Below, in pieces: positions 1-64,000 of a DNA stretch of 64,000 nt. The position numbers and the translations under genes are program-made. This stretch comes from Branchiostoma floridae (taxonomy: Eukaryota > Chordata > Leptocardii > Amphioxiformes > Branchiostomatidae). The stretch is from NCBI RefSeq assembly GCF_000003815.2, contig NW_023365793.1:30871-94870 (forward strand), read 5' to 3'. Under the pieces are notes generated by a model, which worked only from the letters and a program-made list of their open reading frames with translations, did no database searches and was not told where the DNA came from. The stretch's first letter is position 1. Each line of letters begins with the position of its first letter.

Positions 1-293
1 CGGAAACCTGTCGCCAGCTGGAAAACATAACATTACTGATTTGTGAAACCAAATAAGAGTTACCATGACTAATAATTTAGTAACTATTTTGTCACCAGGG
101 CATTTTCGTCCAGTCAAAATATTCTGCAGGATATTTTACAACAATTTTAATCACCAAACAATCGTTATAAAACATTTTAACAATTAGATCACTTTCTCTC
201 CGCTCCCCTCTCACCCCTTCTTTCCTTTTACGTTATATAACTGTAGTCTTTTATCCTGCAAAAAGACTTCTTTACATTCTTTAGGAGGTAACA
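1..293. other. Downstream flank of gene A
   Basis: AT-rich sequence beyond the gene A stop, presumably its 3' untranslated region and beyond. I see no coding exon or clear poly(A) signal on the minus strand. Confidence 0.4.
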
Positions 294-421
294 TCATGAC
301 GAATAGTACCTTTTTCGCTCCCGCTTCAAACAGCACAGAACACCAATAATAGACCCGATGACCGCACCAGCTCCAGCCACGGCCAGAAGAGCGATGGTCC
401 AGGACGGTAGGCTGTACACAG
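294..421 (-). CDS. Gene A last coding exon: transmembrane helix and tail
   Basis: After a TATCTCCAG acceptor the phase-1 frame gives AVYSLPSW, then a hydrophobic Ala/Gly/Ile/Val run ([20 protein letters not shown]) ending [11 protein letters not shown] and a TGA stop at 296-294. Basic residues just inside the helix support type I topology. An alternative donor (AAAAAG|GTACTA) could splice out before the stop. Confidence 0.75.
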
Positions 422-2645
422 CTGGAGATAATTCAAATAATTTTGTGTCTGTTAAAGCCTACTACTAAAGACGGAATGATTTTGACTAGGAGGAGTGTAA
501 TAGTTAGTACAGATTTCAAGACAATATTGTACTTGTGGCTGCATACTTGATGCTATTTTTCATGCAAAGTACACCCTTTGACAAGTCGCAAAATCGCATC
601 TCAAGAAAAAAAGAAAACATGTAATTATCCAAAATACCACATAGTAGAATTGTTTCCTTTATTGAGCCCCTTTGCTAATTAATACCATCAACTATTAAAT
701 AAATACCAATTTTAGTCGCAAAATGCTTACAATGGTTTAAGTGCAACGTTAGGTTAAGCCAGTAAATTTCAACGCAAAGCAATCATGGCGCAGGCAAGGT
801 TCTATGTGACGTGCAAACTCCATTGTTGAATTACGTTGGTGCCACCTATGCGGCTTATATAAAGTACATCCTATTTAAAGCGAAAAGACCTAACCTTGAC
901 ATGTGTGTTTGTCCGAGCTGAGTGCAAACCCACTATCACAGTTGCATCGGTAACTTCCCTCTGTGTTCACACAGATCTGAATACATCCACTGGTACCAGC
1001 AGAACATTCATCTGTGTCTAAAATATATCAATTTATGCAGCATTGTCAATGTCTCAGCTCTTCAAAATATTTTAAACAACATGATGGAAAATAGCAATGA
1101 TTAGTAGTTGTCAAATTGTGGTTTGAACGTCTGATTTGGTACATGCACAGTGATCGTAAACTTAAAATCCATGTAGGGTGCCTCTGCTAAATGATTGATA
1201 CCAATCAAAATTTCATTAGCATAAAGAACTTTCAAATATTTCCATATTTACCAGTAATCATAATTTTTTGTCAATTTTTATCAAAGTTTTGAAGTAAACA
1301 AAACAATTGTCGAGTATAAATAGAAGATAAATAATACCTGTACAGGTGTGTTTGTCCAAGTCCAGTTCGTATCCATCTTGACAGGAACAGAAATAACTCC
1401 CGTCTGTGTTCGAGCAGAGCTGACTACATCCACTGCTGCCGGCGGAGCATTCATCGATGTCTGTAAGTTTTAACATATAAAACACGCATACTTTCCAAAC
1501 GTGATTATATCAAAAAGAGATTACAGACCATACAGATACTACTTAACAGCTTCAAGTCTCCTGTAACCACGTCCATGTGATCTCATACTTTGGGTAAATC
1601 CTTACCCTTTTTTGACAACATTTGGCGTGTGCAAGTTGTCTAAGAACTTCCAAATTGCAAATCACAATATGATTGCAATATTACCTTTGCAGCCAGGTGT
1701 GAAGTTGTAGTTAGGTGAGCTGTACCCAGAAGGACATGGAATCTCTGTACCTATAGACAATAAAAATCACATTTTGACAGTTATTAATACATCTTCACGT
1801 ATTACTAAGTAAAACATAAATAAGTGTGGTATTTAATGGATTAAGAACTCAGGAATATTGTAATATTCCCAATTTGAAAATTTAAAAAAAAACTATGTTA
1901 TGTATGTCCCGGCTTAATTAGCCAGCAACTAACTTGGCACTCAAGGAACGACTAGAGAACAGCATCGAACCAGAGATGATTATTTTTACTATTTGACAAC
2001 AGGAATTTATTTCTGCATAGTCGCTCTTATCGAGAAAACCTGACAATAAAAGACCGTCCGTGTGGCCCAAGGTCAGTATTACTTTAACTCACCAGCACAG
2101 AAGGCGTAAGCACACTGGTGCCGTGTGTGTCCCAGCGCGTACACCAGGTAGCTGCTGCAGTTTTTCACGGCCACGTTAGTTCTCCAGGCACAACAGTCGT
2201 CAGTCACACCAGGTGAAACAAAATGGGCACAGCCGTTAGTCACGACGATCCCGTCGTTAGCTGAAGGGTTGGAGGTCAGGTTGAGCCAGACTGTGGTGTG
2301 TGTGCCGCATCGGTTGGCAGGAGGACATGTTAGGGGGATCTCGTTGCCTGGGGAGAAATGGCAAAGTTTTTTTTTAAAGAAAGCACAATGACTTACAAAT
2401 TAAACAGCAAGAAGTTCTATGTGGAGACAGGGTCTGAAATGAAAAGAAAAGGAATAGGCGTATGTATGCCTAAAAATTCTTACCTGCAGGACTGTCGAAT
2501 CTGTACCAACCGTAGGCCAGATTACGGTCACAGATAGGAGCCTGGTTTGTCTGGTAGACATGACCAACACTTCTGAGGGGTTCGTTCAGTACTGTGTGCT
2601 GCTGAGAATCACATGGGTCTGGACTGGGAGGTGTAGGCGTTGGTT
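294..2645 (-). CDS. Gene A: D8C-EGF-EGF transmembrane protein (span of visible exons)
   Basis: Six minus-strand exons (2645-2484, 2347-2093, 1750-1685, 1460-1338, 1017-895, 421-294) join in one frame, all internal junctions in phase 1. They encode a D8C domain (8+ cysteines, as in uromodulin, GP2 and OIT3), a 22-residue Cys-Pro module, two calcium-binding-type EGF modules, a single transmembrane helix and a tail ending at a TGA stop (296-294). Inferred role: a cell-surface extracellular protein with the N-terminal D8C domain outside. The first D8C exon opens in phase 1, so an upstream start exon is required. I found no convincing signal-peptide exon between 2646 and 4763. Either it is missed or lost, or the transcript uses the signal exon of gene B at 8937-8892, which has a matching phase. 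No zona pellucida domain is present, unlike uromodulin. Family assignment is firm; ligand and function are unknown. Confidence 0.82.
895..1017 (-). CDS. Gene A exon: EGF-like module 2 (calcium-binding type)
   Basis: A 123-nt phase 1-1 exon (acceptor ATTTTAG, donor GTTAGG). It reads [20 protein letters not shown], then a fourth to sixth cysteine, ending DKHTCQ. All six cysteines are intact. It has the same length as EGF 1, consistent with a tandem exon duplication. Confidence 0.82.
1338..1460 (-). CDS. Gene A exon: EGF-like module 1 (calcium-binding type)
   Basis: A 123-nt phase 1-1 exon encoding 41 residues. DIDEC opens the module, and it has six cysteines in EGF spacing (ending KHTCT). The D-I-D-E-C start and the aromatic after the fourth cysteine fit a calcium-binding EGF. 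Splice sites are TTACAG and GTATTA. Confidence 0.87.
1685..1750 (-). CDS. Gene A exon: 22-residue Cys-Pro module
   Basis: A 66-nt phase 1-1 exon (acceptor TCTATAG, donor GTAATA) encoding [20 protein letters not shown] followed by CK. It has two cysteines and a CP-x-G-Y/x-S-S pattern. Exons of the same length, phase and pattern follow D8C in genes B and C. Confidence 0.8.
2093..2347 (-). CDS. Gene A exon: D8C domain, second part
   Basis: A 255-nt phase 1-1 exon (acceptor CCCCAG, donor GTGAGT). It carries the rest of D8C: the [10 protein letters not shown] segment, the paired cysteines of DDCCAWR and the closing CAYAFCA. It differs from the gene B exon at five third-codon positions and at no amino acid. 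It is separated from the first part by an intron of only 136 nt. Confidence 0.87.
2484..2645 (-). CDS. Gene A exon: D8C domain, first part
   Basis: A 162-nt phase 1-1 exon after a CTACTCAG acceptor, ending at CTGCAG|GTAAGA. It begins with a Pro/Thr-rich linker (EPTPTPPSP) and continues into the D8C start DPCDSQQH, ending at [11 protein letters not shown]. The protein is identical to the matching gene B exon from DPC onward. Confidence 0.85.
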
Positions 2646-4763
2646 CTGAGTAGGGGAATGGTTTAAAAAAAAACCGTATAAACCAAAACAATGCCGTATG
2701 CACAAAAAACAGGATGTCAAGCTCATACTAAAAACCTGCTTTCGCTCTAAAACATTAAATTATCTATGGTTGAATAAAGCTAGTCCGGAAAATGCAGTTA
2801 AAAATATCTAATCTATGATATACAAAATATTCGTACAATTTGCTTACCAGTGTTTGCCGAAATCGCAGAATATCTATAGTAAGAGTTTGTTACCTGTAGT
2901 TGAATCTTTTTATTTGATTTTACGTCTATGTTTGAAAAATAAGCGCCTGTTACTTAAGTCATTGTTACAACATGTCAAGACAGAAAAAAATTCACTAGTA
3001 CTTTTGGTCAGGATCGCAAACAAGGTAAGGAGTTCAAAGTTCTTGTTTTTTTCACCCCATGAGCAAAGAAACGTAGAACCAACGTTGCAACATTCTCTTT
3101 TTGGCATGGTCTTAGCCTCATTACCCACACTTTGGGTACCTACTGGCTACAAAAATACACCCGAGAATATTATTATTATTATTAACATTCTATGACCTCT
3201 TAGATATACAGATAATATTTTTGAAAAACAATCACATGCATGCGTGTTTGTAAGTTCGAGTAAAATCATCGTCAGCGAATATTGTACGAATATTCTAAAA
3301 TTTTAAAGTAAAAGAACAATAGTCAGCTATCCTTTTGCTATTGGAATATTATCTACCCCCCTCCCCCCCTAGCTATTAAACTTGCTTAGGTTATACACAC
3401 GCTTGGAGTAGTTACTTTAGCAATTAATAAATTTTAATGTGTTGCGTAACAAGTAGTATTATATTGCAGTTAAGCGACAGCCTCAAATAATCCTTTTTAT
3501 CATTACACAATGTCTTTAGAATGTACAAATAATATAATATGTTCCTTCATCTTTATAACATTTGTTTTAAAAATATCAAAGTGCCTTTATATTCATTCCC
3601 AAGTCTTTTGTTTATAAAAAGAAAAGCACAAATTTATCAGGAACAGAAGAGACGGATGAGACAATGCTTTGACACTGCTTTTATTCATTTAATAAAAAAG
3701 TGTGTCTTTGAAAGCATACATTCAGGCGTATCTTGCTAAATCTAGTGCAAAGGCATTTTTTTATAAATAGGGTGTCTAACACACAATAGCAAAATAACAC
3801 AAAAGTGATATTATACAAAATAACTTTTTTAATATAAAAGCAACATCTTACATGAAATAACATTAGAAAACAAGTCAAACGTTTTCTGCCGTTTATTTTA
3901 ACTTATATCCTAAAGTCGAATGAACAAACAATACACTGGTTGCTGAACACATTTGTAATATGTAACAGGTTGTTTTCGGGTATTCGTTGCTAAAGAGTCT
4001 AAAATAACCAGGATAATCTTCCACATGCTAATAATTGAACCTAAGACATACCAAGCATGGCTCATTGTACAAAGAAACATATGCCATGTACCACCAACAC
4101 ACATAATCATACGTTCATGGCCTATATTAGGGTCAAGAGTTCAGGACTGTCAGGCAAAGTCCACATTATTTACAATTGTTTGTGAATACAAAGCATATGT
4201 TTACGAACAGACTCGAATGCAAACTTTATTTTCACACCCGTGCCATTATGATGCAGAAAGGTCCATAAACATTGTTAGCCACTGACTAAATTTCGGACCT
4301 TCTATGATCATGTTCATTGTTTTGAAGCTTTTCTAGTGTCCATTGTAGCCTATGTCGGCTATTGTCTAATACTTTTTAAGTTCTGATTCCGACACCTGTC
4401 TTTTTCTGAAAAAAAAAATGCAAACAATTAAAATACTTTTAAATTGAATATTGAAATACTAGAATGATTTCTTAGTTATATAGTAGCATCAAACTATAAC
4501 TAGCTAGAGGATGGTAGAACTGCAAATATAATGAACATATGTAAAAATCAAACATATGCTTGCCAATATTTTTAGCTTCCTTGTTTTAGTTTAATGTTGC
4601 ACATGTGAAAAATAAAGAATCAGAACGCAAGCTAAAACCTATCACAATTTCACTGCAATATGGTACATTTTTGAAACTCGTAAATAAGTCAACAAGGGTA
4701 AAACAAATGAAACTAAAGCAGTAAAAGTGACATCCAGATAAAAACACGAATAGGTAAATGCAA
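2646..4763. other. Spacer between genes A and B
   Basis: About 2.1 kb of AT-rich DNA between the first recognised exon of gene A and the stop of gene B. It should hold the 3' untranslated region of gene B and, if gene A is independent, its promoter and start exon. I scanned minus-strand ATGs for a hydrophobic leader ending at a phase-1 donor. None was convincing; the best, near 4025 (MWKIILVILDSL), lacks a usable donor in phase. Confidence 0.4.
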
Positions 4764-4867
4764 TTACCCTTTTCGACCATGCTTTAAGATGCACAAAGCG
4801 GAGACGATGATCAGGATAATCACTACGATCCCGGCCAACACTGACAGTAGAATAATCCACCATGGTA
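4764..4867 (-). CDS. Gene B exon 7: transmembrane helix and short tail
   Basis: After TACCTACAG, the phase-1 frame gives [20 protein letters not shown] then VSALC, a strong helix. The tail is ILKHGRKG and the frame stops at TAA (4766-4764). It aligns in position and phase with the gene A exon at 421-294, although the sequences have diverged. Confidence 0.8.
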
Positions 4868-7800
4868 CTGTAGGTAGAAATAAGGCATAGGGATTTACTG
4901 ATTATCCTATCAAGGAGTTTGAGGAGAACACTAACACAGTATGGATTTCAAGTTGATTGTTTTAAGGGCTTTGGTCAGAATCTTGGCTTAACCACCTTAA
5001 ATACCCAATGCGCAATATACATGTATAGACGTTCATTTGGTGTATAGAAAAAGACTGCTGAGTCTAAGACAGCGGAAACGAGAACACAGGACCGAGCGAC
5101 GTGGAAAAAACCTAGCGGAGAGAGGAAATGGGCCAGTCTCTGACCTAATAATTAAGGCAGGTAGGCAATACCCCAGCAGTTACGTTCATAGAATTTTTAT
5201 ATGTTGCCAAGAGAAACAAGCACTTTTGTTGTTATTCAAATATGAAAAAATATCTATTTACTTACTACTCATTTGATGAAAATAGGCCTACATCATGGTT
5301 AACAAAATTATGATTCAAGGTCAAATTTAATTATTCTGTTCCTGATGTTTTTGTTAAGCTGATATTTTTCTTTTAATTTGTAGGATATGCACGAGGATGT
5401 GGCCATTTTGACAATGGTGATTGATTAAGCATATTGGATACAACGACAAAAATTCAATGCTTTTATATCTGGTCATTATTGGACTTGAATTAAAAAACGC
5501 ATTGAAAAGTAAAATAGCAGCCAGTTTACCAAATAGGAAAACCTAAGACGAAATTCTATGATAGTGCAATAACGGCGTCACAAACTATGAATTATTGAAA
5601 GAAAACTTGCAAGAAATTGACATCTAATATTTACTGTGTTGCTTGAGCCTTATAACATATGTTTCTAATTTACTGGCTTTTGATTTAAACAATTGATTAA
5701 ATAGAAAATAGGAGTCTTTTGCTTTTAACTCACCAAAAATTATTGCCTAACAGGTTTGTTTAACAATAAAAGCCTGAAATGTGGTTATCGTGTAAATAAA
5801 ATCACAAATGGGCCTAAAATTACCTGCTTTTTATGTAGAATTCGAAATGTGGCGATAACTTCATGTGCTATTAAACTTTGTACATCTGTATTTAAGACAA
5901 ACACTCACAATTACAGCTGTATCCACCGGGAACGTTGACGCAGTTGGAATTGATGCCAGCACAGATACCGGCTGCACCTTCACACTCATTATTGTCTAAT
6001 GTTTATGCAAAAATGCATGAACAAAACAGGAAGAGATATTTGCTTTTGAAAACTCTAGTGAGTCAAACTAACATTATCTTCTTTATTAACTTAAGCAATA
6101 CAAAAAATACATTTAGTCAGTGGATATGTTTAATGCTGCTCAGACTGGTTCAATCGAGGAAAACATATTGAAATACAAAAGGCTAACATGGAGTTTGTAT
6201 GGTTCCCAAATTAAGTCATTTTCCGTTACTCGCATAAGGTAACTCCAGCATCATAAAGAGGATTAACAGAGTCGAGTCGCGACTATTCAAAACGTTTGAA
6301 AAGACGAAAAATAAAACAGCTCAAAATGATCAGAACGAAGAAAAAAATGTAACATTAAAAAGTTATCATATGTTTATGTTATGCTATGCCGACTTGCGTA
6401 TTCTACAAAAATAAACAATGAGTTTTCAATGGTGTAGGCGTAGCTATGTCATGCTTGGCTGTGAATTTGTAAACACTCTGCATTCAAAAAATTACCTTTT
6501 TGTAACTTTTCTAAGTGGCCAGAGCTACTTTATGTCACTGTTCAACCCATTTTGTCAGCCTTCTTTATTTCAACTAGACAGGTACGTGTATTTGTCACAA
6601 CGACATACAGGAACAAATCAGGAACCAATGAGCAGCCAAACGATCCATTGTATCTGGGTTAATTAATCTTACCTGTACATGTGTGGTTGTCAGGGCCCAG
6701 ATGGTAGCCATCATTACATCTACAGTAGTAACTTCCGTCTGTGTTTTCACAAAGTTGGCTACATCCACTCGTGCCGGTAGCACACTCGTCGATGTCTGTA
6801 AGAGTTAGACATAAGGGGTATTAATATACGGCAGTTGTTCTTTAGGCAAAGGTATGTTTTACTAGAACTGAACATTTATTGACAACTACTGTCAAATGGC
6901 TATTCAAAGTCAACATGAGGTAAATGTTAAAAGGTAAAAAAACGTCTGTAGTTATATAGAATTACATGCTTTTATATGTTAGTGTCAGATGAACATCATA
7001 TAACACATACCATAAAGGCAATCAGTCAGTGCTGTTACTTTATGGTGGGATATATCAAAAAGACGTATAAGACAATTTAAAGCCTACTAGATGCATAGAC
7101 ACGGGGTATACAGTCCCTCCGTTCACGTTGCGACAATGTGCTTTATCAAGGCACACAAAGGCACGTAGACATAAACACAAAGACAATCAAACACATGCAA
7201 ACAAACGCACGGGCACACAAACAGACAAACAAACGCACACACATTCAAGTAAAAGTCTGGAAACAATGTTACAATATTGAAATAGTATTACCATACCTTC
7301 GCAACCAGGAGTGTAGTCAGAGTTGGGTGATCCGTACCCTTCAGGACATGGGACCTCCGTGCCTGAAGACAAACGTTAATATTTCGTGTTTATTTGTGAA
7401 TCCTTTCGTATACATTTTGAATGATATGTATTGTCCATAATTGTAGCATGTAAAACGTAGACGCGTTTCTCAATTAGAAACATGCCTACCATAGTTTTCA
7501 CATCTAATGTTTTATCAGTATAAAAGAATCTTAGATTATAAAGGTATTTCCCACGCCAAAGTGCTGTTGCTTCATTGAGAGCCAATGAATAAAGCATGTG
7601 CATGTTATTGAAAGAAAGATCAACTCTTCATATCTGCATTAAAAACTAGTGTTCAAATAAATTGCAAGCCCAATTTTAGATTGATAGGTTCAACTCACCA
7701 GCACAGAAGGCGTAAGCACACTGGTGCCGTGTGTGTCCCAGCGCGTACACCAGGTAGCTGCTGCAGTTTTTCACGGCCACGTTAGTTCTCCAGGCACAAC

Positions 7801-8937
7801 AGTCGTCAGTCACACCAGGTGAAACAAAATGGGCACAGCCGTTAGTCACGACGATCCCGTCGTTAGCTGAAGGGTTGGAGGTCAGGTTGAGCCAAACTGT
7901 GGTGTGTGTGCCGCATCGGTTGGCGGGGGGACATGTCAGGGGGATCTCATTGCCTGGGAAGATAATATAAAAATTACATTATTGCGTAGTGAAAAGAAAC
8001 TTCTAATGTGTCTATCTTGTACCAATGTATTGCTTATGCATTACCACCTCTGCTAAATGCACGTCTTTTTGGGTCGGACAGTCGCGTTATCTTACTAGAG
8101 GCAAGGACTATATAGTTAAAATGCTTTTTGGGACGGAGACTTTTACCCACATTCCTGCCCTTCTACGAACCTATCACCTTTCTACAATAAACGTTTCCAT
8201 GTTCCTACAAGATATTCTATATGTTCTGTCAAAATATTTATTATTTGTGTATCTCAGACATATATCGATGTAAATGCCTGCTGAAAACTGATTGGGACAA
8301 AAAAGAGATGGCCAATATATTTCAACTTTTTATGAAGAAAAACCTGACAAGACATTTTAGAAGAAAGGTCAAGGGATATATGTGTACTGGCTCTTACCTG
8401 CAGGACTGTCGAATCTGTACCAACCGTAAGCTAGATTACGGTCACAGATAGGAGCTTGGTTTGTCTGGTAGACATGACCAACACTTCTGAGGGGTTCGTT
8501 CAGTACTGTGTGCTGCTGAGAATCACATGGGTCTGGACTGGGAGTAGCAGCAAGTAGCAGATCTGTAGCATAGTTTATGGACAGATGTTAGCGGAAGGTT
8601 AGCTTGATGCACAGCTGGTTTAATATAATGAAGCAATATGTTAATCTTCATTTGTCCTTTTTTATGGTCATTATATATTGGAACGAGTTATGGAAACAGT
8701 TTTGTTACCTTATTCGTTTAGTAATTCATGTCAAGTTGAGGTCACATCATAAACATATGTATGTTTAGAGATACAGCACCTTGCCTACATGTATTGTATC
8801 AAGCAATAAAACCTGCCATATTATTACAATGTTTTCAATTACATAATGTTATATCTACTAACATGATATATATAGATATAATCAGACGCACCTGTGACAG
8901 TTAACAGTGTAACTACGATGCAAAACAGAACAGCCAT
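4764..8937 (-). CDS. Gene B: D8C-EGF type I membrane protein, complete
   Basis: Seven minus-strand exons (8937-8892, 8562-8398, 7953-7699, 7362-7297, 6795-6673, 5995-5909, 4867-4764) total 846 nt, or 281 codons plus TAA. Every internal junction is phase 1. Layout: signal peptide about 1-21, D8C about 26-155, Cys-Pro module 156-177, calcium-binding EGF 178-218, a four-cysteine half-EGF 219-247, transmembrane helix about 251-275, and a tail of under 10 residues. It is inferred to be a surface glycoprotein-type receptor or adhesion molecule. D8C is known from uromodulin, GP2, OIT3 and VWDE, but this protein has no zona pellucida domain. It is tandem to gene A, whose D8C protein sequence is identical. 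It diverges head-to-head from gene C across about 3 kb. The start is chosen for its AAAATGG context and hydrophobic leader. No ligand can be proposed. Confidence 0.86.
5909..5995 (-). CDS. Gene B exon 6: incomplete EGF module (four cysteines)
   Basis: An 87-nt phase 1-1 exon (acceptor CATTAG, donor GTGAGT) reading [19 protein letters not shown] then [10 protein letters not shown]. This is the first two-thirds of a calcium-binding EGF, with the N-x-P-G-G-Y signature, but cysteines 5 and 6 are missing. Phase allows direct splicing to the transmembrane exon. A small exon with the last two cysteines could lie in 4868-5908, but I did not find one. Confidence 0.72.
6673..6795 (-). CDS. Gene B exon 5: calcium-binding EGF module
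   Basis: A 123-nt phase 1-1 exon. It opens [16 protein letters not shown] and closes DNHTCT, with six cysteines in EGF spacing and a D-I-D-E-C calcium-binding start. Splice sites are CTTACAG and GTAAGA. Confidence 0.88.
7297..7362 (-). CDS. Gene B exon 4: 22-residue Cys-Pro module
   Basis: A 66-nt phase 1-1 exon (acceptor TCTTCAG, donor GTATGG) encoding [20 protein letters not shown] then CE. It is clearly homologous to the gene A exon at 1750-1685 but differs at about 7 of 22 residues, in contrast to the unchanged D8C next door. Confidence 0.82.
7699..7953 (-). CDS. Gene B exon 3: D8C domain, second part
   Basis: A 255-nt phase 1-1 exon (acceptor TTCCCAG, donor GTGAGT). It carries [17 protein letters not shown], the CC pair and the closing Tyr-Ala-Phe-Cys. 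The 3' two-thirds of the exon are base-for-base identical with gene A, although flanking introns diverge within a few bases of the donor. Confidence 0.88.
8398..8562 (-). CDS. Gene B exon 2: D8C domain, first part
   Basis: A 165-nt phase 1-1 exon (acceptor GCTACAG, donor GTAAGA). A short linker leads into [20 protein letters not shown] and ends at [10 protein letters not shown]. From DPC on it differs from gene A at three third-codon positions, all silent. Confidence 0.86.
8892..8937 (-). CDS. Gene B exon 1: signal peptide
   Basis: The ATG at 8937 in context AAAATGG begins [15 protein letters not shown], a typical signal sequence, then splices at CACAG|GTGCGT after 46 nt (phase 1). The next exon continues [10 protein letters not shown], so cleavage probably falls near residues 16-21. 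Confidence 0.82.
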
Positions 8938-8940
8938 TTT

Positions 8941-9540
8941 CTTAGTGTAGGTCCCAAATGGTCCCAGTTGAGTCACAGCACTGTTCTCTAGTCTAGATAA
9001 AAATTAACTTGGTCCGTTTACACCCAGCAAAGAGGTGCACGCATAGGTCATGAAACCATGACAACCATTGACTGCGTTTGAAAACACTTCAATGGGTCTG
9101 TGGCGTGAGGGGCAAAGTGTTTCTGATGAATATGTATTGCTTAGTTTAACCTGTTTGCATATCTTTCTACCTAGGGAAGTTGGCAACAGAACTCACGTTA
9201 TGTTGACATTACGTTAAGCCCCCAACGTTGTACAAAGGATATTATTACCAAACAGATAAGAATGGAGAAATAAAGTTCTGTATTTATAGATGACTCATGT
9301 GTTGTGCCGTTGATAGGGCCGACACACAAAACGTTACTTTGTTTTTGTTCTAAGAATATTGATGACTCAGGTTCGGATTCACACTAACCCATGTCGACGG
9401 GAGGGGGCTTAAAGTGTCCGCTGTGTTTGAACAACAAGGCTGCAAAGATTCCCTATGAAACCGCCTTTTTACTAAATCATTTAGATCTTATCAAAATTCA
9501 TGTAACATTTATATGTGGCTACTTTAAGGAGGGCTAAAGC
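8941..9540. other. Upstream flank of gene B
   Basis: Non-coding sequence 5' of the gene B start. It presumably contains the promoter and 5' untranslated region, but no clear TATA box or initiator stands out. It ends at the stray minisatellite unit near 9541. Confidence 0.4.
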
Positions 9541-9597
9541 ACTATCACCGTACACTTGGGCGCTCGCTATGCAAGCATGCACAGGTGTGGGTCTTTT
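9541..9597. repeat. Single outlying unit of the 45-bp minisatellite
   Basis: The sequence CACCGTACACTTGGGCGCTC and a following GTGGGTCTT match the unit of the array at 10018-10500. It lies on the other side of the LINE fragment, so the LINE segment sits inside what was one array. Confidence 0.7.
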
Positions 9598-10017
9598 CTA
9601 TGCCAGATCCAAGTTTTAAAGATTGTCCATAAAGCCACAGTAACAGTAAAGGTTCTATTTTTCTGGTCTTTAGCAGTTATCAAATGATCAATTTTTCCAA
9701 ATAAAATCTCTTGCAAAGTAATTTTTATGTTGGGCAAGGGTACAAATGTGTTAACTAATTCCCAGAAATTACACAGTCTTTCACATTTAAAGAACATATG
9801 CTCACAATCTTCTATGCTTCCACTGCTACATAGTGTACATGTTGCATCATATATGTGTCCCGTTTCATCTTTGATACCCCATTTGTGCAGATTGTGTGCA
9901 CATGGTAATATTCGGTGTAATAGTTTGTAGTTTAACTCTGCTAACCTAGTGTCTATACAGGTCTGTGTGCTTAACCATCTCCAGATATTTTCCCAAGCCA
10001 GGGTTTCAGTAAGAGTC
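9597..10017 (-). mobile_element. LINE reverse-transcriptase ORF, 3' fragment
   Basis: On the minus strand one open frame reads ETLAWENIWRWLSTQTCIDT, then LHRILPCAHNLHKWGI, then a CTLCSSGSIEDCEHMFFKC segment. The W...L...ILP...L..WG and C-x2-C...H-x4-C pattern is the zinc-binding region near the C-terminus of non-LTR retrotransposon ORF2 proteins. Only about 140 residues remain and the reverse-transcriptase core is absent, so this is a 5'-truncated relic. The clade is not assignable by eye. Confidence 0.78.
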
Positions 10018-10500
10018 AGCAGGCGTGGGTCTTACTAGCACGTACACTTGGGCGCTCGTCATGCAGGCGTGGGTCTTACTAGCACCGTACATTTGGGCGC
10101 TAGCTATGCAGGCGTGGGTCTCACTATCACCGTACATTTGGGCGCTAGCTATGCAGGCGTGGGTCTTACTAGCACCGTACACTTGGGCACTCGTCATGCA
10201 GGCGTGGGTCTTACTAGCACCGTACATTTGGGCGCTAGTCATGCAGGCGCGGGTCTTACTAGCACCGTACATTTGGGCGCTAGTCATGCAGGCGCGGGTC
10301 TTACTATCACCGTACACTTGGGCGCTCGTCATGCAGGCGCGGGTCTCACTATCACCGTACACTTGGGCGCTCGTCATGCAGGCGTGGGTCTTACTATCAC
10401 CGTACACTTGGGCGATCGCTATGCAGGCGCGGGTCTCACTATCACCGTACATTTGGGCGCTAGCTATGCAGGCGTGGGTCTCACTATCACCGTACACTTA
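10018..10500. repeat. 45-bp minisatellite, about 10.7 copies
   Basis: Tandem copies of a 45-bp unit (core CATGCAGGCGTGGGTCTTAC then TAGCACCGTACA(C/T)TTGGGCGCT) with scattered substitutions (C/T, TAGC/TATC, GTC/GCT). Because 45 is divisible by three and the unit lacks stops in several frames, long open frames appear on both strands. They are a by-product of the repeat, not genes. Confidence 0.93.
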
Positions 10501-11947
10501 AGTGTCTATGGGGTGAAAGAAGTGCTTGGTGTGTTTCTGACCTTTGTTCTGACATCCCTATAGTCCGATACTTGTTTGACACAGCGTTTAACAGTTTTTT
10601 AAACCTTACTTTATTCTATATTTCCATGACCGTTTAAATTGTTTTCCATTTATTTGGTATCCTGATGTAATTCAGTCTGTAGTGTGAATTATCAAGGTTA
10701 ACATACCGTGTGAATACTTCAGGGTATGAAGGTAAGGTATGTACTTATAGTCAGTATTATAAACTGTAAAACCTCACAGTGTCTCTCGATACAAAAAGAT
10801 TTTCTTACCCAGTGTAAATAGTCCCACAAATTCAGACCATCAGTAGCGAAGTAATTTATCCCATGCAGGCTAAATTGACAAGGCTGGTGAGAATAATTTC
10901 GATCGGAGAGAAAGTGGAGAGCGCTCGTTGGTTTGATTACCAGAAGTAAATGCATGTGAAAAAAAGATACCAATGCAACACTCTGTTACATTGACCTTGT
11001 AAAAATTCTTACTAATGAATTAATGGCGGGTGTCCGAACATCTTGAGCTCATATGTATTGGGGCTAGTTCAAACTCTTCGTCTACAGAAGGCCCTTTTAG
11101 ACAGATTTGCTAAAAAAGAGGCTGTCAGAGTTGTATAATTGGTTGGAACTATCTTGTGTTTTAGGGTTAGAAGGCAAGTGGCCGAATTTCATCCGAGTCA
11201 TCGAAAAATAGTGAGTGAATGCACAAATACACGTGGCTCAATGAAGATATGTATTTCTATTACCAGTGCCTCAAAAGTCATTACTTGGGCGAAAGGCGTT
11301 CACACTGGTGTCAGTCCTGTGCATCCAGGCACTTGTACGGGAGCTATACTAAGACGTGAGAAGAGAAGGTAGCACTCTCGATACATGAGTGCTTTTTCTT
11401 TCACTCGATACAATTTAGGTACTTCTTGCGCCACTTACACCGCACCATCCGTCGCTATTGGCCCGGGATTTTTTTGACGATTTACAAGGAAACTGTGCAA
11501 GAAAAATATGGCTGATACAGTGGGTTTTCTTTATACATCTAATAACATTATATGGCTTAAGAGTGGTCTTTTATTGATACATGTACTTAGTTATGATTTT
11601 ACAGACAAACGTTACCGAAGCATGATCAGTACTGCAATTTTGCATGGTACAGTGCCATGCCTCCTTAGCTTGTCGTATCTGATTTATTGTATCAATTATA
11701 ACAATAAAGAACCTCTGACATTTCATCCACATTTCATTACCACACGTTCATTAGAAATATTGCAATTTAGATGGACTACATTGTATATTGTAAGCATGGA
11801 TACTGCAGGTAGAATTGGCAAACAGAATAGACCAATTGCAATGGGTGTATTTATTCGTGAGAATAAAGCAGCTGCTCTGCACGTAAACATGTTCTTCTCT
11901 TCCAAGAAGAAAAGAAAAACAGTTAAAAATAACTTTACATGCGCGAC
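10501..11947. other. Intergenic region upstream of gene C
   Basis: About 1.4 kb without recognisable exons between the minisatellite and the gene C promoter. A 156-codon open frame at 11508-11978 shows no family features and runs over the promoter, so I do not call it a gene. This is the likely place for shared regulatory sequence between the head-to-head genes B and C. Confidence 0.4.
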
Positions 11948-11955
11948 TATAAATA
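11948..11955 (+). promoter_or_regulatory. TATA box of gene C
   Basis: TATAAATA lies 33 bp before an initiator-like TTAGCA (A at 11981). This gives a predicted 5' untranslated region of about 20 nt before the ATG at 12001. Spacing fits a focused RNA polymerase II promoter. Inferred from sequence only. Confidence 0.6.
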
Positions 11956-12000
11956 TGAGTCGCAAAGCCGGCAAGTAGTTAGCACTGAAGACCGATCATC

Positions 12001-12052
12001 ATGGGGGTCTTTGTTCTCTTCGTGCTGACTTTCCAAGTTCTTCTTGGAACAG
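12001..12052 (+). CDS. Gene C exon 1: signal peptide
   Basis: ATG in context CATCATGG begins MGVFVLFVLTFQVLLGT and splices at ACAG|GTGGGC (phase 1). The phase matches exon 2 at 27547, and the TATA box and initiator lie just upstream. The 15.5-kb distance to exon 2 is the main doubt. An unseen exon between them is possible. Confidence 0.68.
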
Positions 12053-15000
12053 GTGGGCAAAATATCTGTCTACTTTTTGACAAATTGCGCCATACTTATC
12101 TAACTGCCTCGTCCATCCAATAATTTCATCTATAAGATTTTGAGAACATTTATTGTATTTCCAAATCTTTATTTATGTATTGCATGCAATATTGTAAGCA
12201 ATGAGCTTCTTTTTTCAACAATCGCCTCTGAGTACAAATGAAGTCAGATAGTCAGATTTTTAGATAGAAAATGATGTGATTACCGATAAAGACTCTTCAT
12301 GTACATATTTCGCATAGCGGTGACTTGTTCTGTGCCTGCTGTGTCCCAGAATTCGTTCTAAAATTGAATTTCTAATATTGTTGCGAGTCTGTTTAAAAAG
12401 GCAGTAGTATTACGAAAAGGTCAGCGGCTCCATTTCCATTTATCATCAACCCTCTATCACTACTTTATGCAAAGTGTATAACAACAAAGCGAAATGTTCA
12501 GACAGTGATACACACTTGGTCTGGTAATATCAATTTTGAAAACCACAGAGATAAAAAAAACTGTCACTTCTCTCGGGTGGAGTGTTATAAAGCCCCCTTT
12601 ACTAATCTGGAATTCAGCGCGGCCGCCTTGTCGGGGTTTTGATTATGCGGGCCTCGAGCGATTTTAGTAGCTTGTCTGGCGTGCGTTTGAGGGGCAGTTG
12701 GAGCTGAGCTTGATTTCAGCGAGGCCAGAGCGGTGACTGTTCGGAGAGCTCATCATTGAGTTGCCTGCAGCTCGACAGGAGCAATGGTTATACCCGCCTC
12801 ACATTAGGCGCGATTCGATCGGAAGACTAGTTTACGAGCTCTAAATGACATTTTCGTGAGTAAGACGTCCGGTGTTCTCACGATCATCTTGCGATTTTTA
12901 GGGATCGCCGGCAATTTTCAGGAGTCTTACGACGGTCGCGGTGCAGCGAAACATGTTCTTAGCATAAGCGACAAGTCGCAGGAGATCTCCGAGATCGCAG
13001 AGCTTGTTACCGAGTCGCAGATCGTGCGTGTAAATCGTGCGTACCTCGCAAGGGTATCGGTCAATAGTCTTGCGTCAATCCAACGATTGAAGACCGATAG
13101 GCGAGCACAGACATAGTTATTAATCATCGAACGCAAATCGGATGGCGAACGCCCGTTAGTCGGGCGACGTTCGTCTGACGTTCACCCGACTTCCAAATGT
13201 TTACAAATATTGAATTTCTGGGAATGTGACGGTAATTCTAACATTGTGGCCCCTGTGGCAGTATGTAGGCTGGCTTTGTGACACACTTTCCTTTCTTGTG
13301 TCATTTCTATTATGCCCGCGCATTCCATTCATTGGTTAAAAAGATTCCGACAACAAAATAATCAACATTTATTGATCTCTTGCGCTTTTTGAGGAACGTT
13401 TTGTGTTCCCTTGTCCGCGTGCAAGAGGTCATGGGAGGTTCATTATCATAGATTTATTCACCGTCGATTGCACGAGGCTCGCTTATATGTGAGGGGAACA
13501 GATCTTGGGCAAAAAATACGCAAGACCATCTAAAGATCTTAAAATCAGCCGACCTTCCTGCGATCGCGAAGTACGTCCGAAGATCGTGTATAATTTTAGG
13601 CGGGTATCAAGACTTGGCCAATACTCGGGTGGCAATCGGACTTATATCGCCCGAGCTCTTTGGCCTCATGAACGCCAGACTCCTTCGGGCTTCGTGCAAT
13701 AACCGCACGATATTTCTCCGAATTTTGACAAGTTGGTCGTGCTTCATAGGCAAGCGTCATGCTGGTGTTGCTGGGAGCTTGGGAGGGCTCCGGCAGAATT
13801 TTAACCGTAACGTTACCAATTTGACACCTGTGTTGAACACGTGCTTTCAGAAGACCAAACCCCAGAAAATAGTTTAACAAGTAGTGAAGCAAAACTCATT
13901 TTATTGTTGGTATACACTTACAGTTAGTTGTTAAAGTCGGTTGCTGTGAACGTAAATGATATTTTAACTTATACATATTTGATAACGTGTGCTCTGGACT
14001 GTCGTATATACGGTATTTTCGGGTTGTCTCGGTAACAGCACTTCTCGACTATGGATCCGACTGGAACTTTTGGTGATAACGGATGCACAGTACGTTTCAA
14101 AGAGAATAAAACATAGGGTATCTTGTACGCCCCAAGGCCTCTAAAATTGTAACAAAATAAATCTTATCGTCTAAATTTGATATTTTTATGCGACACACCC
14201 TTGCAAAGGTTAGACATATACAATGTAAAATCCTTAAAAAACAAGAATCGTGAGATGTTGTAAAATAAATGAAACATGAGATGTTGTAAAATACGAATCG
14301 ATGAGAAATTAAGGAAGATGACAAAACACTGATTGGTGTCATGAACATTGGCCAAACGGCGTAAATAGCAACCTGTCCACTTTTCCAAGATAATAACTTC
14401 AACATTTCTAAAGAGAGAATTTGATGTGCTATAGCTGGGCATATAACGATTACAATGTTTTATGAAGCTGTAGTTCAAGAATAATGTATTAGAGGGCGCA
14501 AGCGTACGGGATTTTTCACGTCAAGATATAACAAATCTAGTAATAGTTTACCTGGCTATCCTATGTATTTGTACTTAACAAACGAGATTGGCAATAAGCT
14601 TAAGTGTCTTATTCCGCAGTTGCGTATAGCAAATTTTAACTCCCGAACTTCCCTCAACAATAAGGGTTGATTTGGGGAGCATGGCGGTTATGGTTGGCTG
14701 GTGTTTGGAACATTTGGCTGGCGTTCGCGGCTGTGTCAACAAAATGTCTGTTGCATTTTGCAAACATTTGGTTGTGGACGGAAGGTCTTAACTAAGTTGG
14801 CTGGTTTGTGTTTGGTTAGCAATCAAAATTGACTTGGTGGTCTACTGCTAAAGGTCAGGATGGTAAGGGGTAGATTAGAAAGCGATCGGAATGTGGCATC
14901 TACTAGTTAAATTCGTTAGATAGTGTTTTAAAATTGCTCTGCTCCCGAACTTCAGATAACCATTGTTGACTCGGGAATGATAAGTAAGCAGTAATGATTT

Positions 15001-18000
15001 TTGAGCGGAGGGGGGCTGGGTGGCGTAATAACTTAAAAGGTTTTGGATGGATTTTCGTGGTTAATAGTTCTTGTCCAAGTCGTCAGAATCTACCAGCTCG
15101 CTTCCTTCACGGCAACCTAATGTCTGTTTTGAGAATTACTAGAGCTCGGTGACCTCATACCTCCATGAAATATTTAGAGCTTTAGTAAATTTCATGCAAC
15201 TGACTAACACATTAACGTAATTTATGCATGGTGTTGTTCATCATTGACAAACGTAGACATGTAACAATTAAAAAATTACCATAAATAAAGCAATTTGCAT
15301 TTTTTACATAAATTATGCAAATAGGTTGCCATTACCATATTAGGATTCTGCTTATATTCCACCTTTCATTATTAACAAGTGTTACATTTTATAGTCCAAC
15401 TGTTGCAAACAATGGAATTATACAATTTCCTCATAAATTATGAAAATCAAGTTCTCATTTGTATAACATGCATAACATTATTAACATCTTTGCCCAAGCT
15501 ACCTGCATGCCTAAAATGATGCCAATCCGTCAATCCTTTCTGCAGTTATCCTCTTTGTAATGACCTATCAAAATCGCCCTTGCAGTTCCGAAAGTAAATG
15601 TTAGGAGGCTAAAACCTACTCCACTTTGTCATGACACTGCAAACTATCTACTAGCTAAATTTCAAGACCATATCCCGTCCTGGACAAGAGATACATAGTA
15701 AAAAACTGCTATGATAGAATACTATCAAAAATTATACAAATGTAAGTCTATTTTGCAGAATTAGTATTCATTTTGTACAACATTATCTAAGGTATCCACA
15801 TACCAAAAATCATGAAATCCGTCGTTCCTTTTCTGAGTCTTCAGAAGCTTTTGACAAAAATGCCCCTGCTATCCCAAAACTAGACGCTAGGAGGCCCAAA
15901 CTAATGTCACTTGCTACATCCACTGGGAAGAGTGGTTTGAGGAGGGGCGGATATAGTTGCAGTATGGGCGTTATAATTTCAGTCAAAGCGGAAGCGGGAG
16001 GCACTCCATAGCATTGTCTTGTTGGTGGACAGGAGTACCCGGTTTCTAACATGCGCGGTCGATGCAAGTGAATACCAGGGTACATATATCCTTGATAGGG
16101 TTTCTACTGCATTCGTTCCATGCATAATAGTTGCATGCATGCTCATGACATAAAGATAATCAAGAAGAAAGCACCTTTAGCACCCGTAGATAGGGAGCTT
16201 GTTACTGCGTTATAAAAATTGTAATGTTCAGACATTGACACAAACTAGTAATATCTATTTTGAAATCCATAGACATCAGAAACTGTGAGTGTTGTAAAGC
16301 CCCCTTTACAAATCAAGAATTAGCTCGGCCGAATTGTCGGCGAGCTCCATATGGACATTTTCGGCCGGAGTATAACTAGAGCTTCGGGTGACTTTTTAAA
16401 GCTCATCCGTTTGGATTTAAACCCCCACGTGATATCAGTTGTGCATACAAAAAGCATAAAGGACAACCACTTGAACTTTCCGTGAAACACCGAGCCCCGT
16501 CTAATTTGTGACGAAGCATATTGTTAAAAAAATAATACAGCCGATGCTCGGGCGATGTTGAGATTCCGCGAGCTCTGACCGATCTACAAATTTTTGGCCG
16601 GCGTTCGCATGAATTGTAAAGCCGGCTTAATTAATATAACCAATATTCAGACCGGGGGGGGGCTTTTGAGGCCCGCGCTATTTTTGATGTCCTATAACGC
16701 CAGAACGGCTTACGCTAGAGCCACCAAATTTGGTGAGTTTTCCTAAACTATTCTTGACATCAATTTTCAGAAGTTTGACAAATTTAGACTTATAGGACTT
16801 AGAAGTGGAGGTCAACAACGACAAAGATGATACTAGTAGTCAGCAACCCTTCTGCTTCTTTAGAAAGTCAGAAAAACTGTACAGCGTCACTAAAACGGTG
16901 ATTTCTAGTCTTATAGGTGGATAACATAACCGTAGCAACCATCGTACTCATGGTGGTAACGTTTATTACAGAATCTGGCGACAGGCATAAACCACCTCAC
17001 ACAGCCTTCAAGATCAGTGATAGTAGCGATCTGACGTGATGGGTCAGAGGGCCTGCGAATAATAATTCTGGGAACTGAGTTGTCACATTTTTGGCTACTA
17101 TTTGAATTCTTTCTTTCTTCTCAGGCGACAACCACTTTTAGGGAGTGAATCCCACCCGTGGCTATAATAATCTTCTAATCCATTAACCAATACGAATGTT
17201 GTTGTGCAGCTTTTGTAAAACATTACAGGGGCTGTGGAATAATTAATGAACCAGTGATGTTCTCTATAATTTGCTCAATGTCAGGGCGTAAAGTCAGGCG
17301 ACAGCATTTCTTCATTTAAATGAGAACGACTCTATAGTCTATGGCTAGAAGTCAGGATGGTTGAGAGTAGATTAAAAAGAGTGTAAGTTACGTTAGGAAT
17401 ATGTTATCAACTGGTAAATATGACTAGAACAAAGTTAGGACATGGTTTTCAGACGTGTTTTAAAATTAGTCTGACTGGTCTTGACATGTCATTAACCACT
17501 GTTTACTAGTTGTCAGAAGATACGTAACATGGAATTAACACCAACTAAAAAGACCGACACTTGAGAGCAAATACAGGATATTTCAGCCATACGCCTTCAG
17601 TAGTATAGTAGGTGTACGCTGAGTCAGGTACGTACGAGCATATACCATCTATATGTACATGCAGTGAATCATTGCTTTGGAGTAGCTATACGTGTTGCAC
17701 CGGAGTAAAAACATTGCTCAGGAGTAAAATAAAACTGCTCCGGAATATGCTCCGGCGTAAATGAGTAAGTATATGTGTTGTAATAAGTTAGTATATTTGT
17801 CATGTACGTACGAACATATGACATATATATGTACATGCAGTAAATCATTGCTTTGGAGTAGCTATATGTATTACTCCGGAGTAAAAAAAACTGCTTCGGA
17901 GTAAAAAAAAACTGCTCCGGAGTAAAATAAACTGCTCCGGAGTAAAAGAAAACTGCTCCGGAGTATGCTCCGGAGTATGTGAGTAAGTATATTTGTTGTA

Positions 18001-21000
18001 AGTATGTATATTTGTCATGTACGTACGAACATATACCATCTATATGTGCATGCAGTGAAACATTGCTTTGGAGTAACTATACGTGTTGCTCCGGAGTAAA
18101 AACACTGCTCCGGAGTAAGAAAAATCTGCTCCGGAGTAAAAACACTGCTCCAGAGTATGCTCCGGAGTAAGTGAGTAAGTATATTTGTTGTAAGTAAGTA
18201 TATTTGTCATGTACGTACTAATATGTACCATCTATATGTACATACAATGAACCATTGCGTTGGGGTAGTTATACGCGTTGCTCCGGAGTAACAACACTGC
18301 TCCGGAGTAAAAAATCTGCTCCGGAGTAAAAACACTGCTCCGAAGTAGGCTCCGGAGTAAGTGAGTAAGTATATTTGTTGTAAGTATATTTGGCATGTAC
18401 GTACGAACATGTACCACCTATATGTACATGCAGCTTTGGAGTAGCTATACGTGTTGCTCCGGAGTAAATAAAACTGCTTCGGAGTAAATAACTGAGTAAG
18501 TATATTTTGGTAAGTAATGTATACGTATTTGCCATGTACGTGTCTATAAGGTAAGCATTTATCAATACAACAACACAAAAGACACTAGTGTGCGGTAATG
18601 CTGTTTGGTAACACTTTACTATCATTTGACGTCGATCAAAAATGTATCATGGAATTCATAATCAACGTGCATCTCGTCCTATATGTCAAACATGGTATCA
18701 CATTAGGAAAGAAAAGTTGTACTGCAGGCGATATGGCGACCTCACATTACTTCAGGACGAGGTAACCATATTTTTTCATCAATGTCTGTTCTGAGACCCA
18801 GTTCTTGCTGTGTACAATCTCGTTGCTGTAACGAGGCAACGCAGCGAACTCTATTAGATAAAACTTTTTGCCAGCGCGCTTCGTCTCTTTGATGACGCTT
18901 TGACGAACGTCGCCTGGCTGGTGAGGTAGTGCGATGGTCAAGTCTCGATAGAGTGTCCACTTCTCCTCGTCACCGCTGTGGTAGCCGCTGTCGTAGCCGG
19001 TATGTTCACTTTCATCAGATGAAACCGTCCCGGAAGACACATCTGTCCCTGTATCACTCTCAGAACCACTTTATTTGGTCGCTGTCGGTTTCTGCTGTGG
19101 AGTCTCCCTGCTCGGAACCCATCACAGATTCGGCGTCTGAGACGCTATCTTCATCTTGTGACGCCGTCGAACCCCCTTCTTCGGAACCAACCGTGGCCTT
19201 GTCGTGTTCAGACGTCACATCGGAGTCGTCAAAAACATCGCGCTCCGATCCCGGTAAGAGCCCGTCTCGGCATCAACGACGACTTCTCCCGCAGCAACAC
19301 CTGACTCGTCTCGGTGTTTTCTTTCCAGATTACGCTCGAGGTTGAACGCACGATCAAACTCCCGATCACAAACTTTGCAGACGTGAGGCATGCTTTTTGT
19401 TCGGTGGACAGAAGGAAAATGATAAGATATTGATGTGCACACATATATTTGTCCCGCATTTAAGTTTTATGGACTTTATATCTTGCGTACACCCTGTATG
19501 CATCTACGTTTGATACATGACAACTATACTTCAATACCACAAATGCATTTACGGCATACGTAGATGCATACAGGTTATACGCAAGATATATAGCTTCTCT
19601 GCATAACCAATTGGGAATCGGAATCGTCAGATCCCATTTTTTTCGAAGGTGAAAAAAAATCATTTAAGATTTTCATCATAAAATTACATGAAACCATTAA
19701 ACGATTTCAAGTACGATAACTAGGTCAAAGTACTGCTTTAAGCTCCTTGGTACATTTATTATTGCAGTGTAAGTTATTTCAAGTAGGGAATAAGTTTTAC
19801 TAATTATCAAGCAGGTGCAGGTATTGTAGAGTAGTAGTTTTTTTTTTCAAGCTGACAGCTTAAATATTTTTTCTTGTTTTTTATGAACCATTACCGAAAC
19901 CGAGACGTCTCAAGCTTTTTAAAAAATGTTACCGCCATGTTGCTTCATTTTTTTTCTGAAAATCCTTACAACAACTTAACTTGATGTGGCTTTATCTAAT
20001 ATATACATTGTAATTCTGTATACCACTGTTAAACTGTTTTACTATGTATGCGATCAGCTATCGGGCCTAATATTGTCTCAGTGTAACAATTTCGTGCGCG
20101 CATCGTGCGAGACCCGGGTTCTTTTCGGTTGTCAGTGGTCATAACCTGGCACTTAGAGTATTTATTGGGCTGAAACTCTGGCAGTTTAAAGTTACTTACA
20201 ATTATTTGAAAGGTTTAACTTTTCGTCAAACAACAACACTAGAAACACCTACATTTGCTCTGGAGAAAATATATCAATTTTTCCCAGTCCAGTAAGGTAG
20301 TTTTAAATTAAACACAACCAAAATATATCTAGTCTATTCTATGCAGACGACCTCGTCTGGCCTACAAAAAAAAAATAAAAGCATTTACCTTTACTGCAAA
20401 AAAAGAAATCAACAGTAAACCTAAATAAAACAAAAAATAAGAGGATTTGATAAAAATGGACACACGTCTGCTAACCTCAAATTTCAATTTCGCAACCTAA
20501 ACATAGATATAGTATCATCGTACTGTTACTTAGGAGTAATGTTGGCAGATGTTTTATGTAAGACATCACGAAATCGCCGGAAGCGCAGCCAGGAACTTGG
20601 GGACCTGTTGTTTATTTGTTGAGGTTCATGCCCGATCGCGCAGTCTTTGTGTACGCCGCATCAACACGAAATACGCGTCGAAAACGTCACGAAATTGTCG
20701 GCAAGCGCAGCCAGGGATGTGGGGACCTGTGGGGGTCCATGCCCGATCGCGCCGTCCATGTGTACGCCTCATCATCAAGATAATACGCGTTGATAGCGTC
20801 ACGAAATCGCCGGCAAGCGCAGTCAGGGGTGCGGGGCCTGTCGGCGTCCATGCCCGATCGCGCCGTCTATGTGTACGCCGCATCATCAAGATAATACGCG
20901 TCGGTAATGTCACGAAATCGTCGGCAAGCGCAGCTATGGATGCGGGGACCTGTCGGGGTCCATGTCCGACCGCGCAGTTTATGTGTAAGCAGCATCATCA

Positions 21001-24000
21001 CGAAACACTCGTCCGGGGATGCGGAGGCCTGTCGAGGCCAATGCCCGACCGTGCCGTCTACGTAATGTATGGGTAATCTATAGTGTCCTGTGTTATTGTT
21101 GTGGGTGTTGCTCTTGTAAGGCTAGCGGGATACGCCACTGTTTACGTACGGAAAGACCCGGCCTTTCTGCCGTAGGAGATATTGTGGTTGACCGTTCCAC
21201 TGGTGTTGTGACATTAAACGGATGGTCTAAGATGTCCTGTAGTATTGTAGTAGGTCTTGCCGTTTTAGGGTGTGGCACGCCACTGCCCACCTACGGGATG
21301 ACCTGAACGTTCTGCCGTAGGAGATATTGTGGTTGGCCGTTCCTGCTGGTGTATGACATGGCGGATGGTCTAAGTGTCCTGTAGTATTGTAGTATTGTAG
21401 TAGGTCTTATTGTTGTGAGGCTAATCGTTTCCAGGTCTCATCAATACCTACCTACATACCAAATATCAATACTATCCATCCAGGCGTTCTTAAGAATTAC
21501 CCGTCAAGTACCAGAATGACATTATAGCATTTTCTCGTTAATTATGCAAATTATGTCTTTATTTTGCATAATATGTATATGTTAATATTTTTCCCATTCT
21601 CAGTTACAAATGTCACATGGTGCAATGGTCCTATAATGGAACTGAGCGTGTTTACACGATTTCCTAATTAATTTATGCAAAATAGGTACCAATTTGCAAA
21701 ATTGACATGTCAATATATGAAGCATCACTTTAGGTATCTATACATCAAAAGTCATAACAATCCGTTAACTCCTTCTTGAATTATTCCCTTTCAAAGCCTG
21801 TCGTGCTTTTTTCAAAACAAGCCGCTAGGGGGCCCAAACCTACTCCACTTACACTTTATATCAACAGCTGTCTACCACTCAAAAATCAGAGCTCGAGCAT
21901 GTTCAGAACTAGAGATATCAAACCAGGAAGTTCTGCTGCAGTACCGTAAGGCTGCTAGGGGGCCCAAAATCTAATCGGTTCAAGATCTCATCAAGACCTA
22001 CCCACATACCAATATCAATGTCATTCATGTAGGCACTCTCGAGTTATGCTGGTCTGCAAAAGGGCCTATCGTTGATGGTGTTTGCCAGTCTGAAGACAGT
22101 GTAAAGTATACTTCAAACCCCTACAAGCGCCTGGTCCCAAAAAGTAAACATCTGGATTTCCTTTCACCATCAAGGCCAGATCAGGCAGCCTGACAAGAGA
22201 GTAGAGGGGCCAAGGAACGGTTCACTAATCCTTGCTAGTGGTACTCTCAAAGCAATATGAAAGCATGGTGTAAAAGTGTTGTGAGAACTATGCCTTTGTC
22301 CAAGTTAGAAATTTTGATGCATGCAAAATTGCATAAGCCATCGGTAAAAACAGTCCTTCCAACGCTTTAGAGACATGTAAAATTTTCGATGTTACAGTAT
22401 CATTTTCATAAGAAAATCTTGTATAACTAGAGTTCGGCGACCTCATACCTCCATGAATATTTAGAGCTTTTGTTTATTTCATGCAAATGACTTAACATTA
22501 ACAAGATTTATGCATGGTGTTGTTCATCATTGAATAACGTACAGTGCACATGTCACCAGTAAAATTCCCAATTCTAATCATTAATCATTAAGTTGTTTTG
22601 CCATTTTTGAATAAATTATGCAAAAAAGTTCCTCATTTGCATATTTGATATCTGCATATGTTCCACCGATTATAATTAACAAGTGTTACATTTATCGAAG
22701 TCCAGTTATTGCAAACAATGGAACTATACAATTTCCTCATTGATTATGCAAATTAAGTCCTTATTTGCATAAAATGAATATCATTATAATCATCTTTGCC
22801 TAAGCTACCTGCATACGTAAAATGCAGGCAATCCGCCGTTCCTATCTGCAGTTATCCTCTTTGGAGTGTCTTGACAAAAACGCCCCTGCAGTTCCACAAT
22901 TGAATGTTAGGGGACTGAAACTTGCCCCACCTTGCCATGACGCTAAAAGCTATCTACCACCCAAATGTCACGACCATATCACGTACGGGACAAGAGATAC
23001 ATTGAAAAACTGCTATGATAGAATATTCTCATTAATTATACAAATGTACTCCTATTGTGCATAATTAGTATTTTATCTTGTACAACATTGTCTAAGGTAC
23101 CTACATACCAAAAATCATGAAAATCCGTTGTTCGCTTCTTGAGTTATCCTCGTCAGAAGTTTTTGACAAATTGCCCCTGCTATCCCAAAACTAGACGCTA
23201 GGGGGCCCAAACTTATGTCATTTTTTCCTGACCACAAGAGCTATCTAATACTTAAAAATCTTGACCATAGCATGTTCAGAACACGGAGATAGCAAAACCG
23301 GAAGTTGCGCTGCAGTACCAGGCTCACACACCAGGGGGCCCAAAATTGACTTTGACCTTTGTCTTCCCAACCCCTACCCACATACCAAATATCATCGTAG
23401 TCCATCAAGAGGTTCTCAAGTTATACTGACCACAAATATGCTGACACACATAGACACACAGACACACACACAGACACACAGACAGAGACACTCAAAACTA
23501 TACCTCCATTTTTTCATGGAGGTAATCATCTCCTCTGTTGAACGAACAAGAAATAAGACCTATACTTATACAATTCTCACTGACTAAAAGGATTTTAGCG
23601 TGTGATTGCAGTTTTATGCTGAGTATTCTTGTAAATACAATGCATAACCATATATGATTTCTGTGTAATGTCCTTGTATATCTATATCAAATCTCTACGT
23701 TAGTTCTCTTCTGGCTTACGGTTGTGATCACATCAGACATATGTCAACAACATGACAATTCAAAATTAATCTTATGACCCTCAAAAACTATGGTTAACTA
23801 GAGTTCGGCGACCTCATACCTCCATGAAAATTAAGAGCTTTCGTAAATTTCATGCAATTGACTAACATATTAACATAATTTATGCATGGTATTGTTCATC
23901 ATTGACTAACGTACACATGTCACAATTATAAAATTCCCATTATTGATCATAAAGCAGTTTTTGCAATTTTTACATAAATTATGCAAATAAGTTCCTCATT

Positions 24001-27000
24001 ACCATATTTGGTATCTGCTTATATTCAACCTATCATAATTAACATGTGTTACATTTATTGAAGTCCAGTTATTGAAAACAATGGAATTATACAATTTCCT
24101 AATTAATTATGCAAATTTAGTCCCCATTTGCATAACATGTATATCATTATAAACCTCTTTGCCTAAGGTACCCGCATGCCTAATATTTTGCCAATCCATC
24201 AATCCATTCTGCAGTTATCCTCTTTAGAATGTCTTGACAAAAACGCCCCTGCAGTTCCGAAATTAAATGTTAGGGGGCTGAAACCTGCCCCACTTTGTCA
24301 TGACACTGCAAGCTATCTACCAGCCAAATGTTAAGACCATATCACATCCAGGACTTGAAAAAACTGCCATGATATAATATCCCAATTAATTATGCAAATG
24401 TACTCCTATTTTGCATAATTAGTATTTAATCTTGTACAACATTGTCAAAGGTACCTACATACCAAAAATCATGAAAATCTGTTGTTCCCTTCTTGAGTTA
24501 TCCTCGTCAGAAGTTTTTGACAAAAATGCCCCTGCTATCCCCAAACTAGACGCTAGGGGGCCCAAAGTTACGTCAATTTTTCCTGAGCACAAGAGCTATC
24601 TAATACCTAAAAATCTTGACCATAGCATGTTCAGAACACCGAGATAGCAAAACCGGAAGTTGCGCTGCAGTACCAAGGTCACACACCAGGGGGCCCAAAA
24701 TTGACCTTGACCTTCGTCTTTCCAATCCCTACCTACATACCAAATTTCATCGTAGTCCATCAAGAGGTTCTCAAGTTATGATGACCACAAATATGCGGAC
24801 ACACAGACACACACACACACAAACACCCACACAGACACACTCAAAACTATACCTCCATTTTATCGTGGAGGTAATTACAAACCACGGCGGGATGGACCTG
24901 ATATGTCAACATCGGCCTGCCATCAGTCGTGTCAAGGTTTGCACGATCCGTAAGGTTTCCAGAATACGTGAAGAAAAACACAACTTGTCTGGCCCATTCG
25001 ATGTTTTGGGGGAGGCAGTACACATAGAAAATTACAAGAAGTGACCTTGTGGCTTTGGCTTATGTCGCACTTTCTTTAATTTGCTGCAGATTACAAATTC
25101 TACATCTGATTAAGGACCTTGATGGTACTCGATAACAACACACAACACACACACACACGCCTACACCATCACCATCACTACCCCTACCACAACGGCACTT
25201 GCACTTGACGTGAATACATGCATAAGCCACGTGTGAGGAGTTTTGGTACGTCGGATGTGACGTGTGACATCTGTTGAAAGACATCACTCACTCACTCACG
25301 GCCCATAACCTCAGTGGTCGTAGTAATTAAACACATATTTGTTAAAAGTCTTAACGCAAAATTGATAGATCTTGCTGCCTGTGGCTTTATTACAGCCAGG
25401 AGTTACACAATCTGAGTGTTTTGGCTGTTATAACTTGCTTGAGATACCTGCTCGAGTACAGGACTACAACTTTACGTTCATTACCTAACGACGGGGCAGC
25501 TTCCAGCAGGATACTCGCCACGGATTTGGTCCCTTACAATATCCATCTTGTGAAACGATGGATAGTTTTTTTGTGGTAGCGGGAAAAAGAATTGTTCATC
25601 AAGATTTTGTGTCAGCTGTAGCACCATGCACTGTAGTCTCTTACTGCCATGGGAAAAGTTTGCGTTGGTTTTAAGTTTGCGGTGAAGTGGCCACCATAAA
25701 AACCGTGAACATACAATCATAGCGAACATTTCTGCATTTACAGTATTCTTCCTGACACATGCAGAAAATCTAAAGAGTAATCATCACATGGAATTACTAT
25801 TTGTGATAAGGGCTATCGGTGAGTATGTGTAATGTATTTGTCACATTGAGAAATAAATGAATAAACCTGTGTACCAACAATGTTTCTATTTTTGATTCTT
25901 AGAACCTCGTTTGTCCATAAACAACATTCAATGTGTTTCTGTATTTTTTTTAATCATTAGTCAACATCAACAGCATTTTGGAAGTGATGGCCATGCCACA
26001 TAAAATCGCCATCACAATGGTAGACTCCCAACCTACATGTCAGGGCGCCTTTTGCGATAAGTCACAATATGACAATTGAAAATAATTTTGGTTACCCTCT
26101 ACAACTATGTTCAACACATAATGTCGACAAACAGCAAGACTGGACAATAGAAACCACTGATTTGTAACCTACATTCCAGGGCATCTTCGAATATGTCACA
26201 ACATATGAATTGCTTCCATGATTGACATAATTTTAGGCATGCTGGTACCTTAGACAAAAGAAGCTGATGATGATATATATGTTATGCAAATGATGACTTA
26301 ATTTGCATAATCAAAGATGAAATTGTATACTTGTGTTATTTTCATTAACTGGACTTCATTAGACGTAACACATGTACATTATGATGTGTGGAAAATATCA
26401 ACTGTGCAAATGAAAAACTGATTTGTATAATTAATGCAAACAGACACACACACGCACACTTACACACAAACACCTTCAGCGCCCTTAAACATTGCTTTAA
26501 CCCATAACCTATACAAATCCACGTCGCCAGTGTTTAAAAAAAACGCTTTTTTTCTTTTTACTTCAGTTTCACCATAATACAAGGCTCACAGCCACTCATC
26601 CATGATGTGTTTATCACTGTACTATATTGCGATGTCAGGTGTTAACATTTGATTTGAAAAGTTCAAGGTTGTGCGCATCAAGAGGAAGCTTATTACATAT
26701 TACAAGGTAGGTCTAGGAAAATTAGCCTTCACGGTGCCAGTACCCGCTGAGGGGCGAATTATGGAAGAAGAAGGTTTACTTCAGTTCATGTTTCTTACTT
26801 CGGCGTAGGTCCCGTTACCCCTGCGCTTTACTCACACGTTTTGTCTAGGTACCCGCAGTTTAAATCCGAGTTTTTTTCACCCGTAATTTTGTCGGTAGCC
26901 CAGCTAGTTCTTGCTGTAACCTATGTGAAAGCATTTGTCCTTTTCTGCTACACCGCCCAAACAACGCTCAGCAGAGAGCTTCCCTCTTCGGCAGTTTGAG

Positions 27001-30000
27001 AAGACTGGTAGGATTTGATATGGACAATCTATTTGATGACACTTTAGTATAGTTGGTTTTTCATCGGCCATAAAAAACAAGATATGTAGAAGTTTACAAA
27101 CTTTCTTGATAGATACTAATCGCTTCAATAGCGACTAAACATCATTTTTCCAGTCTTAATGATTTTAGGTGGCACTTTAATCGCAGTTAGGTTATCCTCG
27201 AATAAACGGTGATGTGTGTTTTCTGTGGGTGGTAGGTGCTGCTGTGATTGGTGCTGCTGTAGTGGGTATCATATCATCAGTTCATCTTTTTGAATGTTCA
27301 TTTGTGAAAATTCCTCCAGTGCTTTGCTTATTTTGTTGTTTTCTTTGCTTGTATTTATTTACCCATGTACTTACTTTCTTTTAATAGCATCACTAATATA
27401 AGTTACGACTTGAGTGTGTCGCCACCATGTCGTGTAAATATATGTTGCAGTGCATGAATAAACAAAAGATAACAGTAGCAACATTCCCGACCACTTATAT
27501 TGTAATGTTTTTAATTACGAAGTAAAAGACAACTTCTTTTGGCCAGCTACTTCCTTTTGCACATCATTCCCGGCCCTTGGGATGGAGAGCGGCGCCATCC
27601 CTGATGACCACATCACGGCCTCCACCCAGGAACCTGGGTACGAGGCGTACAAAGGTCGTCTAAATACCGCCAGGTCGTGGCAGACATACACTGTAGACAC
27701 GAACCAGTGGCTGCAGATCAACCTCGGAAGTCAGAAGGTCCTCGCCGGTATCCAAACACAGGGCCAGTGGGGAGGGCACGTCAAGTCTTACAAACTGATG
27801 TACTCTGATGATGGCAATACGTGGGTCACTTACGGAGAGGGGCAGAACGACACGGTGTGTTGACAAGGCATTAGTGAATGAAAAACGATTTTCTTTGTAG
27901 ACACCTAAGTTCTATAAACAACCCACAACCGATGTTACGGTGACCGTCTATCAGCTTCCCCAGGGTAATTCTGACGGGTTTACATTACACTGCAGTGCAG
28001 TGTCGATGCTTACAGATGCGATCCCAAACGTGAAATATCTACATATATACAAAGATAGCTAATGTAGTCTACAACGTGTGTTATGATCAACGCAGTGTAA
28101 CAATATTAAGTATCAACTACATATACGTCTTAAGCAGCGACACCTATGCTGCAGTGCAATGTGAACAAGTCAGAATTTCCTGAGGAAGGTGACAGTCGGT
28201 CACCGAAACGTCGGTATGATACAGCACTTGGTATTCAGTGGCTTACTTACCTGGTGAAACTATTCCCAAAAGGTGTTTTTGAGTTTTCTGAGATTCCTTA
28301 ATCGTCCATGGCTATTTTGGTAACCATCCAATGCTTTGTATACCACCAGAAATACACTTATACAATATATTGAACCTTTTTAGATATTTGATGGCAACAG
28401 TGACGGTTCTACCATAGTGAACCAGATTTTGACCACTCCAGTGATGACACAATATGTCCGAGTAAACCCACAGTCCTGGCAGGGTACGCTCTTCATCCGC
28501 CTACGAGTGGAGCTACTTGGGTGCGAAAGTGAGTAATCGTGCGGGTATCAACTGTTATGTACAGCACTGAATGGGTCTCAACTTCATGTACTAGACTTAG
28601 TGCTCTAAAGGCAATGTTGATTCAATTCAACATCCTCTGGGACTGTCAAAACTGATACAAGCGTGCGAAATAGATTTACATAATAGCAGTTAGAGTCCAT
28701 TCCAAGTCACCATGAGGGGTTTTAGGTGATGTTTGTAATTAGTCTGAATTATTTTGAAAAAAGAATATCTGAGCCACAATAATTAATTTTTTTTCAAAAA
28801 ATTAACTAAGAAAATACTCATCTATTTGAATTCCTTTGAATATTTTAGAAACATTTTGAAAGTCACTGTACAGAAATGTCTTTATTTAGAATAATTGTGA
28901 AACCTCTGTGTGATTATTTTACATTTACAAATATTTGCAAACTTTGCCAAATGGTAAAATTAGTTTATTGCCCCTATAAAAGTAAGCCCTATTGTTGCAT
29001 CTGTATATTTTTAGATTTCACTGCTGGGTACTGGTGGATCCTTTGTAATGGGCCATTGTTGCATGGCACCCAACCATACTTTGCAAGGATGTGTGATTTG
29101 CTATCTTCCCAGCCCACTGAACCATTTACAAACTAGAGTTCGGCAACCTCATACCTCCATGAATATTTAGAGCTTTTGTTAATTTCATGCAAATGACTTA
29201 AAATTAACATGATTTATGCATGGTGTTGTTCATCGTTGAATAACGTACAAAGCATATGTCACAAGTAAAATTCCCAAGTCAGATCATTAATCATATGCGC
29301 ATTAAGTTGTTTTGCAATTTTTTGCATAAATTATGCAAATAAGTTCCTCATCTGCATATGTTCCACTAATTATAGTTAACAAGTGTCACATTTATCGATG
29401 TGTCCAGTTATTGCAAACAATGTAATTTTACAATTTCCTCATTAAGTATGCAAATTAAGTCCTCATTTGCATAACATACATATCATTATGAACATCTTTG
29501 CCCAAGCTACCTGAATACCTAAAATGCACGCAATCCATCGGAAATCCAAATCTGGATTTCTTCCGAAAATAATTTCATCAGGTTGGTAGAATATAGGATA
29601 TATGAGAATCCTTTTGCACAACCAAAATTTGACTTACTTGCTGACGTTTCGATGTCTGTCAGACATCTTCCTCAGAGCTTCTAACTGGAGTTCTGCTTCT
29701 CGCCGCTATATGTAGCCGATGTAGGTGGCGCTTTTGCGGCGAGAAGAACACTATTCCAAACGTGGCTCAGCTTGTACCCCCCTCGTCCCGGTTCATCACT
29801 GGNNNNNNNNNNNNNNNNNNNNNNNNNNNNNNNNNNNNNNNNNNNNNNNNNNNNNNNNNNNNNNNNNNNNNNNNNNNNNNNNNNNNNNNNNNNNNNNNNN
29901 NNTACCGTTTGGGATAGTGTCTTCTCGCCGCAAAAGCGCCACTACATCGGCTACATATAGCGGCGAGAAGCAGAACTCCAGTTAGAAGCTCTGAGGAAGA

Positions 30001-33000
30001 TGTCTGACAGACATCGAAACGTCAGCAAGTAAGTCAAATTTTGGTTGTATAAAAGAATTCTCATATATCCTTTATATCTGGATGTTTTTCTTTTGTCTGT
30101 AAGACATTTATGAATCATCTATTGGTAAAACAAAAAATGGGATAGTGGGGGTGTTATCCCTGTATTATACGAGAAATAGATTCATGAATCACCTATTAGT
30201 AAAAAAAATGGGATTGTGGGGTTATTCCTTTATTACCTGAATAACATGCAGGTGTATTTTCAGTGACATGGGTGTGTATGGAAGGGGCCGTGTCAAGAAC
30301 GAATCGTGTGATTGCGATACTTTTCGGTACATGCGTTGGTGGTGGTTAATGCTGAAGTTTAATTTGTGTGTGCGTTGAGCATTTCCGGCGCTGTATTTAC
30401 AGAACGGCTGTTGCCTGTCTCTTGGTTTGATTTTGGGCCTCCCTGTGTTTGAACTTGACACGGCAGGTAGTCTTCTGTGTGCAGAAGGGGCTTTCCATGA
30501 GTTGGATTGTTCGCATTAGCAGACTCAGCTGAAGTAACCAATGTTCAATATATTGACAGGAATGATCAAAGAAGTACACTATTAGGAAGGCATATGGCTC
30601 TATAGACTGTGAATGATACATGACTGTGATAAGAATAAGGTAGTTAAAGGGCAGTCTCAACATACGTGGTTTGTCAATCGAACTGACTTCAACTCCTCTC
30701 CCATCCATTTTTTTTTCATCGTTCTGGATAGAACGTCTTTGAATTCGACAGTCTTTTGTACAACCTAACATCCCTTCGCCGATTGTATACCTATCCACAA
30801 TGCCCCCCCCCCCCCTTTGATGCTGCGGCATTTTGATAGTATACGTGTTCGTCGTATTATACTTCACAAGCAGAGATTAGACTCCAGCTCTTTGACGTTT
30901 TTTGGGCGTTTTTATCCGGCTCTCTATTTGTCAGTGTTCTCTTGTCGGTCGCGAGAAAGCAAGAAAACAGTATAATATAGAAATTTCGATTAAAACGGCT
31001 AAAAACGTTTACAAAATAGCCGCAGCTTAAACTCTGCTTTGGGATTAGTCATATCATGGTCATATTGTCAGATTTCGAATTCGCGGCAAAGCAAGTCGGA
31101 TCTACAGAAGCGTCATTTACTACAAAATAAGCACGTTTTGGGAAGCTTTACGACAATTTCGGTAATTTCCGGAGTTGCGTGGAGCCTCGGAGGAGGTATA
31201 TTGTTTGTTTATATTTAGAACGACTGATGCGCGCGGATGTCATCCACAAAATTAAGTCAGTGTGGTCTTAGTTAGGAAATGACTGACATTGTTGGAAAGA
31301 GATTACCACTAGGTATTAGCAAACCGAAAATAAAGAAAATCGTAACACATAGATTTTCACACTTACCCGACGCGCGAGGCATAGCAACACAGCTGTGGCT
31401 GAGGTCCCATTTCCAAAACCGTGCCGGGCCGAGATGTTTGCGGTAGCGAAAAATAAAAGTGTTTACAGGAAAATACAGAAATCGTGCTCCTGATCAGTTT
31501 CTTTTATATTCTGTGTTTTTTTTTCTTATAATTTTTTTTGTTTGTTTCGGAAAGCTACCCAGACCGGCCCCGGGTTGGGAATTGGGACCTAGGCCTAATA
31601 AAATGCATAGACGGTTAATCTGGATCAACGGGGAGAATCAGTATCAGTATATCTTGCCTCTAACTACGCTGTGCAAAAGTACTTTTCTACCATGGTGTTA
31701 TCGGAAATGGAAAAGTAAATGAATACGAGCTGGAAAACCTTGTCTTATTATTGATGTGTTTGACCGTAACAAGTACATTAAACAATTTATTATCATAATA
31801 CTGTGACAATGCAATATGTGTTAACATAGAGAGATAGTGTAATACGTTTAGTGTAGGGAGAAGGGATAGCAAAAGACAGAAGAAAAATGTTCGCGTTGGA
31901 TTTGAGTTCGCAGTAAAGTGGCCTCCGCAAAAAGCGCAAGATAAAACAACCGGAAAATTTTCTTCATTTACATTGTCTGTTTGCAAATGTATGTTGCAAA
32001 TCTTGAAAGTCTTCTTAGAATTAAAAAAAAGTTCCCAGAATGACACACAACACTTTTATTTCCATCCCTAAACCTGAAATATTTTTGATGATTGTATTTA
32101 TGTATTTGTTCATGTGTTACTATTACAGTCAAACCTGTATTAGCGGCCACCTTTGTATTGTGACCACCTGACCATTGCGGTCAGTCTTGTTCGGTCCCTT
32201 GGAACTTTCCCATTGACCTCGTCGTCGTCATCATTGACCTAAGCATTAGGAAATGGTCTATAGCGGCCACCTCTCTTACGCGACCATGGCCACACGATGC
32301 CCGGTCCCGTAGATACAGACACACTGCTTATTGAGACCATACAGCGGTCGTATGTCACCTTTATTTTATAATCGTAGTTTGCGAGGATTCTAGGTTACCG
32401 TCACAGGGCCAATTTGGCGGTAGCGAAAGGTACGCCTGCCTTGAACGTTGGAGCGCAACATTACGCATGGCAATATCAATCATTTTCGGTAGATTTGACT
32501 TTTGAAAATTTTTGGAATTTTCAAACGATCAAGACAATGCTACATGGTGAGAAAGTTCAGTGCGTACTGAAATCACGCATAACTCATTGCTCGTGGTCAA
32601 TTGATTAACATTTTCTCTATTGTGGCCATCTGTCTATAGTGGCCACATTTCTCCAGTCTCTCTAGTGGCCTCTATAGACAGGTTATACTGTATTGTTACT
32701 ACTATTATTATCTATTCATATATTACGCAGATCTTCTCTTGTGACATTTTCCCATATTTTTTAGCTGTTTCCCAGGACCCTTGTGATTCGTACTTGACCA
32801 TTAGCGAACCTATGAGGTCCACCGGCTACGAGGTTGCACTAAATGCTGCTCAGCTTTGCGACAATCGACTACTACGTAACTGGTACCGGTTTGACAGTCC
32901 AGCTGGGAACGAGATGCCTACATCCTGCGTACCTCAGTACCACTGCGGCACAACGTTCCCAGTGTGGATGGATGGGCAACACCCTACTTTTGCGGACGGC

Positions 33001-36000
33001 GCTGTTCAAAGGGATCTTTGCGCAAACGCTGAAGTCATGGATCCACTTGGGCCGACGTGCTGTCAATGGAAGGGACGAACATTCGTAAAGAAGTGTGATG
33101 ATGGCGTGGACCAGTTCTACGTGTACCTCCTTGGCCTTGACAGACTGCCTGGGTGCTACATGGCATATTGTGCAGGTATGTTTGATTAGTTTTGTTGATA
33201 CAAAAACCTGGTTCACAAATGCAGTTACAAACCTTAATCTTAACTTTTACAAGTTCCTACCTCCATAAAATGTCATTGATGTTATATCAATCTCCATGAA
33301 AATGGAAACATTGTTGTGTTATGTCTATCAGTTGTAGTGTGTCATTGTGTTTGCTGTGTTGTGTCATTGCAATTGTGTCTGTGTGTCCGAAGTTTGGGTA
33401 GTCTTCCTAACTCCAAAACCTGTTGAATATGTTGGGAAAACAAAAGTCAATGTCGAGTTGGAGCAACTAGTATTCAACCTTTGTACTACAGTGGATTTTT
33501 TTGTTCTTTTTTTGCTATTTCTCCTGTGTGTTTTATCTTCGGCTTACGATTTTCAAAAGTTTTTATTGGACCAAATACATACTGTGTTTAAGAAAACTAC
33601 TCTTGGATATCTTTCATTCTTTGAAATAAACATTTTGCGTTGGTGTAATAATCTCGACATGTTTGACATCATAAAAGTGATATTAGTAAGACAAATTGAT
33701 CCGATTTTAACGAAAGTACGGTAGCCTTCCGCCTTCACAGAGAGATGAATGTAGAACATTCTGTTTTGCAAAAATATTATATAAATATACTCTACTGTTT
33801 TGTAACTAATGCGACGCTACTCTTTTCATCCCTTTACTAATGGCGATTCTAGTTATGTAGACAATTTTGGATTTCCCGGTGAAATGGCACCAGAATGAAG
33901 CTGCGATTGGTCATTTTACTATAAAGGCTGCCTTGCAGACATAAGTTTGTTATCTTCGGGAGTGAATTTCGCCCCTAGCCCTCCAAGGCTAAATACAATC
34001 AATAATTAAAAAAAAAATCTTTATTAAAACAAGGTTCTGGCAGCCAGTGGCTGAATTGTGTCTTGATGTACAGAAAAACTCTGCTTGTTTCGACATAAAT
34101 TATTAATCACTAAGACTTGATTACACTTGAAAACTAATGATCAAGAGGAGCATTGCTGTTTCAGCGGATATAAGGTTAACCATCAGTAAAAATAAATATC
34201 ACATACGTAATATATAACATATGTATGATGTACTGCAGAATATGCACGATGGTAAAATTTGGCCCCAAAATTTCCAGACTTCTATGTGGGGATTTAGAAC
34301 ACGAATCATGTTCCATCTGACGTAATCGAACAGAACGCTGACGTGATCGAACAGAACGGGCGTTCTATTGGAGGTCACTCGCGGACATCCGCAGGTTGTT
34401 ACAGTAAACACGCAGAAAACGCCCTCATTTTCCCGGGTGCCGTGCGTCAACAGAAAAACAAACATTTTCACAAATATAAACCGTTATTTGGCAAGCTTAG
34501 TTTTGCTGCCGCTTAGTATGGAACATGTGACATGTAACAAAGCTGCTGGCGTTATTATCAATGACCTTGAATATTACACTTGTTTACGGCGGTATCGATT
34601 ACTCCATGTCCCTATCAGTGCGACTCGACATCGGACCAAACATGGTATTTAAATGGCTTACAAAACTCGTGCAAATCAACTCTTTCAGGACTTATATTTT
34701 CGACAACTAATATCTCCAGCTTTGTGTCTTAGGGATTTTGGAAACATGGAGGCAATTTTGAATTACTAGTCTTTGAGTATGAACATTTGAATAAATGACG
34801 ATTTTTCGACCTTATCTTGGCTGTAAAAATAGTTTTAAGTAGAATTTGAAAAATTCCTAAGACGGAAAGTTTGATCTTAATATTATTACCTATATGTTAT
34901 AAAAGATTTGGATTTTCAGTTAAATTTAGGACCAATCTAAATATGGTATTTTTTTTTGTCCACCAAACATCATTTCTACATCAACCAGTTAGGCACATTT
35001 TAGAAAACATTGCGACAAACTGTGCAGCACACGTATAGATCAAGATTTTACGTATACACACTTCCAGTTTTCATTTAATATCGACGTGGCACATGCGAGG
35101 GGTTTCTTTTCTCACTACCATGATCTGTTGGAAGATGTTTCAGTTACTGTCAGGTTCCCCGGAGCGCCCACGGGGAGCCCCGGTAACCCAATACTCTACG
35201 TTCGAATGGAAACTTTGGCGCCAAATTTGACCATCGTGATGTGCCCGCTATCTGTAGAAATCTTGCTGCTTAGGGCATTTGAACTCGATTTTAGTGATAA
35301 ATTATCCATTTTTAACAGTTATGGACGGGTGACCTGAGTAAAACTAGTGTATGTGTTTATATCCTCCACGTGTGGTTTGTATCGGTAACTTTGATATAAT
35401 AAACTCGGCACAAAAAGTTTGGAATATTAACTTTGGCTGATCATATTTCCGTTGTTTCTGCATCAATTTTAATGTGTTATATATCAATAGAAAGCGTGTG
35501 TGATTTCCTTTCATATGTTATCAGACTCCTTATGACTATAACTTCTTGGAACGAGCACCCGGTCTACTTACGTCAGNNNNNNNNNNNNNNNNNNNNNNNN
35601 NNNNNNNNNNNNNNNNNNNNNNNNNNNNNNNNNNNNNNNNNNNNNNNNNNNNNNNNNNNNNNNNNNNNNNNNNNNNCCCACACCGGACAAATATGTGGCC
35701 TTTGGTAAATATAATTTTGGCAAATTCGAAATGCCAAACTAGAAAAAAAAACGTAAACTTTATCGTCGTGGAGGATCAAGTGATCTTAGCCTAAATGTCA
35801 TCCTAGTTAGCTTACCAGGGCTGCCATACTCACTCCCCACAAACCAATAGGTTTAAGTATGAGATCCCGGTAGCTAACTAGGATACCACTCAAGCTACAG
35901 GGAAAAACCCCAAAGCACTCTAGGAACCGTTTATGTCAGTTTGATATCAACGCGGGTAGAAGTTTCACAGATGTTGCCAAGATCTGCCTATTAAATTGTA

Positions 36001-39000
36001 AAGTTCTATCGCCATTTTTTTTTCATTTAGCTCTTAGATCAAGTGGGATAGACCGCACAGAAGTAAAATGTTACAGGACAAAAGTGGTATACTATGTCTA
36101 GTCTACTATGTCTACACTCTACGCTACGATCTTTCTTTCACTGGCGTTAGAATTTACGTGTTTTTATTTCACTTTGGCATTGACAAATTGCTATAATAAC
36201 AGAAAAAACTATGCTACATTTCATCCCACAACGTTATGAACAAAGGCAAATATGCGGACTTTTTGTGTGTGATTATGTTGTTTAAACCAAGGAGCTTTAG
36301 TGATGAAAGCACACCCGACATAATATTCCCATAGAGCGTAGTTTGAAGAACGCATCAAGAAATCGTTTAAACAACTGTCAAATGTCTTCTTAATTTCTAC
36401 ACACAAAATTGTCAACCCGATATTTCCATGTTTTGTAGGGTTTAATCCCCGTAATAAAGCTTCTATATAACAGTTACAAATACAAAACACACGTGGAGGA
36501 TATAAACACTCGCACTAATTTTTCTCAGGTCACCCGTAAAAAAACTATGGAAAATGAATTAAAAAAATATCACCGAAACGTACATACTCTGCTGTGTGTC
36601 ACCTAAGACGGGCGAAATGCACTGTCAAAGATGGCATACTTATGTCTACAATGCAGCCTATGTAGTAGATTGCCCAACGTAACTGCAGCCTCGTTCTTGT
36701 GCCTGGGAAATACAACATGGCCGCCATAACTGGAATTACCTCTATTGTGTCAAGGTGACAGGACGCAGTGTCCTGCAGGGAGCAGCTCTACCAACGGCGA
36801 CGGATACAGCCCTTGTGCAAGTAAGTTTTTACCCTTTACGGGGAACTATAGCTACCTCTAGCCCGCCATTATGAACATACGGCACAAGACAGGGTTGTAG
36901 GATATAGACTGGTGACTAAAACCATTGAACTGAAATATATTTGAATTTTAATACTTAAGTCATTTGCTGTAGTCTAGTCAGACTCATACACACCACAAAA
37001 CGTAAAGATGTTTATCAAACACGTAAATTAAACACATAAAGTAAACATAACGCCCTGTTTTAAAGTTTTTATAAGTCTCTATCTTGCAGCTTTACATTAT
37101 GTGGTTCTACACACAAAAAGTAGTATTATCTGCAAGTAAAGTCAAATATCTCTTGCACAAAATGACACGTGTGTTACACAAATTGACCCAGTGCTTCATT
37201 AGGTTCCCTTGCATCTTCCCTTCCCTGGAGGCTCTGTTAAGAGCAGTCACATTGATGGTGTCCTGCAAATTGTGACCATCTCTGCATGCCCCTGGTACAA
37301 ATTTGTCGGTCCTGGCCTGGACCTGCCATTTTGAGATGATCTGTTTAGTCTGGATTCAGATGCACGTCGTATTTATTCCAAATCTGGAGTGTGCTTCGAT
37401 CACGCTATCAGTACGCGCGTACGCGTAGTATGCGCAACACGATCGCAGAACGAACGGTACTAAATCGTGATCTATGTGGGCATTCGTTATACAGCCGTTC
37501 ATGGTGCGTTGCGTCTGCCCTGTAAGTAGGCTATGCAGCAATACAGCGATATCCGCGTATTACTGCGTATAAAGCGCAAACATATAGCGTCTTCATACCG
37601 CACTCGACTAATGTTGAACCACTGTATTGGGTATTCATAACGTTTTGGCCACCAAAACTATCGGGCGTACTGGGCGTATATTTTCGTTTGACTGCGTACT
37701 TGAAACTTTCTGAAAACGATCCAGATGCGTTTGAGGAGTGCCTTGTGCGTGCGGCCGCGTATCGAAGAAATTAGCCAAAATGTCAAAACGTAACTTATGC
37801 GGCTTGAAATTATACACAGATTTCAGACCCCACCACCAAAGCTGTATGAAGACGCTATATGTTTGCATAAAAAGTAAAATCAAACATAACCTTAACAGTG
37901 CATATACTTTTTTAAGGTAAATGATGGCCCACTTTACTGTAAAAGTACAGTTTCACTGCTTTGAAAATAAATTTAAAAAAACTCTTCACTGTTTACTTAT
38001 CAATGTTCAACTTGCACTGCCTGTAAACGAAAGTATACGCAGTACAAAGTGTTCCCCTTTATACGCAGGTGTGACCCCACCTTTAAACACATTAAACACA
38101 CGCGCCCCAACGCAAGCGTATAAGCGGTTTCGCATACGGTCACCGCCCACACACGTGTGTAGACAAACAACCATATAAACAGATATAGATATCTACCGCA
38201 GTCAAACATACACACATAATAAGCACACATAAATACATAAAACGCTCACACATATATACTTGCACACACAAACAAATACACACACATGGGCGCTTGGGCG
38301 CGCATACGTGGATGCATTATGTTAAATGAGACTTTTGATGGTATGAAAAGATTTAAGGCTATAATTGTTGAATAATTCGTTCTTGCGATCTCGTTACCCC
38401 AAGTTACCTGGAATCACGTTACAAGTATCACCGCAATATATTAGCTTTTACACCCGTTGGAATTACTAATTAATCTCCAAGCAGAGGTTGAGTCGCGAAT
38501 ACTGTAAATACAGAAATGTTCGCGGTGGACTAATGGTTTTTGTGGTAACCACTTCACCTCGAAATTAAAGCCACGGCGAGTATTTTTTTTTATTATGGCA
38601 TTAGACTGCAGTATATGGTGTTACCGCAAAATTAAAACCACAGCGAAAAGTCCTTTCCCCGCTACCGCGAAATTAAATCCCCGCGAAATTTTAATGCATT
38701 AACAGTATAAAGTACTATTTTATACTAATTTACAGGCGCGCTCCTAGATTCTCTTGCCAGTCGTTTTGGTAAGAGAAGCGCGCCTGTAAATTTCCCGAAT
38801 ACTACATGTACTATATCTCCGCGACTCAACTTCTGCTTGGAGAGTAGGTACTGATCACCAGACATTAAACAAGAAAGCTTTTTAAAAAAGCTGGCCGGTG
38901 CGTGATTTTGGGAGAGAAGCTGAGTTAATAGCGTGAGTGTGGTGATGACAAAACCGACACATTTCTGGATGCACGCGCTGATACTTTTCCGACATGTTTC

Positions 39001-42000
39001 TTATGTAAACCCGACCTCCCCGTGCAATGTGCATGATTTACATTACTAAGTTCGGTGATTCGAAATAGTACAAGAAACACTACACAGTCTATAATTTCAC
39101 AAGAAAAAAGGTTTAATCTGTAGGTCTTGACGTTCCTTTGAGAGGGAGGGGGGGGGGGGGTTACGTACGAAATTATACATTTGTCCCCACACAAATCGGG
39201 CTACCCATATGTTGACATACTTGCCGCTCTCCCACCCGAATTCTTCAACATCAAGCCGCAAACTCTACGTAGAACGATACAAAGGGCTTATCAGATCATT
39301 ACTAAAAATGTATATTCTAATATATAACGGTTAGCAATGAACGAATCGATTTTTCGTGTGACTTTCCCTTTGAACAGGCGATTTGCTGCGGTTCAACAAA
39401 TAGCAGCTAGCAGTGACGTTAACTTTAAGGCTAATTAACATAATCTATGTTATATAACGGAAATCACTTCGTACTCTAGTTTGTGAAAAGCTGACAAAAA
39501 ATTTCAACCTGATACGATAAGCTTGATTTTGTACTGCTCTACTCCGATAAATATGACCATATAAGTATATTTGAGTTATAGCTAGATTTTAACAACTACG
39601 ATGCCACAACTGCTATAACATGCCATGAAGGTAGGTTTAAAATGCTTGCGGCAGTATTAGGATAAGACAAGAATAGCTTTATCCATGCATCCATGCATGC
39701 ATGCATGCATCCATGCATGCATGCATGCATGGATCCAAAAACCCGCTTCTCCTGTCACAGAGCTGGTGCTCACGCCCAGGAAAAAGTTTCTATTGAGAGT
39801 TACCTGAACCATAAGTATGCCTTACAAGTGCATGTGGAGTTAAAAAATACTGTGACACTTTACTGTGTGCTCTCAAAGCAGAGGTTGATGGTGATAGGAT
39901 GTTAAAATTATTTTTCTTACAATGCCGTCTGTAGATCTTCAAAATGTATATTGTGTAAATGTTTTCCATTCACCAGAGCCTGTTCTAAGAGTGCTGAAAT
40001 TTTTCCAAAGAGTGCTAGAAAGAGGCGCATAGCATGTGTATGCATTCAAGACCAGCTCTACCGGCCAAGTTAGCTTTTTTTAACAGACTGTCTCCATAAC
40101 GGGCTAAGATTTTGTTGATTGTGACGTAAACCGTGTTTTGCACTTTAAGCGCGTGGACCTCGCACCTGGAGTTCACACCTGCGTATATTTTCAAGCCGCA
40201 TGAGTTCCGTTTTGACATTTTTCGACATTTTGACTAATTTCTTCAATACGCGGCCGCACGCACAAATCGCACCTAAAACGCATCTGAATCGTTTTTAGAA
40301 AGTTTCACTTACGCAGGCAAACGAAAATACACGCCCAGATAAGATAGTTTTGGACATGCACAAAACTATCATTCGTACGAAGTTTGGTGCCCAAAACGTT
40401 ATGGATGCGCAATACAGTGGTCCCACGTCGGTCGATTGCGCTATGAAGACGCTACATGTTTGCGCTTTATACGCAATAATACGCGGATATCGCGGTATTG
40501 CGAGTACATAGCATTCTTACAGCGCAGCCACAACGCACCTTGAGCGACCGTATAACGAATGCACACATAGATCACGATTTAGTACCGTGCGTTCTGCGAT
40601 CGCTTTGCGCATACTACGCGTACTGATAGCGTGATCGACGCACACTCTAGATTTGGAATAAATACGAAGGTGCATCTGAGAAATAAATACGAAGGTGCAT
40701 CTGAGCCCAGACAAAATAATCATCTCAAGATGTCAGATCCAGGCCAGGACCGACGAATTTGTACCGGGGGCATGGAGAGATGGTCACAACTTGCAGGACA
40801 CCATGAATGTAACTGGTCCCAACAGAGCCTCCAGGGAAGGGAAGATGTAGAGGAACCTGCTCAAGCACAGGGTCAATTTGTGTGACACACGTGCCATTTA
40901 GTGTAACAGATATTTGACTTAATTTGCTGATAATGGCACTTTTTTGTGTAGAACCACATGATGTAAAGGTGCAATATAGAGCCGTATTACAACTTTGAAA
41001 GAGGGCGTAAGATTTCATAATTGTTTAATTTACGTGTTTGATAAAGATCTTGAATACGTTTTGTGGTGTGTATGAGTGTGATTTTTATAGTGTAGTTGAA
41101 ATACTAAGGTGATAGGGGAAATCGTTAAGGACAAAGTGAAAACAAACACAATCTTAACAGTGCACATAATTTCTTAATTAAGGTAAATGATGGCCCACAT
41201 TACTGTAAAAGCACAGTGTCACACTTGAAGTGCGTTTGGAATGCAGTTAGCACGAGGTGCGTCAGGCATGCGGTCGGTAGACGTTGTGTGCGTCCGGATT
41301 TCGTCCAACATACGTACCCCATACGAATCTATTCGCAGTACGGAAAATTCTGTTGCGCATTTCAGTTGCAATCATACGCATCTCATGCGAAATGAAAACG
41401 CTGAAGTCGTAATTCAAACGCCAGATGGGCTCGACCTACAATTTAATTTATTCCAAAAAAATTCCAAATGTTGAGCGTTCGGCCGCGTATTGACAAAATT
41501 TCATGCGGAAATCATGCGCACTTGAAAATATACGCAGGTGTGACCCCACCTTTAGCGTTTGCCGGAGCGTCTCAATAACGGCGTTAGAGATGGTATGTAA
41601 TTTGGATGGGGTGCAACGGACAGCAACAGACAGAAACTTGCTAACAATGGCGGTCCGTCTCAGCGAAGACTGATATGATATGACGATAATGATGATTATG
41701 AAGTTTTTAATAATGTTAATGTGAACCGTGTTTTGCATCTGAAGTGCATGGATCTCAAAGAAAATGTGGCTCGTACCTTTACTGTTGTCTATCGGTCACA
41801 AAGCCGGGGCTACAAACATTGTCTCGAGAGAGACTTGCCCCGTGTGTATATAACATAGTGCGCGGACATGGCAGGTATCAAACGTATAACTGCAAATCAT
41901 ACATATTTCTGTGTAATGTTTTTGTTAACCGGGGCTTGTACAGAGAGGAATAAAAGTTCCAGAATGTAACGTAGGCAATTTGTATGCTTTCAAAGTGCAT

Positions 42001-45000
42001 GAAGCAAGCCCTATGGAGTATGTTTACTTTTACCTAAGACTATGTCGAGTTGATTATATGGATGACATCCTCCGGGAACTCCCAAACTGATGTGAGCGAG
42101 CGAATAAAAACAAGTTTGGCCCCCCAAAAAAGTTGCCTTCAGTGTGAATTCAAAGTGGCCAGGAAGGTTGAACATAGGACTAAACACACATAAATGGTAT
42201 ACCAACAGTTAGGTGTAGGGACCAGTACATCATACGGCTGCAAAACATTTTTTCTTCTTGGACCGATCCGAAAAGACAGACCTGAAAAAAAAAAACACCA
42301 GAGGAACAGGTTTCGCCAATTGCAAAATGGACACACTATGTCGGCAGCCATTTGGGGTCTAACGGGGGGGGGGGGGGGCAAGAAGACAACAAGAGCGAAG
42401 TCAAGTAGAGTTTATAGTCGATTGCACCAAGTTTCTACAGTCAAAAGTACAGAGACAGTTAGCCTTTATTACATGGAGATGGGATTTTAAAATGCAGTGG
42501 GAGTCCAATAATCCACCAAACAGATTCTTTTGTAGCAAAATTGACCAATTACCATTGTTTTGAGTATTGCCAGTTCTCAAGTTTCCAAAGACAATCAGGT
42601 CCAGGTTCATGTCCGGACTTGGAAATGATCCTTTGGACCTGAATTTTCAGTACTGGTACCTCCCCAACCAACAATAGATTTCTTTCTCTTTTTGTCCTTT
42701 CACATCTTATTCTTTGACTTTAGATTCATTTTGGTATTCTATGGCATTAGTTATGTTTTCTGATACTTTTTTTTTTCAATATACGGAATATTTGTGCTCA
42801 TTTTACAGCTGCTTTGCACAATTTATTGTGTGGTCGAAAACTTCTTTTTTTGGAAATGGCCGAAAATTGGTGCGAGCGCGGATGTCATCCATATAATCAA
42901 ATCAACGTGGCCTAAGTATCGCCAAAACGGCTACGTTTTTCTTAAAGGTGACGTGGGCCATGTTTTGCCTTCAAAATGCACAGAGCTTAATGGATGTGGC
43001 GCTTGGTTTCACTGTTGTCTATCGTTTGAAAACCATGTGTTCCATGTGCGTGTAGCCAGCTCGATAGAACTGATAAGTCTGGCTCAGGGTTGTACTAATA
43101 GCTCAATGGAGCAGGCTCAATGTAGCCCACGGAGTTTGTATAGCCAGCGATTTCCCCTTCAGAATGTCCGTCAAATTTGACAGTAGTTTTTCTTTGTAAA
43201 TAATACCAAAATTTGTGTCAACTGACCTATGGATCGCTGTATTTTATATCTTCTCGGATAAAATAAGGTTAAAGGCGAGTTTGCATGATTTGTCTTTAAT
43301 AAAACGATGTTTAATTTTTTCTAACGCCGTAAGTACAGCTGGAAGTTAAGCAGAAATTTACTTCCAGATAATAAGAATAACATCCATTACACATATTCAG
43401 TGTCAACTTGTATCAAGTTTTGGAGATTGTATTGAATATTGATATGTTGACATGGATGTTTCACCTTCATAAACGTACTATGTAAATGACATATCTAAGA
43501 CCATGCTACATACAGTGTCAATATGTATCGTACATTTACGAATGCGACTTTTCTGTGACCAGCTCACTTTCCTGTCTTCGACAATGTCCAATTGGAGGGT
43601 CCAACCATATCGCATGACAGACCAGGGCATTTCCACTTCGAGTGTGACGTCACTTTTGACCCAGATTTTGAAGCAGAAAAAGACGCAGCAAGGTTCAATT
43701 TCCGCTGGATCGTGGACACTGGCCATGTTGGAGGGGAGACAGAAATCGAGCAAGTCACTTATACTGGGCGGAGACTGCGTTCAAAGATACACAGTGATAA
43801 GCTACAGGGGCATATTGGAAAAAGGGTCAGTATTGCTGACACTAGTACTGTTTCACAAAAGCTTTTCATTTTATGCATTTTTTGTCCGTTATACCTTCAG
43901 ACATTTGACATATTTATATTTACAGGGTATTGGCAAGGATAAGTGGTGACCGCAATGTATAAAAGTATGAGTCTTTTTTTTTTGTTAATAAATAGCTGCA
44001 TTGGGTTTAATCCTTGAATGTTAAGCGATGATCTTATTAATCTTTTGTTCTTGTATAGGTTCGGTGCGAGGTGCAGTCTAATTGGAACCATGACACTCTT
44101 CTAAGTCCGGTCATGTCTTCAACGACCTACTATCTCGGCATTCAGGTTTAAGAATATATTTTCTATATATATGACTGTACGTTGCACTATAGTCTGCTGG
44201 TTTAAAAAAATTGCAATAAGCCTTCAGAACATTTTTGCCAAATGAACAGGACAAGATTTTTCAGTTTGTCTTTTAACTCTAAAATGATGAATTAATGTAA
44301 GATTATTGCCGTTCATGGATAACGAATGTGCATTTTGGCTCCTGTATCCTTGGATCTGAACTTAAGTCCTGTTATATATGCCTACAGGGATTATTAGTAG
44401 TTTTGGCATACACCATTTCGGAACATTATATTTTGAGATTTGATTATGGTATGTTAAATTAAAAGAGTGCTGTTTGGGATTGGTTTTTGCCCTGTTATAT
44501 TTTACAAAATATGTATTTTTTTATTCCCGTGGATAATATTGAAATGGTATATTATGCAACTAGGCTCGAGTGGAAGATCCTATTTCTGCATTCGGAGTCT
44601 AATAGAGACTGTTCAATTTAGGGTGGGATTGACTTGGCAATGCTAGTTCTTCTAGGGCGGAATTAATTTTTAAGGGATACATTTTTTACACGGGGAATTT
44701 TGGAGCAGTCCATTTTTGAATGAGGAGATAGATAGATCTGAGTGTTTAGCTTGATGTTTCGACAGAGTGTGTGTGTTTGCATCAGTCAAAACGATAATTC
44801 AATAATGCCTGGATAGATCAATACTTAATATTTGGTTAGATAATTGGATTTAAGGGCACCGAAATGATAAGATTGAATTGGCCCTCGGTTACTTTGTACG
44901 GAACTGCAGTTGAAATTCCGGTTTTCGTATCTCAACAGATATATTTATATTTGTTAGTAGATAGCTATTGCAGTCTTGGAGAAATAAAATACTATTAACC

Positions 45001-48000
45001 CTCAAAAACCCGAGTGGGGTCCATTTGGACCCCAGGCGTACATTTTGAAGCGCCATTTGTACATTTTTGATCTGAAGAAAAAATCCTTCCGTGACTTTGT
45101 AAGTCAATATGTCTTATACCTTCCTAAGTTTTCGCAAAGATTGGTACAATAATGTGGAAATTATAAAGAAAGTTTGTGTTCAGTCCCTGTTGGGTCCAAA
45201 CGGACCCCAGCAAAAATGTGCAGTTTTTAAAACAAACTTTGGAGGCTAACTCCTTGACCACCTACAGTATAATTACCAAACTTTCAGACAATGATAAGAA
45301 TGTAAATCTTAATCATCACCAAAATTTCTGTGACATCAACATGTAATGTGACGACATTATGACGTCATTTGCCTAATCAGGGCGGCCATCTTGGACTTTG
45401 ACCAATGGCGTCATGAAATTAGCATAAAATATATATATTAAGTCATGAAAATTACATTGAATTTCATAGAATTTAATTGTTGTCAGAAAACAGGTGTAGT
45501 TTACCAAGAAAACCTTGTTTGAATTGAAATTGTCAAATTTTGGCAAAAATATGCCTGTTAGAATATGGTTGCCATGGCAACCCCCAAAAATGATAAACTT
45601 ACTTTATTGACCAAAAACTTTTGCAGTATTTTGTGATAAATTACCAAGTTTCGTAGCTTTAGCTCTAGCAGTTCATGAGTTATGCGACATAAATGTTGCT
45701 GATGGCCTCAAAATTCCCCTATCTGGTCAGAATAGGTTTAGTGTAAAACGTGGTCCTTCTTAACTTTTGCATAAATTATGATAATGAGTTGGAATTAGCA
45801 ACACCTCAACATCTCAAAATCTTCCTCTTACATTGACGTAGCAATGTATATACAATGATCACCGATAAGAAATGGTACTGAGATTTTATGAACAAAACAT
45901 TTTGGGGTCCGTTTGGACCCCACTCGGTCATTTTAGTCACAAAAAAAGGTCGGGTGCTTGAGGGTTAAGCCTTCTAGCAGCTTTTGTCATAACTTGACTT
46001 GGCGTAGTTGTAGACTTTAAAACTTCCCTGATAATTTAGAAAGGTTTATGATTTGTTCAAATTTTTTTTTACAGCTGGAGTTAAACGGCCGTGCACTTCG
46101 CACCGACCAGGAAATCCGGCTTGCTGAGAATGATCGAAATCCGACGGCAGTGACTGTTGTTTCAACCATTCCCATCACCTGTAGAGCCGCTGGAAATTGT
46201 ATGCTTCCAATAGAGCTTGTTACAGATGGTATGGTTTTCTGTGCAACTACTCTTTTGAGGCTCTTGTATGAATATTTGCGGATTCTTATCAATATTTTGG
46301 TCGTTTGATGTAAAAAATTTCGTATGATTGTATTGTATACGTCCAACAGCAGTGATAATGCTGCGCTCGATACAAAAATGATACTACAAACAACTAAAAT
46401 GGAAAGCTTTTGGTAAAAAAAACATATGATGAAAAAATTAACAAAGCACATAATATCTCCCCAGATAAGAAATGATATTTAAAAAGAATTATAATTAAAG
46501 GGTAACATTAACAAACCATATATATTATGTTAACATTCACATAATGAACAAACAACTGCCCTGCGAAATTTCACTCAAACACATTCGTTTATATGACGAA
46601 GAGTTCCTCTAAAGGCCCTCTAAAGATTAAAAAGGACCTGCCGGATAGATTCTTGCACCTTCACCTCCTTGACCCTTACGTGGCCCGGTTGGATATCCCG
46701 CGGCTAACTACCCACATGTAAGTTTGGCCGAGCCCCAAGTGCATTATAAGTCGGTAACAAATAGACTCCTTGATCTAACCGCGAAGTGCACCGAGACCGA
46801 GGGGTACCCACGGTGTCGGGCAATCTACAGGGTATTTTTGTGGCCTCGAAGCCCGGTCGGGGCTACGTTCACATTGGGATTTGGTGAAGACAGGGCCAAG
46901 CCGTAGGCTTAGGTCACATTTCAAAACCGGGGCCCGGCTGGGATGTTTTAAGAAACCAAAAAAAATTAACTGTATCCCTAAAAATATGGACATATTATGC
47001 CCATGAATCTTATTTTTAATTTTTTTGTATTTTAATATCTTTTATATTATCATAATTATATTAGCCTGGTTATATATTTATTGATACATTGTCTAGTGGA
47101 CAAAAAAACACCCCCTTCCGCATTGGCATACCCCTTTAAATTCTGACCCGGAATCGTATTGGTGAATAAAGAGAGAGCGAAAGAGGAAGAGAATGATTTT
47201 TTTCTTTCTTTTAACCATTTGTCTTTGAAAAGTTAACTAAGATAATATATGCTTTTTTTCTATAGGAAATGACTTTGTGTTTGGAATCCCAATTCCTGTT
47301 CAAAACCTTTGTGAGATACCAATACAGAAGGAGGACTGGGATCCTGTAGCCAAACGAGCAACGACGGTGTACAATTTGCTGGCAGTGCGGGACATGGTTA
47401 ACGATGGAGATAAGACCTTTCTGCTTAAGTTCAGGGGCTACGACCCCGTATTCATGACGACCCCTAATGTCGGTCTGTGGAGAGGCTACCAGATTCCACC
47501 ATTACGAGTAGGTTCATAATTCTTAAAACTTCTCCAGTAGTGAAAAGTTTATCAATTTTATTTTAAAAGATAAGATTTTTTTATCACTAGTCTTCAAATA
47601 AACAGGGACTATTATATAAAATTCATTTAGAACTAGCGTTGGGCAATCTCAACCCCCCCCCCCCCCCATCAAATAATTAAAGCATTTGTAAATGTTATGC
47701 AAATCACCTAACATTTTAATGATGTATGCATGGTGAAGTTCTTCGTATACATTATGCAAATCAGTTCCTCTTTGGCATATTTGGCATTCGCTTATGTTTT
47801 ATCTATCATAAATTACAAGTCTTACATTAATTGAAGTCCAGGTATTGAAAACAATGGAATTGTACAATTTTCTTATTAATTATGCAAATTAGGTTTATTT
47901 AAATAGCATGTATATCATTAAGAACATTTTCGCCAAAGCTACCAGCATGCTTAAAATGATGTCAATTTATCATAATCCATAATTTCTTTCTGCAGTTGCC

Positions 48001-51000
48001 CTCTTTAGAATGTCCTGCAGTTCCAAAAATAAATGTTAGGGAGCTTAAACTTTGCTAACTTTGTCATGGCGCTAAAAGGTATCTACCTTAAATGTCAAGA
48101 CCACATCATGCCCGGGTTAAGAAATACATTGAAAAAATGCCTTGATAGATTTTTCTAGTTGAATATGCAAATGTGCTAATATTTTGCATGATTAGTATTT
48201 TTGTACAACATTGTACCTACATACCAAAAAATCACAAGAATTCGTTGTTCCCTTCTTGAATTATCCACTTCAGAAGTTTTTCACAAAAATGCCCCTGCTA
48301 TTCCAAACTTATGTCACTTATTCCTGAGCACAAGACCTATTAGTTCATTGGCCAGAGGGGTTTTTGGTACCACTGAGAGGGACAAGTGCTATCATGGATT
48401 TTTTAATTAGCAGAAACCAAAGTTTATTTTAAGCTATAATAACCAGTTGCCATGCACAGCTTTCTCATTGTAATCACGTGACCAAGTGACGTCATCCAAA
48501 TTGACCGTGCCGTTTGGTCCTTTATTGAAAAGGACGGAATAGATATATAAAACATCAATGATTTCTAGTAAAAATTAGTTTACATGTGAAACATACGACA
48601 GGACTTACAAAAGATTAAGTCTTTAATTTTTCCGTAAAAATTACATTGTTTACTTACCCAAACCAAGCATTTGTTCAGCTTAACGCTGAGGCATTGTATG
48701 GTACATTTTCTTGACTTGCCAAATCTTTTTCTACATTTTGAGCTTTAAAGCATCGAAACCCGTCAATTCTATCAAGAGTTACGAGTATTTCAATAATTAC
48801 ACCCAACGGTCTTTTTTTTTTCAAGTTATTGCGAATATCGCAATGCATCCTGGGTAGTTCAAGTGACTTTCTATAAACTATACCCATGTGGCTGAGTCAA
48901 AATACTGCTTTTTCTCAACATTCAGAGTGGTAATAGGGTATTGGTCCATCCATACATAAATGACTACGTTTTAGGTAAAGTGGTGTTCAAGTCCATTTTT
49001 GGAATGGCGATCTCAAACAAGGGCTTCAATAAACGGCTGGCATTTGGCGTCTATGGATATTCAGATTGGCGAGCATTTTTTTGTGGTTAATGTGCAGTTG
49101 CTGTCACTGTATATATAGAAAATGTGGGACCGCGTGGCACGATCGGCAGCGCGTTGGTCTCAGGCCCAAGAGGTCACGGTTTCGAATCCTTTTGCCGTGT
49201 CATCAATCTTGTTCCCTTAGGAAAGGCACTTTAAACGACTTTCCTCACTTAACTCAAGTGTGTATGAGTACCCAGCTGTGGCTATTGGCAGTGACAGGCC
49301 TTTGTGGTGGTGACAGGCCATAGGGGCATGTTCGGGCATGACGCAACCGCCATGACACACGAGTCAGGGGTAGGAGGAGCCCCTTACATCATTGGTCAGA
49401 ACTCCTAGGAGACGAATACTTCAAACAACAAACCTGCATCTGCTGAAGCCGTCTTACACGTTTCATACCGTTGCCCAAGTAGGGCTAGTACGACAGTGGA
49501 CGAGAGGGTTGAGAAGGTCGTACTTAAAAACCCAAGTGCAGGCCAGGCCAGGGTCGCCTTAAACCCGTTTGTCTACTATCGTATTCCGAGACAGACGGAT
49601 GCCAACAATATATAGAAATATCGTTTTTATTATTCACACTTTTTATAATTTTCGAGTATATTTGCGAACGTATTTTTAACAGTTTGTCTTTCAAATAAGT
49701 CAGCTTATCGCTAGAAATGAGAGTGCACTTCTTATGCGCCTTGAAACATACAACTCTATCCTGGAGAATTTGATCTAAAGGTTCAGAATGCGCAAACCAA
49801 CATGCTTTGCTCTCGTTTACTCAGTCGCAGTGCATCGGGAGAACCATGTGAGTCTTTTTTTTTACTTCGTATGGATTCAGAATACAATACAGTCATCTTC
49901 TGAACTATTCACAATAAAAAAAAAGATTAACCTTTAAGTGACGGGATCTACTCTATCGTTCGTTTACGTCATAAGGGGTAAAAATGAAGACTGAGCAGAT
50001 CAGTGACAAAGATCGGAAAATACAGGAAATGAAGCGTAAATAAAATGCCAATCATTGTGGTGAAGACACGGTTGAATTGATATAAAAGGGATATGCTATT
50101 CATTGCGCAAACAAAACCGCTGCACATTTAGTCCTCCTTAAAGATGTAGATTCTTGGAAAACCCTGCTGAGTGCGGCGAAGATACACAAACATGAAGTAC
50201 TCTTAGATATTGCATCATTTGTAAACGAAGGAGTAATTCAGGACATTGAGTATAATCGGGAATGCAGAAGTATGTTTACAATGAACTTACTGTTTTTTCC
50301 ACATTTTTGTGTATTATTTATGACTTTTCATCGTGCAGATAAGCGAAGTCACTAACAATGGAGTAAATTGGAGCTGGATTTTGGATTTTAGGAATCCGTG
50401 CAATTGACCAAGTGTGCTTTCATACGACGTGTAGTTAACTGGCTTCTACTGTATACCACTTTAAAACTCGATTTTTTTCTATGCTAGGAGACATGTAGGT
50501 CATGTTTTGTAGTACAGAAAGAAGATAAGATGACCTGGATCGTGCTCCATATCATCCATATGTAACTGGGTCAGATTTACAACGTTCACAGAAACACTTC
50601 AATGAAAGTCATTTTGAGGACTTTAAACATAATGATGACCAAAAACATCTCCTTTTTTGAAAAATGCCTACAAATATTGTTTGGAGGTCTGTCACAAAGT
50701 AATAGTCAAATTAAAAACATTTTTGCACTTAGTACTTGGAAGAAATTAAACGTTAATTAATGCAGGATGACGGATCCAAATGGCCGATAGAATGGCGTAT
50801 GTCACCTGATCATGATTTATCAACTAAAGTGAAAAGGCCGACATTTACCGTACGAACCTTACACCGAATTTCAGGTCATTTGGTTTTAATACAAAGGCAT
50901 ACTATTAGCCAAAACTAGTATGTTTTAGTCTAGAATAGCTAAAAATTGCAAAATATTAACAATTTCAAGAAATATATTCCAAAAGAAAAAACGACATAAT

Positions 51001-54000
51001 GTAGGCACATAACGTACAAAACAAATATATATTTTTTGTCTAATATGGCCCAAAATATCAAAGTAACTCATTTTTAATAATGTATGCACAAACTGTTTCC
51101 TCCGGGCATATGTCCAATGCACATCATTTCTCAATTTCAGGTGATTAGGTTGTAATACCTGGATACATGGGCCCAAAATGTACATTTTTCACCAAAAATG
51201 ACTCAAACCCTAAATTTTGAGGTAAAAAGTATTGGGGTATTTGTTATCTCTACCTCCGTGTCAAATTTCAATTTATTTGGCCCAAAGATGAAAAAGTTGA
51301 ATTCATTTAAAGATTTGGAAGAAGAAACAGTGCAAAAACTATATACATGTATTTCAATATACATGTATTTCAATTATTAAAAGCAAAGAAAAAGCTCTTC
51401 TTATTTCTTACCTAACTAAAATGTTTTTAAGAGCCTTAACGTGCCCTGTTAGTTATGAATCGTTTAATTTCATTGGTCAAGCCTTGATAATGGCTAAACT
51501 TCAAAGGCATCCGACAATGGCTTGTTTAGCAACTTTCCTATAAAGCTGGGCATCTGACATGGTTATCATGCAAAATAATGTATAGGAATCAACATTTCAA
51601 AAAAGTAAGTCACCCGTTGTCCCTCTGTCAACCTTTTCAAAAAAGTAAGTCACCCGTTGTCCCTCTGTTTGGTACTGAATGGCCATTTTGGGGGGACCTA
51701 GCTCATGGACCATATCTGATAGGGTGTTATATATTATATAGATTTCTGACATAAAGGTAACAGTGATCGATATTAATCCAGCGTTTTGCAAGTGTTGACT
51801 TAATCTAAATTATCAAAGACATTAACTTCATTTTTTCGGCCACTATTGAAGTTGAAATGGCAGAAACCAATTGTAAAGAGTTGGTGGAACATTGACTTGG
51901 GCCCCTAAGAAGATTCAGTCTGTACACGCAATGGCAGGAATATTCAGATAAATGTATACAGCACATGTGTTTTACAGATTCGTACAGAAGACAAGCCAAC
52001 AGCGACGTGCAGTGCAACAGGCGACCCACATTATAGAGGGACTGACAGGAAAGTGTAAGTAAAAAGATCATTACTATGGCAACCCTATTACTAGTGTACT
52101 GCATTATATTACCTCAAATTCCGTATATCAAATCCAATGTTCTTTTCAATTCTTTAAAAAGAGAATACAGGTTGAAAACCTTTTTTTTCACGTATAACCC
52201 TTGAACTCAGTAGAAGTGGACTAGTAACGTTCTTGTGAACGTATTTTGTAAAAGAAGATAAAGGATGTTGAGTAAAAATAACATGATTTTACTGTCGCTA
52301 ATAACACAGTTCGCCATCTTGGATTTTTACCGGACTTACTGAGCGGTAACATAAATTACAAAGTGTGTTAATATTTAAAAAAGAAGTGAGCTTTAGCAAT
52401 AAAACCTTAAAACTCCTTTAAAAACTAAAACTAGTAAATTTGGTAGAACATGCCTGTCAGAAACCCGTTGGCATGGCAACACAAAAAGCATAGTTTTTTT
52501 GTAGAACTGTTGCCAACACTATTTAGGAAAATTCTTTAAATTTTGTAGTTCTACCAAATGTTGTTCAGCAGTTATATGACGTTAGAATTGGCGCAGGCAC
52601 TTTAAGCTCGACCCTCCGCTCTGATAGGGTTAATGTCCAGGGAATGAATGTCAAAATCATTACATGTACCATTTAACGTTATGTTTGTTGTTTTTCATAT
52701 CGGCTATTGCTTGTTTACAGAGCCTACCACAGATATGATATCGGGACTTACATCATGTTTAAGAGCAATGCAAGGGCATTTGAGGTGGGTCTACATTTTG
52801 GTTCATAATGATTTGAAAGCGTCTGTACCATATAGAATATGAGGAATATTATAAACTGACATCTTACGTATATAATAAAAGACATATTCGGCTTCATATT
52901 CTTGGTGGCATTTACAAATAGCTAACCGTTCTAACCCCTAAAATGCTGTATTGGCAATGTCACGATGTAAAAATAAACACCCCAAATCTCGAAAAAAAGG
53001 ACCATGTTAGTATTTCGCACGTTGATTTGATTTATTAGAATTGCAACAGTTCAATTGCAGGCAAGCGGCGTAGTCTGGTTTTGTATGTTAAAGTTTAGGG
53101 CGGGGGACGGGGTCTTACCTTTACCATTATAACAAGTTATCAGCTTTTCTGTACAAACTTGCTTTTTATAGGAGCTGCCAGGCTCAGAACAATATTTTAT
53201 TTTACTATCTTATTTCCTAAACTTGTATCTTGACTTTCACTTTGAAACTGGCATGAGTCTTATATCATTACTACAGATAGATCTGTGAGAAGCTCCCATG
53301 CTGCTCTGCTTGCAACTAAAATCTGCTATCTAACTGTCGTCTAATATGAATCCAAATTCTAAATCCACTAATCAGGTGTTAAAAAAAGATCATATTTCAT
53401 TGACATCACAGGAATAATAGCATGAAGTAAAAACAAGAATTCCCTACTCAAAGTTTTGTGATGTAAAAAAACAATACCATAAAATTATATTTAATTGTCA
53501 TGATCTGGACGATTTGTCGTATAGTTTGAATATATTAGTTTTCCATTGAGTGCTCATCATTAAAAAACAAGAACGAAGTTTTTTTTCTTTTATTCAATTC
53601 CAAACAAGGACATTTAATAAGAACGTTTTCCTGTGATATCTTAATCATTTGATTAAAAAAGAGAAGAAACCAATGCTTGTATTTTCGCAAATATTACCAA
53701 GATGCATACATACATAGATAGGTAAAAATTTCGTTTCTTGATATTTCTAGATAACAAAAGCAAGACTTTTAAAGAACAGCATGATTGCAATATTATATAT
53801 TCAGTCATATTTAATAGTGAAACCTATTCTCAATTTTTCTTACATAACCCAGAAATACAGGCCTTCCGGATCCTCGATTTTCCCTTTAGTTATAACTTGC
53901 TTTTATTTCTTGATTTTCGTGTTTTTTACCAGTAGCTGTGAAAGAAAGAGAAGAGAAAAAAAATCACTTTTTCTGAAATAAGACATGAAAGAAATGTTTA

Positions 54001-57000
54001 ATAACAGGAAACAAGAAATTTAACATTGAATTCTTAGGAAAACATGCGAGTGAAAAGGAAAAAAATTCTTACTAAAAAGAAAAAAATAAGAAAAGTTTTG
54101 AAGAGACTTATAATCAGTCCATCAGTTGGTTAGCACTATTAATCCTGGGGTGTAAAGTGTCCGGGTAATCTGACGCAACGGAAAACCCCGTGTTGCATTC
54201 AATATATACCTATTGTTACATTTACAGGAAACCCTGTCGTCTCTTTTTATAGAAATTCCTGTTGCATGTCAACGTCAACTTTAGTTCGGAAATTTCGTTG
54301 AGTTGACAATTTTTGTAAACGAACACCCGATAATTTGAATACATATTCAGAACGTAAAGCACGAGAAAAAGCCCTGTACCTGCATCTATCAAAACATTTG
54401 TTACTTATTAGCTGTATGCACGTTTCCGGAATTTTTTCTTTGTATATTAAGCAAATTAACATTCTGATGGCGGCTTTTCGTCTGCTTCTTTTAATCTATA
54501 GGTACAGTCACGACTGTGGCCCTGTGGAAGTGTAAGTTGCAACTGCGGCATGGCTGTCAGGGAAAACAACGACGTCATCATCATTGACATATGCCGGGGT
54601 CCGTCCGGCCGTGCATCTCCAGAACTGACCATTAAGACGCCGCATCCTCTTGCTGAAGGGACTCGGATTACAAGGACTGGAGGTTCTTCTTCGTCAACAT
54701 TCAATGTATGGCATGTATATAGTTTTATATAAGTCAACATGACTACCGTGCTAATGAGTGATTATGTTATCTTACACTTTATCATGAAAAATTAACCGTG
54801 CATCTTGCGCATAGCTATGATATTTTAGAGTGTTCAGCACAAAAAGGTTTACATGTCAACTTTTTTATCATACTTTAGTCTTAAATATATGAATGGCAAC
54901 GTAGTATACCCCGTCGCCATGCTTGTATGGCTTACTTATATTCAACCTACATAGTGATTGCAAACTCATAAAAAGGAGTACCAGGCCTACTGACGTGATT
55001 ACGTATATTCCATACTATTTTGCCAAGTTTACAATCACCAGTGACTAAAGCCCCCCATTCCACTAGAATTGCGCTCTCGCTACTATACTAAGTTATTTGG
55101 AGCTCGGTGGGATTGCTAATGTTTTCATGGTAAAAATGGGCACCATTACCTCAGCGACAATATGCAACGGCGTCAAACCGTCGCCTTGCGAGCGCCTTCT
55201 ATGGCGATCCATCGAGGAGCGTAGAAAGAGCGCGAATATGTCTCGTGTACCAGTATTTAATATTGCCTTTGCTCTTTATCCCCGAACCTAGTGGCTATTT
55301 GAGTGTTTTACCGCGCTCTGAGTGAGCTGAAGTCGCCAGCAAAATTTACAAGATCAACCTTTTTTTTGGGTTTCGGCGCTCTCACCGTGTTCTGGCCGTT
55401 TTTTTATTGAATTATCCATATTGGATTGGATTGGAGGTATTGGATTTCTAATGTTGGAAAGCATACTTCGGCTTCCCTTATGAAAGCAGCTTTGATAAGT
55501 TTTGCTTCAGGGAATTCAAAAGAGAAAGAAGAAATAGAAAAGAAAACCATTACTTAGTCAGTTCATTCACTCACAAGTCCATAACGCCCCAATTCATATT
55601 TTTCAGATATTTTTCCCTTCAGGGTCAAAAGTGACTGTCAGCACTCACTTGTCCCACATGGGCATCACTATCCATGTACCTAGTGATGACTTCCAAAACT
55701 GTGAAGGTCTGTGTGGAAACTTTGACTTGGATGACCAGAATGACTTCCAGAAACCGGACGGTACCTTCCATCCTAACAACGATAACGTCCCTGACGGATT
55801 CTTTGAATCTTGGAAGTAAGTATTATTGCGTAAATGATAAACAGTTATTTTCAAAAATCTTTCGAAGACCACAAATTACATATTATAGATCGACTCCCAA
55901 TCGGTGCTTCCGTTTGCAGAAACAGCTTACTTTTAAATTAACAATGACGTCTTTATAAATCAAAAAATCACTTTGCAGGCGTGCGTCATCTTCTTCAAAA
56001 TCTTTTAAGTTGGGTATGAGAGGAGTACAATTAAGCAGTCACCTAAGGTTTGCTGGTAAACTTTAGCTCTCCTGCAAGTCTGACACAAACTTCTTTTTAT
56101 TAGATAGAATGCGAAATATCAGATAGCCAGGCGAAAATAGTGGGTTAAGAATTTATCACTTGGGCATTTAGGTAACGGTTTTGTAAGGAACATACGAAAA
56201 TAGGTTAACCCTATCCAGACTATTTGAGCCAATTTCTTTATACATTGTGTGGCGTGCCACTGCTCTGATCACAATTTATCCCTACCTGGACCTTGGGGGA
56301 CTTTGACGCTTGCAGCGGCAAAATGCCTTGTGGTCAGAGTAAACGCCGTTGGAATGTTGGATTGAACGGACCTGTTCAATCCATGCCGAACATTTGTAAA
56401 CCTGTTAAAACGAATGGTGCTATGTTCGCTCTAGCGCAGTGGGAAAATATGCGCATTGTAAACCTATGCACCAGGTTCGATTCCGGGGAGGCAATTTTTT
56501 TTAACTGTCTTTTTTTTTTTTTACATCCATTAAAATACTAATTTTTACATCCATTGAAAAACTAATTAACAATACTTTTGTATAGAACATTAAAACACAC
56601 CTTTGCACCTGTTCTACTTCTGCATTTTTTCGATGTTGGGATATTTGAATGAACGAACCGTGAGACGTGCGATACTCTTCTTATATGTCGTTCTAACTTT
56701 CCATAAAATGCCCCGATCTATATCACAGAATTACACAAGAACAAACTGAGTTTCTCAAAAATATCTGCATACTGTATGACAAAAATTGTCATTAAACATA
56801 TGAATTTTCATATTTCTGGACATAAAGTCATTTGCATATTTGTGAATCTCTCCATGTGCCCATATTAGGTTTAGTTACTCTGTTCTATTTATATGACATT
56901 CGGATAACTAGAAAAAAAAAAAACGTTTACACACGCAAACCTTGGCAAAATGCCAGCTTTTTTAAAAGCACTTGTTCGTGAGAAGGTGTGCTGCAGATTG

Positions 57001-60000
57001 TGTGGGATAACCTGGGATAAGTCAGACCGGGCCTCCGTAAGAATATTTGTCAGTTATTCGTACCATTGAGTGTGTTAATGTTCTTTCAAAAACCTTAGAG
57101 ATAGTTTTATAGTTATTTCGTGTAGCTCACATCAGATCACTATACAGAACATAACGATGAAACATCGTGTGTGACATACCTGAACAATTTTGGTGATACC
57201 AAGTAAAGCATGTCTGACATTTATCCTTGCCGACTGGGCTTGATTTTTCCTCTGCCTACCTTCCCAGTCCTCTTACCTGCCTGGCCGCTCGAAAAAAAAC
57301 AAGTTCAGAAGCCCCGAGGTAATCCACAAGAGGGTCTGAAAAACAAAGCTCTATTATAAAAGCAACAGGGTGGCCATTTTTGTCATGATTTATGTTGAAA
57401 TTTAGGATGTGACCGCCAGGTCAGGTTTGAGCAATAAGAGCAGCTCATTTCGACATTTTTCCACCGTGGTTTCTTAAGTTTTGTTCAAAGTTTCAAGGGC
57501 ATATAGACTAAAGAAACCACGGTGTAAGAATGAGCTGCTAAAATCTTTCACACTTAAACCATTCAACAGGCCCTTTGAATGTTTTTGATAGATGTTTAAC
57601 GAGTATTTACTGGAGATGAAAGGAACTTTATAATTTAGATCTGGCCGACGCAGCCTAGCCTAGGAAAGCCGATGCTCCCGCCATTGTGACCCCTGACCTT
57701 GACAGTTGTGTGTCTAAAGATATGGGTCGCAAATGTTGTGTCTAAGAATGAGAGTCTAAGACATCAGTAAGGAATGACCGAAGCTGAAAAAATAGTCCCA
57801 AAACTAGGCTTAGCGAAGTTTTCTTTTTGTTCCGACAGATTGAGTCCTGGTCACACGTTTTGGGAGCAGGTTCCTGAACCCTTTCCTTTTCCTGACCCGG
57901 AGTACTGTACCTGCATTGGAGACGCAATCAACCCAAATCCAAACCAAAACGTTATTGAATGTGGCCAGGAAGTTCGAGCTGCAAGATTTGGGTTCGGCGT
58001 CCTTTCTGGTACTGACATAACAGAAACACTAAACCAACGCAAAAGGAGGAAGAGAGACACAACCTACCACGACGAAGATGATGATGACACAGGCTATGAT
58101 TTTAGTTTTCCGGACTTTGTTCCCATCATCCCTGACTGGCCGACTCCCTCCGGGATTACTGAACAACTTGCTGAAGAATTCTGCAAAGAGGTGCTCCGAA
58201 ATTCAACTATGTCAACATTCTGCACAGACCAAGCAAATGCGGACATATTCAGCACGCTCAGCCAGTGTGTGGATGACATAAAGGTACATTTACTACCATT
58301 TCAGACAGTAGCAACATACTTTAGACTTGCTAAAATGCTTTCAAGAATCAAAAGAATTCAGATAAATGCTATTTTCTAAGCTAATGTATTATCCTGCAGC
58401 ATTGTGTATTATATTCGACTCGAGCTCACTCAATCTATCTTAAAATCCATAGATTTCTGATGATACGGAGTGGGCAACTGCAGCATTGTCAGCTATGGAG
58501 GAAGATTGCACCACCGCAGTCCTGACCAACGTCAGCATGCATGAGACAAGTGAAAACGGAACCAGCGTCCCCCCACAAGCACTGGTGGAGAAACTCTGTC
58601 TGAACCAGTGCAGCTTCAGAGGCACATGTGTGAATGGAGAATGTGTGTGTAATGAAGGATGGATAGGGAAAGATTGCGGGGTCAGTGCAAATACAGGTCC
58701 AACTGTCTGGGACCTCAAGCGGGGTGGTCTATGCGACATTCGTCAGCGGCCTTGTGAGAAGGTCAACGTCCGAGGGATCGGTCTTATTGAGTCAGAGAAC
58801 CTGACCTGTCGTGCGTCAGAAGCCAAGGTATTACTAAATACAATTTACGCCTTCATAATTATCGTATTATCATCCTTACTCCTCTATTTCATGTAGTTAA
58901 TAATTGTCTAATCTAATACCGTTTTGAATCTGCGAGCTCTCTAAGCGACATTTTTTGACCTGAATTCACTAAAATACATCAACGAGACAAACAGACAACG
59001 TATTTATTCAAGAATGTTCTTGTAATAGGAAATAGATATACCAGCAATTCTTTCAAATCTTATTCAATGTACTTAATGATTTGATTACATAAATTACATT
59101 GACACAGATATTATTTTTCCATTCCATTTATAGTTTGAAAATGGCACTTGGACAAAAACCGGTGAAAGCTACCAAACATCCGCCTCCTTCGAGAGCTTCG
59201 TAGAGGTTGCCTGCTATCTACCTCCTGCAAAGATACAGCCATCAAGGTACCAGTCAACAGATGAGGGCATTCCATCTTATGGACTGTTCATCTCCATCAG
59301 CAACGAGGGTGTGTACTTCAGTGATGAACTCCTGCTGATCATCTATGACTCAGTTTGTCAAGAGTGTGATGAGGGCGGTCCATGCTCCCTTAAGGTGTGT
59401 CATATTTTCAAACATGTGCTAATTTGAACAACTATTTTGTTACCATGTCGCTTGAATATATAAATGCCATTCTTTGGGAAATCATTAACTGTTTCTAGCG
59501 TGCAAGTTAAAAAAAATGGCAAAAGTGATTGTCCATCATGAGATATCTTCTTGACCACTTTCTAAGTGGTCAGAAGGTTTGAACAACTGGTTGAACAAAC
59601 GGGGTATGTTTAGCAAACAGTAAATCTTCTATTTGTAAAAATATTTGACATTGTCAATTGAGATGGGACTGGCTTCGGTATCTGCGAGTTTATCGTTTTT
59701 TTTATATAACGTCACATCTGCTCTATTTGAAGCTGCTTTGTAAGTTTTAACCTTTCACTTGGAAATTGCCGTCGCCCGGAAGCCATCCATATAATGAAAT
59801 CAATATGGCTTAATCACCACAACCAAGCAAAAACAACCCATGGCCTAGGGGTAGTCTGAAGCTACATCCAAGACATTTTAGGTCGCTTGGACACGATATA
59901 GTTTTTTGTATGAATTCAGTAGTGGGTCCGCGTGTGCTTGTTTGTGACTACAAACTACATTGAGAAGAATAACAATATTTACCTGATGTCTTTTAATAGG

Positions 60001-63000
60001 ACGACGCCTGCCTTATTAGAGGCTACTGCTTTGCAGAGGACGATGCAAACCCGGCAGACTGGTGCGAACAATGTTTGTCAAACAGGAGCACCTCGGAATG
60101 GAGCAGGAGGGAAGGTCAGTATATAAAAATGAAACTGTTATGGTAACGAATTGTTTTAAACCAACTGTTTCAGTCAATGATGATTCAGATTCAATTGATA
60201 CTGAGATTTTTCAACACCGTCATATACATATATATAATGCACAACCTTGTAAGCTTAGAGGAGAACTATGCTTTCTGTCGTTGAAACAGACAAAAAATAC
60301 ATGCAGACAGAGTATTAGTTCACATCAGTACATGTAGCGATTGTTAACTGTTTTATGAAACTTAGAACTATACCCTCAACATTTTCTAATGCAGTAATGA
60401 GGCTGCCAGTAGCTGAAATTTACAAGAAAAAGTAATGATCTGTATCAATATAACCGTTATTACCACCCTTCCGTGTAGCACACCTGCTAAATATTTTCAT
60501 CTACAAGGCTCACGTACACAGCCACATTGTTAACAAGCACCCAGAACGAAGTTTTCAAATAAATGTATGATTGTACATATTGCGTTTGTATGACCTGTTA
60601 CAGGAAGTGTTAATGTTTGCAATGTAAACAGCTTATTAATAAATTTCAGGCAATCGCCGAAATGAACAATGCCACATGAATAAACGGCATTCACATTTAA
60701 TCACATTTATTTCAGATAACCTTCCCCCTTCAATAACCTCCTCACCAAACATCACCAAAGTGCACCAGGAGAGTGTGAGAGTCATTCTTACTGCGGACGA
60801 TCCCGAGGATCGTACAATGTCGTTCTCATCAACTCAGCAGCTTCCACATGGTGTAACACTTTTCCCAGAAGGCATCTTTCTCTGGACCGCGTACGGCCCC
60901 AACTCGCTCACAGTTGATGTAGTTGTGACGGACGAATGCGGCGCTCAAGATTCGGAAACATTATTCCTGTCTACTATGCGATGCCCTTGCGATAATGGAG
61001 GACATTGCGTTCCTACCCATGGAAAACCCGAAGGCGAGGGGCACTACGACTGTCTGTGTGAACCTGGCTTTACTGGGTCACGATGTGAAACAAACATCGA
61101 CGAATGCCAATCATCTCCCTGTCAAAACAATGGTACTTGTGCCGACCAGGTGAATTCATTCACCTGCATTTGTCCAGTTGGGTTCACAGGACATGATTGT
61201 GCTTCTGTTGATGAATGTACACCGAATCCTTGCTTCCCCGGAGTTGTCTGTCAAAACCAGCCAGGCGGTTATGTCTGTGGTAACTGCCCGCCTGGCTATG
61301 ATGGTGACGGATCAGTGTGTGAGGGTAAGTGTTGTGCTAAGTGGTAAGAGGTTAAAGTGATCAGTGGTTAGTAGTAAGAGGTAGTGTGGCTATTGGTATG
61401 AGGCTATTAGTAAGATGTTATAGTCTGACTAGAGGTGATGTAGGATTGTATCCATTGGGTAATAGGAGAAGGGTTGTGTTTTTATTGGCTTTTTCTTTTG
61501 TTAATAAACAAGTTCTTGGCAGACGATTTTTCTTTATTTATCAAGATTTTTTAACAAAACTCTCATCAGCGAAAGTGTTTTTTTTATTCGAGTTCTATAT
61601 TTGATTACTTTAACTGCCGTTAATTGAATTGGCTGATACTGCCCGCACTGTTGCACTGACCACAAATCATTTTACTTGATTATATTTTTGACTTACTCCA
61701 ATTGTGCAGAGCTTCCATTTTCCTGCAATCACAAGTACCAGCAGATGGTAAACAATGTTGGTCCACCGACTGACGGCGTTTATAAGATCAACGTCAACTG
61801 GCAAGCCACACCTGTGTACTGCGACATGTCACGTGACGGTGGGGGCTGGACCCTTATCGTTACCAGCGTGTCAATGGCAGGATGGGATAAAGGCAACATC
61901 CTGTCATACAATGGAGGCAGCCCCACCACCTACGGAGACTACTCGATTCTAGGAAAGGCGGACCAAATCAAAGCAAATGGATTCCCAGCCGGTTTTGTAG
62001 AGGTATTAAGATCAATCAACTGTTAACTGATTAACTATGGCAATTTTAATACGGATTTGAGCATGAAATCAGGGCTTACCTACTCTTAACATATCAACTG
62101 CAAAGATAGAATAAACAAATTGGCTATGATTGTATAGATCCATTATGCAAATGCAAGATATGTACAAGCAGAACCAGTTCCAAGTCCTTGTTTGGCTGTG
62201 AGGCTGACTACTCACGGGATCGCGTACGTGGCGAAGTAGTGGGGCGGCTGTTATTCGGCGCTAACTAAGGTGCCTCAATACAGCAGTTATGGCCACAGAA
62301 TCAGCCATAGGACAGATGGCTTTGGTCAACTTAACCCTATTCAGACCGGGCTTTTTTGGTCATCCCTGGACCGGGGGGGGGGCTTTTGAGGCCCTCCACT
62401 TCTAAGTCCTATAACTCTAAAACGACGTGCCGTAGGGCCACCAAATTTTCAGGACATGATTTCGACATAATATCTGACAAGTATGTGACGTTTGACGTTA
62501 CGTTGACGTAAGATGACGTAATTATGACGTCATCAAATTGATTACATTGGCCAAACCCATGAAAAATGGGTATTCCCAGAAAACTTCAAGTTATGCTACA
62601 AAAATGTAACAACAAGTGCAGATAACAGAATAGTAATGTTAATTACGACTTGCGTTGCCAATAGCAACATCAATGACGTAAATATGACGTCATAAAATGA
62701 CGTCATGCACATCTAAGATACGAGTTGGGCTCCGCCATATTATACCCACCACCTTGAATTTATAAAAATACTTTTTTTGCAACAAATAATCACAAAGGGC
62801 AATGGAAATAGACTAAATTCATTCATTTAGATGGCTTTTGATGAAAAAATACCAGGTAGTTACAAATTTTAAGGGATAATTAGCTTGTTATTCTTGATCT
62901 GGCCATTCGGTCCGCCATCTTGGATTTTGGGCTGATGATGTCATCAAATTAGCATAATTTATGCATATATAATTATGAAAGATATGCTGAATAATATAAG

Positions 63001-63963
63001 ATTTTATTTATGTAACAAAATCGCAGTAATATGGCAAATAAATGTGAAAAATACATAGTTAGAGCCCAAAATAGTGATTTTTGGCAAAACTGCCTGTCAA
63101 CAAACAGTTGCCATGGCAACAAGAAAAAATGGAAAATTTGTCAAACTTCGCAAAATTGTTGCCAACAATATTGTAGGAAAACTCCCCAAATTTGGTGGCT
63201 TTAGCGTAAGCCGTTCTGGCGTTATAGGACATCGAAGTTAGCGCGGGCCTCAAAAGCCCCCCCCCCCCCCGGTCTGAATAGGGTTAAACTAAAAAGAACC
63301 CTAAATCTCCGATTCAGCTATGGTCCAAACAACCTTACGTGCAACCACCTAACCCGTTTATAAGTGTGGTGTTTAGCGAAGTTCCCAGAGGTGTTTCATG
63401 TGGCCTTGCAATGACCAATTCTCTTAAAAGAAAATCAACATAACATGAATAATCTAATAATAAAGTAGTTTGGAATTAACATAAGTAATTATCTTAAACT
63501 TTGCTTGTCGTTGTTTAAATCTTTTAACCTTTTAATCCTTTGTTTTAAATGCATAAAATGTTCTTATAATGTTATCTTAATAACTTAGTTTTACTGCAAT
63601 ATTCCTATTTTGCATAGTACCGACTTGAGGCGGACTCGCCAGGCCGTTGGGGTGGAATTTGGGAAGTTCCCATTGACTACTCCTTCACACACAAGATGAA
63701 CGACCAGACCAACGTGACTCTCGTCTCCAAGTTTGATGAATGGGACTACGGACCGCGCAGTATCGGCCAGCGGATGCCGTGGATCGTGGAGGACCCAAAC
63801 CTGCCGGCCGTGTTGACAACAGCTGAAAGGCCTGACCAGGACTGGTACGGCACTGTCGTGGGGAGTGACCTCGGGCTACCAGCGTTCCAAGGCTATAAGG
63901 CTCCGTGGATACAGTCCAAGATTGAAGCACCCAGTGCCATCTGGTACTGGCTACGTGAACAGC
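12001..63963 (+). CDS. Gene C: VWDE-like multidomain secreted protein with N-terminal discoidin and C-terminal fibrinogen-like domain (20 exons, 3' incomplete)
   Basis: Twenty plus-strand exons (4,726 nt, 1,575 codons plus one base) join without a frame break. Order by residue: signal peptide about 1-18; F5/8 type C (discoidin) 21-168; D8C 171-305; Cys-Pro module 306-327; VWDE-type core 328-590; VWD about 588-760 with GDPHY, SCNCG and GLCGNFD motifs; polybasic RKRRKR 828-833; EGF 958-984; cysteine-rich segments 1035-1160; cadherin-like segment 1161-1245; three EGFs 1249-1361; fibrinogen-like domain from 1363. D8C, core, VWD and EGF in this order are the layout of von Willebrand factor D and EGF domain proteins (VWDE). 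The discoidin start and fibrinogen-like end are additions. It is inferred to be a large secreted extracellular-matrix or recognition protein. The frame is open at the right edge and a GTAAGT donor follows, so more exons lie outside. Intron 1 spans 15.5 kb of repeats, so the exon 1 link is less certain than the rest. Confidence 0.84.
12497..12640. repeat. Unclassified dispersed repeat, copy 1
   Basis: A block with TAATATCAATTTTGAAA and GTTATAAAGCCCCCTTTAC followed by a GC-rich part. A diverged copy lies at 16222-16345. The AAGCCCCCTTTAC segment may be a transposon end. No coding capacity is evident. Confidence 0.6.
12641..15137. other. Gene C intron 1: GC-rich then AT-rich repeat-like DNA
   Basis: Positions 12641-13900 are GC-rich with many CGAT/GATCG words and short open frames on both strands that resemble no family. 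From about 13900 it becomes AT-rich. A short duplication (ATGAGATGTTGTAAAATA) occurs near 14250-14290. Nothing here supports a gene. Confidence 0.4.
15138..15915 (+). repeat. Modular 1.1-kb repeat, truncated copy 1
   Basis: It starts ACTAGAGCTCGGTGACCTCA then TACCTCCATGAAA and continues through the CTAGACGCTAGGAGGCCCAA module before breaking off. It is the same family as 22426-23525 and 23798-24875 but lacks the CACACAGA tail. Confidence 0.75.
16222..16345. repeat. Unclassified dispersed repeat, copy 2
   Basis: It matches 12497-12640 over TAATATCTATTTTGAAATCC and TTGTAAAGCCCCCTTTAC, and is also followed by a GC-rich CGGCCG stretch. Confidence 0.6.
16641..16790. mobile_element. Fragment of TTAA-type (piggyBac-like) non-autonomous element
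   Basis: It begins ATATTCAGACCGGGGGGGGG then GGCTTTTGAGGCCC and continues through CCTATAACGCCAGAACGGCT and CCACCAAATTTGG. This matches, in reverse orientation, the right end of the complete element at 62331-63287. The rest of the element is missing. Confidence 0.7.
16800..17614. other. Gene C intron 1, unremarkable stretch
   Basis: About 800 bases of AT-rich sequence between the element fragment and the CTCCGGAG satellite. I see no exon or defined repeat. Confidence 0.35.
17615..18545. repeat. CTCCGGAG higher-order satellite
   Basis: About five large units of roughly 180-210 bp. Each starts near GTACGTACGA(A/G)CATAT, continues to CATTGCTTTGGAGTAGC and then carries several 16-22 bp subunits of the form CTGCTCCGGAGTAAAAACA. 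Large-unit starts lie near 17627, 17808, 18017, 18209 and 18396. The 8-bp palindrome CTCCGGAG occurs at least 14 times exactly. Open frames here are repeat artefacts. Confidence 0.9.
18747..19390 (-). pseudogene. Frameshifted zinc-finger/acidic protein relic
   Basis: Three overlapping minus-strand frames read as one broken protein. The first begins MPHVCKVCDREFDRAFNLER, a C2H2-like finger whose first zinc histidine position is Asn. The second is acidic and Ser-rich (TVGSEEGG, QDEDSVSDAESV). The third continues SSGTVSSDESEHTGYDSGYH into a basic segment (KETKRAGKKFYLIEF) and stops at TAA near 18750. Two frameshifts separate the frames. Host gene or transposon origin cannot be told. The alternative of short introns is less likely. 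Confidence 0.55.
19445..20559. other. Gene C intron 1, AT-rich stretch
   Basis: No exon recognised. A near-palindrome around 19480-19590 (ATCTTGCGTA...CTGTATGCATCTACG and its inverted match) may be a small foldback. Confidence 0.4.
20560..21065. repeat. 111-bp minisatellite, about 4.5 copies
   Basis: Units start at TCACGAAAT near 20576, 20687, 20799 and 20910 (spacing 111-112 bp), with a shortened degenerate copy at 20998. Each contains GGCAAGCGCAG, a GGGGACCTGT run, CATGCCCGATCGCGC and a TGTACGCC. The length is divisible by three, which explains the long open frames on both strands. Confidence 0.88.
21070..21410. repeat. Two- to three-copy imperfect tandem repeat
   Basis: The words GTCCTGTAGTATTGTAG, CCGTAGGAGATATTGTGGTT and GACCGTTCC/GGCCGTTCC recur with a spacing of about 145-175 bp. 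It directly follows the 111-bp array. Confidence 0.65.
21435..22040 (+). repeat. Modular 1.1-kb repeat, rearranged fragment
   Basis: It contains the family words CTACCTACATACCAAATATC, TTAATTATGCAAATTA, CGCTAGGGGGCCCAAACC and a second CTAGGGGGCCCAAAA, but neither typical end. It precedes the full copy at 22426. Confidence 0.65.
22426..23525 (+). repeat. Modular 1.1-kb repeat, full-length copy
   Basis: It runs from ACTAGAGTTCGGCGACCTCA to TACCTCCATTTTTTCATGGA then GGTAA, so TACCTCCATGA near the start is inverted at the end. Internal modules repeat ACATACCAAA, GAGTTATC, TTTTTGACA and CTAGGGGGCCC words. A CACACAGA microsatellite lies just before the right end. No intact coding frame. Confidence 0.85.
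23798..24875 (+). repeat. Modular 1.1-kb repeat, full-length copy
   Basis: Same ends and module order as 22426-23525: ACTAGAGTTCGGCGACC at the left, CACACAGACACAC microsatellite and TACCTCCATTTTATCGTGGA then GGTAA at the right. The two copies are in tandem orientation about 270 bp apart and share similar spurious open frames. Confidence 0.85.
24876..27546. other. Gene C intron 1, final 2.7 kb
   Basis: Mostly unremarkable. It contains a CACACA stretch near 25140, a reverse piece of a GTTCGCGG-type MITE near 25655-25745, and an inverted fragment of the modular repeat near 26220-26440 (TTAGGCATGCTGGTACCTTA, TTATGCAAATGATGACTTAA). No exon found before the discoidin exon. Confidence 0.45.
27547..27854 (+). 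CDS. Gene C exon 2: F5/8 type C (discoidin) domain, first part
   Basis: A 308-nt exon, phase 1 to 0 (acceptor TTTTGGCCAG, donor GTGTGT). FCTSFPALGMESGAIPDDHI gives the canonical C..(P)LGMESG-I-D start. ITAST, WLQINLG and YKLMYSDDGNTW follow, all discoidin landmarks. The domain binds sugars, phospholipids or collagen in other proteins. Confidence 0.92.
28176..28216 (+). other. Hairpin motif CTGAGGAA-stem-CGAAACGTC, locus 1
   Basis: CTGAGGAA is followed by GGTGAC, a short loop AGTCG, the complement GTCACC and then GAAACGTCGG. The flanks match those of the two hairpins at 29655 and 29991, but the stem bases differ. It resembles part of a hammerhead ribozyme core without meeting all its requirements. 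Confidence 0.55.
28384..28528 (+). CDS. Gene C exon 3: F5/8 type C domain, second part
   Basis: A 145-nt exon, phase 0 to 1 (acceptor CTTTTTAG, donor GTGAGT). IFDGNSDGSTIV is the F.GN.D. motif. It ends YVRVNPQSWQGTLFIRLRVE then LLGCE, the standard closing R-E-L-x-G-C of the domain. Confidence 0.92.
29135..29545 (+). repeat. Modular 1.1-kb repeat, left part only
   Basis: It starts CTAGAGTTCGGCAACCTCAT then ACCTCCATGAATATTTAG and continues through the TTATGCAAATAAG and CCTCATTTGCATAA words, then breaks off near CTACCTGAATACC. It lies inside gene C intron 3. Confidence 0.75.
29593..30079. repeat. Foldback element interrupted by an assembly gap
   Basis: The left arm (29593-29800, ATATATGAGAATCC...CTTCTCGCCGC...) is repeated inverted in the right arm (29905-30079, ...GCGGCGAGAAG...GAATTCTCATATAT). 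Each arm carries one copy of the hairpin motif (CTGAGGAAGATGTCTGACAG). The 100-N run sits at the centre, where a palindrome would be hardest to assemble. Confidence 0.85.
29803..29902. other. Assembly gap (100 N)
   Basis: Exactly 100 unknown bases, a conventional scaffold-gap length. The true distance is not known. Confidence 0.98.
31403..31592. mobile_element. Short inverted-repeat element (AGGTCCCA ends)
   Basis: The left end GAGGTCCCATTTCCAAAACC and the right end, inverted (TAGGTCCCAATTCCCAACCC), enclose about 190 bp. A related sequence (TAGGTCACATTTCAAAACCG then GGGCCCGGC) occurs near 46910-46935. Probably a non-autonomous DNA element. Confidence 0.55.
32126..32690. mobile_element. TA-flanked pogo/Tigger-like MITE
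   Basis: It starts CAGTCAAACCTGTATTAGCG then GCCACC and ends GTGGCCTCTATAGACAGGTT then ATACTG, forming terminal inverted repeats. TA dinucleotides flank both ends (32124-32125, 32691-32692), as expected for Tc1/mariner/pogo insertion. It is 565 bp with no transposase. It lies 75 bp upstream of the gene C D8C exon. Confidence 0.75.
32765..33175 (+). CDS. Gene C exon 4: complete D8C domain
   Basis: A 411-nt phase 1-1 exon (acceptor TTTTTTAG, donor GTATGT). It starts QDPCDSYLTISEPMRSTGYE, with [38 protein letters not shown] and a final CYMAYCAG. All hallmark D8C residues are present. Unlike genes A and B, no intron interrupts the domain. Confidence 0.94.
35577..35676. other. Assembly gap (100 N)
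   Basis: Exactly 100 unknown bases. Sequence on both sides belongs to an inverted repeat. Confidence 0.98.
35797..35886. repeat. Small palindromic element
   Basis: ATCCTAGTTAGCTTACCAGG at the left is mirrored by CCCGGTAGCTAACTAGGAT at the right, enclosing about 50 bp with GCCATACTC/AGTATGAG extending the pairing. A MITE-like hairpin. Confidence 0.65.
36755..36820 (+). CDS. Gene C exon 5: 22-residue Cys-Pro module
   Basis: A 66-nt phase 1-1 exon (acceptor TGTGTCAAG, donor GTAAGT) encoding GDRTQCPAGSSSTNGDGYSP then CA. It matches in length, phase, position after D8C and CP-x-G-x-S-S pattern the 66-nt exons at 1750-1685 and 7362-7297. This links the three genes. Confidence 0.78.
38474..38850. 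mobile_element. MITE with nested hairpin inside the foldback spacer
   Basis: The ends CTCCAAGCAGAGGTTGAGTC then GCG, and CGCGACTCAACTTCTGCTTG then GAG, are inverted repeats. The interior carries ATACAGAAATGTTCGCGGTGG-type sequence also seen in reverse near 25655 and 31880. A second hairpin at 38734-38792 pairs TTTACAGGCGCGC with GCGCGCCTGTAAA. Confidence 0.75.
39685..39733. repeat. ATGC/ATCC microsatellite
   Basis: Alternating CATGCATGCATGCATC blocks, a simple repeat in the foldback spacer. Confidence 0.85.
41079..43562. other. Gene C intron 5, right part
   Basis: It holds a direct copy of spacer sequence (41150-41225 resembles 37885-37960, AAGGTAAATGATGGCCCAC), a CAGGTGTGACCCCACCTTTA end also found at 38066 and 41536, and a poly-G run near 42365. 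A block at 42860-43040 shares CATCCATATAAT(C/G)AAATCAA with 59780-59805. No exon seen. Confidence 0.5.
43563..43825 (+). CDS. Gene C exon 6: VWDE-type core, first segment
   Basis: A 263-nt exon, phase 1 to 0 (acceptor CTGTGACCAG, donor GTCAGT). It includes HFECDVTFDPDFEAEKDAAR and FNFRWIVDTGH, ending GHIGKR. The C-x-V-x-F...F.W.VD pattern is typical of the region between D8C and VWD in VWDE proteins. Confidence 0.85.
44059..44145 (+). CDS. Gene C exon 7: VWDE-type core
   Basis: An 87-nt phase 0-0 exon (acceptor TTGTATAG, donor GTTTAA) reading VRCEVQSNWNHDTLLSPVMS then STTYYLGIQ. The C-x-V start continues the beta-rich core of exon 6. It was recognised by frame continuity and splice sites. 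Confidence 0.8.
44995..45968. mobile_element. TTAA-flanked piggyBac-like non-autonomous element, family 1
   Basis: TTAA then CCCTCAAAAACCCGAGTGGG at the left and its inverse (CCCTCAAGCACCCGA) ending in TTAA at the right. GTGGGGTCCATTTGGACCCC and GGGTCCGTTTGGACCCCACT form a second inverted pair. TTAA duplications plus CCCT ends are the piggyBac signature. It is 974 bp without transposase, between gene C exons 7 and 8. Confidence 0.75.
46075..46228 (+). CDS. Gene C exon 8: VWDE-type core
   Basis: A 154-nt exon, phase 0 to 1 (acceptor with a T-rich tract then ACAG, donor GTATGG). LELNGRALRTDQEIRLAEND leads into VTVVSTIPITCRA. The S-T-x-P-I-x-C motif is characteristic of this part of VWDE proteins. 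Confidence 0.87.
46229..47265. other. Gene C intron 8
   Basis: A 1-kb intron with a GC-rich block at 46640-46940 that shares CATTTCAAAACCGGGGCCCG with the element end near 31403. No exon within. Confidence 0.45.
47266..47507 (+). CDS. Gene C exon 9: VWDE-type core, last segment before VWD
   Basis: A 242-nt exon, phase 1 to 0 (acceptor TTTCTATAG, donor GTAGGT). It contains LCEIPIQKEDWDP, a D-G-D-K-T segment and a closing LWRGYQIPPLR. No named domain outside the VWDE family applies. Continuous frame with the neighbouring exons supports it. Confidence 0.85.
47630..48335 (+). repeat. Modular 1.1-kb repeat, diverged partial copy with poly-C
   Basis: It starts AACTAGCGTTGGGCAATCTC and then a poly-C run where other copies have TACCTCC. 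It continues with TTATGCAAATTAGG, TGCCCTCTTTAGAATGTC and ACATACCAAAAAATCACAAG modules and ends without the CACACA tail. Confidence 0.7.
48340..49125. other. Gene C intron 9, first part
   Basis: AT-rich sequence after the modular repeat. I see no exon or defined element. Confidence 0.35.
49126..49330 (+). mobile_element. tRNA-derived SINE
   Basis: The head GGACCGCGTGGCACGATCGG has an A-box-like TGGCNNGATCGG, and GGTTTCGAATCC is a B box with one extra T. The central part CCCTTAGGAAAGGCACTTTA then AACGACTTTCCTCACTTAA is typical of SINE bodies rather than tRNA. It is not a functional tRNA gene, since arm pairing and length are off. Confidence 0.65.
49331..51977. other. Gene C intron 9, rest
   Basis: AT-rich intron. 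The only clear structure is a 40-bp direct duplication at 51595-51674 (AAAAAAGTAAGTCACCCGTT then GTCCCTCTGT, twice). No further exon was found. Confidence 0.45.
51978..52054 (+). CDS. Gene C exon 10: start of VWD domain
   Basis: A 77-nt exon, phase 0 to 2 (acceptor TTTTACAG, donor GTAAGT). IRTEDKPTATCSATGDPHYR contains the C-x-x-x-GDPHY start of von Willebrand factor type D domains. The usual T-F-D-G that follows is degenerate here (GTDRKV across the junction). Confidence 0.85.
52305..52633. mobile_element. Partial TTAA-type element
   Basis: It contains TTCGCCATCTTGGATTTT and GTTGGCATGGCAACAC, shared with the elements at 44995 and 62331, and ends CTCTGATAGGGTTAA. The left end is not recognisable. 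It lies between gene C exons 10 and 11. Confidence 0.55.
52721..52784 (+). CDS. Gene C exon 11: VWD domain, second segment
   Basis: A 64-nt exon, phase 2 to 0 (acceptor TGTTTACAG, donor GTGGGT). AYHRYDIGTYIMFKSNARAF then E matches the Y-x-x-Y-x-x-G-x-Y-x-(M/L)-x-x-S...FEV strand pattern of VWD. Confidence 0.83.
52785..54501. other. Gene C intron 11
   Basis: A 1.7-kb AT-rich intron. I see nothing beyond simple A/T-rich runs. Confidence 0.4.
54502..54705 (+). CDS. Gene C exon 12: VWD domain, third segment
   Basis: A 204-nt phase 0-0 exon (acceptor ATCTATAG, donor GTATGG). VQSRLWPCGSVSCNCGMAVR and IIIDICRG carry the W-x-C-G...SCNCG and V-x-I-D-x-C motifs that typify VWDE-family VWD domains. 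Confidence 0.92.
55607..55815 (+). CDS. Gene C exon 13: VWD domain, last segment
   Basis: A 209-nt exon, phase 0 to 2 (acceptor ATTTTTCAG, donor GTAAGT). FPSGSKVTVSTHLSHMGITI then CEGLCGNFDLDDQNDF gives the G-L-C-G-N-F-D calcium-site motif, and the exon ends at FFESWK. All late VWD features are intact. Confidence 0.93.
56423..56522 (+). mobile_element. tRNA-derived SINE fragment
   Basis: CTCTAGCGCAGTGGG is an A box and GGTTCGATTCC at 56474-56484 a perfect B box. The tail is T-rich. Spacing fits a tRNA-like head, but the acceptor stem does not pair well, so a SINE relic is more likely than a tRNA gene. Confidence 0.6.
57428..57537. repeat. Small hairpin MITE
   Basis: AGCAGCTCATTTCGACATTT then TTCCACCGTGGTTTCTT is mirrored by AAGAAACCACGGTGTAAGAA then TGAGCTGCT, a near-perfect inverted repeat spaced by about 45 bp. 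Confidence 0.72.
57839..58283 (+). CDS. Gene C exon 14: post-VWD segment with polybasic site
   Basis: A 445-nt exon, phase 2 to 0 (acceptor TTCCGACAG, donor GTACAT). The HTFWEQVPEPFPFPDPEYC start completes the VWD module. RKRRKRD (residues 828-834) is a strong furin-type cleavage signature, followed by an acidic stretch (DEDDDD). Four further cysteines (including EYCTC and EFCKEV) follow the VWDE pattern. Confidence 0.9.
58453..58827 (+). CDS. Gene C exon 15: EGF module and cysteine-rich segment
   Basis: A 375-nt phase 0-0 exon (acceptor TCCATAG, donor GTATTA). CLNQCSFRGTCVNGECVCNE then GWIGKDC is a six-cysteine EGF of the tenascin type. The flanking TVWDLKRGGLCDIR...CEKV segment belongs to the VWDE pattern. 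Confidence 0.9.
59134..59394 (+). CDS. Gene C exon 16: VWDE-type segment after the EGF
   Basis: A 261-nt phase 0-0 exon (acceptor CATTTATAG, donor GTGTGT). It holds ASFESFVEVACYLPP and LLIIYDSVCQECDEGGPCSL. The I-Y-D-S-x-C-x-x-C motif is conserved in this family. It is likely disulfide-linked to exon 17. Confidence 0.85.
59395..59999. other. Gene C intron 16
   Basis: A 605-bp intron. A segment at 59740-59815 (AGCCATCCATATAATGAAAT) resembles sequence near 42880, suggesting a dispersed repeat piece. Confidence 0.4.
60000..60114 (+). CDS. Gene C exon 17: short cysteine-rich module
   Basis: A 115-nt exon, phase 0 to 1 (acceptor TTTTAATAG, donor GTCAGT). DDACLIRGYCFAEDDANPAD then WCEQC...SEWSRRE shows the C-x-I-x-G-x-C...N-P-x-x-W-C-x-x-C...W pattern of the somatomedin-like or VWDE C-rich module. 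Confidence 0.85.
60115..60715. other. Gene C intron 17
   Basis: A 601-bp AT-rich intron with no recognisable element. Confidence 0.4.
60716..61324 (+). CDS. Gene C exon 18: cadherin-like segment and three EGF modules
   Basis: A 609-nt phase 1-1 exon (acceptor ATTTCAG, donor GTAAGT). It opens NLPPSITSSPNITKVHQESV with an LTADDPEDRTMSF beta-sandwich typical of cadherin-like repeats. Then come EGF 1 (CPCDNGGHC...GSRC), calcium-binding EGF 2 (NIDECQSSPCQNNGTC) and EGF 3 (VDECTPNPCFPGVVC). Three EGFs within one exon is unlike the one-exon-per-EGF layout of genes A and B. Confidence 0.92.
61710..62002 (+). CDS. Gene C exon 19: fibrinogen-like domain, first part
   Basis: A 293-nt exon, phase 1 to 0 (acceptor AATTGTGCAG, donor GTATTA). 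FSCNHKYQQM and DGVYKINVNWQATPVYCDMS then RDGGGWTLIVTSVS show the C..I...G.Y.I...V-Y-C-D-M...GGGWT core of fibrinogen-related domains. Confidence 0.9.
62331..63287. mobile_element. TTAA-flanked piggyBac-like non-autonomous element, family 2
   Basis: TTAA then CCCTATTCAGACCGGGC at the left. The right end reads GGTCTGAATAGGGTTAA, giving inverted ends with TTAA duplications. GGCTTTTGAGGCCC and GGGCCTCAAAAGCC extend the inverted repeat, as do CCACCAAATTT/AAATTTGGTGG. It is 957 bp, non-coding, in the intron that splits the fibrinogen-like domain. Confidence 0.82.
63618..63963 (+). CDS. Gene C exon 20: fibrinogen-like domain, later part (last visible exon)
   Basis: A 346-nt exon, phase 0 to 1 (acceptor TTTTGCATAG, donor GTAAGTG). 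YRLEADSPGRWGGIWEVPID opens it and SAIWYWLREQ closes it. If unspliced, the frame would stop at TGA only eight codons later. The GTAAGTG after CAGC is a strong donor, so I expect continuation beyond 64000. Confidence 0.85.
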
Positions 63964-64000
63964 GTAAGTGTACTCGACAGTTTTGAAAGAGCGCGTGATC

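Follow-up and report, generated by a model that had tools for sequence, protein, structure and literature searches.

Gene conversion that leaves the coding parts of paralogues nearly identical amid diverged surroundings, with copies grouping within a genome, is described in a review on Caenorhabditis (PMC3966223). According to that review, conversion is usually reported for exons, since introns diverge and may drop below the homology needed, and paralogue pairs placed head-to-head or tail-to-tail can convert. In zebrafish, exons and domains of the NLR-B30.2 family have been homogenised along different partner sets, as judged from silent divergence (PMC4852459). For the lancelet VCBP2/5 cluster, gene conversion was inferred briefly, for VCBP 5b, and introns are variable among alleles (PMC2632668). 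The lancelet is also a chordate with directly measured conversion tracts, its non-crossover tracts having a mean of 99 bp, with 90.9% shorter than 200 bp (PMC12500494). In the literature on conversion, concerted evolution, exon shuffling, D8C, uromodulin and Branchiostoma, judged by titles and the openings of abstracts, no paper was found on the evolution of lancelet D8C genes.

The lancelet locus described here shares the features listed above and departs from each system in some respect. Worm conversion often takes in introns, whereas the lancelet introns are excluded but for a few bases at one donor (PMC3966223); the zebrafish family comprises nearly 400 genes with positive selection on B30.2, in contrast to four repeats and a nearly frozen domain (PMC4852459); and the VCBP2/5 genes, which are partly hyper-polymorphic, carry V-type immunoglobulin and chitin-binding domains (PMC2632668). 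As a process, gene conversion is already known, and the D8C case is unusually clean rather than new.

The locus lies in a window of 64,000 nucleotides, the whole stretch of Branchiostoma floridae DNA that was analysed, in which there are two 100-N gaps. Two D8C copies, A and B, are found in it, and a second pair in inverted orientation, B' and A', lies on the same contig at a distance of 65 kb from A/B, with an N stretch of 5,046 between the two pairs. All comparisons were made within this one genome. The reading preferred here, at a probability of about 80%, is that short ectopic gene conversions have occurred repeatedly, within exons only, between D8C-EGF repeats that have an old inverted duplicate. 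The features, in window positions, are as follows.

1..17, minus strand: start of the last coding exon of copy A, which continues beyond the window; WRQVSETELRKF closes the open frame
310..421, minus strand: transmembrane exon of copy A; dS 0.03 to A'
895..1017, minus strand: exon 6 of copy A, the second EGF_CA; dS 0.04 to A'
1338..1460, minus strand: exon 5 of copy A, EGF_CA (PF07645); dS 1.25 to B and 0.24 to A'
1685..1750, minus strand: exon 4 of copy A, a two-cysteine module of 22 residues
2093..2347, minus strand: exon 3 of copy A, the remaining D8C; 250/255 bases identical to B
2348..2483, minus strand: intron within the D8C of copy A, 136 nt, without detectable similarity to its counterpart in B
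2484..2645, minus strand: exon 2 of copy A, an 8-residue linker and the first 45 D8C codons, with GT-AG boundaries, phase 1; 132/135 D8C bases identical to B
4366..4405, minus strand: last coding exon of the copy B short form, reaching a stop codon; B only
4768..4867, minus strand: transmembrane exon of the copy B short form; B only
5909..5995, minus strand: partial EGF exon of the copy B short form; B only
6673..6795, minus strand: exon 5 of copy B, EGF_CA; dS 0.13 to B' and 1.25 to A
7297..7362, minus strand: exon 4 of copy B, the 22-residue module; silent sites saturated against B' (13 of 15.8), serving as an unconverted yardstick
7699..7953, minus strand: exon 3 of copy B, the remaining D8C
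7954..8397, minus strand: intron within the D8C of copy B, 444 nt
8398..8562, minus strand: exon 2 of copy B, the linker and first D8C part
8892..8937, minus strand: exon 1 of copy B, a signal peptide; the homologous leader exon of B' is C235:104614-104659
32776..33174, plus strand: copy C, a diverged D8C in a single uninterrupted frame, serving as an outside reference for the comparison

The initial annotation treated A and B as separate genes, which is doubtful. Because searches found a leader exon for neither A nor A' and no transmembrane exon at B', and the joined frames are open, A and B are probably two D8C repeats of one gene. The search for a leader exon of A gave three weak phase-1 candidates (32 when any GT was allowed, none convincing), and that for A' only four weak candidates. 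At B', neither a transmembrane exon nor counterparts of the short-form partial EGF and transmembrane exons of B were found when looked for, and a homologue of A's last exon, sought downstream of A', yielded one chance-level 11-nt match only. Trial starts for exon 2 of B' gave 27 stops at 104922 and none at 104932 (after AG) or 104920 (not after AG). The joined-gene model has 511 aa, and the short form of B is an open model of 293 aa ending KRQVSESELKKY.

The domain itself was compared with the D8C_UMOD profile (PF23283; curated cut-off 27), which scores 31.3 bits for A and 50.1 for C (E=3.2e-13 for C), C sharing 56 of 127 aligned residues with A. In comparison with the structures PDB 7p6r and 6tqk, all ten D8C cysteines (10/10) aligned with those of human GP2 (PDB 7p6r), from which a D10C is predicted on sequence alignment. 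Sequon positions were counted by hand on the alignment with GP2. The lancelet WLN-x-T sequon occupies what we take to be the UMOD N232 site. Like the ten cysteines, this sequon is a likeness to the uromodulin/GP2 D8C/D10C, being kept opposite WLNGT of GP2 (PMC8930769). The FimH-binding glycan is carried at GP2 N65 and UMOD N275 (PMC8930769), whereas A and B have no N-x-S/T at either position, so that by alignment the high-mannose sequon of a FimH decoy is absent there from both copies. The 511-aa lancelet model further differs from uromodulin and GP2 in being membrane-anchored with EGF_CA repeats and in having no ZP domain found by Pfam.

Comparison of A and B reproduced exactly the count, first made in the initial annotation, of eight differences, all of them silent, over the 390 coding bases that begin at DPC. 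These lie at 0-based D8C positions 77, 101, 104, 140, 152, 161, 164 and 194, and all eight are transitions. The claimed identity of the D8C proteins (130/130; NG86 dS 0.094, dN 0) and the difference at 7 of 22 residues of the 66-nt module (dS 0.87, dN 0.20) likewise stood. For this module and the EGF exon combined, which are the exons next to D8C, A-B dS is about 1.1 (1.08), and silent divergence of D8C is thus far below that of its flanks (Fisher p = 7e-9 against these two exons). Two details required correction: the identical 3' run of the second D8C exon is 196 bases rather than 175, the last difference being at exon base 59, and the silent changes are not clustered on one side, since all eight fall in a 118-nt span of the spliced message that is centred on the exon 2-exon 3 junction, three of them in the 59 nt before it and five in the 59 nt after it. 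With silent changes placed at random, the chance of an equally tight span is 0.001.

Very strong constraint on the protein alone, with a D8C unable to change and old copies staying identical without exchange, would accord with the protein identity of A and B, with the at least 126 of 130 residues identical in every pairing of the four copies, and with the alignment of the ten cysteines to GP2. Protein constraint cannot, however, hold silent sites at 0.094 against about 1.1 next door, and the same domain in the related pair C-C' has a dS of 0.88, with 20 of 45 fourfold sites differing and 97 of 131 residues identical, showing that D8C silent sites are free to change and not generally frozen. 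With site patterns that follow the locus rather than the gene (below), this explanation is very improbable. The earlier preference for conversion over constraint is supported by the second pair B'-A', with which D8C sites group by locus and EGF exon 5 sites by gene, by the C-C' divergence and by the dissimilar introns. Selection at the nucleotide level on the D8C exons, acting through RNA structure, splicing or codon use, could also fix silent sites, and silent divergence of D8C is indeed low in all six pairings of the four copies (dS 0.07-0.13). Yet the exon 3 RNA of A folds no better than shuffled sequences (z = +0.96, with 170 of 200 shuffled versions being equally or more stable), the C-C' silent sites are free, and a grouping by locus is not predicted, leaving such selection scarcely credible.

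Genealogies were compared for the quartet A, B, A' and B', with AB|A'B' as the locus tree and AA'|BB' as the gene tree. Informative sites divide 5:1:0 (locus:gene:third) in D8C and 0:25:0 in EGF exon 5 (Fisher p = 3.5e-5), the D8C grouping resting on six informative sites only, three of them within 5 nt; D8C positions 8, 11 and 12 may represent one single event. D8C sites group by locus and exon 5 sites by gene. The AU test gave p = 0.025 for the gene tree over D8C and 0.010 for exon 2 alone, and rejected the locus tree for EGF exon 5 (p = 5e-9); KH and SH gave p = 0.056 for the gene tree over the whole D8C. Exon 3 alone gave no decision between the trees (AU 0.68 vs 0.47), and with exon 4 alone the locus tree stays unrejected (AU 0.08). 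Variable sites at which A = B number 11/19 in D8C vs 11/60 in exons 4 and 5 (p 0.002), and those at which A' = B' 12/19 vs 11/60 (p 0.0004). In a GENECONV-type permutation, A-B gave P = 0.014, a value that loses significance (0.08) once the six pairs are corrected for, A'-B' gave P = 0.31, and exon 5 of B-B' gave P = 0.0001 (0.0006 corrected). The linker with which exon 2 begins at its 5' end has kept a gene-specific appearance, which places a breakpoint inside this exon.

Divergence of the introns close to the splice sites, also reported initially, was borne out: A-B identity ends 6-7 nt past both donors, and local alignment scores of the four A-B introns, as of all pairings, are within the range of 200 shuffles each. 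Intron 4 comes nearest to similarity, its A-B score being reached by 3% of shuffles. The A/A' and B/B' introns are unalignable in 8/8 comparisons and mostly unequal in length. An apparent shared intron 2 of A and A' (a 581-column match, 87%) was rejected as two exon matches bridged across the intron. The 136-nt introns of A and A' match, ungapped, at 47/136 positions vs 41 on average after shuffling, and 109 of 1000 shuffles did as well.

That the copies duplicated recently and then had all their introns replaced, or that haplotypes or the assembly produced an artefact, might be suggested by the N gaps in the window and between the pairs and by the high heterozygosity of lancelet genomes, whose haplotypes are reported to differ by 4.39% SNPs and 0.98% small indels (PMC4284660). 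At such heterozygosity (PMC4284660), allelic introns should nevertheless stay alignable, as simulation also suggests: introns simulated at the exon dS level remain alignable, with 0/300 at or below the observed score for each of four introns at d = 0.035 or 0.094. In the simulation, the dissimilarity seen implies roughly 0.4-0.6 or more divergence per site, vs 0.03-0.1 silent divergence in several separated exons. Allelic or haplotype duplicates were rejected on the unalignable A/A' and B/B' introns, exon dS within these pairs running from 0.03 to saturated, and neither duplication with intron replacement nor artefact can be given more than minimal credence.

At the exon 3 donor, identity extends into the intron for 12 nt in B-A' and B-B' and for 16 nt in A'-B', where 16/20 bases match after the sixth; among donor pairs from different exons, 0/201 had identity beyond 6 nt. 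Because a 7-nt shared run is also present at the acceptor of the unconverted A-B exon 5, short overhangs alone are weak proof. The exon 3 tract bears on whether one copy had its exons repaired from the spliced and reverse-transcribed message of the other, skipping introns. An RNA template of this kind would explain why both D8C exons are homogenised and the intervening intron is not, and why the A-B differences sit side by side along the message (p 0.001). It could not carry the 12-16 intron nucleotides entered by the exon 3 tract in B, A' and B', however; none of the four exon models (A, B, A', B') has lost the introns that follow exons 2, 3 and 4; and no exchange took place between A and B in EGF exon 5, which is separated from D8C by two introns on its downstream side. 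RNA-templated conversion is accordingly judged unlikely. Contiguity of the eight A-B differences in spliced-message order is not predicted by a DNA mechanism and counts against conversion at that level.

Under exon-limited ectopic conversion, A and B would be repeats of the D8C domain (strictly D10C, with ten cysteines) that most likely belong to a single membrane-anchored D8C-EGF gene, and B' and A' the old inverted duplicate 65 kb off. Both duplications would be old, with introns and some exons (B/B' exon 4, A/B exon 5) saturated or nearly so. Short non-crossover repair would later have copied pieces between the repeats, only exons being similar enough to pair, and conversion would be confined to exons because the introns have no remaining homology, with tracts lying inside exons or reaching a few bases past a splice site. 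D8C would have received sequence from, among others, the repeat next to it at its own locus (A with B, A' with B'), and the EGF and transmembrane exons would have exchanged with their positional equivalents in the inverted duplicate (A with A', B with B'). Tracts some 100-200 bp long are suggested, with edges probably set by homology length and intron heterology. Selection for identical D8Cs appears unnecessary, and purifying selection on the protein would presumably have to help keep the exons pairable. It speaks against conversion that ectopic repair would have had only short substrates to work on, exons of 66-126 bp flanked by unrelated introns.

Over some 242 kb of the contig, moderate-to-low silent divergence that is unequal between exons goes together with unalignable flanks in the A/B family and in the three further pairs of plausible coding exons that were followed. 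The sample held 34 pairs, 18 outside the A/B family, of which seven were tried and three used (X1, X2 and Y), these comprising a Fibrinogen_C exon and its neighbour, and an exon with a weak PKD-like match. Two of the seven were dropped for unequal lengths, and pairs Z and U look like repeats rather than exons. That exon-by-exon concerted evolution is the rule for duplicated genes in the lancelet genome is a tentative proposal that may well fail.

For such duplications, coding dS is unsafe for dating, and an identical domain with diverged neighbours is no proof of selection. At the A/B locus, exons next to each other in what is probably one gene differ in genealogy, the likely cause being that conversion is stopped by introns that share no homology. 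Should the pattern be general, every exon would be a recombining unit of its own with its own partner copy, a gene would have as many histories as exons, and the lancelet genome would provide a natural assay, reaching down to exons of 66-126 bp, of the minimum homology for ectopic repair.

Each copy of the uromodulin-like D8C domain in the window, termed A and B, is split over two exons with GT-AG boundaries and phase-1 joints, and the copies were extracted and aligned one exon at a time:

2484-2645 and 2093-2347, minus strand, D8C of copy A
8398-8562 and 7699-7953, minus strand, D8C of copy B

From DPC onward they differ at 8 of 390 coding bases, all eight differences being silent and all transitions (dN 0, dS 0.094). 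The adjoining 66-nt exon 4 differs at 7 of 22 residues (dS 0.87). Realignment reproduced the counts of the initial annotation. EGF exon 5 has dS 1.25, and the D8C value stands against 1.08 for exons 4 and 5 pooled (Fisher p = 7e-9). Between the introns of A and B no likeness beyond chance was found, local alignment scores lying within the range of 200 shuffles each. The identical 3' run noted earlier in the second D8C exon exists, with a length of 196 bases rather than 175; the silent changes, described as lying on one side, actually occupy a 118-nt stretch of the message astride the splice junction (chance 0.001).

Querying the genome (513,431,437 bases, 431 contigs) with exon 3 of A gave matches at four places, all on contig NW_023365793.1 (C235, of which the window is 30871-94870), these being the scored best candidates, 4 of 4. 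The contig carries a second, inverted pair:

C235, exons 104614 to 109671, plus strand, copy B', inverted relative to A and B
C235, exons 110335 to 112950, plus strand, copy A', inverted relative to A and B

Four copies allow each exon to be tested for two groupings: the gene grouping pairs A with A' and B with B', the locus grouping A with B and A' with B'. Of 19 variable D8C sites, five support locus, one gene and none the third pairing, with 12 single-copy changes and one three-state site; three of the five locus-type sites lie within 5 nt of each other and may represent a single event. Exon 5 has 25 sites for gene grouping and none for either alternative, and exon 4 has three for gene, none for locus and one for the third. 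In IQ-TREE tests under the K80 model, the locus tree was best for D8C, the gene tree scoring AU p 0.025, although KH and SH both gave 0.056; the exon 2 part alone spoke against the gene tree (AU 0.010), and the exon 3 part favoured neither (AU 0.68 v 0.47). The gene tree was best for exon 4, with the locus tree not rejected (AU 0.08), and for exon 5, with the locus tree at AU p 5e-9. When D8C together with exons 4 and 5 was submitted to a GENECONV-type permutation, covering six pairs and 79 variable sites, P was 0.014 for A-B (corrected 0.08), 0.027 for A-A' (0.16) and 0.0001 for B-B' (0.0006, in exon 5), the remaining three pairs exceeding 0.3. The exon 2 linker ahead of D8C is gene-specific, A (2484-2645) resembling A' (C235:110335-110496) and B (8398-8562) resembling B' (C235:104923-105084), which puts a breakpoint of the conversion some 20 nt into exon 2.

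Selection without exchange could in principle keep the D8C of A and B alike, and a more distant pair of copies bears on this:

32776-33174 of the window, D8C of copy C
C235:180124-180513, D8C of copy C'

D8C is interrupted by an intron in A, B, A' and B' but lacks it in C and C', indicating that the family has gained or lost an intron. C and C' share 97 of 131 aligned residues and differ at 20 of 45 fourfold sites; with dS 0.88 in the same domain, D8C silent sites are free to change in this family. Constraint, which also does not predict the four-copy site patterns, is rejected; exon 3 of A showed no extra RNA stability against shuffles. The site patterns and the C-C' silent divergence back the initial leaning to conversion, and gene conversion is the best explanation of the A-B near-identity, with a probability of roughly 0.8.

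A spliced message as conversion source would suit the way in which A-B differences cluster along the message. Against such a template, 12 nt of intron at the exon 3 donor are common to B, A' and B', and 16 nt to A' and B', beyond what spliced RNA could carry; 16 of 20 bases of A'-B' intron 3 match after the sixth base. The longest run among 201 donor pairs of different exons was 6, and among 30 homologous donor pairs only the six exon 3 pairs were exceptional. On the acceptor side an exceptional 10-nt run occurs at the A-A' transmembrane exon; a 7-nt run beside exon 5 of A-B, an unconverted exon, shows that short acceptor runs carry little meaning. An exon-sized exchange is consistent with the lancelet non-crossover tracts given in PMC12500494 (mean 99 bp; 90.9% under 200 bp).

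In 24 intron comparisons (40 shuffles each) the sequences proved unalignable 23 times, all eight A-A' and B-B' comparisons among them; the sole exception was the first 38 nt of A'-B' intron 3. Exon dS is 0.04 (exon 6) and 0.03 (transmembrane exon) for A-A', and 0.13 (exon 5) for B-B', whose exon 4 is saturated. Four introns were simulated (300 simulations per point) with the indel:substitution ratio stated in PMC4284660 for lancelet haplotypes (0.98% to 4.39%) and an indel length mix of our choosing; they were clearly alignable at exon dS, the observed scores becoming likely only at a divergence of at least 0.4-0.6. The same source gives virtually no intron similarity, and a mean coding identity of 79.5%, for lancelet species 100-130 Myr apart. 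Taken together, these results suggest to us that the duplications are old and that exons with low dS were refreshed individually.

A and B, initially called genes, are probably two repeats within a single gene that also has a short alternative end, and B' and A' very probably likewise form one gene. A leader exon (MAVLFC...) is present in B and B', and an exon search at A and A' found no convincing one; nor were a transmembrane exon for B' and a last exon for A' found. The B' EGF exon lies 663 nt from A' exon 2. Joining B exons 1-5 to A gives an open frame of 511 aa to the stop (Pfam: D8C_UMOD twice, EGF_CA three times), and B' with A' is open for 494 aa through the transmembrane exon end; a small EGF exon, a transmembrane exon and a last exon peculiar to B give a 293-aa form. 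A tandem array (10014-10499; 45-bp unit, 10.8 copies, 91% matches, several frames open on both strands) sits 1.1 kb upstream of the B leader exon, with a stray unit at 9540-9579. Elsewhere in the window, 29591-29762 and 29906-30075 form a 96% inverted repeat across a 100-N assembly gap (29803-29902), either a palindrome or an assembly fault, and dispersed repeats (15135-15912, 22424-23526, 23795-24875, 29131-29536, 47747-48309; main pairwise identity 71-87%) are probably a transposable element.

Each of the ten cysteines has its counterpart in the alignment with human GP2 (E = 1.4e-16), making the unit a D10C domain as defined in PMC8930769. The D8C copies retain a WLN-x-T sequon; at the FimH-binding glycan positions GP2 N65 and UMOD N275, counted on the GP2 alignment, sequons are absent, so a FimH decoy role finds no support at residue level.

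A listing over about 242 kb contained 34 low-copy pairs with an identity of 85% or more, 16 belonging to the A/B family. Seven of the other 18 were tried; two were dropped for unequal length, two were repeat-like and three are plausible exons:

C235:18771-19103 with 179164-179496, dS 0.12, no Pfam match
C235:19300-19593 with 178538-178831, dS 0.45, Fibrinogen_C just over the cut-off
C235:74431-74707 (window 43561-43837) with C235:191657-191933, 89% identity, dS 0.34, weak PKD-like match far under the cut-off

Alignable flanks were absent from all three (60 nt inspected), and in region comparison the exons alone matched, save two weaker matches (76%, 72%) beside the third pair. The first two are adjoining exons duplicated in inverted orientation (C235:18771-19593 and 178538-179496) whose introns show no similarity; they form another candidate for conversion confined to exons. 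This small, hand-picked set supports a general exon-limited pattern in the genome. The A-B observation is real, and the kind of process is already known: according to PMC3966223, reports of paralogue conversion usually concern exons, owing to the faster divergence of introns. The worth of the observation lies in a clean case and a testable suggestion of wide occurrence in this genome.
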